Below, piece by piece: positions 1 to 42,396 of a stretch of DNA of 42,396 nt; position 1 is the first letter of the stretch; every line of letters starts with the position of its first letter. The position numbers and the translations under genes are program-made. This DNA comes from Desulfobacteraceae bacterium (GTDB lineage: Bacteria; Desulfobacterota; Desulfobacteria; Desulfobacterales; Desulfobacteraceae): positions 1-42,396 of the forward strand of contig JAAELK010000148.1 of NCBI GenBank assembly GCA_024226935.1, given 5' to 3'. The notes under the pieces are model-generated. The model made no database searches and had not been told where the DNA came from. It saw nothing but the letters and a program-made list of their open reading frames with translations.

Positions 1-141
1 CTAGCACTATTATTAGTCTGTAATGATAAAACTTTAGCATCTATATAAAAATCATTAGCATATCCCCAGGTAGTCATTCTTGCGAATGCATCTGCTGGTG
101 TTGCGTCGTAAGTCCATTCTAAAACTAAATTATTATTGGTC
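1..141. repeat. Left copy of terminal direct repeat (contig overlap)
   Basis: Bases 3-141 are identical to 42258-42396, and extending to base 1 adds one mismatch (T at 2 against C at 42257). The repeat lies inside one open reading frame that continues in phase across the join, so it is best read as the overlap of a circular assembly and not as a biological terminal repeat. The closed molecule is about 42,255 bp. The mismatch would change Gly to Ser in the fibre protein. Confidence 0.9.
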
Positions 142-1994
142 GCTTGTCCAAAATACATCTTAGATTTTCCAGATGTATTCCCTACTACAAGGTTTGTAAT
201 ACCACTTTGACTAATGCCTAAGTTGCTACCAACTGTAACATTTGCTGCTGTTAAGTCACCAGTTGTAGTAATATTATCACCAGTTGTGGCAGGGATTAGA
301 GTTGTACCCGATCTATCCCATAAATCCTCTGCTGAGACTGCTGTGTCAACATAGGCTGTTGTTGCAATCTTTGTGGAATTATCATCTGCTGATTGAGTTG
401 TTCCTGTTACTCCATCTACTAAATTACCATTTAAATTAGTTACACTTACTGTATTTGTAGGAGTATCTATAGAAAGATATTTTACACCAAAGTTTCCAGA
501 ACCGATTACAAAATCATCATTCGTGGTACTGTTATCTATACCTGTATCAATACGTTGCCCACCAGTTAAATAATAATGAAGTACAGCATCACCCGCCCCT
601 GCTTGTTCAAGAGTAATACCTACTGTAGTAGCTGGTGTCGGATAATTGCAACGAACATGTAAATCAGATAGTGGGTCATCATCACCTATTCCAAGATTAC
701 CGCCAGTGATCCAACTATCCTCATCTGCTGAGAAATGCACATATTGAGTTGTCCCTGTATATAAGGACAGTGTTCCGGCATCATTACCGTCTCCGTCCCA
801 TAACTTACAAATAGGGTTTGCCCCTTCATATATAAATACTGAGTCGCCGGCAGTTTTTGGGCTTAATGTTGTACCAGTTCTTTCCCATAATGCTGTTTCA
901 CCGAGAATATCCCACAACGCTATATTTGACGCAAAAGTACCTGTTTGAGTGCCAGCGGTATTACACGAGTATATTTTTTGATTATAAATAATCCAGTCAC
1001 CAACTTGCCACGCATACCCTTTAGATACACCAACGTCAAAGGCTGTTAACTGAAGCATATCATCTTCTTGGATTAATGATAATGTGGCTAATAAATAAGG
1101 GTCTGTCCCGGCTGCGTTTGTCTTAATAGATATATTGCTTGTGCTTGAAACTTTGTTGTAATAACTTGTCCCTGCGTCAACTTGCATCCAACCATTAAGC
1201 GTTAAGGCAATGTCTGAATTTGTTGGAAACTGTGATCCTGGGTATTTTTGGTCAAAAATTAACGGCCCTGTTTCATCCGTTCCCTGCCATACTTGAAGCC
1301 GAACGGTGTCTACTGCTGCTGTAGCCCCTGATTTAAAATGTATTATTCTAAAAGCAGAGTCTGTTAGAGCTGTAAACGGCCATGTAAAAGATGTTCCTGT
1401 GAATTCTCCTGAATAGTCTACTTGTACAGGAAAATTTTCAATGTATTGGGTTGCCCTGATTATTCTGGCTAAAAGCGTGGTCGTTTCACCGTCAAAGACA
1501 TTATGAGCGTGCAAGTGCCAGTGGTCTGCGAATGTGTCTTCTGTGGCTACATGGTGACCAAATGCACCTAAACCTACCCGCGGGCCTAATAAAAGTGTAC
1601 CTGTTCCTACCTCTAAAACGTCTGGTTGCCATACACCTGTTTGAAGTTGTTCAAGGACAGTGTTGCCTGTTGTATCATTATCACCAAATCGTATAGACCC
1701 TTCAGTTGTTGCGTTACCTTTTCTATATAAATATCCTGTATCATTTTCTACGTCAGTGTGAGGACTTCCTGTTTCTACTTTTGAAGCTGTTGTTAAGGTA
1801 TCTGTTGCTGTTGATATAGCTGTTAACTTATAAAATATACCTGTTGATTTGTCAAAGATAACAGTATTAACCGCCTTCACTCTTCCAAAGGCGGTAGTGT
1901 CATCTGGAACTGTAAAAATACCTACAGTATGTTGGCCGGCAACCGAAAATGTTAAAGAAAGAAATGTAAATAATACTAATAGTAATCTTCTCAT
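1..1994 (-). CDS. Tail fibre / receptor-binding protein, N-terminal part (split by contig ends)
   Basis: The frame is open from ATG at 1994 to the window edge with no stop. Across the terminal repeat it continues in phase into 42255..39111, giving about 1,712 residues. The start follows GGGG 8 nt upstream, and the preceding gene stops 3 nt before it. Residues 1-20 (MRRLLLVLFTFLSLTFSVAG) look like a Sec signal peptide, which is unusual for a fibre. The rest is a Thr/Gly/Asp-rich beta-repeat protein with fibre signatures: two copies of the type LW(E/D)R(T/S)GTTL.P...GD, the phrase GIGDDDPLSDLHV, and TTQSADDNSTKIATTAYVD, which recurs in the C-terminal half. There is a His-rich stretch near residue 150. 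Beta-structured adhesin-like tail protein is the safe call; the receptor is unknown. Confidence 0.8.
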   Translation of the reverse strand, partial: MRRLLLVLFTFLSLTFSVAGQHTVGIFTVPDDTTAFGRVKAVNTVIFDKSTGIFYKLTAISTATDTLTTASKVETGSPHTDVENDTGYLYRKGNATTEGSIRFGDNDTTGNTVLEQLQTGVWQPDVLEVGTGTLLLGPRVGLGAFGHHVATEDTFADHWHLHAHNVFDGETTTLLARIIRATQYIENFPVQVDYSGEFTGTSFTWPFTALTDSAFRIIHFKSGATAAVDTVRLQVWQGTDETGPLIFDQKYPGSQFPTNSDIALTLNGWMQVDAGTSYYNKVSSTSNISIKTNAAGTDPYLLATLSLIQEDDMLQLTAFDVGVSKGYAWQVGDWIIYNQKIYSCNTAGTQTGTFASNIALWDILGETALWERTGTTLSPKTAGDSVFIYEGANPICKLWDGDGNDAGTLSLYTGTTQYVHFSADEDSWITGGNLGIGDDDPLSDLHVRCNYPTPATTVGITLEQAGAGDAVLHYYLTGGQRIDTGIDNSTTNDDFVIGSGNFGVKYLSIDTPTNTVSVTNLNGNLVDGVTGTTQSADDNSTKIATTAYVDTAVSAEDLWDRSGTTLIPATTGDNITTTGDLTAANVTVGSNLGISQSGITNLVVGNTSGKSKMYFGQATNNNLVLEWTYDATPADAFARMTTWGYANDFYIDAKVLSLQTNNSA

Positions 1995-1997
1995 AAT

Positions 1998-2225
1998 TTA
2001 CCCCGTTGTCAAATAAACTTCATAACCTTCAGGCAATCCGGCATCAAAAGTTATAGTCCCTGTGCCGCCGCCAGAATAACCGGAAGTTCTTAATACATTT
2101 TCGACAAAAACTTCATTTATATCAAACCCAGCACTAAAGACAGTTTGCCCTTCCGTTGCTGTTTGAGTGCTTTTCCCAAAAACCGGTGCTGACTCTTCAT
2201 CAAGCAATGACCCTATTAAGCCCAT
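1998..2225 (-). CDS. Small tail/virion-associated protein
   Basis: This encodes 75 residues. The pattern GQTVFSAGFDINEVFVENVL followed by a Gly-rich turn and TITFDAGLPEGYEVYL matches the short beta-sandwich module often found in phage tail-fibre-associated proteins (A.GQTVF...f..nEVFVNGvl....Y). It sits between a small structural gene and the long fibre gene, whose ATG begins 3 nt after this stop, so the two are likely translationally coupled. No enzymatic motif is visible. A structural role in the tail is inferred from position and fold pattern. Confidence 0.55.
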   Translation of the reverse strand: MGLIGSLLDEESAPVFGKSTQTATEGQTVFSAGFDINEVFVENVLRTSGYSGGGTGTITFDAGLPEGYEVYLTTG

Positions 2226-2228
2226 TTA

Positions 2229-2546
2229 TCACCTCTCAAATATAAGTGTGAAAACTCTGTCAGCAGCCTCGGTACTTCCTGAGACTATTTTGATATAATC
2301 AAAACTTTTAAAATCCGAAGGTACTATGCCATAAGACCCATCAGCTGCTACAGTCATTGAAACAGGGTTTCCTGAAGCTGGTTTTTTATACGGCAGAAAC
2401 ACTTGATCTTCACAAGCTGTTTGAAATGTTATTGATGTTCCTGTTAATGCAGCTGGCGTTCTAATCCCAACCAAATCACCTTCAGTGGGAGCAGCGCTGC
2501 TGACCGTTTGTCCACTTGCAATAGTGACTGTTTTAGTAGTTCTCAT
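2229..2546 (-). CDS. Small beta-sandwich virion protein
   Basis: The ATG at 2546 is preferred (105 residues, starting MRTTKTVTIASGQ) because GGGAG lies 5 nt upstream; a longer start at 2558 lacks a site. The sequence resembles a common small structural protein of podoviruses (VTI.SGqtvS......G..LVGI..PaaltgtslTFQ...dg......y....g..v.....a...y.l.p..f....yikI.SG). It lies downstream of the capsid and cement genes and before the tail genes. A head or neck accessory role is inferred; there is no catalytic motif. Confidence 0.55.
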   Translation of the reverse strand: MRTTKTVTIASGQTVSSAAPTEGDLVGIRTPAALTGTSITFQTACEDQVFLPYKKPASGNPVSMTVAADGSYGIVPSDFKSFDYIKIVSGSTEAADRVFTLIFER

Positions 2547-2559
2547 AGTAACTCCCAAT

Positions 2560-2575
2560 CCCCTCCGAAGAGGGG
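2560..2575 (-). promoter_or_regulatory. Intercistronic RNA hairpin with UUCG tetraloop
   Basis: On the minus strand CCCCTC-TTCG-GAGGGG forms a perfect 6-bp GC-rich stem closed by a UUCG tetraloop. It lies between the stop of the 2586..2870 gene and the Shine-Dalgarno site of the 2229..2546 gene. No T-run follows, so it is not a typical intrinsic terminator. mRNA stabilisation, processing or a change in expression ratio between head and tail genes is possible. Confidence 0.6.
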
Positions 2576-2585
2576 AGGTACAGAT

Positions 2586-2870
2586 TTATTTTGCAGCGTT
2601 AATGTTTAACTCTTCAAGCTGTTTTTTAGCCTTTGCAAGTCCCATGTTGTGTGCTGGTGTTAACCCATGTGACCTCAGAGCTTGAATGGTTGCCAATCTT
2701 TCTTCTTCTTCTTTATTTATTGCGGGTGCAGCTTCCACACTCGACCAGCATTTAATCCGGGATTTTTCAGGCTTATCCTTAAAATACCTGAAATTACCCG
2801 GAACATATCGCCGGTTATCCATAAAGCATTTATGAATGCACACATATTTTGTGCCTTTTTCTTCAGCCAT
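2586..2870 (-). CDS. Conserved phage virion-region protein, unknown function
   Basis: This encodes 94 residues, with ATG at 2870 preceded by GAGGG. The N-terminus (YVCIHKCFMDNRRYVPGNFRY) matches the short beta-rich start common to small proteins next to phage capsid genes (k.t.kCF..nr.Y.pG....f). The C-terminal half (residues 50-94) is Glu/Lys/Ala-rich and probably helical. It lies directly downstream of the cement protein, so a head-associated role is plausible but unproven. Confidence 0.5.
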   Translation of the reverse strand: MAEEKGTKYVCIHKCFMDNRRYVPGNFRYFKDKPEKSRIKCWSSVEAAPAINKEEEERLATIQALRSHGLTPAHNMGLAKAKKQLEELNINAAK

Positions 2871-2879
2871 AATATCCCT

Positions 2880-3284
2880 CTATGGTGTTTGAGTTCCAAA
2901 TGTTAAGCCAGATGTAATAGCCCCGGCGGTCATAGTTGTGGTTCCAATTGTGTAAACAAGCTTTACATATCTTCTCACGTCAACAGGAAGCTTAAACCTC
3001 ATGAGTTCATAACCAACCACTAGTGACGCTACTGCTGTGGCTGCAACAGTCGGAGCATTCGCAACCGCTGCAAAAGAAGAATCATCAGCCGAATCGTGTA
3101 TAGCTACAGCCAGCGTAGCTGAACCAGCTGAAGTGAACGCAGTTGTTACAAGGGCATGAACCCACATTGTGCCACGCTCACCATAATCAACACTTGCTCC
3201 CAAATCAATAACTGTATCTGAATCATGTGCAGCGGCGGTTGTTTCTGCCTGTGCATTTGAAAACATTAATTTTTTATCCCACAT
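2880..3284 (-). CDS. Bbp16-like capsid cement protein
   Basis: This encodes 134 residues, with ATG at 3284 and GGAGGG 6-8 nt upstream. The pattern MFSNAQA.T..A...DTVIDLG, then TAFTSAGSATLAVAIHDSADDSSF, GYELMRFKLPVDVRRYVKLVYTIG and a Thr/Gly-rich end, matches the Bbp16 family of Bordetella phage BPP-1. Bbp16 binds the outside of the capsid and clamps major capsid subunits. The gene follows the major capsid gene by 12 nt, as expected for this pair. Family assignment is from remembered sequence pattern. Confidence 0.75.
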   Translation of the reverse strand: MWDKKLMFSNAQAETTAAAHDSDTVIDLGASVDYGERGTMWVHALVTTAFTSAGSATLAVAIHDSADDSSFAAVANAPTVAATAVASLVVGYELMRFKLPVDVRRYVKLVYTIGTTTMTAGAITSGLTFGTQTP

Positions 3285-3296
3285 ATTTTCCCTCCT

Positions 3297-4259
3297 TTAG
3301 GAAATTGCTGCCTCTGTGTTTAAGATTTCGTCAACTGTTCTAACAGGGTGACCGTCAAAAAACATTACTGGTGTGCCGGATAATGCTTGATCTGGGGCCC
3401 AAATTAAGTTAGTTTTGTCTTTTAGAACAACTCTCATTTGAGATTTGATTGTCTGGTTAACATAAATAGTTTTTGGGCCTTTTGGCATAAGATCTAAAAG
3501 CCTGATTAAAGGATCTTCATTAAAAATATTAGTATCACCAGCAGACTCAATGTTTGCAACCCTGCCTATCGCTCTGTCGTCTTTAACACAAAGCCCACCA
3601 CGCATTGTAAAAATATCCACAAACGCTTCATACTCTTTACTGTCTGCGTCAAGAACTGTCTGTTGCCCTTTGTCCTCATGCTGAATACCTAAATTTCCAA
3701 CACCTGACTTTGGATAACACATAAATGCTTTGTTAGAATCCCACATAACAACATAAATAGATGAACAATCAGAACCAGTGCCACCATTACCAAGCACATA
3801 TGTTCCAAGTGAACCCATTCTGGGAGCAAGTCCTGTAAACTCTAGTGGAGTTGCTGAAGCATTCCCGTATATCATTGTTTCAGCGAAATTCTGCCCAAGG
3901 CCTTCTATAAAAGGTTTTGCTTCATCCCATCTGGCCTGTTCTCTGTTTGGGGCAGCGTTGATTAATTCAACGTCATTTGCTGACCTTGTTTGTAACAGTC
4001 CAATTTTTTCATTTACGGTGATGGTTGTTGAGGTTTCTCTGTCAACACCTTGATTAACACCTCTCCACGTACCAGTAGGCATGGTCGCTCTACGTGTGAT
4101 TGTGTTCGAGTAAGTATCGTTGGACGGCATAAACACAGGATCAACCAATATTTCGTTATTTTCCTCAAGTACTTCCGCGATAGTCGACAGGTTGCCTTTA
4201 GGGTCAATCCTGTTTGATAGCTCGTTAAGTGTCATCCCTGATGCGCTAACTGTTGCCAT
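3297..4259 (-). CDS. Major capsid protein (BPP-1/epsilon15 type)
   Basis: This encodes 320 residues. The start is ATG at 4259 with GGAG 7 nt upstream. It forms the icosahedral shell. The N-terminal MTLNELSNRIDPKG....IAEVLEENNEILVDPVF, the middle RREQARWDEAKPFIEGLGQNF-like stretch (residues about 105-130) with MIYGN, and the C-terminal region ending TVDEILNTE follow the HK97-fold capsid proteins of BPP-1/epsilon15-like podoviruses, which are about 330 residues long. It lies between the scaffold gene (12 nt upstream) and the cement protein gene. No protease gene or N-terminal delta domain is seen, as is usual for this group. Confidence 0.85.
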   Translation of the reverse strand: MATVSASGMTLNELSNRIDPKGNLSTIAEVLEENNEILVDPVFMPSNDTYSNTITRRATMPTGTWRGVNQGVDRETSTTITVNEKIGLLQTRSANDVELINAAPNREQARWDEAKPFIEGLGQNFAETMIYGNASATPLEFTGLAPRMGSLGTYVLGNGGTGSDCSSIYVVMWDSNKAFMCYPKSGVGNLGIQHEDKGQQTVLDADSKEYEAFVDIFTMRGGLCVKDDRAIGRVANIESAGDTNIFNEDPLIRLLDLMPKGPKTIYVNQTIKSQMRVVLKDKTNLIWAPDQALSGTPVMFFDGHPVRTVDEILNTEAAIS

Positions 4260-4270
4260 TTTTTATCTCC

Positions 4271-4897
4271 TTAAAATTTCTTAAAGTTTAAAGCCCTTTT
4301 CCCGTGAACCATAGTCGGGCCAGCCTTAGAAGACGGGCCAGAAATCCACGAATCTTCCCTAACCAAACCATGTAACGTATGGAAAAGCTTAATAACAGCC
4401 GGATTGTTTGCCAATGCTTTCCCGTCCGGGCCTTTCTTTAGTATCATTTCTTTAATTTCTTTCGGTAATTTCTCAACTACAGCAGAGGCATTCTCTACAT
4501 TTTTTTCGAAATCTGCGCCCCATTCTTTTTGTAGCTGTGCCTTTACCTCGAGCTTTTCTTTTTCAACATTTTGAAGGGCTTCTTCGCTGCCTTTTTTGCC
4601 AGCTTTCAACACGCCCTCGATCATTCCTTCATATTGAGATTGTGTTGCACCGATTGCGTGAGCTATTTCTCTTATCATTGCAACATCTTCTTTGCCTTCA
4701 TAAGAGTACCCCTCAATACTCATAGGAGTTCTTAATCTGTCTGCCATGTCTCTGTAATTTTTAGCGACATCATCTGCCGCCATGCCTACAAAATGACTTC
4801 TGTTTTCATCAGACAAATTAGATGTCCAATGAGCCGCCTGTTGCGGTTCTGATACATTAGTGTTATTTTGAGTATCAGTATTGTTTTCGTCTGCCAT
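4271..4897 (-). CDS. Capsid scaffolding protein
   Basis: This encodes 208 residues, acidic and Lys/Glu-rich, predicted to be mostly helical, with an Asn/Gln/Thr-rich flexible N-terminus (residues 1-22) and a helical stretch at about 95-150. The phrase W.SNLSDENRSHFVGMAADDVAKNYRDM resembles the start of T7 gp9-like scaffolds. It sits immediately upstream of the major capsid gene in a portal-x-scaffold-capsid order. It directs procapsid assembly and is then removed. Its start overlaps the last base of the upstream stop. Confidence 0.75.
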   Translation of the reverse strand: MADENNTDTQNNTNVSEPQQAAHWTSNLSDENRSHFVGMAADDVAKNYRDMADRLRTPMSIEGYSYEGKEDVAMIREIAHAIGATQSQYEGMIEGVLKAGKKGSEEALQNVEKEKLEVKAQLQKEWGADFEKNVENASAVVEKLPKEIKEMILKKGPDGKALANNPAVIKLFHTLHGLVREDSWISGPSSKAGPTMVHGKRALNFKKF

Positions 4898-5307
4898 TAC
4901 TCTAAATTCCTTTCAATTAAGGTTTTTATATCTTCATATTTTAAATTGTACTCTTTTGAAGCTTTTTTAATAGATTCGTCCATTTTAGTTTCGTATAACT
5001 CGTCAAGTCCCTCTTCAAAAGATTCTTGCCTTTCATTAAATGTACCATGCTGTATCATTTCCTGAATATACAAACCAATGTCATTTTTGCCACAATTATA
5101 AAAAGTTCTTGAATTTCCGGTAAAGAGTGAATTTCTTACCATGCAAAATTCAAGTAATTTGTTTAAAACTAAAGTTCCTTCTTCACTGCCTAAAAAAACC
5201 TTTTTGAAAGCTAACGATAAATTCCTCGATTCTCTTTCAATTTCCCGGTGATGTTTTTTTAACTCCGGTGAAATCTGGTTTACCAAATCTGTAAAATCTT
5301 TATCCAC
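4897..5307 (-). CDS. Unknown protein between portal and scaffold
   Basis: This encodes 136 residues. It starts with GTG at 5307, placed 7 nt after GGGGG within the end of the portal gene (8-bp overlap). The sequence is charged and mainly helical (LKKHHREIERESRNLSLAFK near residues 17-36) with no motif I recognise. The overlap with the portal gene and the one-base junction with the scaffold indicate co-translation in the head operon. A head-assembly accessory role is only an inference from context. Confidence 0.6.
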   Translation of the reverse strand: MDKDFTDLVNQISPELKKHHREIERESRNLSLAFKKVFLGSEEGTLVLNKLLEFCMVRNSLFTGNSRTFYNCGKNDIGLYIQEMIQHGTFNERQESFEEGLDELYETKMDESIKKASKEYNLKYEDIKTLIERNLE

Positions 5308-6940
5308 TCACTGCCCCCTCAATTGACTCAAGGTTTTCAGTATCCATATTGCTTATTTGCTCTGCTTGATTTAACCCCTGTTGTTCTTGTGCTTGCTGCT
5401 GCAATGCTGCTTGCTGCTCTGCTCTTTTCTTTCTTATTTCTTCAACAACATCATCTGAATGAACTGCTCCGGGAGGTACTGACTTCATATCTGCATACAA
5501 GTCGATTGTTTCATCAGTATTAACTTTGTCTGCTGCGTTTGGATTAAACTGAGCCACCTGTGCAACAAATCCAAGATATTCAAAAAGCCCTTGTGCTCCA
5601 ATTGCCCTTTGTGCTTGTGCCAATGTGGAAACAAATTCAAATTCTGCCCCAACTCCCTCAAGGTCTTCAGGTGGTGGTGGTATAATCCCGTTTCTTGAAA
5701 GCATGTGAAAACACCTCTCTAAAACAGGTTGTAATAATTGCTTCATCTGACGCTCAATCATTGGCCCTACCAGCAACCTCTTTTCTTCTTTTAGTAAACT
5801 TACTTCAAATGCTGTTTTTTCGTCTGGGTGATCCAGTGTTTGAAAAAGATGATTAAAAAAACCAGTATGTAATTGCTGGTGAATTAATCCGATTCTTTGC
5901 CTCATTTCACTCAAATCAGGTTTTATTAAAGCAACTGGCTTTATATTATCGTCTGCAATTAGATTGTTTGAAGTTATTACAACTCCAGGTATATTTATGT
6001 TTTTCAATTCACCTTTTATTCCAGATGGAGCTAATAAAGGTGGGTCTATCATTTTTTGATTAGCCTTCATCATCATTTTAGAATCTTGCTGAAGTTCTTT
6101 AATGTGACCCAAATACTCTTCTCCAAGTCCGTAGCCATACACGTTCGCTGCATTCTCATAAAGAGTAGGAGCTGCTATCGGGTTTTCTCTAAATCCTGAA
6201 ACGCTTAAAATTATTTCTGCTTCATACATCATGTAGGCAGATGTAAAAAGCATACTTTTGTTATCTATTTTATTAGGGTCATATTCTGCGTTTGGTTCAA
6301 TTATTCTTAGAACAGAAAAGTATTGATTGTCTGTTGCACCCTCAACATCATTTGGAATACTATTCGGGAATTTTTCTTTAATCTGCCGGGCAGTCATTTC
6401 TATTTTTGAATAATGAGTGTCAACAATTCCCTTTTCATTTTTTGACATTCTGTATGTGCCATAGGTCTGAACTTTAAAAACAGGTAATCCGGTGTCGGGG
6501 TCTTCATCTACAATCAAGCAACCAGTTCCAAACCCGCCTTCTTCTTCATAAACAATATGGGTACTTGCATAAAAGTTTGTTGTTTGAAAAACTGCGTACA
6601 TTGCTTCTTCTACCGCTGGTGACCATTGCTTGCCTGAAGCGCTCTCTCTTGCTGCCGGATTAGTTATTCTAAACTTAAACCATGGACGAGCCGGACTTGA
6701 TAAACCAGCCTGAATGCCAGCTGAATAGTTTTTTAGTGCCTGACTTGCTGCCGGGTCAATGATATTTAAGCCTTTCCTATCTCCATAATTAGGAGTGTCC
6801 CCTTCGAAAACACCTCTCCATGGGATAAGGTAATCTCTGATATCCTCACCCTTAACCGCCCATTCGCCAAATATATCATCCAGCTCTTTATAGGTTTCTA
6901 AATATCTTTTAGCCCTGTCTTCATTTTGTTCAAACGGCAT
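5300..6940 (-). CDS. Portal (head-to-tail connecting) protein
   Basis: This encodes 546 residues, with ATG at 6940 and AGGA upstream. The N-terminus (RAKRYLETYKELDDIFGEWAVKGEDIRDYLIPWRG) and the following NIIDPAASQALKNYSAGIQAGLSSPARPWFKF are typical of the Bacteriophage head-to-tail connecting family (T7 gp8, epsilon15 and BPP-1 portals). The C-terminal about 50 residues are Gln/Glu-rich (AEQQAALQQQAQEQQGLNQ) and likely form the barrel or a flexible tail. The dodecameric ring is the DNA entry channel and the docking site for terminase and tail. Length fits the family. Confidence 0.9.
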   Translation of the reverse strand: MPFEQNEDRAKRYLETYKELDDIFGEWAVKGEDIRDYLIPWRGVFEGDTPNYGDRKGLNIIDPAASQALKNYSAGIQAGLSSPARPWFKFRITNPAARESASGKQWSPAVEEAMYAVFQTTNFYASTHIVYEEEGGFGTGCLIVDEDPDTGLPVFKVQTYGTYRMSKNEKGIVDTHYSKIEMTARQIKEKFPNSIPNDVEGATDNQYFSVLRIIEPNAEYDPNKIDNKSMLFTSAYMMYEAEIILSVSGFRENPIAAPTLYENAANVYGYGLGEEYLGHIKELQQDSKMMMKANQKMIDPPLLAPSGIKGELKNINIPGVVITSNNLIADDNIKPVALIKPDLSEMRQRIGLIHQQLHTGFFNHLFQTLDHPDEKTAFEVSLLKEEKRLLVGPMIERQMKQLLQPVLERCFHMLSRNGIIPPPPEDLEGVGAEFEFVSTLAQAQRAIGAQGLFEYLGFVAQVAQFNPNAADKVNTDETIDLYADMKSVPPGAVHSDDVVEEIRKKRAEQQAALQQQAQEQQGLNQAEQISNMDTENLESIEGAVSG

Positions 6941-6944
6941 AAGT

Positions 6945-7712
6945 TTATCCTAACAATGTTCTTCCTGTTGCGGTTTCGCCTTCTTCATATAATAAACCAG
7001 CTTGCCTCGCTTTTAACCCCTGCATTCTTGCTCTTAGTTCTCTCAATCTGTCTATGTTATAGCCCATTTCCTCTGCGATATCTGCAAGGTCTTGATCTGT
7101 TGAATCTTCATTGACTTGCCCTATAGCGTCAGTGACATCGTCGAATCCTGTGACATCCATTGCCACATCTGTAGCCCCTTCTATATCTCCTGTTATCAGC
7201 GGGCCACTTACATCGGTTGCAATGTCGGTAAATGTTTCTATTTCGTCTGTTGTTGGCAGTATGTCAGTTATTCCCTCAATAAGCCCGAATGGGTCAATTG
7301 TCTTGTCCTCTGCATCTTCTATGCCCGAAATGTTACTTAAAATGTTTTGTCCTGACTCCAATACTCCCCCTGGATCAATGTTCCCTTCTTCTGTCACCAA
7401 TAATCCAAGAGGATCTTCTATTGCCCCTTGCACTGCATCAATTGAAGGGCTTAACGGGCTACCGACTAAAGCATCAAAAGCTCCAGCTCCAAGACCTTCG
7501 ACACCTTCTGCCACGCCTGATAGTGGATCGGCTACAGCCTCATAGGTATCAGCAATATCGCTGTATGCATCCTCGCCAATTACGGCTGTTCCAAGATCTT
7601 CGGTCAACCCTGAAACATCTGCGCCTAATATATCACCAACGAGTGAATCGTCTAATGAATCTTCCTCGCCTGTAGATAGTTGAATAACCGACTCTATAAC
7701 ATCTTTTGGCAT
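6945..7712 (-). CDS. Acidic low-complexity virion-region protein
   Basis: This encodes 255 residues and is strongly acidic, dominated by Asp, Gly, Thr, Ile and Leu, with loosely repeated phrases of the type DPLG/DPFGL.EG and DV(T/S)G. The last about 35 residues change to a basic/helical element (DRLRELRARMQGLKARQ) ending in ETATGRTLLG. Such a C-terminus is seen in small structural proteins near podovirus portals. It overlaps the GNAT-like gene by 19 bp and is followed 4 nt later by the portal start. Its function is unknown; a virion component is plausible. Confidence 0.6.
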   Translation of the reverse strand: MPKDVIESVIQLSTGEEDSLDDSLVGDILGADVSGLTEDLGTAVIGEDAYSDIADTYEAVADPLSGVAEGVEGLGAGAFDALVGSPLSPSIDAVQGAIEDPLGLLVTEEGNIDPGGVLESGQNILSNISGIEDAEDKTIDPFGLIEGITDILPTTDEIETFTDIATDVSGPLITGDIEGATDVAMDVTGFDDVTDAIGQVNEDSTDQDLADIAEEMGYNIDRLRELRARMQGLKARQAGLLYEEGETATGRTLLG

Positions 7713-8035
7713 GACTGAACACCTCCAATATTTTTATAGTTTGACATTCCAAACAATTTAGTATATCTTAACCACTTATTGTCCTTATCTTCAATTGAGG
7801 CTTTTATTACTTCTACACCCCTCTTTTTAACCCATTTACAAATCATACCCCAATCCTTCACCGCTTCTTTCAACACTCTCGGTGTCCAGCTAACCATTTT
7901 ATTATGTACGATTGCAACCTTTTTTTTAATATCCAGGTGTACATACCCATATACTTTGTCATCATACTCTAAATAAATTACTATAAAATAATCAAAATCT
8001 CGGGTATCATTGAAAAACTTCACTTGTTTTATCAT
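7694..8035 (-). CDS. GNAT-like protein (T7 gp13-type)
   Basis: This encodes 113 residues. The pattern is a short acetyltransferase-like fold: beta strands FIVIYLEYDDKVYGYVHLD and KVAIVHNKMVSW, a helix (VLKEAVKDWGMICKWVKKRG), then VEVIKASI......WLRYTKLFGM, which resembles the end of GNAT domains (a..n..a...y.k.GF). T7-like phages carry similar proteins near the terminase or internal-core genes. The acetyl-CoA-binding Q/RxxGxG/A loop is not evident, so catalysis is doubtful. Its ATGA start overlaps the terminase stop. Confidence 0.5.
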   Translation of the reverse strand: MIKQVKFFNDTRDFDYFIVIYLEYDDKVYGYVHLDIKKKVAIVHNKMVSWTPRVLKEAVKDWGMICKWVKKRGVEVIKASIEDKDNKWLRYTKLFGMSNYKNIGGVQSCQKML

Positions 8036-9597
8036 CCAGTATACTCCAATGGGTCATAATCATTAGGCACAAATATCTCATCCCTTCGCATTTCATCGGT
8101 TGTGTACTCAGGAAAACAAGCTTTTAACTCAGGTTGTAATATCCTTGCCATACAATCCAACATGTCATCATGGTGCGGAACCGGGAAAGCTAAATATTCA
8201 TCCTCAATAAATTCCTCAACAAAATCATAAACCGATCCATCCACTCGAACCTTTTTCATTTCTTTCGGTAAATAAAATCTGCCAGTCTCAAATACAGGAA
8301 CCAACATTCTAATCCGATCATTCTTTGCCATGTTGCCAGCAAGAGTTAAAATTGGGAATCTATAATTCTGGGATTCTTGCTCTGTTTTTATATGCTCTAT
8401 GTCAGAATCTTTCCCGTATTTTTCATATCCCGTCATTACAGGCCGATATTTTCTGTGAAATCTCATCAACTGAGATGTTCTTTCTGTTAAATTTAAACGA
8501 TCCCTTATTCCATCTATTAAATAATAATTATTGTCCTGGCCTAAACCGATAACCAACATTACGGTATAATCATTTGTTTTCTTTTTCTCTCCGGCAGGGT
8601 CACACAATAAATAAATGTTCATGTTATTCAGGTTTTTAGGAGAGTATCTTGTCTCTGCAATCCATTCCTCTCTGAATCCCTGGGAACGATCTGCAACCGG
8701 GTTTTGACAAATCTGACAGGAAAAAATATATGCCCCCATATTCCGGCGCTTCTTTTCCCATGTCTTTTGGTCCCACATTAAAGGCTTACCCTCTGGAGTT
8801 CCATCATGTGAGCCAGCATAAACACGAGGTATTGCCGCTTTTCTTTTCATCAATGTATTGTAAGTGTCATTAAAGTGATAACGAGTTCCGACATATCTCT
8901 CAATATCTTTTTCTCCAGGGTAACAATCAGGCTCAACTTGACTTCCTAAGTTTAAGCTTTGCTCCCACTGGTCAATCGACTTCTGAATCATTTCAGGGTT
9001 TGAAACGTGCTTTTCTGTAATTATATCATCATAAACTCTGATCTTATAATGATGGCCTGTCGGTAAACCTTCAATAAATCCATGTGCCCCAACGGTAGGT
9101 TCTTTCGGAGTGCCTTTTCTTTTCACTACAATTCCACGATCAAGTGACCATTTTGTACTCTCTGTCGATGGATTATCATACAAAACTTCAGGGAAAAGAA
9201 GCTTTAATAAAACGTTACCTTCCAAGGTCTCTTTAATCTGAGATAAGAAATTCTTAGCAGCAGATGAAGTAAAGCAAAATATCCCAGTGGTTATTTCTGG
9301 ATCTCTTAATATATCCTGAATTGTTAAAGCGTATGTAATAATTGTACTCTTGAAATGCTCCCGACTCCATAAATCTAAATAACCGTTCGGATTCTTCTTT
9401 ACCTCTCTACAACGATCAAATACAAAATCATTGTCCGCAAAAGATACACCCAGCATTTTAGTCAGTAAGAAAAACAAATCGTGTTTGCATAATTCTTTCA
9501 TGACCGGATAGCTCTTTGTCTCAAGAACTTTAAAATAAAGCTTGTTGCAACTTTCACGGTCACTCGAATTTAATTCTTTGATTAATTTCTCAGTCAT
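8032..9597 (-). CDS. terL: Terminase large subunit
   Basis: This encodes 521 residues. It is the DNA-packaging motor: an N-terminal ATPase and a C-terminal RNase H-like nuclease. Visible motifs are an atypical Walker A at residues about 78-85 (SREHFKST, lacking the usual GK[ST]), an acidic Walker B (KIRVYDDI, 185-192), a nuclease Asp in IYLLCDPAG (about 333) and the terminal HHDDMLDC (475-482). The gene overlaps both neighbours with ATGA junctions. The small terminase gene lies about 1 kb upstream, separated by small membrane and unknown proteins. Confidence 0.9.
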   Translation of the reverse strand: MTEKLIKELNSSDRESCNKLYFKVLETKSYPVMKELCKHDLFFLLTKMLGVSFADNDFVFDRCREVKKNPNGYLDLWSREHFKSTIITYALTIQDILRDPEITTGIFCFTSSAAKNFLSQIKETLEGNVLLKLLFPEVLYDNPSTESTKWSLDRGIVVKRKGTPKEPTVGAHGFIEGLPTGHHYKIRVYDDIITEKHVSNPEMIQKSIDQWEQSLNLGSQVEPDCYPGEKDIERYVGTRYHFNDTYNTLMKRKAAIPRVYAGSHDGTPEGKPLMWDQKTWEKKRRNMGAYIFSCQICQNPVADRSQGFREEWIAETRYSPKNLNNMNIYLLCDPAGEKKKTNDYTVMLVIGLGQDNNYYLIDGIRDRLNLTERTSQLMRFHRKYRPVMTGYEKYGKDSDIEHIKTEQESQNYRFPILTLAGNMAKNDRIRMLVPVFETGRFYLPKEMKKVRVDGSVYDFVEEFIEDEYLAFPVPHHDDMLDCMARILQPELKACFPEYTTDEMRRDEIFVPNDYDPLEYTG

Positions 9598-9980
9598 GAA
9601 CCCTCATCAGCATACTCTTCTTTATCCCAACAATCATCCTCACCAGGGCACTTGTTTTTATGAACCATGCTTAAAACCTTCTCCAGTGAATCTAACTTTG
9701 CATTTAATACACTCATCTTTATCATTGAACTCTGTAACTGATTAGAAAACTTGTTCATTACATTGTCGTGCTTTGTTATATATCGAACCATCTTTTGCTC
9801 ATGCTCAACCCGATATGCAACATTACCAGACTCTATATTATCTATCCGAACCTTATTCACAATCCGTTTATCTCTCATCTCTAAATAATAATTGAAAAAT
9901 ATACAGCTGAAAGAAATAACCGTTATTAAAAATGTAATAAACCAAACCTTATTCTTGTGCTCCTCGTAAAACCATCGCAT
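9594..9980 (-). CDS. Small bitopic membrane protein with C-terminal Cys pair
   Basis: This encodes 128 residues, with ATG at 9980 and AAAGGA 9 nt upstream. One hydrophobic segment lies at residues about 12-31 (VWFITFLITVISFSCIFFNY), followed by a charged, coiled-coil-like region (about 60-105) and an acidic tail containing CPGEDDC. By topology it resembles an inner-membrane spanin-like or virion-associated membrane protein, but no outer-membrane partner is adjacent. It is coupled to the large terminase by an ATGA overlap. Function not assigned. Confidence 0.6.
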   Translation of the reverse strand: MRWFYEEHKNKVWFITFLITVISFSCIFFNYYLEMRDKRIVNKVRIDNIESGNVAYRVEHEQKMVRYITKHDNVMNKFSNQLQSSMIKMSVLNAKLDSLEKVLSMVHKNKCPGEDDCWDKEEYADEGS

Positions 9981-10003
9981 TCGTAAAATCCTTTTAAAAA
10001 TTT

Positions 10004-10129
10004 TTATTTTTTAGAAGACCGAATTAGCTCATACTCAATTTTAATTACTGCTCTGTTCCGATTAAACCAATCCTGAAACAACTTAACCTTTTTCTCTAAT
10101 TTGTAACATTTATATAAGAACTTCTTTTT
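10004..10129 (-). other. Open in-frame extension after the stop of the 10130..10381 gene
   Basis: After the TAA at 10130-10132 the same frame stays open for 41 codons to a second TAA at 10004-10006, with a protein-like composition (a basic helix containing EKKVKLFQDWFNRNRAVIK). No ATG, GTG or TTG with a ribosome-binding site is seen at its start. It could be a degraded gene end, a readthrough extension or chance. Confidence 0.25.
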
Positions 10130-10381
10130 TTAGTGATTGTAATTTTCATAAAAGCCTTTTGGGAATTTTTGAGATTGGTGAGTGGGGTTATATATAAACA
10201 TAATTTCTCTCACACAGGGGCATAGGGGGTCGAACATCTTGCTAACTAAATTAGACTTTTTGATAGAATCTATGCCATATCCTCCAAAACATAAGTATCT
10301 GGAATCATTGAAAGTGGTCTTAAAATATACGGGGTTTATACTTTTTGAAAGGCTGTTAAATAAAGATGATAAGTTTTGCAT
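10130..10381 (-). CDS. Unknown 83-residue protein
   Basis: The ATG at 10381 is chosen because AAAGGA precedes it and because it begins one base after the stop of the upstream 38-residue gene; a longer start at 10453 would run through that gene. The protein has no motif I recognise. It contains DPLCPC near residue 54. The region between the two terminase genes often carries lysis or virion accessory proteins, but nothing here decides that. Confidence 0.5.
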   Translation of the reverse strand: MQNLSSLFNSLSKSINPVYFKTTFNDSRYLCFGGYGIDSIKKSNLVSKMFDPLCPCVREIMFIYNPTHQSQKFPKGFYENYNH

Positions 10382-10382
10382 G

Positions 10383-10499
10383 TTATTTAATCCTTTCTTT
10401 CCAGCGTTGTAACTCAATCTTTGTAGCAATGACAAGAATAACCACAGTGACAACCTGAATCACAACTGCAATACCTATTAATACATATGGTAATTCCAT
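10383..10499 (-). CDS. 38-residue single-pass membrane protein (holin-like)
   Basis: This encodes MELPYVLIGIAVVIQVVTVV followed by ILVIATKIEL and a basic tail QRWKERIK. One strong transmembrane helix (residues 5-26) and a positively charged C-terminus are visible. Its Shine-Dalgarno GGTGAGG contains the stop of the preceding 33-residue gene, and its own TAA is one base from the next ATG, so it belongs to a tightly coupled series. A holin or lysis-helper role is possible; a separate LLH-type holin occurs at 18263..18631. Confidence 0.6.
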   Translation of the reverse strand: MELPYVLIGIAVVIQVVTVVILVIATKIELQRWKERIK

Positions 10500-10506
10500 A
10501 GTTACC

Positions 10507-10608
10507 TCACCCTATTATAAGAGGACTCCCAATGTTCAGAGAGTTCGTTGTATTGGTGGTAATAGAATAAGCGCGGGACGTAGCGGAGTTGAGTTCTGCT
10601 TTAGTCAT
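10507..10608 (-). CDS. 33-residue Thr/Ser/Asn-rich peptide
   Basis: This small frame begins with an ATG overlapping the stop of the small terminase (ATGA) and is preceded by a strong GGAGG 7 nt upstream. The sequence is Ser/Thr/Asn-rich (SITTNTTNSLNIGSPLIIG at the end). Its stop lies inside the ribosome-binding site of the next gene. The good signals at both ends make it a probable gene; its function is unknown. Confidence 0.5.
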   Translation of the reverse strand: MTKAELNSATSRAYSITTNTTNSLNIGSPLIIG

Positions 10609-11099
10609 TCTTTATCCTCCGGTGTAATATCAATTACTTTCTGATCTTGCTTGTCGTTCTTGAGGGACTTGAGGAGGTTGTCTACTGATTCGCTGGCCTG
10701 TTCGTTTGGGTCGAACATCTTGTGTTCGGTGATTGTTTTATTTGTTTCCATATAACCGTGATTACATTTTAGAGCGAAAATTGCGCCTGTCGGATTGTTC
10801 TGTAATATCGCACGGTTAACGAGATCTTCTTCGCATAATGTTTTAAGTCTTTTAGTCGGTCTGAATAAGTCGTGTGATTTGTGGGCCATCCAATTAGTCA
10901 ATGAATCCTTGTCAACATCAGCATAGCAAGCAAACCCAATCATTGTTAAAGGTTTACCAACTTCCTTACACTTTGAAACATATTCATTAATATGCATTTC
11001 TAAAATATCAGGATGAGAATACTTTCGAGGAGCTCCCATCTTTACAAAAGGTAATGAAGTGTTTTTAGTTCTTTCAGGTTTCTTTTTAGGTTTAGCCAT
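10605..11099 (-). CDS. terS: Terminase small subunit (gp3-type DNA-packaging protein)
   Basis: The ATG at 11099 (164 residues, MAKPKKKPERT) is preferred over an upstream TTG because AAGG lies 9 nt before it. The sequence follows the P22 gp3-like DNA-packaging family: GAPRKYSHPDILEMHINEYV, CKEVGKPLTMIGFACYADVD..SL.NW and NPTGAIFALKCNHGY. The protein recognises the packaging site and loads the large subunit. The C-terminal about 40 residues are acidic/basic mixed and probably contact the motor. It lies upstream of the large subunit with three small genes between. Confidence 0.8.
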   Translation of the reverse strand: MAKPKKKPERTKNTSLPFVKMGAPRKYSHPDILEMHINEYVSKCKEVGKPLTMIGFACYADVDKDSLTNWMAHKSHDLFRPTKRLKTLCEEDLVNRAILQNNPTGAIFALKCNHGYMETNKTITEHKMFDPNEQASESVDNLLKSLKNDKQDQKVIDITPEDKE

Positions 11100-11268
11100 T
11101 ATCAACAACCTTTTTAATATTATAATTACTTTTAGGCCAATCGTTCAAAGCTCTTTTTAAACTCTCTTTATTATTAGAAGCTATGATTTGGTTTAAATAC
11201 CCTTTGCAATAATATCTATAGTTTCCTGGATAATCTGTTTTAAATACATCTTTACATTTTTTAGGCAT
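11092..11268 (-). CDS. Unknown 58-residue protein
   Basis: The start at 11268 (MPKKCKDVFKTDYPGNYRYY) is chosen for GGAG 6 nt upstream; a longer frame to 11298 runs back into the preceding gene without a site. It is basic and aromatic-rich, with two Cys. It overlaps the upstream gene by 8 nt and the small terminase by 8 nt, so all three are co-translated. No function can be assigned. Confidence 0.55.
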   Translation of the reverse strand: MPKKCKDVFKTDYPGNYRYYCKGYLNQIIASNNKESLKRALNDWPKSNYNIKKVVDNG

Positions 11269-11641
11269 ACCTAACTCCATCATTCCAATTATCAACAACT
11301 ATTTCTTTTGTTCTACCTCTTGATTGAGATTCGCAAGGACATTTTAGGATATAACCAGTTGTACTTTCCATTAATGTGGGAGGCTTATTACACTTTTTAC
11401 ATATGTTTGCTTTGAGAGTAGAGGCAGAATCTTCAGCCCTCACAATTATAACTTCCCTATCATAAAAAAAAGAGTTTAGTTCGCTTGACACTCCGTCAAT
11501 ATTATGACATTTGAATAATTCTTCAAACTCTTCATTATTAACTTCAATCTCTTTGATCCTTAGATCATACTCAATTGCATTTTCAATTATAGCTTCAATT
11601 TGGTTTTTAATTGTGCTGGTGTAATATATTGCTTTTGCCAT
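11261..11641 (-). CDS. Lar-like zinc-ribbon protein
   Basis: This encodes 126 residues, with ATG at 11641 and GGAG 7 nt upstream. The C-terminal part has ICKKCNKPPTLMESTTGYIL then KCPC and ends IVVDNWNDGVRY, matching the C-x2-C...C-x-C...A...WN layout of Lar-type restriction-alleviation zinc ribbons. The N-terminal about 75 residues form a separate alpha/beta part. Lar proteins modulate type I restriction, but the family is also used loosely for small phage zinc ribbons, so an anti-restriction role is only a possibility. Its first 14 coding bases equal those of the upstream lipoprotein gene. Confidence 0.5.
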   Translation of the reverse strand: MAKAIYYTSTIKNQIEAIIENAIEYDLRIKEIEVNNEEFEELFKCHNIDGVSSELNSFFYDREVIIVRAEDSASTLKANICKKCNKPPTLMESTTGYILKCPCESQSRGRTKEIVVDNWNDGVRYA

Positions 11642-12078
11642 TATTCAGCTCCTTCATGTGTCATATACTTAACGAATATCTCTGAAGCGGTTGTTTTGGT
11701 TAGTATCCTTAGTTCAATCCTATATTCTCCATAATCGTACCATTCCATTTCTATGTTGCTCATTCTGTACATTATATTATTATCAGAGTTTACAATTTCA
11801 TAAGTTTCAGTGGGAAAATAATTAGTTGTAGAAGGTAAGAGATAAACATTTATTTCAAGTATAGTATTTTCAGAGTTGTTTTTGCTTCTTATTTCCATTT
11901 GTATCGTGTCACTTGTTTGAAATACCTCTTGCCCAGGAGTTTTCTCTGAACCCTGGACATAAAACTCAACCTCAAATATTTCAGGGGTGACAATCTCTTG
12001 TTCAGGTGTTGAATTATCATCACTCCCGACACATGAAAATAAAAACATTGCTGAAATTATTAGAATTGCTTTTGCCAT
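11641..12078 (-). CDS. Phage-encoded lipoprotein
   Basis: This encodes 145 residues. The N-terminus (MAKAILIISAMFLFSC) is a lipoprotein signal peptide with lipobox LFSC; the mature protein would begin at Cys16 followed by GSDDNST, whose Asp residues could favour inner-membrane retention in gammaproteobacteria. The rest is a probable beta-sandwich (Ig-like, residues 35-135). The gene has its own sigma70-like promoter just upstream. Phage lipoproteins of this kind (for example T5 Llp, or Cor-type exclusion proteins) can block receptors against superinfection; that role is inferred here, not shown. Confidence 0.7.
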   Translation of the reverse strand: MAKAILIISAMFLFSCVGSDDNSTPEQEIVTPEIFEVEFYVQGSEKTPGQEVFQTSDTIQMEIRSKNNSENTILEINVYLLPSTTNYFPTETYEIVNSDNNIMYRMSNIEMEWYDYGEYRIELRILTKTTASEIFVKYMTHEGAE

Positions 12079-12092
12079 TTTAACCCCTTTAC

Positions 12093-12128
12093 ATTATAAG
12101 TGTATACATATATTTAATGGTTTGTCAA
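12093..12128 (-). promoter_or_regulatory. Sigma70-like promoter for the lipoprotein/late operon
   Basis: On the minus strand TTGACA (12123-12128) is followed after 16 bp by TATACA (12101-12106); a second candidate -10, TATAAT, lies at 12093-12098. The lipoprotein ATG is at 12078 with AAGGGG before it. No other good promoter is seen before the terminase genes, so this may also feed the head operon. Confidence 0.6.
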
Positions 12129-12151
12129 TTTAAACCTTTGTTATTATTGTA

Positions 12152-12376
12152 TTACCTTACAATTTTAAATGTTTTTAAATCAAAGTAAGCACTATTCTGA
12201 ACCCCTTTTTTAACTGGATTTTTACGCCATAATTCCCACACATCAACACCCTTATGGATTGCTTGCCTACATCTATAATTTTTCATGGTGTCACCGAAAA
12301 ACCTCATTGTTTTTCTTTCAAAGAAATAACCTTTTTGGATATTATTATAATTATTTTTAAGTTCTGAAGGTGTCAT
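12152..12376 (-). CDS. Conserved small phage protein, unknown function
   Basis: This encodes 74 residues. The phrase YFFERKTMRFFGDTMKNYR followed by VWELWRKNPVKKGV and AYFDLKTFKIVR matches a small conserved phage family (fdr.TMrfFGDTmsny.v.....g..vweL.Rk.PVk.g...saYFd..tf..v). It is basic and aromatic. Its ATG overlaps the end of the Arc-like gene by the pattern TAATATG. No role is known to me. Confidence 0.55.
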   Translation of the reverse strand: MTPSELKNNYNNIQKGYFFERKTMRFFGDTMKNYRCRQAIHKGVDVWELWRKNPVKKGVQNSAYFDLKTFKIVR

Positions 12377-12377
12377 A

Positions 12378-12518
12378 TTATTTCCCCTTTTTATAAGATT
12401 CCAACATGTAAATTATTTGCCCGTTTGCTGATCTGTGATTCTCTTCTGCCATTTTATTAATCTCTTCCATTAATTTTCTACTAATATGTATGCTTTTTTT
12501 GAACTTTTCTTCTTTCAT
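12378..12518 (-). CDS. Arc-like ribbon-helix-helix repressor
   Basis: This small gene encodes 46 residues, with ATG at 12518 preceded by AGGGA. The sequence FKKSIHISRKLMEEINKMAE then ENHRSANGQIIYMLESYKK aligns with P22 Arc (the strand FNLRWP, then AEENGRSVNSEIYQRVMESFKK): one beta strand followed by two helices with the conserved RS.N.qI turn. Arc-type dimers bind DNA through the beta ribbon and repress phage promoters. It lies in a block of small genes behind the 13.3-kb promoter. Targets may include the 12.1, 13.3 or 25.1 kb promoters. Confidence 0.75.
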   Translation of the reverse strand: MKEEKFKKSIHISRKLMEEINKMAEENHRSANGQIIYMLESYKKGK

Positions 12519-12529
12519 GGTTTATCCCT

Positions 12530-12697
12530 TTAATTTAATTCTTCTATTTTATCATTTAACGCAGCCAACGACCTGCAACCTAATTTTTCAGATTCATCTA
12601 TTAACGCATGAAGCCTTACAGTGTTTTCTGGTGTACGATTTTCTACAAACATTAAATTTTCAAACTCTTGTTTTATTTTTACTAATTTTTCTTTCAT
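12530..12697 (-). CDS. Unknown 55-residue helical protein
   Basis: ATG at 12697 has GGGGTG 5-10 nt upstream. The product is charged and probably all-helical (MKEKLVKIKQEFENLMFVEN, ending ALNDKIEELN). The phrase RLHALIDESEKLG.RSLAAL may be a helix-turn-helix-like hairpin, but no family is recognised. The spacing of 11 bp to the Arc-like gene suggests one transcript and a possible partner or anti-repressor relation, which is speculative. Confidence 0.5.
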   Translation of the reverse strand: MKEKLVKIKQEFENLMFVENRTPENTVRLHALIDESEKLGCRSLAALNDKIEELN

Positions 12698-12709
12698 TTA
12701 ATCACCCCT

Positions 12710-12958
12710 TTAATTATAATATGATTTACATTCTTTTCGTGTTGACCCATTAAGCATATATCTATCAATCATTTTCTTCCCGCCTGTTTTTATATCTTCC
12801 AGGGAGTTAACAGTGTCTTGCAATATTTCTTGTAACTCTTCCATGTTGTACTCGCTCAATAATTCGTATTGATCCGGCATTGTTGGTGCGTTTAAAATAT
12901 AATCAATACCGCTTTGTGTCTCTTCTATCTTATTAATTATGTGGCCCGATTCTTTCAT
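12710..12958 (-). CDS. Unknown 82-residue protein
   Basis: ATG at 12958 is preceded by AAGGGG. The sequence is acidic and helical in the middle (ELLSEYNMEELQEILQDTV) with a basic C-terminus (STRKECKSYYN). It lies second in the operon behind the 13.3-kb promoter, 16 bp after the preceding gene. No motif is recognised. Confidence 0.5.
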   Translation of the reverse strand: MKESGHIINKIEETQSGIDYILNAPTMPDQYELLSEYNMEELQEILQDTVNSLEDIKTGGKKMIDRYMLNGSTRKECKSYYN

Positions 12959-12974
12959 CTTAGCCCCTTATTGA

Positions 12975-13271
12975 TTAATAATCCTGAATAATAAAGCTGT
13001 CTGAATCAATTTCTATTACCTGGGTATGATTTCTTAAATCGTCAATACTTTCAATATCTGGATAACTGCCATGTAACTCTTCTAAGTCCTCATATTCTGT
13101 ATATTCGCAACATATAGCGATTACATCATATTCTATATCCATGTCACAATCATCTTCTAATTGTATAAAGTATGAATATAAAGCTTTTAACCCTGCATAA
13201 CTAAAATTATCTTCTCTATTCATTTCAACAAACCCTTGTGTAAAATCATATTCTGTAATTGTCTTTTTCAT
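12975..13271 (-). CDS. Conserved acidic phage protein (FSY.GLKALY family)
   Basis: This encodes 98 residues, strongly acidic. The phrases FSYAGLKALYSYFIQLEDD and IEYDVIAICCEYTEYEDLEE are shared with a widespread small phage protein family (FSyeGL.aLf.yLeeyeed.g..iefDviAiCc.yteY). Its biochemical role is not known to me. The acidic, DNA-mimic-like composition would suit an inhibitor of a nucleic-acid-binding host protein, but this is inference from composition only. It is the first gene behind the promoter at 13304..13332, with AAGGGG as ribosome-binding site. Confidence 0.6.
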   Translation of the reverse strand: MKKTITEYDFTQGFVEMNREDNFSYAGLKALYSYFIQLEDDCDMDIEYDVIAICCEYTEYEDLEELHGSYPDIESIDDLRNHTQVIEIDSDSFIIQDY

Positions 13272-13303
13272 CTTGTTACCCCTTTGTTGTTAGTGTTAAG
13301 TAC

Positions 13304-13332
13304 AAACTAACATCATAAATAATACTTGTCAA
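13304..13332 (-). promoter_or_regulatory. Sigma70-like promoter with overlapping inverted repeat
   Basis: TTGACA (13327-13332) is followed after 17 bp by TAGTTT (13304-13309) on the minus strand, about 33 bp upstream of the ATG at 13271. The imperfect-spaced repeat GTTAGT...ACTAAC (11-nt gap) overlaps the -10 and start region and could be an operator. Confidence 0.6.
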
Positions 13333-13553
13333 CACTTTTTATTCTTTTTTATGTAATTATTATACATAAATCAACACAAAGGTAGATATAGCAGGGGTTT
13401 ACAATGTATTTTTTTCTTGAAATTAATTTTCTCTTAATATACTATAATAGGTAGAGTTTAAACAGATTTACAGACTTCAGTGTTTTAATCTTGCTAACTA
13501 ATCCATACTACTAAATCATGCCAAAAACAAATCAGAAACCCTGTCGCCGATTT
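13333..13553. other. Non-coding intergenic region
   Basis: About 220 bp between the 3' end of the zinc-ribbon gene and the 13.3-kb promoter. No frame with a ribosome-binding site and no clear terminator hairpin is seen. It holds the inverted repeat ATGTA-N7-TACAT (13351-13367), just upstream of the -35 box, and an AT-rich stretch with TATAAT on the plus strand near 13443 lacking a good -35. A regulatory region is likely. Confidence 0.5.
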
Positions 13554-13844
13554 TTACTTTTTATTCCGGCATTCCCTACAGTAACTTTGATGCCCTTTGC
13601 AATATTTTATAAAATGTTTTTTTTCATCAAGCCACCTATTGCACTTTGGGCAAAGCTTTTCCTCTTCCTGAGATTTAATTATAATCCTTCTATTAATAAA
13701 TCTGGCCCCTGTATTTGAGAAGTATGAATATTTATCCTGAGAAGCATTCATTTCTTTTAACTTTTTTAATCTTTCTTCTCTTTGGGTTTGCGCTCTTGAA
13801 TCTGTATCTGCTAAATATTTATTCACTCTTTCTTCTACATTCAT
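13554..13844 (-). CDS. Small zinc-ribbon protein
   Basis: The ATG at 13844 (96 residues, MNVEERVNKYLADTDSRAQ) is chosen for GGAG 7 nt upstream; it overlaps the preceding gene by 26 bp. The N-terminal half is a charged helix (TQREERLKKLKEM). The C-terminus carries LCPKCNRWLDEKKHFIKYCK then SYCREC, a C-x2-C / C-x2-C ribbon of the cpkC...p.sHF.k....yC..Cr type often found in small phage and HNH-linked proteins. DNA or protein binding is likely. It is the last gene of the accessory operon. Confidence 0.6.
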   Translation of the reverse strand: MNVEERVNKYLADTDSRAQTQREERLKKLKEMNASQDKYSYFSNTGARFINRRIIIKSQEEEKLCPKCNRWLDEKKHFIKYCKGHQSYCRECRNKK

Positions 13845-14073
13845 AATATTTCTCCTTGCTGGCGATCTTCTTTTTTTCCGGCTTTTTATTTTTCTGACTG
13901 GTTTCATTAACTTCTCCAAATCCTATTATTTGACCGATAGGGACTCTTTCAAGCCTTCCTCTTGGGTTAAACTTTATAAGCCAATATTCCCCACAGTCTG
14001 ATTTTAATCCTCCCTTACACTCCCTAACCATTACTGAGTTATTTATTTTATGTAATATTTTTAATCTTCCCAT
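13819..14073 (-). CDS. Unknown basic protein
   Basis: This encodes 84 residues. ATG at 14073 directly follows the TAA of the upstream gene, with GAG about 7 nt before. A compact N-terminal part (VRECKGGLKSDCGEYWLIKF, then GRLERVPIGQIIGFG) is followed by a Lys-rich tail (KNKKPEKKKIASKEK). A nucleic-acid-binding role would fit the charge; no family is recognised. Confidence 0.5.
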   Translation of the reverse strand: MGRLKILHKINNSVMVRECKGGLKSDCGEYWLIKFNPRGRLERVPIGQIIGFGEVNETSQKNKKPEKKKIASKEKYYECRRKSE

Positions 14074-14247
14074 TTATATTCTCGGTTTTGGGTTTAATAG
14101 TCTCTTAATCTTGTTAACTGTCGTTTCTTTTTTTGTTCTTTTTGGATGCAGTAAAGCTTCAATTGGATTAGTTTTTTTCTCAATATATTTGCCCGGATTT
14201 GAATTATCATCTTTTTCATTTTTTAATTCTTCCCAGGCTTTTATCAT
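14074..14247 (-). CDS. Unknown 57-residue basic protein
   Basis: The ATG at 14247 (MIKAWEELKNEKDDN) with GAGG 8 nt upstream is preferred over a TTG at 14271. The product is Lys/Asn/Pro-rich with the basic end RTKKETTVNKIKRLLNPKPR. No motif is recognised; it is coupled to the next gene by TAAATG. Confidence 0.45.
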   Translation of the reverse strand: MIKAWEELKNEKDDNSNPGKYIEKKTNPIEALLHPKRTKKETTVNKIKRLLNPKPRI

Positions 14248-14295
14248 TTGAGTTACCTCGTTTTTATTCAAATACTAATTTTCTATAATTAGTAT

Positions 14296-14493
14296 TTAAC
14301 TGGTATAATTTTCTTCTTTTTTATTCAGAATTATTTTTAAATTAACCTGAAGCCCAAATCTACTATAAATTCTATCTCTAAAATATGCTCTTGCTAATTC
14401 CCAATGTGTTTTTTTATTCCAGCATTTGAATTTATGCCTTTGCTGGCCTCCGGTGTATTTTACTGGGAGTGAGTAGTTGTATTCTTTTTTCAT
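14296..14493 (-). CDS. Unknown 65-residue basic protein
   Basis: The start is ATG at 14493, placed after AAAGG in a leader module that recurs upstream of two further genes. The product is basic and aromatic (YSLPVKYTGGQQRHKFKCW, then HWELARAYFRDRIYSRFGLQ). The likely fold is a small alpha/beta unit; no family is recognised. The minus-strand neighbours are equally small, consistent with an accessory operon. Confidence 0.5.
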   Translation of the reverse strand: MKKEYNYSLPVKYTGGQQRHKFKCWNKKTHWELARAYFRDRIYSRFGLQVNLKIILNKKEENYTS

Positions 14494-14512
14494 TTTATTA
14501 CCTTTCATATGG
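14491..14512 (-). repeat. Repeated leader module, copy 1
   Basis: A 22-bp block containing ATGAAAGGTAATAAAATG (minus strand) carries the Shine-Dalgarno AAAGG and the start codon of the 65-residue gene. Copies occur at 14821..14848 and 15016..15042. Confidence 0.7.
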
Positions 14513-14526
14513 TTGTGTTTATCCTT

Positions 14527-14823
14527 TTATTTCCGCTTTCTTGCTTCTTTTAATATATCATCTCTAAATGTTTCCCATTTATTATCAGTTCCTGATTTAT
14601 GTACGATAGAGAATTCAAAAAGATGTTTGGGAAATTTTTTCATCAATTCTATCTCAGCATCATAAACAACATCTAAATCAACCATTTTATTGCTGTCCAA
14701 AATTGTTGTTATTTTAATTATCTCCTCAACTTTTATATCGTTTATATGTTCATCATTTTCTAAGTTCTTTTTAAATTCTTTTTTTATCATTTCTGTGTAT
14801 TTCATCCAATCTGTGTTGGTCAT
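14527..14823 (-). CDS. Unknown 98-residue charged protein
   Basis: The start ATG at 14823 (MTNTDWMKYTEMIKKEFKKN) is set by the AAAGG of leader copy 2; the longer frame to 14859 overlaps the end of the preceding gene. The product is acidic and helical with a basic end (ILKEARKRK). The phrase DLDVVYDAEIELMKKFPKHL is the most compact part. No family is recognised. Confidence 0.5.
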   Translation of the reverse strand: MTNTDWMKYTEMIKKEFKKNLENDEHINDIKVEEIIKITTILDSNKMVDLDVVYDAEIELMKKFPKHLFEFSIVHKSGTDNKWETFRDDILKEARKRK

Positions 14824-14848
14824 TTTATTACCTTTCATATGGTATAAT
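14821..14848 (-). repeat. Repeated leader module, copy 2
   Basis: Identical over 22 bp to copy 1 and over 27 bp to copy 3 (15016..15042). It includes the stop codon TGA of the upstream gene, the AAAGG ribosome-binding site and the start of the next gene. Confidence 0.7.
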
Positions 14849-15014
14849 CCATTGGACAATATTTACATATATTCACATAATATAACCTGCCGACTTCTTC
14901 GCTTATTTGCCTCATTCTTAAACAGTTTATAACGCTGCAATCAAAAATTTCTTGTTGCGTGTATTGGTCAATAACTGCCTGTGTTTTATCGCGTGACATT
15001 TTTATTATATCCAT
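14835..15014 (-). CDS. Cys-rich small protein, paralogue of the 17368..17586 product
   Basis: The ATG at 15014 (59 residues, MDIIKMSRDKTQAVIDQYTQ) follows leader copy 3. Conserved features shared with the 72-residue protein encoded at 17368..17586 are IK.S..K.Q.VI..Y, then FDC-x4-C, a central Met and a C-x2-CP pair. Four Cys suggest one zinc or Fe-S site. It ends CPMDYTI, with its stop inside leader copy 2. The gene duplication within one operon points to a small diversified family; function unknown. Confidence 0.55.
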   Translation of the reverse strand: MDIIKMSRDKTQAVIDQYTQQEIFDCSVINCLRMRQISEEVGRLYYVNICKYCPMDYTI

Positions 15015-15015
15015 T

Positions 15016-15042
15016 ATTTTATTACCTTTCATATGGTATAAT
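15016..15042 (-). repeat. Repeated leader module, copy 3
   Basis: 27 bp identical to 14822-14848. It contains the end of the 15042..15212 gene region, TATACC, the Shine-Dalgarno AAAGG and an AT-rich spacer before the ATG at 15014. Confidence 0.7.
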
Positions 15043-15212
15043 TATTCAATAGTTTCAATACTTACATTTTCTATTTCTTCATAACAACGCACGCAAAATA
15101 AAGGGTATTCTTCTTTTTCTAATTTATCGAGTATAACAAATTTAGATTTTTCTTTTCTCCCTATAACTAAGCCGCAGTGCAGGCAACGAGGAAGATACAT
15201 TTTGTCTTTCAT
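15042..15212 (-). CDS. 56-residue zinc-ribbon protein
   Basis: ATG at 15212 has AAAAGG about 8 nt upstream. The product begins MKDKMYLPRCLHCGLVIGRK and carries a second pair in FCVRC, giving C-x2-C...C-x2-C spaced about 28 residues, a typical small zinc ribbon. It lies in the accessory operon between the K-rich protein and the Cys-rich paralogue. A nucleic-acid or protein-binding adaptor role is inferred. Confidence 0.6.
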   Translation of the reverse strand: MKDKMYLPRCLHCGLVIGRKEKSKFVILDKLEKEEYPLFCVRCYEEIENVSIETIE

Positions 15213-15230
15213 TTATTATCCTTTTATTTA

Positions 15231-15446
15231 TTATAAGATATAATTATCCATACAAGACTGTTTTCTTAATATTACCTTCGGAACAAACTCTTTTTTCTTT
15301 TTTGCTGGCTTGCCTTTAAGCTTTTTCTTTTTATTAAATTTTACTTTGACTGTATTTATATCAATTTCAAGTGATTCAACATGTTCTTTGACATATGCCA
15401 TAGCTTCATTTCCATCAGCAAGCGTCCCGATTAAACCGTTATTCAT
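15231..15446 (-). CDS. Unknown Lys-rich protein
   Basis: This encodes 71 residues. The start overlaps the end of the HNH gene by 8 nt. The N-terminal part (LIGTLADGNEAMAYVKEHVE) is helical, the middle is very basic (KKKKLKGKPAKKKKE). A nucleic-acid-binding tail is plausible. No family is recognised. Confidence 0.5.
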   Translation of the reverse strand: MNNGLIGTLADGNEAMAYVKEHVESLEIDINTVKVKFNKKKKLKGKPAKKKKEFVPKVILRKQSCMDNYIL

Positions 15447-15777
15447 TTTGTAATTCTTCCCATTCTCGGTTGTATTCTAAAATAATAGCTTCAATATCAA
15501 TGTCTTGCCAGAACTCTTCTCTTGATGTATTGTGCCTGGAGTTTGTTGAATAAGTATGATGAATTGAACAAAGCGGTACACAACGTTTATCAGTTGTTTT
15601 TCCTCCCATTGTCCCGTGACCTTTCTCACTTTCATGATGTGGGTCAACTCCATATTCATCTGGAAAAGAATCATTCATTGTATATCCACATATCAGGCAT
15701 GGTTTTGATCTGATCCACTGCCGATAAGCTTTGCTTCTTTCAGGCTTGTTTTTCGGGTAAGATTTTACTTTTACCAT
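15439..15777 (-). CDS. HNH nuclease, Ref/DUF968-like
   Basis: This encodes 112 residues. The metal and catalytic framework is visible: PCLICG (Cys27, Cys30), GVDPHHESEKGHGTMGGK (His47, His48) and DKRCVPLCSIHH (Cys70, His73, His74). The preceding SKAYRQWIRSK and following FW.DIDIEAIIL match the RecA-linked Ref or DUF968 type of phage HNH protein. Such enzymes cut at recombination intermediates or displaced loops and would suit a phage with its own recombination module. Its ATG overlaps the ASCH gene stop (ATGGTAA). Confidence 0.75.
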   Translation of the reverse strand: MVKVKSYPKNKPERSKAYRQWIRSKPCLICGYTMNDSFPDEYGVDPHHESEKGHGTMGGKTTDKRCVPLCSIHHTYSTNSRHNTSREEFWQDIDIEAIILEYNREWEELQNE

Positions 15778-16127
15778 TTTATTAACAATCCATTAAAAGG
15801 TAATCCGTGTGTTTTCCTGAAAAACTCCATAAAATCACCAATGTTTTTAAACCCATCTTTTTTAACTAATCCAAGAGATTCAGTATAACTTAAATCTTTT
15901 GATGCAAGAGAGATGTTAAAATCTTCATGTATGTAAATTTGTTCAACACTTTTGCACTCAACCTCTTTTAGTTTTAAACAAGATTTTGTTCTCATGCCAG
16001 TATAAAGAAATAATGTTTGTCCAGGCTTTGGATTTCTGCCGTCTTTTCTTAAAGCCCTTATTGTTTGATTTTTCTTTCCCATCTTAACAACTGCTGCAAA
16101 TTCTTTTTTAAAATTTAATGCTGGCAT
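15771..16127 (-). CDS. ASCH-domain (PUA-like) protein
   Basis: This encodes 118 residues. The pattern LNFKKEFAAVVKMGKKNQTI-R..RK..R.PKPGQTLFLYTGMRTKSC, the strand CLKLKEVECKSVEQI and the end DGFKNIGDFMEFFRKTHGLP..G.LIKW match phage ASCH proteins, which have a PUA-like RNA/nucleotide-binding barrel. Some ASCH proteins act as RNases or amidohydrolases on modified nucleosides; here the function is unknown. ATG at 16127 has GGGGA upstream. Confidence 0.75.
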   Translation of the reverse strand: MPALNFKKEFAAVVKMGKKNQTIRALRKDGRNPKPGQTLFLYTGMRTKSCLKLKEVECKSVEQIYIHEDFNISLASKDLSYTESLGLVKKDGFKNIGDFMEFFRKTHGLPFNGLLIKW

Positions 16128-16132
16128 AATAT

Positions 16133-16501
16133 TTAATCCCCTATATCTTCAAGTATTTTTTCCAAATGATATGTTGATCTTGACTCTGCAATTTCTTTTA
16201 GCCCATCAAAAGGATAATTATTATCAGAGGCTTGCCTCTTAAAGCTGTACTCTAAAAGATCAAACATGGCTTTATACGCTTTATTTTTAAGTCTTTCTGT
16301 TATTGCTAAGTCGGTAAGGTCTACGCTTGTATTTAGTTTTAAATCAATACTAAAAATAGTATGTGCGTTTTTGGGTATTTTACGACCTTTTTCAATGTCA
16401 CATATATATCCAATTGACAATCCTGTTAGTTTTGATAATTCTCTCATTGTTAGCTTATTTTTTAACCTGGCTTCTTTTACTGTTTGACCGAATGTTGCCA
16501 T
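16133..16501 (-). CDS. XRE-family helix-turn-helix regulator
   Basis: This encodes 122 residues. A Cro/CI-type helix-turn-helix spans residues about 5-60: FGQTVKEARLKNKLTMRELS then KLTGLSIGYICDIEKGRKIP. The C-terminal half is helical and lacks the LexA-type peptidase motif, so it is not a self-cleaving repressor. It overlaps the upstream gene by one base (TAATG) and lies in the middle of the accessory operon, not next to a divergent promoter, which argues for an accessory regulator more than a lysogeny switch. Confidence 0.8.
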   Translation of the reverse strand: MATFGQTVKEARLKNKLTMRELSKLTGLSIGYICDIEKGRKIPKNAHTIFSIDLKLNTSVDLTDLAITERLKNKAYKAMFDLLEYSFKRQASDNNYPFDGLKEIAESRSTYHLEKILEDIGD

Positions 16502-16734
16502 TATCCCACCTCAGTATCAAGGTTTTTTGATTGCTCTATTATTTCAGAGTCTTTGTTTCCAAGGAAACGCTGGTATGCCGCTTCAAACTCAGGTTCTGTT
16601 TTAAAAGAATGCTCAATTGTCCAATATGGGACACCTGCAATAATATAACGGTTACAAAAGAAATCTTTTTTTCCTTCAAAACCTATTTTTAGACTTTTTT
16701 CAGTCTCAACAGAAACAACTTTTAATTCGCTCAT
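16501..16734 (-). CDS. Unknown 77-residue protein
   Basis: The ATG at 16734 (MSELKVVSVETEKSLKIGFE) is chosen for a perfect GGAGG 5 nt upstream. It is a small beta-rich unit (KKDFFCNRYIIAGVPYWTIE) followed by a helical, acidic end. No motif is recognised. It is coupled to the XRE gene by the TAATG junction. Confidence 0.5.
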   Translation of the reverse strand: MSELKVVSVETEKSLKIGFEGKKDFFCNRYIIAGVPYWTIEHSFKTEPEFEAAYQRFLGNKDSEIIEQSKNLDTEVG

Positions 16735-16763
16735 TTTTACCTCCAGTTGTTGCATTTTTTGCA

Positions 16764-17231
16764 TTATCTGTGATTACGATTACCAACCATTCTTGATTTA
16801 ACCTCGTCAACAAACGTTTTAACATCAACGTCAACCATTTCAGACATTCTTTCTATAGCTTGATTGAAGTAATCTTTTTTCAAAATATAATTTATATTTT
16901 TCATAGAAATTGACATTAAGACCATTACAACTATGCCTTTTTCAATATCAACAATACATTTTTCAGTGTCATAGAATTTTAATTTGTGCCTGAATAGTGT
17001 GTCTATTTTATATTTATTGTTGTATTTTTCATCGCCCAATTGCTCAACCATAAAAGTACAGCAGGCCCAATATAAACGCATATGTGAAGCGCCGGTCTTG
17101 TTTTTAACTCCCCTTGTTTCAGCAAAAAATGGTTTATATTCAGGAGTAGACAGAATCAAATCTTTGTCTTTTTCAGTATACCCGAATAAACCCTCACCTA
17201 TTCTTTGATACATTAAAGGTTCTTTAGCCAT
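16764..17231 (-). CDS. Conserved phage protein of unknown function
   Basis: This encodes 155 residues, with ATG at 17231 and GGAG 7 nt upstream. The phrases SHMRLYWACCTFMVEQL, DTLFRHKLKFYD and SISMKNINYILKKDYFNQAIERM match a family common in phage early regions (hmRLYwAcc..Va......t....d...k..l.f.d........pkSIsf..l....f..fyd.A...m). The role of the family is not known to me. It overlaps the downstream end of the 47-residue membrane protein gene by 8 bp. Confidence 0.55.
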   Translation of the reverse strand: MAKEPLMYQRIGEGLFGYTEKDKDLILSTPEYKPFFAETRGVKNKTGASHMRLYWACCTFMVEQLGDEKYNNKYKIDTLFRHKLKFYDTEKCIVDIEKGIVVMVLMSISMKNINYILKKDYFNQAIERMSEMVDVDVKTFVDEVKSRMVGNRNHR

Positions 17232-17367
17232 TCCAATACTCCGATACTGTTAAATAAACCCCAATTGACACACCACCAAACAAAAACGACCCGTTCAAAA
17301 ACATGTAGATTATTACGAAAAATAGATATATTAACAGGAAATTTCTCATTGATAGTTCAGTGTTCAT
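17224..17367 (-). CDS. 47-residue membrane protein
   Basis: The ATG at 17367 directly follows the TAA of the upstream gene (TAAATG). The sequence MNTELSMRNFLLIYLFFVII continues YMFLNGSFLFGGVSIGVYLT, giving one long or two short transmembrane segments. GAGGGG lies about 10 nt upstream. It ends 8 bp inside the next gene. Function unknown. Confidence 0.5.
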   Translation of the reverse strand: MNTELSMRNFLLIYLFFVIIYMFLNGSFLFGGVSIGVYLTVSEYWNG

Positions 17368-17586
17368 TTATTCCAACCCCTCAACTTTCTTATGTGAGCA
17401 ATCCACCCTCTTACTTTTAAGTCCGAAATAATTTCTGAACGGGCAGTAAGTACACGTAAGCAACAATGACATTATAAGAGTTGGCATTGTGTCACAGTCC
17501 ACATTAATGCAGTCGAAAAATTTGCTCTCAGAGTAGCTATTTATTACAATCTGAGATTTTTGTTGTGATATTTTTATTGTATTCAT
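17368..17586 (-). CDS. Cys-rich small protein, paralogue of the 14835..15014 product
   Basis: This encodes 72 residues. It shares with the product of 14835..15014 the layout IK.S..K.Q.VI..Y, FDC-x4-C, Met and C-x2-CP (here FDCINVDCDTM and CTYCPF) and adds a C-terminal DCSHKK. Conserved Cys suggest a small metal site. It starts with an ATGA overlap with the 58-residue gene. Function unknown. Confidence 0.55.
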   Translation of the reverse strand: MNTIKISQQKSQIVINSYSESKFFDCINVDCDTMPTLIMSLLLTCTYCPFRNYFGLKSKRVDCSHKKVEGLE

Positions 17587-17759
17587 TCTATCAACTCTAA
17601 TTCTTTTTTATTCCAGAATACCATCACGCTCTGGGTGTGTGCTGGTATTGCTGATATTTTTGGTTGCTTTAATCTTTCAGTCGGTATATTAAGTTTAGTT
17701 TCATTTGGGATGCAATCAAATACTTTCGAGAGTAATTCAAGTTCATTTTCTTTTTTCAT
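17583..17759 (-). CDS. Unknown 58-residue protein
   Basis: ATG at 17759 lies next to the stop of the zinc-ribbon gene, with GGAGA about 7 nt upstream (inside that gene). The product begins MKKENELELLSKVFDCIPNE and ends HTQSVMVFWNKKELELIE. No family is recognised. ATGA junction to the next gene. Confidence 0.5.
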   Translation of the reverse strand: MKKENELELLSKVFDCIPNETKLNIPTERLKQPKISAIPAHTQSVMVFWNKKELELIE

Positions 17760-18020
17760 TTATTTGTCTCCTTTTATTATGGTGCTAATCGGATCATAAT
17801 TACTTCCTTCAATGCATGAATCACACATTTGGCTGTGAGGATGCTTACACAGGCTAAAGCATGAAGTTTTATTTTTAAACGTCTGCCAATGAGGTGATTT
17901 ACATACGCTACATATTTTCGGGGTAAAACTTTTTCTTACTTCCCTGACAGCCCCACACCTTCTACACTTTATTGTTAGATTAATAACTTTGCCACAATCT
18001 GGACATATTATCTCTTTCAC
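17760..18020 (-). CDS. Multi-zinc-ribbon protein, first gene behind a strong promoter
   Basis: The start is GTG at 18020 (86 residues), 5 nt after GGAGG; a longer frame to 18140 is impossible because it begins at the -35 box. Five Cys pairs are visible: CPDC (6-9), CRRC (19-22), CSVC (37-40), C54/C58 and CDSC (66-69), a double or triple zinc ribbon with additional His (H44, H60, H62). The first two pairs resemble a rubredoxin/transcription-factor-type ribbon. As the leader gene of the accessory operon it may act early on host transcription, which is inference. Confidence 0.6.
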   Translation of the reverse strand: MKEIICPDCGKVINLTIKCRRCGAVREVRKSFTPKICSVCKSPHWQTFKNKTSCFSLCKHPHSQMCDSCIEGSNYDPISTIIKGDK

Positions 18021-18035
18021 TTCTACCTCCTTGTT

Positions 18036-18059
18036 GCTCCCAGGAAACACCCTGGGAGC
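18036..18059 (-). promoter_or_regulatory. Perfect 9-bp 5'-UTR hairpin next to a Shine-Dalgarno site
   Basis: GCTCCCAGG (minus strand, 18059-18051), a 6-nt loop and CCTGGGAGC (18044-18036) form a perfect GC-rich stem. It ends 4 nt before the AGGAGG of the 17760..18020 gene. No T-run follows, so it is not a terminator. It could be a translational operator, an RNase barrier or a regulator-binding element. Confidence 0.7.
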
Positions 18060-18111
18060 TAGAAAAATAAATAAAGACCTATCTGGATTCTGTATGAACC
18101 CTTTAGACTTA

Positions 18112-18140
18112 TTTATATTACGTATTATATTATATGTCAA
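18112..18140 (-). promoter_or_regulatory. Strong sigma70-like promoter for the accessory operon
   Basis: On the minus strand a consensus TTGACA (18135-18140) is followed after exactly 17 bp by TATAAA (18112-18117). It lies just after the terminator at 18160..18192 and about 92 bp upstream of the GTG at 18020, leaving an 85-nt leader that holds the hairpin at 18036..18059. Confidence 0.8.
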
Positions 18141-18159
18141 GTAAAATATTACTTATTGT

Positions 18160-18192
18160 AAAAAAAAGAAAAACCGGGTGGTCAGCCCGGCC
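18160..18192 (-). terminator. Rho-independent terminator after the holin gene
   Basis: On the minus strand CCGGG, a 7-nt loop and CCCGG form a GC stem (18174-18190) directly followed by TTTTTCTTTTTTTT. It closes the replication/lysis transcript about 75 bp after the holin stop and isolates the next promoter. Confidence 0.85.
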
Positions 18193-18262
18193 TAGAGAGG
18201 TGTACGAAAAGATATTTGAACTAATGTATGAAAGATTACTAATTACTATACTACAATAAATG

Positions 18263-18631
18263 TTAAGTCAACGGTTTTTGTGATGTTGCTCCAAGCCCTG
18301 GAATTTTAGATAGTGTTGAATGGACCAGTACTTTTGCTTCTTCTTCAAGTATACCGGTATTGTTTTTAATAATTTCATCAACCGCCATTGCTAATTTATG
18401 TGGCCCTTTAATCTGAGTCTTGTTAGAGGCATCATTTATACCTTTTGAATATTCCTCAACATAATTAACTATATCAACAACTCCTTCATCAAGTTTCTTT
18501 TTGCTTGCTTCACTTATTATTATTTTTGTTTTTGCGTGTAAACTCCTTACAACCATTCCAACAAGAGCAACAGCCGCACCTTTAAGTGCAGATGTAAGGA
18601 TGCTACCTAATGTGGCTAATATTAATTCCAT
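18263..18631 (-). CDS. Holin, LLH type
   Basis: This encodes 122 residues. A single N-terminal hydrophobic segment (residues about 3-28, LILATLGSILTSALKGAAVA) is followed by an amphipathic region with VVDIVNYVEEYSKG, GPHKLAMAVDEI and VLVHSTLSKIPG, the layout of LLH-family holins (one transmembrane helix, ..v..aE........gkeKla.Av..i, ..iEa.V). ATG at 18631 has AGGAG. It lies downstream of the DUF5675 gene and before the terminator, so it would be the last gene of the early/replication transcript. Confidence 0.65.
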   Translation of the reverse strand: MELILATLGSILTSALKGAAVALVGMVVRSLHAKTKIIISEASKKKLDEGVVDIVNYVEEYSKGINDASNKTQIKGPHKLAMAVDEIIKNNTGILEEEAKVLVHSTLSKIPGLGATSQKPLT

Positions 18632-18673
18632 GTTTTTTTCTCCTATTTGTTTTATTATTGACCGAAACCTCTC

Positions 18674-19081
18674 TTAACAATCTACTATTTTAACACTAAG
18701 TACTTCAACGTCTTTAGTTAATTCCATAAACTTTGCACATGCTCCAGAGGTATAAGTTACTCCCCTTTCTCCATGAAAATCATCATGTGGCAATTCTCCC
18801 AAGCCAATACAACCTAAAAAATCACGAGCAGAATTGCCTTTATGATTTAAAATTATCTTAGTTCTTCCAGGAACATCTTGAATATACCAGCATATTCTCT
18901 TAAATTTCTTAGACTTCTTTTTCTTAGCAATATAATTTCCGGACGGGATTCTGGATTTAAAAGGCTGATTGTCTTTGTCTGGAAGTTCAATGGAGAATCC
19001 TACGAATTCGCCGTTTAATAATTGGACTCCGCGATTTCCAAGTGTTTTAGAATGCTCAAATCTATAAATATCTAAAATCAT
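18674..19081 (-). CDS. DUF5675 protein, possible cell-wall/lysis function
   Basis: This encodes 135 residues, with ATG at 19081 and GGAGGG upstream. Features of DUF5675 are SRIPSGNYIAKKKKSKKF, QDVPGRTKIILNHKGNSARD and FLGCIGLGE. The arrangement His-x-Gly-Asn...GCIGLG is reminiscent of the His/Cys site of L,D-transpeptidases (H.......GCI), so an enzymatic role on peptidoglycan is conceivable but unproven. It sits next to the holin, the position where an endolysin would be expected, and no other endolysin is visible. Confidence 0.65.
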   Translation of the reverse strand: MILDIYRFEHSKTLGNRGVQLLNGEFVGFSIELPDKDNQPFKSRIPSGNYIAKKKKSKKFKRICWYIQDVPGRTKIILNHKGNSARDFLGCIGLGELPHDDFHGERGVTYTSGACAKFMELTKDVEVLSVKIVDC

Positions 19082-19563
19082 TTATTACCCTCCTGTAATT
19101 GATCATAATAGACCACAGCGACAGAAAAGGCTTGCCATATATCATCCTCAAACCCATAGAAAAACCCTGGCGATTTCTTTGTGCCTTTCCCGAAATTCTT
19201 CTGCCCATATGTAAATCTATCCACTAAAGCCTGACGTATAACCTTGTCATTTATCTTTGTAGATTTGGAGCCACATAAACCAAATCTTACATCGTTTCTG
19301 AATAGATATTCTGCCAATTTTCTTGATTTATTTTCATATGCCTCCTGAAATCTTCCGGACCATAGAATTGTATCTCTGGTTGTTTTTCCCATTGTGTAGG
19401 GATTAATACCTTCGATAACCATCAGTGGTGTAGGGAAAATACCAATCCTAAGAACTTCTAAAAGCCAACTATTATTATTTTTCCCTTTTGATTTTATTTC
19501 TTTACCATCCCAAATTACCCAGCCTGATTCTGTTGATCCTGGGTCAATTGCTAATATATTCAT
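19078..19563 (-). CDS. RuvC-like Holliday-junction resolvase
   Basis: This encodes 161 residues, RNase H-like fold. The catalytic acids are visible: Asp7 in ILAIDPGSTESGWV, Glu51 in LMVIEGINPY and Asp140/Asp141 in GFEDDIWQAFSVAV. Length fits phage RuvC-like resolvases. It would resolve branched DNA before packaging and during recombination with the ERF/exonuclease system. It overlaps the DUF5675 gene by 4 bp and the upstream gene by 1 bp. Confidence 0.8.
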   Translation of the reverse strand: MNILAIDPGSTESGWVIWDGKEIKSKGKNNNSWLLEVLRIGIFPTPLMVIEGINPYTMGKTTRDTILWSGRFQEAYENKSRKLAEYLFRNDVRFGLCGSKSTKINDKVIRQALVDRFTYGQKNFGKGTKKSPGFFYGFEDDIWQAFSVAVVYYDQLQEGNK

Positions 19564-19811
19564 TAAACAACCCCCATTTTAAATAGCTTCTTCATGCCAA
19601 ACTTCTTAAAAACTTTAACCTCATTGGCTAATGATTCATATGTTATGTTTGAGTCTTTCCCGAAAAGCTTTGTTTCTCTCTGCTGCATTAAAACACATAC
19701 TCTGCATACATGTCTTAGACTTCCATCATTTTGCGAAGGAAAATTTTCAGACGTATGCTCAAGGATTGTTTTGCAATGTTTGCATTGACACATTGGTATT
19801 ATCTTACTCAT
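19563..19811 (-). CDS. Zinc-ribbon protein upstream of the resolvase
   Basis: The start is uncertain: ATG at 19811 (82 residues, MSKIIPMCQCKHCKTILEH) is chosen because AAAGGA lies about 12 nt upstream; a longer frame to 19832 lacks a site. Two pairs, CQCKHC and CRVC, spaced about 26 residues, with SENFPSQNDGSLRHVC between them, match the small cxxC....p.s.FP.......r.vC..C ribbon of phage proteins. The C-terminal part is basic (VKVFKKFGMKKLFKMG). DNA or resolvase partner binding is possible. Confidence 0.6.
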   Translation of the reverse strand: MSKIIPMCQCKHCKTILEHTSENFPSQNDGSLRHVCRVCVLMQQRETKLFGKDSNITYESLANEVKVFKKFGMKKLFKMGVV

Positions 19812-19846
19812 ATTATCATATATTCCTTTCATTTTATGCTGTAGAA

Positions 19847-19906
19847 TCAATTTAAAATCTTTCCGAATGGTTTAGTATATGTTTTTATGATTCTTCTTGA
19901 AACCAT
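19847..19906 (-). CDS. Possible 19-residue basic peptide
   Basis: ATG at 19906 with a weak GGAA site encodes MVSRRIIKTYTKPFGKILN and stops at 19847. It lies in the otherwise empty gap between two zinc-ribbon genes. It may be a leader peptide, a gene remnant or chance. Confidence 0.2.
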   Translation of the reverse strand: MVSRRIIKTYTKPFGKILN

Positions 19907-19916
19907 TCTATTCCGT

Positions 19917-20093
19917 TCATACAACATCCCTCCATTTTGCAGCATAAGTTTCACACCCTGGACAAGGTTCATTCATTAAACATTTTGTAGCTTTGCAATA
20001 TGGGCATTGTTTTAGTTTTTCTTTATGTTTCTTCTCAACTGTTTTATTCATGCGCTCAATTTTTCTCTCTGTTGGTGATTTTATATTTTCCAT
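19917..20093 (-). CDS. 58-residue Cys-rich protein
   Basis: ATG at 20093 has a perfect GGAGG 5-6 nt upstream. After a basic helix (residues 8-29) come CPYC (30-33), C38 and CPGC (44-47), a compact zinc-binding cluster, ending YAAKWRDVV. The three Cys units in 18 residues suggest one zinc site plus an extra ligand. It lies between the 90-residue protein and the 82-residue zinc ribbon, in the replication operon. Confidence 0.6.
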   Translation of the reverse strand: MENIKSPTERKIERMNKTVEKKHKEKLKQCPYCKATKCLMNEPCPGCETYAAKWRDVV

Positions 20094-20108
20094 TCCGGCC
20101 TCCGGTTG

Positions 20109-20381
20109 TTATTCTTTAACTTCTATAAAATGAGCATCATCAGCCCATCCTCCAAAACCAGCGTCAAATATAGTTGGGTTATTTATATCATTCGTTGATA
20201 AATCGTTTTTTTCTGGTTCGTCATGAACCCTCACAAGATACTCACCGTTTAGAGCTGTTATTCTTTCAAGAACAGTATAAAATTCAATTCCAGATGCTTT
20301 GCATTTCTTATATGCTCTTTGAAATGATTTGAATGCTTTCTCTTGTTCTGGTGTTAAAGCGATTTTTTCTTCTCTAGTCAT
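20109..20381 (-). CDS. Conserved small phage protein
   Basis: This encodes 90 residues, with ATG at 20381 and GAGG upstream. The start LTPEQEKAFKSFQRAYKKCK followed by GIEFY matches a small phage family with the same opening (LTpeQ.kaf.rl.rA...C..aGi.fy). The C-terminal half is acidic (GGWADDAHFIEVKE). It immediately follows the primase-helicase gene. Function unknown. Confidence 0.5.
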   Translation of the reverse strand: MTREEKIALTPEQEKAFKSFQRAYKKCKASGIEFYTVLERITALNGEYLVRVHDEPEKNDLSTNDINNPTIFDAGFGGWADDAHFIEVKE

Positions 20382-20395
20382 TTTTTGGCCTCTTG

Positions 20396-22225
20396 TTATT
20401 GGTTTGTTATTCTCATCAACGCTTTTTCTGAATTTTCAGCCGCTGGAAACTCTTCTTTCAATTGGTCTAAAAAAAGATTCTTTGTTTTTTTATTCATATA
20501 TTGCCACAAAGAAAGTTTTTCTATTCCTTTTGCACCTGCTTTGTAAAAACAGCTCATTCCGTCAACATCTTGCATATAATTTTTTATACTTTTAGCTTTT
20601 ATTATCTTACAGATATTTATATAACCACCATCAGAGCACTTATAACCTTGTGACAATGACAGATATAACCTTGCTTTTGCCTTTGTTCCATCTCCACCTC
20701 TACCCAAATCGTTATCAGTTGTTTTTTGAATGCAAATTATTGCAATACCATCTTTTAATCTTGAGTGGATTCTCATTATGTCCTGTTCAAGTTCTGCATA
20801 ACCTCCAGGCCCGTTTGGTTCAAGATAATCAATAATGTTTATTTCATTTTCACGTCCCCTGCTTATTGCCTCATCGAAATTTTTGTTTCTTGTTAGGAAT
20901 GATCCTCTACTCCAAAACTCATGATTGTTATTTATACAGTTCACCCTGTCTCTATATTCCTGGGCGCTCATTTCGCTGGATATGTAATTTGTTTTCATTT
21001 TTCTATGGATATTATTTGCCATACACATAAGAGTTGCGGCTGTTTTACCTGCGTTTGAATCTCCTGCAATTATAATAACGTTGCCTTTGTAGATATTAAC
21101 AAATTCATTAAGATTAAAAGGCAATGATATATCAAGAGTTTCTGATTCTCCTTGTTCAAGCTCTTCACTTTCTGATTCAAATATTTTATAATTAAAAGCT
21201 TTATGTGAGTGCTGAAGAATAATTTCTTTTGCACACATCTGATCCAGAATTTTAACGAGCATATCTTTTTCAGATTTTTCACTAAATCCGAAATGCCTAC
21301 AAATCTCATCCTTGCTAATATAATTTTTTGCTGATTCAAAATGTCTTTTTATCTGGCTGAAAAGATTATAATTTATTCCTGTCAACTGAGAACTTGCAAC
21401 TTCAAAGCCCTCTTGAACAAATAAATCATTAAAATCTGTTCCTTTATCGCTTTTAAACTCAGGGAAAATATATTTTGCATTTATTGAATTTGCGGCATCT
21501 TGCCCTTTTGCTAAACCTACATTTTTCTCTTTTAATCTGTCATTATCACATGCAACAATTATGTTTTTATTAGGCAATTTTGATCTCAATTTCTTACAAA
21601 CATTTTTTAAATTGCCAGCATTAAAAGCACATATTACACAATTCCCGGTTAATTCATGTATTGTCGCTCCTGTTGAATACCCCTCACAAACATAAATAAT
21701 ATTTAAATCACCTGGAATTTTAAAAGCATTCCCTTTAATCTCACCACCGGTTAAAAATTTTTTACTCCCGTCTGATTTTATAATCTGAAGAGATTTTATT
21801 ACACCTTCTTTTTTTACAGGAATTAAAAGGTGGTTGTTGTGTTCTTTTATTCCATAAGCATTGACTTTTTTATTTTCTAAATAGTCATTGCTATCAACTT
21901 CATTCCCATGACTCCATAATGAATTTGCTTTTTCCTCTGCTTTTATTCTTAACTTTGCTTTTTCTTCCATTACATCCATGCGGATATAATGCATTTTCTC
22001 TTTAAACTTTTCAGAATCTCCTCCATTTGATTCTGATATATTTACAGGATCTAATCCGGCCCAATCGCCAAAAGAACCACCATATGAATTACCATCAACA
22101 AAAAATACATACCAACCTGATTGACCTTTCCCGGATGCTTTAAATCTATGGATATTCCCATCAGTGATTATATTTTCAGGATTTAATCCATAAGAACTTA
22201 GTTTATTTCTTATCTCTTCAATCAT
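20396..22225 (-). CDS. Toprim primase - RecA-like helicase fusion
   Basis: This encodes 609 residues. Order seen: an N-terminal GWYVFFVDG...GSFGDWAGL element (residues about 37-57) typical of phage primases; a Toprim domain with Glu181 in IIYVCEGYSTGATIHELTG and the acidic ACDNDR (225-230), then GTDFNDL (262-268); a winged-helix-like linker (about 285-350); and a RecA-like ATPase with Walker A GDSNAGKT (388-395) and a Walker B-like GIAIICIQKT. It would prime and unwind at the fork. There is no obvious Cys4 zinc domain, so template recognition must differ from T7 gp4. The start has GAGG and overlaps the upstream gene by 8 bp. Confidence 0.8.
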   Translation of the reverse strand: MIEEIRNKLSSYGLNPENIITDGNIHRFKASGKGQSGWYVFFVDGNSYGGSFGDWAGLDPVNISESNGGDSEKFKEKMHYIRMDVMEEKAKLRIKAEEKANSLWSHGNEVDSNDYLENKKVNAYGIKEHNNHLLIPVKKEGVIKSLQIIKSDGSKKFLTGGEIKGNAFKIPGDLNIIYVCEGYSTGATIHELTGNCVICAFNAGNLKNVCKKLRSKLPNKNIIVACDNDRLKEKNVGLAKGQDAANSINAKYIFPEFKSDKGTDFNDLFVQEGFEVASSQLTGINYNLFSQIKRHFESAKNYISKDEICRHFGFSEKSEKDMLVKILDQMCAKEIILQHSHKAFNYKIFESESEELEQGESETLDISLPFNLNEFVNIYKGNVIIIAGDSNAGKTAATLMCMANNIHRKMKTNYISSEMSAQEYRDRVNCINNNHEFWSRGSFLTRNKNFDEAISRGRENEINIIDYLEPNGPGGYAELEQDIMRIHSRLKDGIAIICIQKTTDNDLGRGGDGTKAKARLYLSLSQGYKCSDGGYINICKIIKAKSIKNYMQDVDGMSCFYKAGAKGIEKLSLWQYMNKKTKNLFLDQLKEEFPAAENSEKALMRITNQ

Positions 22226-22988
22226 TGTCTATCCTCAATAAGCTTTCTGGTTTGTCTAATAATTTTAATGGTTCTAAGTGTGGGTTGTTTTTAAGTTCTT
22301 CTTCCAATGGATCAAATATTTCATCATTCCATGATTCATTGTTAAGATATGTCTTCGGATGTTTTCTAAACTCTTTATTTGAATTTGATTTTAAATAGTT
22401 TGGTAAAGTTTTAAATATTTCTTCTTTGTCAGATTCTTTTAATCTTTTCCATTTTGCAAAACATTTTTTCCTATCTATTTTTTTATCATAAAGATTCCAG
22501 AATTTTTCAAACTCATTTGCGCATACATTAATTACTTCACTTACTTCTTTTATGTCGGACATGTCTGGTTCTTGTGTTGGGTGCTTCGTGGTGTCGCCGT
22601 TGGTCTGTTCATTGGTCTGTTCATAATTAGTAAAAGTTTGATATTTATCATAATTACAAATAGTTATCATGACTCCCTGTCGGTGCTTTCGTGTGGTCAC
22701 CATAAGTTCGTCCCTTAGATACTTCATAGTGGCTTTCATTTGGGAAGTGCTGTAAGTAGTAGCTTTGAAGCCAACAAACCAAGTTAAGCCTTCTAATATA
22801 TCTTTATACCTGCAAAATATCTGCCCACGCTTTACAGTATGACCACTTTTCCCAGTGCTATCCTTAAAATTAGCATTTAATAATAACCAGTTCCAAGTTT
22901 CTCTTGTGCAAGGTGGAGCTGAGGCAATTTTTGATTTTTCAATACATTTTGCTTTTATTATATAACCGCCAGGAATATAATCAGACAT
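22218..22988 (-). CDS. Replication initiation / replisome-organiser-like protein
   Basis: This encodes 256 residues. The N-terminal half looks like a phage replication winged-helix domain: PPCTRETWNWLLLNANFKD, RGQIFCRYKDILEGL, SQMKATMKYLRDELMVTTRK and GVMITICNYDKYQ. An acidic/Thr linker follows (about 125-160), then a C-terminal DnaT/DnaD-like module (FEKFWNLYDKKIDRKKCFAK, FRKHPKTYLNNESWND). Such proteins bind the origin and recruit the helicase, which here is encoded by the next gene with an 8-bp overlap. An origin could lie within or near this gene; I could not identify iterons. Confidence 0.65.
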   Translation of the reverse strand: MSDYIPGGYIIKAKCIEKSKIASAPPCTRETWNWLLLNANFKDSTGKSGHTVKRGQIFCRYKDILEGLTWFVGFKATTYSTSQMKATMKYLRDELMVTTRKHRQGVMITICNYDKYQTFTNYEQTNEQTNGDTTKHPTQEPDMSDIKEVSEVINVCANEFEKFWNLYDKKIDRKKCFAKWKRLKESDKEEIFKTLPNYLKSNSNKEFRKHPKTYLNNESWNDEIFDPLEEELKNNPHLEPLKLLDKPESLLRIDND

Positions 22989-22990
22989 AA

Positions 22991-23110
22991 TCAGGAGCCT
23001 TTTATTTTATCAATCTTATCCAATATCAAATCTACTTTTAAGCTTCGTTTACGGGTGTATTTTAATGAAGCAATTAAGCCGGACAGTTTTCTTAATAAAT
23101 ATATTTTCAT
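22991..23110 (-). CDS. 39-residue basic peptide
   Basis: The ATG at 23110 overlaps the stop of the winged-helix gene (TAATG), with GGTGA just upstream. The product is Lys/Arg/Leu-rich (MKIYLLRKLSGLIASLKYTR, then KRSLKVDLIL...), and its TGA precedes the next ATG by 2 nt. It is likely amphipathic or DNA-binding. Function unknown. Confidence 0.45.
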   Translation of the reverse strand: MKIYLLRKLSGLIASLKYTRKRSLKVDLILDKIDKIKGS

Positions 23111-23292
23111 TATTCACCATCCAATACTTTTAAATGCCTACTAACAGTCAAAACACTGAATCCAGTGCCTTCTGATATTTCTTTTTGAGTCTTATTCGGG
23201 TTTTCTTTCATCCATTTTATAATTTTGGCACGGTTCTTGTCGCCTATCTCTTTCCCGTGCATTCCACGACCATCTACAGCTTTAAGTTTCAT
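23110..23292 (-). CDS. Small helix-turn-helix regulator
   Basis: This encodes 60 residues, with ATG at 23292 and AAAGG upstream. The C-terminal half is a winged-helix-type recognition unit: IIKWMKENPNKTQKEISEGT then GFSVLTVSRHLKVLDGE (residues about 24-60). The N-terminus is basic (KLKAVDGRGMHGKEIGDKNR). It is the minimal DNA-binding part of an ArsR/HTH_24-like protein and may regulate the replication genes that follow it. Confidence 0.65.
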   Translation of the reverse strand: MKLKAVDGRGMHGKEIGDKNRAKIIKWMKENPNKTQKEISEGTGFSVLTVSRHLKVLDGE

Positions 23293-23368
23293 ATTTTACC
23301 TTTTTATTATATTTAAAATTATAGTATAACTTACACTCGAAAAAAATATAAGTCAAACTATTTTTTAA

Positions 23369-23497
23369 TCAAATCAGCTTTATCCTACGCGCCCATTCTA
23401 AAAGCGCAGCCGCCCAACCAATAACAGCAGCCCAGTTTTTGCTTAATACATTCCCACCAATATTAAGTAGAATCATTGTTCCAATAATAGCATCCAT
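23369..23497 (-). CDS. 42-residue membrane-associated peptide
   Basis: ATG at 23497 has AAGGA 7 nt upstream. The product MDAIIGTMILLNIGGNVLSK then NWAAVIGWAAALLEWARRIK is hydrophobic with a C-terminal basic amphipathic end, suitable for one membrane helix or hairpin. It starts just after the stop of the 39-residue gene. Confidence 0.5.
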   Translation of the reverse strand: MDAIIGTMILLNIGGNVLSKNWAAVIGWAAALLEWARRIKLI

Positions 23498-23506
23498 TTT
23501 TATTCC

Positions 23507-23626
23507 TTATTTTTTAATCATAATCTCACCACAAACTTTACATGCGTAAGGACTACTATTCTTAGGCTTTAAAAGTAAATATAAAACCAGAGGTATAATC
23601 CACAATCCGGTCGTGATAAACACCAT
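23507..23626 (-). CDS. 39-residue membrane protein with C-terminal Cys pair
   Basis: The frame from ATG 23626 encodes MVFITTGLWIIPLVLYLLLK followed by ...YACKVCGEIMIKK: a transmembrane helix then C-x2-C. This is the common phage layout tfGLWlpvwil.......C..CG. The ATG has no ribosome-binding site; upstream in the same frame the family-like sequence continues (TCTHVINII) to a stop, while the well-started GTG frame (23711) overlaps out of phase. A frameshift joining the two is possible. Confidence 0.45.
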   Translation of the reverse strand: MVFITTGLWIIPLVLYLLLKPKNSSPYACKVCGEIMIKK

Positions 23627-23711
23627 TATAATATTTATTACATGTGTGCATGTAAGAATAATTTAATATTTCACTAAGAACTGATATTACTTTTTGTTTT
23701 GATATTTTCAC
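23562..23711 (-). CDS. 49-residue frame with strong start, possibly frameshifted
   Basis: GTG at 23711 has the same strong leader (AAAAGGAGAAACAA) as two neighbouring genes. The product begins MKISKQKVISVLSEILNYSY and ends after 49 codons, overlapping the 39-residue membrane frame out of phase. The first about 17 residues look genuine; the rest is less protein-like. Either two genes overlap or one gene is interrupted by an indel near 23655-23665. Confidence 0.35.
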   Translation of the reverse strand: MKISKQKVISVLSEILNYSYMHTCNKYYNGVYHDRIVDYTSGFIFTFKA

Positions 23712-23723
23712 TTGTTTCTCCTT

Positions 23724-23987
23724 TTATTTTTCTATTTCCTCATAATTCTTTTTGAAAAAACTATCCTTCACTGGGTAATAAGTCCCCTTCTCTATATCCT
23801 CAACTATCCAATCGCCTATCCTAACCACTGCTATTTCACCATGCATTGTTTTTACTTTTATGATTGGCTTATTATTTTCAAAATCAGCGCAATAATTACC
23901 AGTCAGCTCATTAAAAACTTGGTTTTTATTTTCATTGGTGAATTGAACCGCTTTAATTTTTCTTGGTAAGCTTTTATATTCTTTCAC
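23724..23987 (-). CDS. Conserved small phage protein (PGYG/DW-type)
   Basis: This encodes 87 residues. The start is GTG at 23987 with GGAGAAGCAA upstream. The pattern YKSLPRKIKAVQFT, IIKVKTMHGEIAVVRIGDWI and GTYYPVKDSFFKKNYEEI is that of a very common small phage protein (yrk.P..v.AvqFtg.......i.t.eG.m.a..GDwii.gv.Ge.Ypck.dif...Ye). The family's function is not known to me. It belongs to the early operon. Confidence 0.7.
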   Translation of the reverse strand: MKEYKSLPRKIKAVQFTNENKNQVFNELTGNYCADFENNKPIIKVKTMHGEIAVVRIGDWIVEDIEKGTYYPVKDSFFKKNYEEIEK

Positions 23988-23999
23988 TTGCTTCTCCTT

Positions 24000-24263
24000 T
24001 TATATGTATTTATTCACATCATCACAAATTGCCTCAGATGCACCTTCTTTACCCCTGGCATAATCCCATAATAATTGCTCTGTTTCGTTGACTCTTGTTT
24101 GTAATTTATCAATACTTGTTTTAAAAAACGTAAATTTGTTATCATTTATTTCAGTTTCTTCAATAATTTTCCTCAACCTATGCAGAAAATCTATGTTTTT
24201 ATTTTCTCCATAAACCTCTATAATTCTGTCATGTATCCATTGTAAAAATTCTTTATCTTTCAC
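24000..24263 (-). CDS. Conserved small phage protein (EFLQWIHDR family)
   Basis: This encodes 87 residues. GTG start at 24263 with AAAGGAGAAACAA. The N-terminus EFLQWIHDRIIEVYGENKNI followed by DFLHRLRKII matches a small family found beside other early phage genes; the rest is helical and charged. It overlaps the upstream gene by 11 bp. Function unknown. Confidence 0.6.
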   Translation of the reverse strand: MKDKEFLQWIHDRIIEVYGENKNIDFLHRLRKIIEETEINDNKFTFFKTSIDKLQTRVNETEQLLWDYARGKEGASEAICDDVNKYI

Positions 24264-24513
24264 TTGTTTCTCCTTTCAATTTTGATTTAATCATGTTGCA
24301 CTTTTTGTTACGTGTTTTATTGTCAAGATGAATTAATTGACAATACGCACCAAACATGCTCGCCAATACAAGCCTTTCGCTTTTAGTCAAAGGTTGCTCT
24401 GAGTGTATTAATTTCCATCCAATTTCGTCTACATCTTCAGGATTTACCCATGTTGTGTTGTCTGTTAGATATATGTAATTATTATTTTCTTGATCCTGTT
24501 TTGATTCACTCAA
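24253..24513 (-). CDS. Unknown 86-residue early protein
   Basis: The start is TTG at 24513, 6 nt after GGAG. The product has a flexible Gln/Asn-rich start, a compact middle (DEIGWKLIHSEQPLTKSERL, VLASMFGAYCQLIHLD) and a basic end (RNKKCNMIKSKLKGETSER). No family is recognised. Second gene of the leftward early operon. Confidence 0.5.
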   Translation of the reverse strand: MSESKQDQENNNYIYLTDNTTWVNPEDVDEIGWKLIHSEQPLTKSERLVLASMFGAYCQLIHLDNKTRNKKCNMIKSKLKGETSER

Positions 24514-24558
24514 TTTTTTCTCCTAAGTTAATGTTTAGGGGTTATGTTAATAAAGAAT

Positions 24559-25068
24559 CTATACTTCTTTTTCTAATAACAATTTAACCCTATTCAATTC
24601 TTCTTTTGTGTGCGGGGTGCCAGCTCCGTTTAATTCTAAGTACCATTGCAAAACCTCTTTTCTTGTTTCAAGATTATTTATGTTTAATTTTGCATGCATT
24701 TTTCTGCCAAGTTTAATATCATAATCTTTATAAAGTGTGTTGTAAGCTGGTATTTCATTATTTATAAATAACATGATTGCTGTAATTCTTTGCAACCCAT
24801 CAACACAAACAAAAGGCCCATCGAAATGATCCATCCATCCAACACAATTGAAATAAAGAACATCAACGCCGGGACCATTTGCAAGTTTATATTCGATATA
24901 TCTTATTTGTTGTTCTTTGGTCCATACATGACCACGCTGAAAGTCAGGATTTAATTCAAGATTATCCTCTTTTATAAAATCAGCAATTCTTTCAACAAGA
25001 TAATTAAAAGAAATATCAACCATATAATTACCATCTCGTGTATATTTTGGGATATCTTTATATTTCAT
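24559..25068 (-). CDS. Stand-alone DUF262 (GmrSD N-domain-like) protein
   Basis: This encodes 169 residues. DUF262 hallmarks are visible: LELNPDFQRGHVWTKEQQIR (residues about 38-57), FVCVDGLQRITAIMLFI (about 86-102; the DGxQR nucleotide-binding/hydrolysis motif) and YLELNGAGTPHTKEELNR. DUF262 is the ParB/sulfiredoxin-like NTPase half of GmrS-type restriction enzymes that attack modified phage DNA. Here it is phage-encoded, without the DUF1524/HNH nuclease half. It is the first gene of the leftward early operon. It might be a decoy or inhibitor of host restriction, or a regulator; this is inference. Confidence 0.75.
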   Translation of the reverse strand: MKYKDIPKYTRDGNYMVDISFNYLVERIADFIKEDNLELNPDFQRGHVWTKEQQIRYIEYKLANGPGVDVLYFNCVGWMDHFDGPFVCVDGLQRITAIMLFINNEIPAYNTLYKDYDIKLGRKMHAKLNINNLETRKEVLQWYLELNGAGTPHTKEELNRVKLLLEKEV

Positions 25069-25104
25069 TAATTTATTTTCTCCTTTTCAGTTAACGTTAA
25101 AACA

Positions 25105-25133
25105 ACTTTAAGTTTATTTTTGTGTTTTGTCAA
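25105..25133 (-). promoter_or_regulatory. Leftward early promoter
   Basis: TTGACA (25128-25133, minus strand) and TAAAGT (25105-25110) are separated by 17 bp. The DUF262 ATG is at 25068. The palindrome TTAACGTTAA (25091-25100) lies in the start-site region and may be an operator. Confidence 0.7.
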
Positions 25134-25142
25134 CATATTTTA

Positions 25143-25171
25143 TTGACATGTATGTATTTTATTGTTAGATT
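25143..25171 (+). promoter_or_regulatory. Rightward early promoter
   Basis: TTGACA (25143-25148) and TAGATT (25166-25171) are separated by 17 bp; the Rha ATG follows at 25203 after AAGGAGG. Its -35 box and that of the leftward promoter form the inverted repeat TGTCAA-N9-TTGACA, so polymerases at the two promoters would contact adjacent faces and may compete. Confidence 0.7.
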
Positions 25172-25202
25172 GAATTTAAGTTAAAAATAAAAAGGAGGTA
25201 TC

Positions 25203-25913
25203 ATGGTAGACGGATTAGTTAAAATTATTAATGATGAACCGAGAGCAGGGACGTGGTTAATTGCAAAAGGATTTGAAAGAGAGCATAAACATATTTTAAG
25301 ACTTGTCTCTAATTATAATTCTGATTTTTTAGACTTTGGCGCTTTAAAAACTCAAAAGTCTAAATCAACAGGAGGAAGACCAGTTAATGAAATATTATTA
25401 AATGAAAATCAAACAATGTTTTTAGGAACTCTTTTACGAAATAGCGATATTGTTGTTAAGTTTAAGAAAGAATTAATAATAAAATTCGACCAGATAATTA
25501 AAGAATTAAATAAAACAAAAGAGATGCAGAAAGATGATAAATGGATTGCATCAAGAAAACAAGGTAAATTAATAAGACTTGAAGCCACTGATTGTATTAA
25601 AGATTTTATAGTATACGCTGAGAGTCAAGGCAGTAAAAATGGTAAAATGTATTATACCAGCCTCACAAGAATGATGAACGGTTTATTATTTATTGTTGAT
25701 GGAAAATTCAAAAACCTAAGAAATGTTATGTCTCCAAGGCAATTAATGACTGTTTCATCAGCAGAGCAAATAATTGAAAAAGCTTTAAAAAAAGGAATGA
25801 AAAACAACATGTTTTATAAAGATATCTACAAACTTGCTAAAGAAAATGTTGGTATCTTTGCGGAATTACACGGTAAATCATCAGTAATTGAATCTTTAAA
25901 AATAAAGGAATAG
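25203..25913 (+). CDS. Rha-family phage regulatory protein
   Basis: This encodes 236 residues, first gene of the only rightward operon. The N-terminal about 100 residues match the Rha domain: TWLIAKGFEREHKHILRLVS, then LDFGALKTQKSKSTGGRPVN, EILLNENQTMFLGTLLRNSD and IVVKFKKELIIKFDQ. The C-terminal half (about 115-236) is a separate helical domain with a basic end. Rha proteins are linked to lysogeny or IHF-dependent control in lambdoid phages, but also occur in lytic ones. Position next to the divergent promoters suggests autoregulation. Confidence 0.8.
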   Translation: MVDGLVKIINDEPRAGTWLIAKGFEREHKHILRLVSNYNSDFLDFGALKTQKSKSTGGRPVNEILLNENQTMFLGTLLRNSDIVVKFKKELIIKFDQIIKELNKTKEMQKDDKWIASRKQGKLIRLEATDCIKDFIVYAESQGSKNGKMYYTSLTRMMNGLLFIVDGKFKNLRNVMSPRQLMTVSSAEQIIEKALKKGMKNNMFYKDIYKLAKENVGIFAELHGKSSVIESLKIKE

Positions 25914-25916
25914 ATA

Positions 25917-26138
25917 ATGAGTAAAGTTAACAGGGTAGATATAAGCGAAGAATCCCAATTTACAATAAAAACAGCTCTAATTAATGATAGTGTTGTTTCA
26001 TACGACGCTTGTTCAAGCAATAGAAAAGCTGACTATAGCGAAGAACATTTCCGTTATATAGGCAAAGGAAAGATTCATACAATAGACGGTATTGATCAAG
26101 AATCTAAAGAAGAAAACCATTTTTGGGTTTATCGTTAA
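25917..26138 (+). CDS. Unknown 73-residue protein
   Basis: ATG at 25917 has AAAGGAA upstream, 3 nt after the Rha stop. The product has a small beta-rich pattern (YIGKGKIHTIDGID at the end of a charged middle), ends HFWVYR, and has two Cys-free halves. No family is recognised. It lies in the recombination operon, where small proteins often act as host-nuclease inhibitors; no sequence evidence supports that here. Confidence 0.5.
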   Translation: MSKVNRVDISEESQFTIKTALINDSVVSYDACSSNRKADYSEEHFRYIGKGKIHTIDGIDQESKEENHFWVYR

Positions 26139-26155
26139 AATAAATAGGAGGCAAT

Positions 26156-26377
26156 ATGAATATATCATTAAACATAGACGGACACGATTTTGACATTGAT
26201 TATTTCACAGAAGAAGGTCAAAAAGAAACAAATGAGCAACCAGGGTTTGAACCTTATGTGTGCATTGATCATGTTTTTGAAAATGGTGATGATGTAACTG
26301 ATATTTGGGCTGAAATAATTTACGAACAGCATTATGAATTGCTGAAAGATGCTGTGTTTCATATGGAGGGAGAGTGA
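26156..26377 (+). CDS. Unknown acidic protein
   Basis: This encodes 73 residues, with AGGAGG 5 nt before ATG at 26156. It is strongly acidic (about 20 Asp/Glu): HDFDIDYFTEEGQKE, HVFENGDDVTDIWAEIIYEQ. A DNA-mimic role such as inhibition of a host nuclease next to the ERF/exonuclease genes is conceivable from charge and position only. Its TGA shares a base with the ERF ATG. Confidence 0.55.
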   Translation: MNISLNIDGHDFDIDYFTEEGQKETNEQPGFEPYVCIDHVFENGDDVTDIWAEIIYEQHYELLKDAVFHMEGE

Positions 26378-26967
26378 TGAGTGAAGAAAATAAATTAACA
26401 GGATATCAAAAACTTACATTAATTCAAAAAGAGATTAAAGCCTCAAAGGATATAACCAATGATTTTGGAGGCTTTAATTATAGAAATGTAGAAAGTATTT
26501 ATGAAGCTGCAAAGCCTTTGATTGATAAATATGGTTGTTCTCTTATTATGACAGATGATATTGTTGAAAAAGCTGGTAAATTATATGTGAAAGCAACAGC
26601 AAAACTTATTGATTCTGATCCAGATCCAGGTGAAATAATAACAGAGGTCAGCGCATTTGCAAGGGAGACAGAATCAAGAACAAAGTTTTCATCTGAGCAG
26701 TTAACCGGAAGTGCTTCTTCTTATGCAAGAAAATATTGTCTTGGTGGGTTGTTTCTTCTTGATGATAATAAAGATGTTGATTCTATGAAGCCAGATAAAC
26801 CACAGAAACCACAACAGAAAAAAGAATTAACTCCAGAAACTCCTGAAATGTGGAAGAATGCAATAGTCTCTTTAAAAGAAACCAATGGGTTTGAAGAAAT
26901 AGAAAAAAGAGTTTTCATTTCTGACAAAAACAAAGAGCTCTTGAGAAAGGATGCTGATGTTTTTTGA
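26377..26967 (+). CDS. erf: ERF-family single-strand DNA annealing protein
   Basis: The ATG at 26377 (196 residues) with GGAGG upstream is preferred to the GTG 3 nt earlier. The ERF core is visible: LIQKEIKASKDITNDFGGFN-YRNVESIYEAAKPLIDKYGCSL, TAKLID and TESRTKFSSEQLTGSASSYA followed by RKYCLGGLFLLDD.KDVDS. A Pro/Lys/Gln linker (about 135-150) joins a short helical C-terminal part. It anneals complementary strands produced by the exonuclease encoded next, with an 11-bp gene overlap. Confidence 0.85.
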   Translation: MSEENKLTGYQKLTLIQKEIKASKDITNDFGGFNYRNVESIYEAAKPLIDKYGCSLIMTDDIVEKAGKLYVKATAKLIDSDPDPGEIITEVSAFARETESRTKFSSEQLTGSASSYARKYCLGGLFLLDDNKDVDSMKPDKPQKPQQKKELTPETPEMWKNAIVSLKETNGFEEIEKRVFISDKNKELLRKDADVF

Positions 26968-27574
26968 TATAGATCAGAACGAACCAGAATGGTTTAAATT
27001 AAAAGCTGGTAAAGTTTCAGGTTCAAAAATAGGGACTGTAATGGCTCACTATGGCAAAAGCTTTGGTGAGCCTGCCAAAAGATATGCTTTAAAAATTGCA
27101 CTGGAACAATTAACCGGTAATTATATTCATGATGAATTTAAAAACAACCATATGAAAAGAGGATCAGAGCAAGAACCAGCCGCACGAAAATTATATGAAG
27201 ATCATTTCTTTTGTGATGTTTCAAATGGTGGGTTTTTTGACAATGGAAAAACTGGTTGTAGTCCAGATGGTTTAGTTAGTGAATCCGGCTTAATAGAAAT
27301 TAAATCTATTATATTCCCTGCTCAGTTTTTGATTATTGAAAAACAAAAATATGATACAAAATACAAGTGGCAACTTGCATTTAACCTGAAAGAAACTAAA
27401 AGAGAATGGATAGATTACGTTTCTTACTGCTCAGATTTCCCTGAAGATCGTCAGTTGTTTATTCAGCGATTAACAACTGACGATTTCAAAGAAGAGTTTG
27501 AAAAGATTGATATCAGGCTTGAAGAGTTTTTTAAATTAGTTAAAACAAACAAAGAAATGATTTTAAATCAATAA
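26957..27574 (+). CDS. YqaJ/lambda-type recombination exonuclease
   Basis: The ATG at 26957 (205 residues, MFFDIDQNEPEWFKLKAGKV) has AAAGGA 5 nt upstream; another ATG lies 6 bp earlier. The PD-(D/E)XK site is visible: Glu73 in GSEQEPAARKLY, Asp104 in TGCSPDGLV, and Glu114-Ile-Lys116 in GLIEIKS. Gln137-like KWQLAFNL follows. It degrades one strand of duplex ends to feed ERF. The C-terminal codons contain an inverted repeat (27447-27484) whose stem recurs in the terminator after the gene. Confidence 0.85.
   Translation: MFFDIDQNEPEWFKLKAGKVSGSKIGTVMAHYGKSFGEPAKRYALKIALEQLTGNYIHDEFKNNHMKRGSEQEPAARKLYEDHFFCDVSNGGFFDNGKTGCSPDGLVSESGLIEIKSIIFPAQFLIIEKQKYDTKYKWQLAFNLKETKREWIDYVSYCSDFPEDRQLFIQRLTTDDFKEEFEKIDIRLEEFFKLVKTNKEMILNQ
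27447..27484 (+). repeat. Inverted repeat inside the exonuclease gene
   Basis: ATCGTCAGTTGTT (27447-27459) and AACAACTGACGAT (27472-27484) form a perfect 13-bp stem with a 12-nt loop, within the coding sequence for EDRQLFIQRLTTDDF. The same 12-base stem and the loop word TTCAG occur in the terminator at 27588..27623. Confidence 0.8.
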
Positions 27575-27587
27575 TGAAATAAAATTA

Positions 27588-27623
27588 AAATCGTCAGTTG
27601 TTAATTCAGACAACTGACGATTT
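27588..27623. terminator. Bidirectional terminator between exonuclease and tail-fibre genes
   Basis: A perfect 14-bp stem (27588-27601 with 27610-27623) and an 8-nt loop lie between the converging exonuclease stop (27574) and the fibre stop (27625). On the minus strand it is followed by TTTTAATTTTATTT; on the plus strand by the weaker TTTATTAT. It is a near copy of the hairpin inside the exonuclease gene. Confidence 0.8.
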
Positions 27624-27624
27624 A

Positions 27625-29907
27625 TTATAAGACCTTAACAATAATACTTTTATTTACTGTTCTTATCTGCCCCACAGCTATTTTAAATTGTTCAAAATCA
27701 ATATTTTCTTTTTTAACAGCAATTCCTTTTATTTTCCCATTATCATCTACAGGTATAACATAATCACCAACATTACCAGAATAAATATTTACTGGCACTT
27801 TTCCAGAGTAGGCGATTCTATCTACCTTAAATCTTAACTCTTCAGCCTTTTCCTCATATACTGAATATTCTTTTTCATATGCTTCAAGGTCTTTTTTGTG
27901 TGCATCCTCAACCATTTTATTAAACTTATGTCCATAATCAAGCAGTCTCTTTTTTACACTTGTTTTAAAGGATGACATTGCTTTATTATATCTATTTTCT
28001 TCAGTTTCAAGAATAGCTTTTATTTTATTTTCATAATCTTGTTTTTCTTTTAATGCCTCTGTTGTTAATACTCCTGTTAATTCAGCTGGTTTTTTAATAT
28101 TTGATATATCAGGTTTTATTCTTTCAGGTCGCTCGCTCTTAAATCTTTCGAAAAATTTATCTTCATTGGGTTCTTCTATATTTAACTTTTTAGCATATTT
28201 TCCCTTATCTAATCTGGGTTTTTCAGGAAGAGTTAAACCATTCATCCATACATCACCACCAACATAGCTTGGGCTTGTAGATTTAATACAAAAAGATATT
28301 GCTTCTGAAAAATTATCAGTTAATAAACCATCTTTATCATATCCAACAATATCGCCTTTTTTTATTTCTCCACATTTTTCACTCTTCGTTTCATATTCTG
28401 CGTAATCAGTCCCGGATGCGTTTACTGTCCCACCTGCGTTTATGCTTCTGCTTGTTGTTGTTTCTGTTGCTATATACATAGCGGCTAAAGCTGTGCTTGC
28501 AGCTGCACCAGCAACATAACTAAATTTAGAAGAAGATTTTGCCAATAAAACATCACCAGCGTTTATCCCGTTTAGCCACACATTATCAGCAGTGCCACCA
28601 TAATTGGCATCAATAAGCATATCTTGATCGCCGACGATAGTCGGTCGTCCTGACTGCCTGTGCACTTCAAAAATTTTAGACCCAGGATATTGATAATCAC
28701 CGTTTGCATCTGTATTAAATAAAGTTGCTCCTTCCGGCCCAAAAAATCTAAAATACTGACCTCTGTTTTGTAGCCTGAAAACAGTAACCACATCCATTAA
28801 AGCCCATAATGTTGAAATAGATGCTTGCTGCTGCGCTGCTGTGGCAGTTGAGTTCCATCCACCGAATGTAATTCCTGGTTCTTCTAATAAATCAGGTGGA
28901 TTTTTTTGGTTAAAAAGACTTACAAGACAATGCCCAACACCAGCTGGATTTAATATCTCTAACTGAGCGTCAGTCCTTCCAACTCCTTCCGAGCCAATAG
29001 TGCCAGTAATACTTATGCCTCCGCTTGCCACTAAAGGGCCACTCTCTTTTTCTTTTAAAGATTCTCCTATATTAATGTCATTAAAAGAATCAATATCTAT
29101 TAATCTTTTTGCAGTTCCTGCATCATTTTTGCCATATAAACCAGACCCATTAGTTGTTATAGTTATATTCCCCCCTGAGTCAATGGTATTTCTTACAAAT
29201 GCGCCACTTGCACCTGTTGGGTCAGATGTGGGCGGTATATATTTACCTTCGTTTGGATCTCCTGTAACCTCTGTTGATAAATCAGATGAATCCCATACAC
29301 AAAGACCACCTTTGCCGTCCTCTAAAACAATATAATATCCATAAACAGTACCATCTTTTGTTTTTAATTCAGCTATAGTTGCAACAAATCCAAGGTTTCC
29401 AAGACCTCCTAGTTCACTGACATTTATAGACGTAAGTCCATTGCCAGCCGTGTTTACAACTGGAATGCTCCCTGGGGCTGAGGGAAACTCAAAATCAATA
29501 TTAGTTGATGTATTCCATATTTCTGCACTAACTTTTATTGCACGTTCTATACTTTCGGCTTGATCTTGATTTTGCTTTGTTAATTTGTCAAGTGCATCTT
29601 CTATATTCTCAGATGAAAAATCTCCATGTGGAGGCAAATCAAGCTCCTGAGTAAGAGGGACTGTTCTTTCAAGCAATAAATCATAATCGCTCGTTATAGA
29701 AGCAGTAAGTGTAACATAGTTTGAAGTCCCAACAGTGACACTATAGTCTGTTGTGAGTGTTAAGATTTCTGTAACACCTGTGGCATTGGTTATTTTTGTT
29801 ACAATCACCTCTTCTTCATCTGTGATATCCCATGTAATTGTAAAAGGGCCTGTTGTACCTGAACCTGTGTATTGATCTGGTCTGTAGCTTGATGATGATA
29901 TTGTCAT
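27625..29907 (-). CDS. Tail fibre with T7-like N-terminus and autoproteolytic-type C-domain
   Basis: This encodes 760 residues, last gene of the late transcript. Residues 1-130 match the T7 gp17-like attachment domain (SYRPDQYTGSGTTGPFTITW, LLLERTVPLTQELDLPPHGD, NIEDALDKLTKQNQDQAESI). The middle is beta-rich shaft. From about residue 499 comes a C-terminal module of the type DYAEYETK...GDIVGYDKDG, AISFCIKSTSPSYVGGD and, after a long insertion, VDRIAYSGKVPVNIYSGNVG, similar to Peptidase_G2-like fibre ends. The insertion (about 550-690) is Lys/Glu-rich coiled coil, longer than I expect for this module. It probably binds the host and may be processed during trimer assembly. Confidence 0.75.
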   Translation of the reverse strand: MTISSSSYRPDQYTGSGTTGPFTITWDITDEEEVIVTKITNATGVTEILTLTTDYSVTVGTSNYVTLTASITSDYDLLLERTVPLTQELDLPPHGDFSSENIEDALDKLTKQNQDQAESIERAIKVSAEIWNTSTNIDFEFPSAPGSIPVVNTAGNGLTSINVSELGGLGNLGFVATIAELKTKDGTVYGYYIVLEDGKGGLCVWDSSDLSTEVTGDPNEGKYIPPTSDPTGASGAFVRNTIDSGGNITITTNGSGLYGKNDAGTAKRLIDIDSFNDINIGESLKEKESGPLVASGGISITGTIGSEGVGRTDAQLEILNPAGVGHCLVSLFNQKNPPDLLEEPGITFGGWNSTATAAQQQASISTLWALMDVVTVFRLQNRGQYFRFFGPEGATLFNTDANGDYQYPGSKIFEVHRQSGRPTIVGDQDMLIDANYGGTADNVWLNGINAGDVLLAKSSSKFSYVAGAAASTALAAMYIATETTTSRSINAGGTVNASGTDYAEYETKSEKCGEIKKGDIVGYDKDGLLTDNFSEAISFCIKSTSPSYVGGDVWMNGLTLPEKPRLDKGKYAKKLNIEEPNEDKFFERFKSERPERIKPDISNIKKPAELTGVLTTEALKEKQDYENKIKAILETEENRYNKAMSSFKTSVKKRLLDYGHKFNKMVEDAHKKDLEAYEKEYSVYEEKAEELRFKVDRIAYSGKVPVNIYSGNVGDYVIPVDDNGKIKGIAVKKENIDFEQFKIAVGQIRTVNKSIIVKVL

Positions 29908-29916
29908 AATTCCCTC

Positions 29917-32544
29917 TTAATTTTGGATTTTGTCGAACCATCTGCGCCCGCCAAACTCTTTGTTATATCTTTTTTCTTGCCTTTTTCTTGACCCTGGAGA
30001 CACAGCATCACGAACATGGTTTAATAGTGTGTAATCTAATAAAGCTCGTGAATACCATAGGTTTATATAAGGAGTGTTGTTGAGTCCCGTATAAATTGCA
30101 TCGGCTGCCTTTGCATCACCCCGGTATAAATCCTGAAACAAATTAACAGCATTTGCAGCTGTCCCCACTACTGGGCCAGCTAATGAATCGACCAACCCCC
30201 CACCAAACCTGTTATGTTTTGAAAAAATAAAGTCCCCATAAAAACCAGCACCTCCACCTTGCAAGGCTGCTTTAAGCCATGTTTCAGGCTTATTCGGATC
30301 TCTCGGAGTATTCCCTTTTGCAAGATCTTTCAAGGTCATTGCAGCGTATCCAAACACAAGGGAATTAGCAATTAAGAAAGAAACCCCTGCTTTATCAGAC
30401 TGATTCACTCCTTTATTATTCCAGCGTTGAGACTTTAAAAACCTTTGCTGAAAAGTCCACGGGAAAGCCTTGAACTGTGCCATACTTCTTAAAAGTTCGC
30501 CTTTTACTGTTCCTGGCTTTGTTCCCTGTAACATCGCTGCCCTTGTTCTGTCATCTGAAGCAATAATGCTTGTGTCTATTTCATCTGCTACAAAGGCAAA
30601 ATATCTTCTTCTAAGGTCTTTTTTTGATTCTTCAATTATCTCTTTTTTATTAAGGGAAACATTCTTTAATCTTTCCTGAAGCTCTTCTATTTTAATTAAA
30701 TTTTCTTTAGAACCGCCCCTTAATAATTTCTTTTTTTCTGATTGAATTTGTTTATTTATATTGCTGATGTCTTTCTTTCTTGCTGCTTCAGATATTTTAA
30801 TTTTATCTTTTGCAATTGTTCTCTCAATAACATCATCGCTGACGTTCATTATTTCGTCAGCCAACATAAACTCTTTTTTGTTAATTTTTCTGGTAGATCT
30901 TTTAAGAACAGCCCAATCGTTTGCGTCAAGCCCATGGAGCTTTAACACCTCTCCCATTTGCCCAAGGTTGTTGAATGACTTTCTTTTAAGATAAGCCAGT
31001 CTACCTGATAGTTGGTGGCTCGCCCCCATCTGCCCGGTTTCTGTAATCAGGTTAAGCCCTGAAGCTTTAAAGAAAACGTCCATTGCTGATGACATTCTGC
31101 CTGGCTGCCCCGCATCTGGGTCAAATCTGTTCATAATAGAAGATATCATCCCGTCGTAACCATATCCCATAGCGTGAGCCACTTCTTTTATTTCCTTACT
31201 TCCAAGCCCAACGGTGTATTGTCTAAAAGCCTCGTTCCATGCTTCAAACATGTTTTGACCACGGTATCTGATATTCATAGCATTGATGTATATATCAGCT
31301 GTTGCGCTTAATGTTGCCTGCCCTAACTTTGCCATGCTCTGCCATGCTCTAACGCCTGACATAACTTGTGCTGAAGTAAGGTTCACAGGGTTCATTGTTT
31401 CGCCACTTGCCTCCGCAAAAGATACACCGACAGTACCTTCTCTTTTGTCAAAATCCCCCTCTATCTGGCTTAATAACTTTTTACTTTCAGGCAAGTTCTT
31501 CAGCTCTTGCCTTTGTTCCTGAAGTAACTTTTTAACCATATATTCGGGGTTTGTGCCTAACTTATTCATCAAGGCATAGTTTCGGCTTGATCTGTTCATG
31601 TGAGTCATCACAGACTCAAATATAGTCCCTCTGCCATACTTGGTATTGTAGGCGATAACAGAATCAGCATCCTTGTATTGAAACACTCTGTTCTTTGCAA
31701 TTTTTGTTGCTAAATTTTTCGGTGCTGAGAATGAAGGTATTTCTTTTACATCTGAAACACCAGTTACTATTTCAGTGTAGACTCTTCTCAATATTCTTTC
31801 AGACTCATCTCTGGTCAAGCCGGGAAATGTTTCTTTTAAGTCAAGATATCCAAGTTGATCTTTCACCCATACATCTTCAGTGGCTTTGTGCATCCTGAAG
31901 CGGTCATGTGTTTGCGGTGTCCAGCCTTCAACTTTACCTATCTGCGCCCCTTCTCTGTTCAGCGCATCCCGAACTATTTCAGAATACTTGCTTATAATCT
32001 TCCCTATTTTACGAGCTTCATTGTTTTTTGTAGAAAGTGGTTCTCTTATTTCTCTAATTATATCATCGTTGAAATCTTTGCTTTTTAAAAGTTTTCTGAC
32101 ACCTTGAACGGCTTTATTTGATTCTCCCATAAAAGAGTTGGCCCAATCATTAAAAACGCCATTTCTTAAACTTTGTATTGAAGATCTACCGCCCTTTACT
32201 TTTAAGTGAGTCCCAAAAAATAAAGCTTGCCACCCTTCTTTTATTGGTTTTGTTTTTAATAAAATGCCTTTCTTTGGTGCTGTGTCTATGACATCTTGCA
32301 ACCCTCTTTTAATCTCTGCACTTTTTATAACATTATTATAAGCATCAAACTTTTGTCTAAGCTTTGCGTTTCTTTCCTGATATGCAAGTTTTGTTATCTC
32401 GTTATCTAAAAAAGCCTTTGGGTCATCAACCGCACCTGAAGCAATATAGCCCTCTCTTTTTGCTTCAACTACTTCAACAATCTCCGCAACCTCTTTTTCT
32501 GATAATCCTGTTTTTTTTGCAACTTCTTCAATACATGTTGGCAT
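29917..32544 (-). CDS. Large internal virion / DNA-ejection protein
   Basis: This encodes 875 residues. It starts with a possible small helical domain (CIEEVAKKTGLSEKEVAEIV) followed by long helical stretches; the middle has AEASGETMNPVNLTSAQVMS and KLGQATLSATADIYINAMNI, and the C-terminal part has short hydrophobic segments (SFLIANSLVFGYAAMTLKDL) and ends basic (KRQEKRYNKEFGGRRWF). This layout fits the largest ejection protein of epsilon15/BPP-1-like podoviruses, which is released into the cell envelope to form a DNA channel. No transglycosylase motif is clear. It sits after two other ejection-protein genes. Confidence 0.65.
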   Translation of the reverse strand: MPTCIEEVAKKTGLSEKEVAEIVEVVEAKREGYIASGAVDDPKAFLDNEITKLAYQERNAKLRQKFDAYNNVIKSAEIKRGLQDVIDTAPKKGILLKTKPIKEGWQALFFGTHLKVKGGRSSIQSLRNGVFNDWANSFMGESNKAVQGVRKLLKSKDFNDDIIREIREPLSTKNNEARKIGKIISKYSEIVRDALNREGAQIGKVEGWTPQTHDRFRMHKATEDVWVKDQLGYLDLKETFPGLTRDESERILRRVYTEIVTGVSDVKEIPSFSAPKNLATKIAKNRVFQYKDADSVIAYNTKYGRGTIFESVMTHMNRSSRNYALMNKLGTNPEYMVKKLLQEQRQELKNLPESKKLLSQIEGDFDKREGTVGVSFAEASGETMNPVNLTSAQVMSGVRAWQSMAKLGQATLSATADIYINAMNIRYRGQNMFEAWNEAFRQYTVGLGSKEIKEVAHAMGYGYDGMISSIMNRFDPDAGQPGRMSSAMDVFFKASGLNLITETGQMGASHQLSGRLAYLKRKSFNNLGQMGEVLKLHGLDANDWAVLKRSTRKINKKEFMLADEIMNVSDDVIERTIAKDKIKISEAARKKDISNINKQIQSEKKKLLRGGSKENLIKIEELQERLKNVSLNKKEIIEESKKDLRRRYFAFVADEIDTSIIASDDRTRAAMLQGTKPGTVKGELLRSMAQFKAFPWTFQQRFLKSQRWNNKGVNQSDKAGVSFLIANSLVFGYAAMTLKDLAKGNTPRDPNKPETWLKAALQGGGAGFYGDFIFSKHNRFGGGLVDSLAGPVVGTAANAVNLFQDLYRGDAKAADAIYTGLNNTPYINLWYSRALLDYTLLNHVRDAVSPGSRKRQEKRYNKEFGGRRWFDKIQN

Positions 32545-32545
32545 A

Positions 32546-33628
32546 TTACCTCATTACACAATCAGCAGCCATTTTATAGGCGTTGTAAGTTTCATCAATA
32601 TCAACCTCAACCTCTTTTAAAAGTGCTTCATCTTCAGCTGTTAAACGGCCCTCTTTTCTTAATGCTTCGACTTCATCCATTTTTGCGAAGTGGCCTGTGT
32701 CTGCATTAATACCTGAATCCACAACCTCATTTTTAACCTGATCTATTTCTGTGGTATACTTCCTTGGTGCAACCTCTTTCATTTCCGGGTATTCTTTTGC
32801 TGTTGCATAGTTCGAGTCCTCAATGCTTATCTGGTCTTCAGGAGACAGGTCTTTGTTAAAATCTTTTGCATATCTTTTGTGTTGTGCAGAAACATCAACC
32901 GCCATGTCAAGATCATCATCAACAAGGCTTTTTTCCATCATGTTTCCGGCTTTTAATCTGTTCTCTTGCCTGAGCGCTTTTCTTGCTGTTAATCCACCAC
33001 CAACTGCGCCGAATGTAGCTCCAACCACAGGAGCAAAAATCATATCCAGTGCAATCTGATTAAAGGTTATGTTCTCGCCCTGCTTATTAAGTTCATGCGC
33101 AATAAACGGTTCTGTAATTGCTGTCCCAATGAAAGCATCTATAGCGCTAACAGCTGCACGTCTTCCAACATATCCTTTTGCCCCCGCTACAATAGCTTTG
33201 CCTCCAACGCCAAGCTTAGAACCAATCCCCACAAAAGGTATATAATTAACAGGATCAAGAAACTGAGTCATTAATGATGCACCAAACCCCATAACAGACC
33301 TGAATCCAGTAGGTGACCTTTCAATCAATGATTTATTATACTGTCTTTCATCATATAATTCTGCATATGTTTGAGCCTGAGTTTCTGAAAAGTCTTCGAA
33401 CTCGATATCTTTTCTGTAGCTATCAGACTGTTTCCACTCATCTTTTGTCATTGCTGGCTCGTTATCTTCCATCGTTGAAAGATAGTTTCCGGCTGCACCC
33501 ACTGTTGTCCAATCGAATGACTCTTGAACTTTTGCTCCTATGTATTCTGTGAAAGGAGTTGTTCTTCTTTCATAGTCAATAGCTATTGATTGATTTGTTT
33601 CACCTCTTGATTCTGGAAGAACTAACAT
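32546..33628 (-). CDS. Internal virion / ejection protein with hydrophobic centre
   Basis: This encodes 360 residues, with ATG at 33628 after AAAGG. The N-terminus (residues 1-110) is hydrophilic. The central part is Gly/Ala-rich and hydrophobic (VMGFGASLMTQFLDPVNYIP, VGGKAIVAGAKGYVGRRAAV, LDMIFAPVVGATFGAVGGGL), suggesting membrane insertion, and the C-terminal 120 residues are charged and helical. Phages of this group have similar proteins (VMGFGA.LagsllDPvN..P). It is encoded with the other two internal proteins in one block. Confidence 0.65.
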   Translation of the reverse strand: MLVLPESRGETNQSIAIDYERRTTPFTEYIGAKVQESFDWTTVGAAGNYLSTMEDNEPAMTKDEWKQSDSYRKDIEFEDFSETQAQTYAELYDERQYNKSLIERSPTGFRSVMGFGASLMTQFLDPVNYIPFVGIGSKLGVGGKAIVAGAKGYVGRRAAVSAIDAFIGTAITEPFIAHELNKQGENITFNQIALDMIFAPVVGATFGAVGGGLTARKALRQENRLKAGNMMEKSLVDDDLDMAVDVSAQHKRYAKDFNKDLSPEDQISIEDSNYATAKEYPEMKEVAPRKYTTEIDQVKNEVVDSGINADTGHFAKMDEVEALRKEGRLTAEDEALLKEVEVDIDETYNAYKMAADCVMR

Positions 33629-33631
33629 ATT

Positions 33632-35773
33632 TTACCTTTGTTGTGCTTTTAAAAACTGTTGTTGTAAAGTGCCGCCTTTTGAACCATACTTTCTTAGTCG
33701 TTCCCTTGCTCCAGCTTCTTCCTTTAAAACAACCTCTTTTTTAAATTCCATAGATGCCATTAAGTCTGCGTTTACAATTATATCATTGCCCTGCCCATCT
33801 TTTACTACAAAACCCTGCTTGTTTGTAAGCTCATATGTGTTTTGGTTTCTGTTCACCCATACACCAGTTTCTTTAATATCTCTCAGCCGTTCAGCCTGAT
33901 AAAGCTCATTTGCTCCTGGAAGTTGCATAATTGTTTTTGTGCTTAAATTATCAAGCGTAAATGATAACCCGTCAACAATTTCATTTTCATCATAAGATGG
34001 ATCTATTTGAATTATCATATTGTCATCTTCTTCATTGATAATTTTTACATCGCCAAACATCATTTCTGTTGCTGCTTCTCTATCACCATTGGTAAAGTCT
34101 AACACCTTTAAAAAAGTTTCAGCCATGTCCCCTCTAATTTCTCCGTACATGGGGTTTCTCCCTGAAAGAGTATTTAAATAACCAATATATGTGTTTTGGT
34201 CTTCCACATAATCATCTAATAAATTTTTATTCTCTTTTCTTACTTCTGCAAGTGGCTCTATCTCTGCTCTTTTCTGTGGTATTAAATCCATTATCTTTAA
34301 TGCATCTGGTTGTGGTATGTCTGCTAAATATTGATAACTTGGAGAGATGTTTGTTTGTTTTGTTAACTCACCTTGGTATTTACCGAATTGTTTAACTTGC
34401 TGTAGTAATTCATATTTGTTTTCTGAAGTCCCGTTTTTAAATGTATCTTTCCATATCTCCATTGTTGCTTTTGGTAGAATCTGAGCTTTGCCATTTTTAA
34501 TAGTTGCACCAAATTGCGCTTGAAGTTCAAGAGATTTGTTCACCCATGCTTCACCAGGGGCAACTTTACCAGCCCATTCAACCTGATTATCATTAACGTA
34601 TTTGTTTGTTTCTTGCTCTACAAATCCAGCTGGGTCTTTGGTTCTTAATTTATTATTTTGAGAGATAACTGTTTGAGCCATTGCAGAAATTCTTTGCTTT
34701 TCAATGTTTCCCGCCTCTATCGTAGCTGCCCCGAATTTTTGCTCAAAAATAGTTAGTTGCTGACCTTCAGGGAGAAACTTTGTTGTTTTTATTGTCTCAT
34801 GCGCCTCGATCGCTGCATTTATGAGATTGTCAGACTCATTCGCTGCCGTTACTCCTTTTTCACCATATCCTCTTCTCATATCATCAAGAACCGTAGCAAC
34901 GCTTTTATTTATTTCTCCAGTATTCATAGTTTCAGCAGCGCTGTTTTGAATAAACTGTTTTGAGCGACCTAAAGCATGAGCATCAATACTGTTTGTTTCA
35001 GACCTTGCAGACTTTATGTTTCTTCTGAGTTTTGGAATATTTGTACTTATCTGGTCTTTGTATGTATCAAGCCACTGTTCTGCTTCTTTGTATCTTTTTT
35101 GATCTATAAGCCCAAGGACTCCTTGAGAGTAAAATTCTTTATCTATTTGAGGGTTTTTTGTGTCTTTTGGTAAACTGTTTACTTCTCTCCATAGATTCGT
35201 GGCCTCTTCTACATCCGACTGTATTGATTTTGCATCTGGAGTATTAAATGATTCCCCTGCAAGATCATTTTTCCTGACATCAAATGTTGCATTTTTAAAA
35301 ACATGTGTTTGGTTTGATTCATGTATAGCAACTGTTCGTGTACCTCTTGTCGCTAATTTTCCAAAAGACTGTTTAAAAATATCAACCTGTGCAGGGTTTA
35401 ACTTCTTTGTTGATTTTTTGTATAACGTATCAAGTTCAATCTCGTTTCTTTTGCTTATCCCTATAGAGTCAGAGCTTTTAGTTGTCTGTAAAGTTGTTAA
35501 GTATTTAGTATATTCTGAAGTGACTTCATTAATAGCATTTGTGGCAATTGTGTTATTATCTTCTTTTATTTTTTGAAGTCTTCTTTTCTCTAAGAGAGCC
35601 GCTTTTTTGTCCTGAACTTCAGCAATTCCAACCATGGCCTTTCCAACATCTGAGGCACCTTGCAATAATGCTCTATTTCCAGCAGCTTTTATAGAAGCTG
35701 ATTGGTCAACAGGAGTAATTTGACTTACAGTAGATGGGGCAATTGATCTTCGTTTTGGAATTATTAAAGCCAT
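33632..35773 (-). CDS. Internal virion / ejection protein, coiled-coil rich
   Basis: This encodes 713 residues, with ATG at 35773 after AAAGGA. It is dominated by helical, Lys/Glu/Gln/Asn-rich segments from residue 30 on (ALLEKRRLQKIKEDNNTIAT, AINEVTSEYTKYLTTLQ). The N-terminus is Ser/Pro/Ile-rich (LIIPKRRSIAPSTVSQITP). This pattern and the position between the gp14-like gene and the membrane-type ejection protein match T7 gp15-like core proteins that build the ejection tube in the periplasm. No enzymatic motif is seen. Confidence 0.65.
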   Translation of the reverse strand: MALIIPKRRSIAPSTVSQITPVDQSASIKAAGNRALLQGASDVGKAMVGIAEVQDKKAALLEKRRLQKIKEDNNTIATNAINEVTSEYTKYLTTLQTTKSSDSIGISKRNEIELDTLYKKSTKKLNPAQVDIFKQSFGKLATRGTRTVAIHESNQTHVFKNATFDVRKNDLAGESFNTPDAKSIQSDVEEATNLWREVNSLPKDTKNPQIDKEFYSQGVLGLIDQKRYKEAEQWLDTYKDQISTNIPKLRRNIKSARSETNSIDAHALGRSKQFIQNSAAETMNTGEINKSVATVLDDMRRGYGEKGVTAANESDNLINAAIEAHETIKTTKFLPEGQQLTIFEQKFGAATIEAGNIEKQRISAMAQTVISQNNKLRTKDPAGFVEQETNKYVNDNQVEWAGKVAPGEAWVNKSLELQAQFGATIKNGKAQILPKATMEIWKDTFKNGTSENKYELLQQVKQFGKYQGELTKQTNISPSYQYLADIPQPDALKIMDLIPQKRAEIEPLAEVRKENKNLLDDYVEDQNTYIGYLNTLSGRNPMYGEIRGDMAETFLKVLDFTNGDREAATEMMFGDVKIINEEDDNMIIQIDPSYDENEIVDGLSFTLDNLSTKTIMQLPGANELYQAERLRDIKETGVWVNRNQNTYELTNKQGFVVKDGQGNDIIVNADLMASMEFKKEVVLKEEAGARERLRKYGSKGGTLQQQFLKAQQR

Positions 35774-35782
35774 TTTAATCCT

Positions 35783-36247
35783 TTATATTTTTGATGCTCC
35801 GAAGGCAACTTGACCACCACCGGACAATAATTCACCGAATGCTCGTTGCTGTTGTGCTTGAAACGTTGCTTCACCACCAGCTCTTGCGATTTCCCTGCTT
35901 GACTCAAGGGCAGTTATTTTTGACATGCCCTCTCTCATTAATAAATCTGCATCTAATGTTGCTTTTACATTATTTGCTTGAAGCAAGTATTCAGCTGAAC
36001 CAACACCAGCTTGTACACCAGCGGAAACTATCGCACCTTCCTGACTTCCATAGAACTCATTGTAATCATCCCAATACATATGGTCTTGAATTACAAGATT
36101 TTCTTTTGTTAATGCAATCTCATTATCAAAGGAGGCAACTCTTTTTTGGGTTATTTTTCTTTGGGTCTTAGCCTGTTCCATTCCGTTGAAAAAATTAAGA
36201 ATTGAGCTACCACCCATCACTGCTAATCCGGCCAAAGCTAATGACAT
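35783..36247 (-). CDS. gp14-like internal virion protein
   Basis: This encodes 154 residues. N-terminal hydrophobic Ala/Gly-rich segment (LALAGLAVMGGSSILNFFNG) followed by a long helix (AKTQRKITQKRVASFDNEIA), the AGVQAGVGSAEYLLQANNVK motif and an Ala/Gln/Arg-rich end (RAGGEATFQAQQQRAFGELL). Such size and layout match T7 gp14-like proteins, which form the outer-membrane pore during ejection. Its ATG overlaps the nozzle stop. Confidence 0.65.
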   Translation of the reverse strand: MSLALAGLAVMGGSSILNFFNGMEQAKTQRKITQKRVASFDNEIALTKENLVIQDHMYWDDYNEFYGSQEGAIVSAGVQAGVGSAEYLLQANNVKATLDADLLMREGMSKITALESSREIARAGGEATFQAQQQRAFGELLSGGGQVAFGASKI

Positions 36248-38541
36248 TAAGTCACCCCCGCTGCTATTTGTGTTATTGTTAAAGGCAACGGGCTGTCTTG
36301 TGTCACCTTTATTTTTACTTCATTTACATCTGCTGTTCCAGCTGAAGCCATTACATATCCGGTAAACAAAGGGCTTGCTGTGTCATATGGTGTTGATGTA
36401 CTTCTTTCCGCCGTGCTGTATTGCCTCCAACCAGTTGAGCCAGTTGTTAAAACTGAAATATTCGGAAGAGTTGACTGATAAACCTTTATAAAGACTTTGC
36501 TTAATTTCTTTTCATCACCGACAGTGGATATCTCTGACATATCTAACGTTTCAATTTCTGAATTATAAGCAAAACCAAATGTGCATTTTACAACTAATCT
36601 GCTTAAAGTTAGAACTCCTGAACCGGAGACTGTAACTTCGCCTAAAACCATCCCATCGCCAAGGGTTTGAACTGTTTCATTAAGCAACCACGTTGCCCCT
36701 GTAATTGTATTAAAACTTTCTTGACATGTTCCGGTTGTAAATGTTCCAAAAGCTGTGGTGTCAATTGCAACATCTGTTTCTACATCTATAAGGGTAAATG
36801 TGTTTGTTGCTGCGTTATCAACTTTGTAATCCTTATTGTTTATTTCTGTCATTCCGGTGGTGTCACTGGTGTAGAATCTAACATGTTCATCGTCTGAAAA
36901 ACCATGCCCTGCGACAGTAACAACTCCTGGACTTGCATTTGTTATTCCAGTTACTGTCTGTACATCTGTTTCATGGACTGATCCTGAATCGAGATAAAAT
37001 GAATTAATTGCAGTTGTGTCAAGTTCAAGAGTTTCCATTCTTTCAACATATCTTGCCGTTGCCCCGTTTATGGTTCTGTTAACAATACACCATACCTCTG
37101 AACCTTCAGGGCCGGGCAATGTTGCCACAGATTCAAAAGTCCCATCAGTTTCATGGATATGCCACCCTGCTGTGCTGTGTTGTTTATTGTATGATAATCC
37201 TAAAAGCTTACCATCAGACCTCACGCACCAAATAATCTGGAAAGGTGAGGTTTGGACAGCAATATCTACAATTGTATAATTTTCAGTTAAATGTTCTGCC
37301 AAAACTGACAAATCCATTTCAGTGTAACCGTCTGAATTTAATGTGTAAGCATATTCACTTAGAACTCTTGAGAATCTATCCAGAAATAAAACAGCATTTC
37401 CAGCACTGACAGGTGAAACATTGCTCACACCAACTTTTGTTTGTAGGTGAGTTGATACGCTTGCCGGGCCTATTAGTTCTGAGTTCTGCCCTGACATTAC
37501 ATGAACACCGTCTTTTGTGCCTATTATGAGTTTTTCAAGAGGTACAATCCATTCAATTGCATTCCCTGTATTTGCAGATATTGCCCATGTTGCTGAGTCT
37601 AAAGAAGATATATAAGAAGCCCCTTGAATGAAATCAAAATAATTCCCGTCCCCACCTTCTGAAAACCATAACATTTGTGGATAAGTCACTGTCCCTGCGA
37701 ACGTTAATTTATCATCATAAAATGTGCAGTCAGTTGGGTAGCCATCTGTACCATTCCATAAAGGTTGTTCTTCAAGAAATGTTGTGCCGTTATATAAAAG
37801 TTTTTCTTCATAGTCTGTTGCACTGGATGTATCAATCGCCGTTGTTAATCCCACCTCTTTGTACAGTTCAGCTGTAAAAGGAGTTGATCCCGAAGGGTTT
37901 TTTACATAAAAATCACGGTCATTTAAAATAGATTCTCCACCAGCTGCCGCTGCTAATCCGGCAACACCATCAATTCTTATTTTATCTGCTGCTAATAATC
38001 CTGGGTCTTCATCAAAAGTAATTACACAAGGGCTTGCTTTTGTGCCATTTGTGATTTTTACTGTTTTCACAACAGGCCTGTCAAATGTTATCGGGCCTAT
38101 TGTCCATGCCGTATCTGATGACCTTGTTAGAACTTGTGGTGCATGGTCTGGGTGCGCCAAAATCATTAAATCTGCATTTTGACAGTATTTTACATCGAAT
38201 ATTTCTGTTTCATCATAAGGAGAAACAACATCAACAGGCACACCAGGAGATGCTTCAATAACTCCGGTTTCTTTATAAACCCTAATATTTTCATCGCCAA
38301 ACTCTAAAATGTAAGCTTGCTCTTTGCTGTATTCAAACTTGATTAGTCGGGAATTTTTTGAAGAATCTTCTGTTTCCCAAATATACTCAAACCCTGGCCT
38401 TTTAATCACAGGCCCATGCGGAAGAACAACCATATTATTACAAGAGGCTAACCCTTGATGATACTTGTCAAGGTCTGCCCTTCCAGAAAGTCGGGGAGCA
38501 ATTTCGCCCGCGGTAAAAGCTGTTTGTGTTAACTTGGTCAT
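36247..38541 (-). CDS. Tail nozzle protein (gp12-like)
   Basis: This encodes 764 residues. The N-terminus is diagnostic: QTAFTAGEIAPRLSGRADLD, KYHQGLASCNNMVVLPHGPV and IKRPGFEYI, the standard start of the podovirus nozzle/tail-tubular-B type protein. The rest is beta-rich (propeller-like), with LWFSEGGDGNYFDFIQGASY and an Ig-like insert near TVTGITNASPGVVTVAGHGF. It forms the distal tail tube through which DNA leaves. Its ATG overlaps the adaptor stop by 4 bp. Confidence 0.8.
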   Translation of the reverse strand: MTKLTQTAFTAGEIAPRLSGRADLDKYHQGLASCNNMVVLPHGPVIKRPGFEYIWETEDSSKNSRLIKFEYSKEQAYILEFGDENIRVYKETGVIEASPGVPVDVVSPYDETEIFDVKYCQNADLMILAHPDHAPQVLTRSSDTAWTIGPITFDRPVVKTVKITNGTKASPCVITFDEDPGLLAADKIRIDGVAGLAAAAGGESILNDRDFYVKNPSGSTPFTAELYKEVGLTTAIDTSSATDYEEKLLYNGTTFLEEQPLWNGTDGYPTDCTFYDDKLTFAGTVTYPQMLWFSEGGDGNYFDFIQGASYISSLDSATWAISANTGNAIEWIVPLEKLIIGTKDGVHVMSGQNSELIGPASVSTHLQTKVGVSNVSPVSAGNAVLFLDRFSRVLSEYAYTLNSDGYTEMDLSVLAEHLTENYTIVDIAVQTSPFQIIWCVRSDGKLLGLSYNKQHSTAGWHIHETDGTFESVATLPGPEGSEVWCIVNRTINGATARYVERMETLELDTTAINSFYLDSGSVHETDVQTVTGITNASPGVVTVAGHGFSDDEHVRFYTSDTTGMTEINNKDYKVDNAATNTFTLIDVETDVAIDTTAFGTFTTGTCQESFNTITGATWLLNETVQTLGDGMVLGEVTVSGSGVLTLSRLVVKCTFGFAYNSEIETLDMSEISTVGDEKKLSKVFIKVYQSTLPNISVLTTGSTGWRQYSTAERSTSTPYDTASPLFTGYVMASAGTADVNEVKIKVTQDSPLPLTITQIAAGVT

Positions 38542-39101
38542 GATCTTGAGTCCAATATTGTTGTGTCGTCATCCGGTGTCTGTTTTGTTTCGCTTGCGTC
38601 TATATCTATAACGGACTTTAGCAATAAGTTGTATTTATTGTCAAACACCGTCATTAATTCTTTTTTCCCGGTCATTGTGAAGACAATTGCCGTTGCAATC
38701 CGGGCCGCTAACAATGTGACAAATGTAGAATCAAACTGAACCGGATCAGTCACAAGCTGAACGTATAATATTTGAGCATTTTCCGTGTCTGTTTCAAGCG
38801 AACTGCTGTTAATAACAAACTGATCTGTTTCTACTTCCAGCCTTACAACTTTCATACAGTCCCCAGGGAGAGTGTACGAATATGTATACCCAAACAAAGG
38901 GGCTGAACTTTCAAGAGGCAATGTCGCCTTTGCTAATGCAAAATTCCACGGATAAAGTCTAAGCAGCTCTTCTACCAAGGTGTCGTATACAGAATTACAA
39001 GCAACTGCTCCTTTGCTGTCACTATCAGTAAGAGACTGAATTGTGTCAACTCCGATATTAACCAGTGCCAAATTACATATTTTTACTTTTGATGTTGCCA
39101 T
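38538..39101 (-). CDS. Tail adaptor protein (gp11-like, tail tubular protein A)
   Basis: This encodes 187 residues, with ATG at 39101 after AAAGGAG. The pattern KVKICNLALVNIGVDTIQSL, DSDSKGAVACNSVYDTLVEE and LLRLYPWNFALAKATL matches the T7 gp11-like adaptor family, which docks a dodecamer under the portal and holds nozzle and fibres. The length fits. It is followed by the nozzle and preceded by the long fibre gene, the usual order. Confidence 0.85.
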   Translation of the reverse strand: MATSKVKICNLALVNIGVDTIQSLTDSDSKGAVACNSVYDTLVEELLRLYPWNFALAKATLPLESSAPLFGYTYSYTLPGDCMKVVRLEVETDQFVINSSSLETDTENAQILYVQLVTDPVQFDSTFVTLLAARIATAIVFTMTGKKELMTVFDNKYNLLLKSVIDIDASETKQTPDDDTTILDSRS

Positions 39102-39110
39102 TTTGCTCCT

Positions 39111-42100
39111 TTAGTCAAACTCCCCATTAAATCCTGATATTGTCATCTCACTTTGACTTGTACTTGCTACTCTTGCCTCAATCTGGAATTCGTCTCCTGG
39201 TTGTAAAAATCCTGAGGCTTTAACAGGAAATGATGAGACACCAGTACTTATTGTATGCGCTTTTATTACACTATCAAAAGAACCTGTCCCAGAGGTCAAG
39301 TTTATCCTAAAATCATATGCTTTGTCCGAACCAGTTTTTACACCTGTGAGATTTGCTTCAAATACTCCCATTAATGGTGCTAATGTTGTAATCTTAAAAG
39401 TATTATCCCCTATGTATTTAAAACGACTTGTCTCTAAACCTTCAACAACAGTACCAAGTTCTACAGTGTACCATGTATTTGCTAATGAAAATGTAGTAGT
39501 GGTGCTGTTGGTGTTCACATATGCAAATAATGTATTATGGCTGTCCTCTTCATCTCCGTTGCCATTAGCATTTATATATTTGCTGTCTTGCGTTAAAGAT
39601 CCTGTGTTCCACGTGCCTGTTTCTGTTGCTTGCCATGTTTTGCCTTCTGGGATATTTACTTGAACAGTATTGGTTTGTTTGTTATAGACATATGACCCAC
39701 CGTCATAGTCAGCGCTTCCGTCTGTATCTATAAGTATTGTGTTTCCATCTACAAGGCTTGTTCCTGTATCAGTTAGGGTTATAGAGTTACTTAAAAAGCT
39801 ACCTGTATCCGCACCATTGTAACTTATTGCATCTATTTCAAAATAACCACTCCCTACATTGCTTATAGTATAAGTTCCATTTGTATAATTCGAGAATGTT
39901 GATAAAACAACTACTTGATATTGATATACAGTAGAACCAGTGTAATTGAACCTTGCTATAGTCCCAGATGGATTAGTAACACTCGTTACGGATGTCGCCC
40001 CAATAGAAGCATCTGCAACGGCTGTATATGTTCCAGTTGTTCCCGGTGTAAAATAATCACCCGTTCCGGTATTGTGGGATTGGTTGACAGATATAGCACT
40101 TTGTATTGTAGGTGAAATATCAATACAGCTCCCACTTGCTCCTGTCGAAAATACCGCTGAAGTTATCGCAGAAGGATTTGACAATGCACCTTCTATTTTT
40201 ATTGATGATGATGTGCTGCTTGAATTTTGTTTAAAATTTACTTGGTCTATAACTGCGATTTCAAGATTTGTTAATGTAAGCCCTCCGTCATAGTCTATAA
40301 AATCTGACCTTCTTGCTACAAACCTACCATTACCAGTACGTGCATCAACAGCTTCACCTGCTAAGGTTCCTAATGTTTGACTCGTTCCTAAGCAAATTAT
40401 ACTTACAAAATCAATCCCAACTGTTCCATTGACATCAAAACATTTCGCCCCTGTCCCGGTCATTCCTATTGAAGCATCTATTATCCTTAACCCAGCATTA
40501 GAAGATCCTGTGATAAATGTTCCTGTTCCTGTGTATAATAGATAAGTGTTAAACCCATATTCAGACATTTTTAGAATAGTTGTAGAATCATCTGGTATAA
40601 CCAATCTGTCAGAAAAAACGATTATATTATGGAATACATACATTTTTGCTTCAAGTGTAATCACTCCAGCCACAGCAGTCGGTAAATCTGTTAAAGAGAA
40701 TACATCAACAGCATAAGCAGGATCAAGCCCTGCTATATTCCGGCTCTCACCTGAAGTATTTACAATCTTAGCTGCATTTGACGTGATAACAGATTCGCCT
40801 CCTGATCTTAAATATGATACTTTAATTTCATCATCGGTAAGGACTCTATCATACACCCTTACAAAATCTATATTCCCGTCATAATAGTCAGATGAGCCTC
40901 CACGACTTCCTATATATGGAGTAGTTCCCGAGGCGGTATTAATGGTTATGGCATCGTTTGTAATTACTTTTACACCATTGACCCACATATTAACCTGAGT
41001 TCCGTTATATGTAGCTTGGATTAAAAACCAATCGCCTTCTGATAGAATATTCCCGGTATCAGAAGAATCGTCATTGGTGAATATTCTTAATGCAGCGTCT
41101 ATTTGCTCTAATGAAAAAACATCGTCACCTGTTTCAGTGCCGTATCTAAATATAACCCCTGATTGAAGTGTTATATCATCAATTTTAACATAAGCCTCAA
41201 TTGTTCTTACGTTTGCACCTGTTGGTAATCCTGTGGAGTTTGAAAGAGTAAAATAATCAGCAGTTCCATTTAATACAGCACCACTTCCAAATGCTCCACC
41301 TGTTGAGGTAACTAACCCGGCACTTGTACCAGTTGCATTATTGACCAGTGGGCCTTTATCATATTGTGTTGTTATTCCTACCTGTGAGAAATCTATACTT
41401 AATACCTGACCGTCTTGACTTCCGTATACTTCACTTGACACTACATTATCAGCGTAAGCAGTTGTTGCAACTTTAGTGCTATTATCGTCTGTACTCTGAG
41501 TTGTTGCTGTTACTCCGTCATTTAGAACTCCGTCGTAAGATCCGGCGGTTATATTTCCATTTGTAGAAATGGCTTTTCCTGTAGATGCTTGATCAATTAC
41601 TAATCCAGTTGTTCCAGTTGATAAAACGTTAGAGTTTTGAATATGTACTAATTTTCTAATATTTGTATCTGCTGAACTTGATGCAAAATGAGCAACAGCC
41701 CCATAAGTTAAATCATTACAATCAACTCTTACTCCCGGTTGCGTTGTATTGCTCGAAGAACCAAGAAGAACTGTTCCATTTGAATCTCCAAGGTTAATAT
41801 CAATTGCGCTTGTTGAGTCTCCTGTGCCTGAATGCCTTATTTCTATAAGATTCCTGAGTATATCACTGCTACTTAAAGAATTTATTGAAATAGCAGTGCC
41901 AGCAGTTAGAGAATCACCAGTAATCGCAAGAATATCCCCTTCTGTTTCGCTTGAATCTAATATACCGTTATTAGCTTTTAATATAGTGGCTTGCGCTGTT
42001 CCGTTTACATCTAACTTTTCAGTAGGGACTTTTCCTATCCCCATGTCTCCATCATTCTGTATGGTTATTAAATCAGTACCCGCATTACTAACAAATTTTA

Positions 42101-42396
42101 TCTTTCCTGCACCGCTTGTCTGTTGAATATTAAAATCACCGCCAGAAGCAGGAACACCCGTTAAATAAACATCTGGTGAAGTCCAATCTCCAATTTTAAA
42201 ATCGCCTCTAACGTCTAATTTTGCTTGAGGGTCATCTGTACCGATTCCAACTTGACCAGCACTATTATTAGTCTGTAATGATAAAACTTTAGCATCTATA
42301 TAAAAATCATTAGCATATCCCCAGGTAGTCATTCTTGCGAATGCATCTGCTGGTGTTGCGTCGTAAGTCCATTCTAAAACTAAATTATTATTGGTC
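39111..42396 (-). CDS. Tail fibre / receptor-binding protein, C-terminal part with LamG-like domain
   Basis: This is the continuation of the frame at 1..1994; the apparent start at 42332 is an internal Met (residue 640 of about 1,712). Seen in order: fibre words QVGIGTDDPQAKLDVRGDF and GIGKVPTEKLDVNGTA (full-length residues about 665-755); TTQSTDDNSTKVATTAYADN, a second copy of a phrase in the N-terminal half; a LamG/concanavalin-like domain at about 944-1149 (SIDFSQ, TIEAYVKID, W..IQATYNGTQVNMWVNGV, FVRVYDRVLTDDEI); then long Ser/Thr/Gly-rich beta-helix-like repeats to the C-terminus. LamG domains bind carbohydrates or proteins, so surface-sugar recognition is plausible. It stops 10 bp before the adaptor gene. 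Confidence 0.8.
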   Translation of the reverse strand, partial: TNNNLVLEWTYDATPADAFARMTTWGYANDFYIDAKVLSLQTNNSAGQVGIGTDDPQAKLDVRGDFKIGDWTSPDVYLTGVPASGGDFNIQQTSGAGKIKFVSNAGTDLITIQNDGDMGIGKVPTEKLDVNGTAQATILKANNGILDSSETEGDILAITGDSLTAGTAISINSLSSSDILRNLIEIRHSGTGDSTSAIDINLGDSNGTVLLGSSSNTTQPGVRVDCNDLTYGAVAHFASSSADTNIRKLVHIQNSNVLSTGTTGLVIDQASTGKAISTNGNITAGSYDGVLNDGVTATTQSTDDNSTKVATTAYADNVVSSEVYGSQDGQVLSIDFSQVGITTQYDKGPLVNNATGTSAGLVTSTGGAFGSGAVLNGTADYFTLSNSTGLPTGANVRTIEAYVKIDDITLQSGVIFRYGTETGDDVFSLEQIDAALRIFTNDDSSDTGNILSEGDWFLIQATYNGTQVNMWVNGVKVITNDAITINTASGTTPYIGSRGGSSDYYDGNIDFVRVYDRVLTDDEIKVSYLRSGGESVITSNAAKIVNTSGESRNIAGLDPAYAVDVFSLTDLPTAVAGVITLEAKMYVFHNIIVFSDRLVIPDDSTTILKMSEYGFNTYLLYTGTGTFITGSSNAGLRIIDASIGMTGTGAKCFDVNGTVGIDFVSIICLGTSQTLGTLAGEAVDARTGNGRFVARRSDFIDYDGGLTLTNLEIAVIDQVNFKQNSSSTSSSIKIEGALSNPSAITSAVFSTGASGSCIDISPTIQSAISVNQSHNTGTGDYFTPGTTGTYTAVADASIGATSVTSVTNPSGTIARFNYTGSTVYQYQVVVLSTFSNYTNGTYTISNVGSGYFEIDAISYNGADTGSFLSNSITLTDTGTSLVDGNTILIDTDGSADYDGGSYVYNKQTNTVQVNIPEGKTWQATETGTWNTGSLTQDSKYINANGNGDEEDSHNTLFAYVNTNSTTTTFSLANTWYTVELGTVVEGLETSRFKYIGDNTFKITTLAPLMGVFEANLTGVKTGSDKAYDFRINLTSGTGSFDSVIKAHTISTGVSSFPVKASGFLQPGDEFQIEARVASTSQSEMTISGFNGEFD
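42256..42396. repeat. Right copy of terminal direct repeat (contig overlap)
   Basis: This duplicates bases 1-141 with one mismatch at 42257. The fibre frame passes through it in phase with both ends, supporting circular closure. Confidence 0.9.

Follow-up and report, generated by a model that had tools for sequence, protein, structure and literature searches.

A probable intrinsic terminator between convergent phage genes is a near copy of a hairpin within the adjacent exonuclease gene

Intrinsic (Rho-independent) terminators between convergent genes are characterized by a stem-loop and a T-rich tail in the vicinity of both stop codons. Since terminator sequences diverge quickly, the birth of new intrinsic terminators is hard to catch. 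Attenuators of the trp type comprise four RNA arms with the options of 1:2, 2:3 and 3:4 pairing and with translation proceeding over arm 1, while dispersed palindromic elements are represented by kinds such as REP, RPE and inverted uptake-sequence terminators. With respect to the emergence of hairpins, template switching between imperfect arms makes or perfects RNA hairpins, according to PMC8794818, and PMC8604942 describes template switching in coding genes of yeast, together with neighbouring amino-acid changes. The hairpins of diversity-generating retroelements (DGRs) feature GC-rich stems of 7-10 bp and 4-nt GRNA loops, as described in PMC3240598. No described case of a terminator born by copying of a coding hairpin was found among the papers listed by searches of one open-access library, which is weak evidence of absence.

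The window analysed here is the whole 42,396-nt contig JAAELK010000148.1, which was binned with a 6.1 Mb assembly (6.09 Mb) of a Desulfobacteraceae bacterium. A 139-nt repeat is present near both contig ends (3-141 and 42258-42396), and because of this self-overlap the 42.4-kb contig probably represents a complete phage genome, either circular or terminally redundant. PHROGs matches comprise the large terminase subunit, a head-tail adaptor, the major head protein and tail proteins; proteins of all these kinds are also annotated in the record of epsilon15, and a podophage-like genome type is proposed. Adjoining the tail genes, 39111-42332 (- strand) encodes a protein of 1073 aa that contains a concanavalin A-like lectin domain but matches no PHROGs family.

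Apart from the ORFs at 25203-27574, all those longer than 145 aa reside on the - strand. The divergent intergenic region at 25069-25202 harbours promoter-like sites at 25143-25171 (+) and 25133-25105 (-), which are no more than matches to the consensus (37 such sites in the region scanned versus 39.5 in shuffles). Judged from the strand layout of the ORFs along with the promoter-like sites at 25105-25171, two main transcription units probably start divergently at about 25.1 kb and converge at a hairpin referred to below as H2. Minor convergent points may exist besides H2, for instance near the 87-aa + strand ORF at 12490-12753, which is mostly clear of - strand ORFs. On the - strand, 24559-25068 encodes a small protein with a match to the N-terminal domain of GmrSD-type nucleases, its neighbour being a Rha-family regulator at 25203-25913. 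The final gene of the rightward unit encodes a YqaJ-family exonuclease of 207 aa (26951-27574, +; Pfam YqaJ, 2.3e-13; PHROG 149 exonuclease, 4.6e-33) and is directly preceded by the gene of an ERF-family single-strand annealing protein (26374-26967, +; Pfam ERF, 8.4e-32). Head-on to the exonuclease gene, the leftward unit ends with a tail-fibre-like gene of 760 aa (27625-29907, -), which matches PHROGs tail and tail fibre families and has no Pfam match.

Two hairpins are located at this junction. H1 resides within the exonuclease coding sequence at codons 166-178 (27447-27484, +; arms 27447-27459 and 27472-27484) and consists of perfect 13-bp arms, with a folding energy of -17.7 kcal/mol alone and -20.3 kcal/mol with flanking bases. 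H2 lies between the convergent genes (27588-27623; arms 27588-27601 and 27610-27623), 143 nt apart from H1; it starts 13 nt past the exonuclease stop codon, is located 1 base from the end of the tail-fibre gene and comprises perfect 14-bp arms and a loop of 8 nt (-19.8 kcal/mol on the + strand and -18.1 kcal/mol on the - strand). An earlier sequence-only reading had claimed that the stem ATCGTCAGTTGT occurs four times, as inverted pairs in gene and terminator, and all four occurrences are indeed exact: without mismatch, the sequence is found in the contig at 27447-27458 (+), 27473-27484 (-), 27590-27601 (+) and 27610-27621 (-) and nowhere else. The same reading had taken the terminator for a duplicate of the coding hairpin that has lost 6 nt, which agrees with a direct alignment in which 35 of 37 positions match next to a single 6-nt gap. 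The gap corresponds to CGATTA at 27467-27472 (+), which encodes Arg173-Leu174 in H1 and is missing from H2. Both hairpins have the loop word ATTCAG in common, and their likeness ends at most 3 nt from the stem ends. The longest exact match amounts to 14 nt in direct orientation (27473-27486 versus 27610-27623) and to 18 nt in inverted orientation, namely between the right arm of H1 and the left arm of H2 (27469-27486 versus 27588-27605). RNA folding of 27430-27640, which had been suggested as a check on both strands, yielded z = -6.4 (+) and -6.0 (-).

For comparison, 100 relatives of the exonuclease were used, comprising 80 of 190 confirmed viral loci, the complete set of 12 genome loci and a choice of 8 from 221 phage records; many of them are near-identical, so that 61 distinct segments are represented. 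The nearest relative used (among the best 80 of the 190 viral loci, the 12 genome loci and the 8 chosen phage records) exhibits 57% protein identity. Single-query searches for close phage relatives returned no locus for either the exonuclease or the tail fibre, one locus at 37% for ERF and six loci at 20-30% for the portal, the portal and ERF loci being included in the screen for arm-sharing hairpins only. In 193 related genomes, the exonuclease obtained three matches, its own and two at 25-27% identity, the latter of which enter no count. Moreover, 18 of 389 genomes of the order, the own genome included, match parts of 25200-29907, and among the places listed only the own genome covers H1 or H2.

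Perfect hairpins with arms of at least 10 bp and loops of 3-16 nt occur only three times in the 42.4 kb, the third besides H1 and H2 being located at 14270-14297 with 11-bp arms and a single G-C pair. About 1.15 Mb of comparison DNA was screened, encompassing 98 exonuclease-relative loci (585 kb; L009-L016 and L025-L116, with L013 and L014 omitted since longer stretches of the same phages were used instead), 7 other viral loci (89 kb), 20 stretches of the same assembly (146 kb) and 7 phage records (330 kb). In these sets, 53, 13, 25 and 54 hairpins with arms of at least 9 bp were found, respectively, and not one pair with a common 9-nt arm; the phage contig contains 7 such hairpins and one such pair. 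With an 8-nt criterion, arm-sharing pairs were absent from all 100 exonuclease-relative loci, which are not independent of each other since many relatives are near-identical prophages. A chance likeness of H1 and H2 is excluded by these controls. In the 6.09 Mb assembly, an exact inverted pair with 11-nt arms is present only as H1 and H2, and a search with the left arm joined to the loop word, tolerating at most 3 mismatches, finds only three other places, each with 3 mismatches. The exact inverted pair is likewise absent from the 192 other genomes and the viral contigs scanned. Searched against the phage collection, each hairpin obtained only matches with E of at least 1 among the matches listed (7 of 7 and the best 10 of 13, respectively).

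Further short repeats are present elsewhere in the contig. The 22-nt ACCATATGAAAGGTAATAAAAT occurs in three exact copies on the - strand (14492-14513, 14822-14843 and 15016-15037; 0 expected in shuffles), which are located near the starts of small - strand ORFs and followed by differing downstream sequence; it is taken as a further short regulatory segment that was copied, perhaps a ribosome-binding region. The ribosome-binding-like AAAGGAGAAACAAGTGAAA is found three times on the - strand, once with 1 mismatch (23706-23724, 23982-24000 and 24258-24276), at spacings of exactly 276 and 276 nt. For two of these copies, the position coincides with the start of an 87-aa ORF (23724-23987 and 24000-24263); the two ORFs are only 30% identical and possibly represent an old tandem duplication.

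With regard to its function, H2 displays the stable stem-loop with a short loop that serves as a criterion for intrinsic terminators, although only 5 of its 14 pairs are G-C. On the - strand, the TTT of the stem end is followed by TAATTTTATT and the site was scored as terminator-like, whereas on the + strand the TTT of the stem end precedes the poor tail ATTATAAG and the site was not scored as a terminator; the T-tract is good leftward and weak rightward. None of the other terminator-like sites in 22400-32400, of which there are 8 including H2, has a stem as long as that of H2, although the terminator scan alone proves little since shuffles contain 5.3 +/- 2.4 such sites. H2 is probably a bidirectional intrinsic terminator, stronger leftward, with a termination activity that is predicted from these features. 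It would mainly serve the long leftward unit for replication, head and tail, and to a lesser degree the short rightward unit for recombination. Like intrinsic terminators between convergent genes, it combines a stem-loop with a T-rich tail near both stop codons, but it differs in that its arms are duplicated inside the upstream gene, its stem is A/T-rich and its tail is good on one strand only. A hairpin of at least 8 bp (loop 3-10) within 90 nt past the exonuclease stop codon was found in none of the 98 relatives with enough sequence (2 of the 100 were dropped), all of which show at most 57% protein identity; among the relatives examined, the terminator-like hairpin following the exonuclease is specific to this lineage. 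In a mechanical count over these 98 relatives, the longest ORF that directly follows the exonuclease shares its strand in 62 cases and occupies the opposite strand in 16, whereas 20 have no such ORF. Hence, the head-on neighbour may not be unique to this phage. Among the 8 phage records fetched, 7 are annotated, and in each of these the exonuclease gene and the next gene have the same orientation.

The origin of H1 can be approached from the encoded protein. In the homologous segment of the 100 relatives, one locus has an insertion and one a gap, so that at least 98 are devoid of indels and the H1 segment is native coding sequence rather than an insertion. Arg173 is invariant in all 61 distinct relatives, and Leu174, Leu169 and Gln168 are shared by 35, 58 and 41 of the 61, respectively. 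Other residues of H1 are unusual: Thr176, encoded by the right arm, occurs in 0, Gln172 in 1 and Arg167, encoded by the left arm, in 3 of the 61 distinct relatives. Furthermore, H1 contains the minor codons CGT (8%), TTG (13%) and CGA (5%; frequencies in 29 ORFs of the contig). The homologous 45-mers of the relatives fold at -7.9 +/- 3.6 kcal/mol with a best value of -16.5 kcal/mol, and 0 of 100 reach the -20.3 kcal/mol of H1. Random synonymous recodings of the H1 peptide yielded arms of at least 12 bp in 14 of 100,000 cases, and none of 5,000 folded recodings was as stable as H1. Considering the odd residues, the minor codons, the unstable segments of the relatives and the rarity of such recodings, H1 was probably created or perfected in this lineage. 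We propose that the unusual residues and minor codons are traces left when a hairpin was forced upon the coding sequence; alternatively, they could indicate that the gene was the recipient of sequence. Most simply, H1 would have arisen when replication switched templates from one arm of a quasi-palindrome to the other; its present role is probably restricted to coding. H1 would thus resemble the template-switch hairpins of PMC8794818 and PMC8604942, which include perfect inverted repeats generated at once, also in coding genes, and clustered amino-acid changes; unlike in those accounts, a second copy of the hairpin is located 143 nt away here and is now terminator-like.

The near identity of H1 and H2, their rarity, their absence from the relatives examined and the protein constraint on the 6 nt are established, and we infer that copying most likely proceeded from the gene to the terminator. 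Since the missing nucleotides are the codons of the invariant Arg173 and of Leu174, the intergenic copy is the shortened one, and the protein conservation thus favours the direction that the sequence-only reading had assumed. With the gene as source, H2 merely loses 6 loop nucleotides, which is free outside coding sequence, and with H2 as source an exact gain of codons is required. That H2 is older and the hairpin in the exonuclease gene formed by copying of H2 into the gene would explain the unusual Thr176 and Arg167 as well as the three minor arginine and leucine codons; such an arrival, however, would have had to occur in frame and without length change, with the 6-nt gain placed exactly at Arg173, and also to keep Gln168 and Leu169, which renders it quite unlikely. 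Because the longest exact match is the inverted one, copying may have been inverted or have taken two steps, the left arm of H2 being an inverted and its right arm a direct copy of the right arm of H1. The 18-nt and 14-nt matches cover 32 of the 36 nt of H2 with no substitution, but the loop TCAG, which matches H1 in direct orientation, would be left to chance, and a single direct alignment scores higher (54 versus 46), so we consider this route unlikely. Both hairpins could instead be copies of a sequence-specific site, such as an operator, a recombination or replication signal or an RNA-binding hairpin, that is maintained because one protein binds both. Identical arms and the identical loop word are in line with this idea, which is nevertheless improbable in view of a copy number of only two across the phage and its 6.09 Mb assembly, the location of one copy inside coding sequence, the lack of an Rfam match at the gathering threshold and the half-site spacings of 26 versus 20, which are 6 bp or about half a helical turn apart; a dimeric operator was rejected on account of this spacing. 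The palindromic unit, its sharp boundaries and the position of H2 directly past the tail-fibre stop codon would also suit a minimal mobile or dispersed palindromic element or a DGR target hairpin beside the tail-fibre gene. No further copies were found, however, and a dispersed palindromic repeat family was rejected because there are only two. As in the DGR targets described in PMC3240598, the hairpin is directly downstream of a tail-fibre type gene, but the stem and loop of H2 are unlike the DGR hairpins presented there; in addition, the reverse transcriptase family PF00078 has 0 matches in the assembly (the control search was positive in 3 of 14 genomes), and a DGR target was rejected for the lack of this match and the wrong hairpin form, leaving either type of element highly improbable. 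The reading preferred here, with a probability of roughly 0.6 for the whole, holds that short-range copying of H1, accompanied by the 6-nt loop loss, would have given birth to H2 as an intrinsic terminator at the junction of both units, H1 itself stemming from a template switch. As the relatives found reach at most 57% protein identity, they offer no intermediate state, and the proposed order of events derives from a single genome.

The sequence-only reading had further claimed that the arms pair across both hairpins and may thereby switch between termination and antitermination. Cross-pairing is borne out, since over 27430-27640 its energy of -57.5 kcal/mol is almost that of the two local hairpins (-56.8 kcal/mol); a functional switch is not, because any copied palindrome pairs crosswise, making mutual complementarity no sign of a switch, and a sizeable + strand gene downstream is lacking. 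After H2, the + strand contains no ORF above 138 aa, and those present overlap - strand genes. On the - strand, which has the good T-tract, H2 is made before H1 and hence cannot be controlled by it. A switch is thermodynamically possible on the + strand, yet unlikely. Its most specific form would be a translation-gated attenuator resembling the trp leader, in which a ribosome holds arm 1, arm 2 captures arm 3 and rightward read-through yields RNA antisense to the tail-fibre gene, while otherwise 1:2 and 3:4 form and the rightward polymerase terminates; if this applied, the antisense RNA would lower tail-fibre expression early in infection. Consistent with such a device, the minor codons sit in arm 1, and 2:3, formed by the right arm of H1 and the left arm of H2, is the longest pairing (27469-27489 with 27585-27605, 95% over 21 nt) and, at -23.7 kcal/mol, also stronger than the other three. 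In RNA starting from 27400, the predicted probability of 2:3, an equilibrium value without folding kinetics as are all those given here, amounts to 0.97-0.99 at 27605-27609, when transcription has passed the left arm of H2 but not yet entered the right one. Masking of arm 1 by a ribosome leaves 2:3 at 0.89 at 27625 and 0.55 at 27640, and masking of arm 2 gives 0.99 for the terminator 3:4. Once the right arm of H2 has emerged from RNA starting at 27400, however, the local hairpins reach 0.45 at 27625 and 0.91 at 27640, and in RNA from the gene start 2:3 attains 0.22-0.65 at 27605-27609 and the local hairpins, 3:4 among them, 0.999 at 27625. A ribosome placed at the stop codon gives 0.97 for 2:3 at 27605 but 0.976 for the terminator at 27625. 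The local hairpins are favoured since about 100 nt are transcribed between the completion of H1 and the start of H2, and the 1:4 pairing also sets a helix beside the same tail. Mutually exclusive terminator and antiterminator pairings thus occur in equilibrium folding as in trp-type attenuators, but here arms 1 and 2 are situated near the end of a 207-codon gene, a leader peptide is absent and no sizeable gene to be regulated follows on the same strand, so that attenuation appears decidedly improbable.

Taken together, the creation of hairpins by template switching is already known; a terminator beside its probable coding ancestor is unusual. At this junction, the apparent source and its product lie side by side, and the protein constraint on the source provides the direction. 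If general, such a process would connect template-switch hairpin mutation with the way in which phages gain new regulatory elements.
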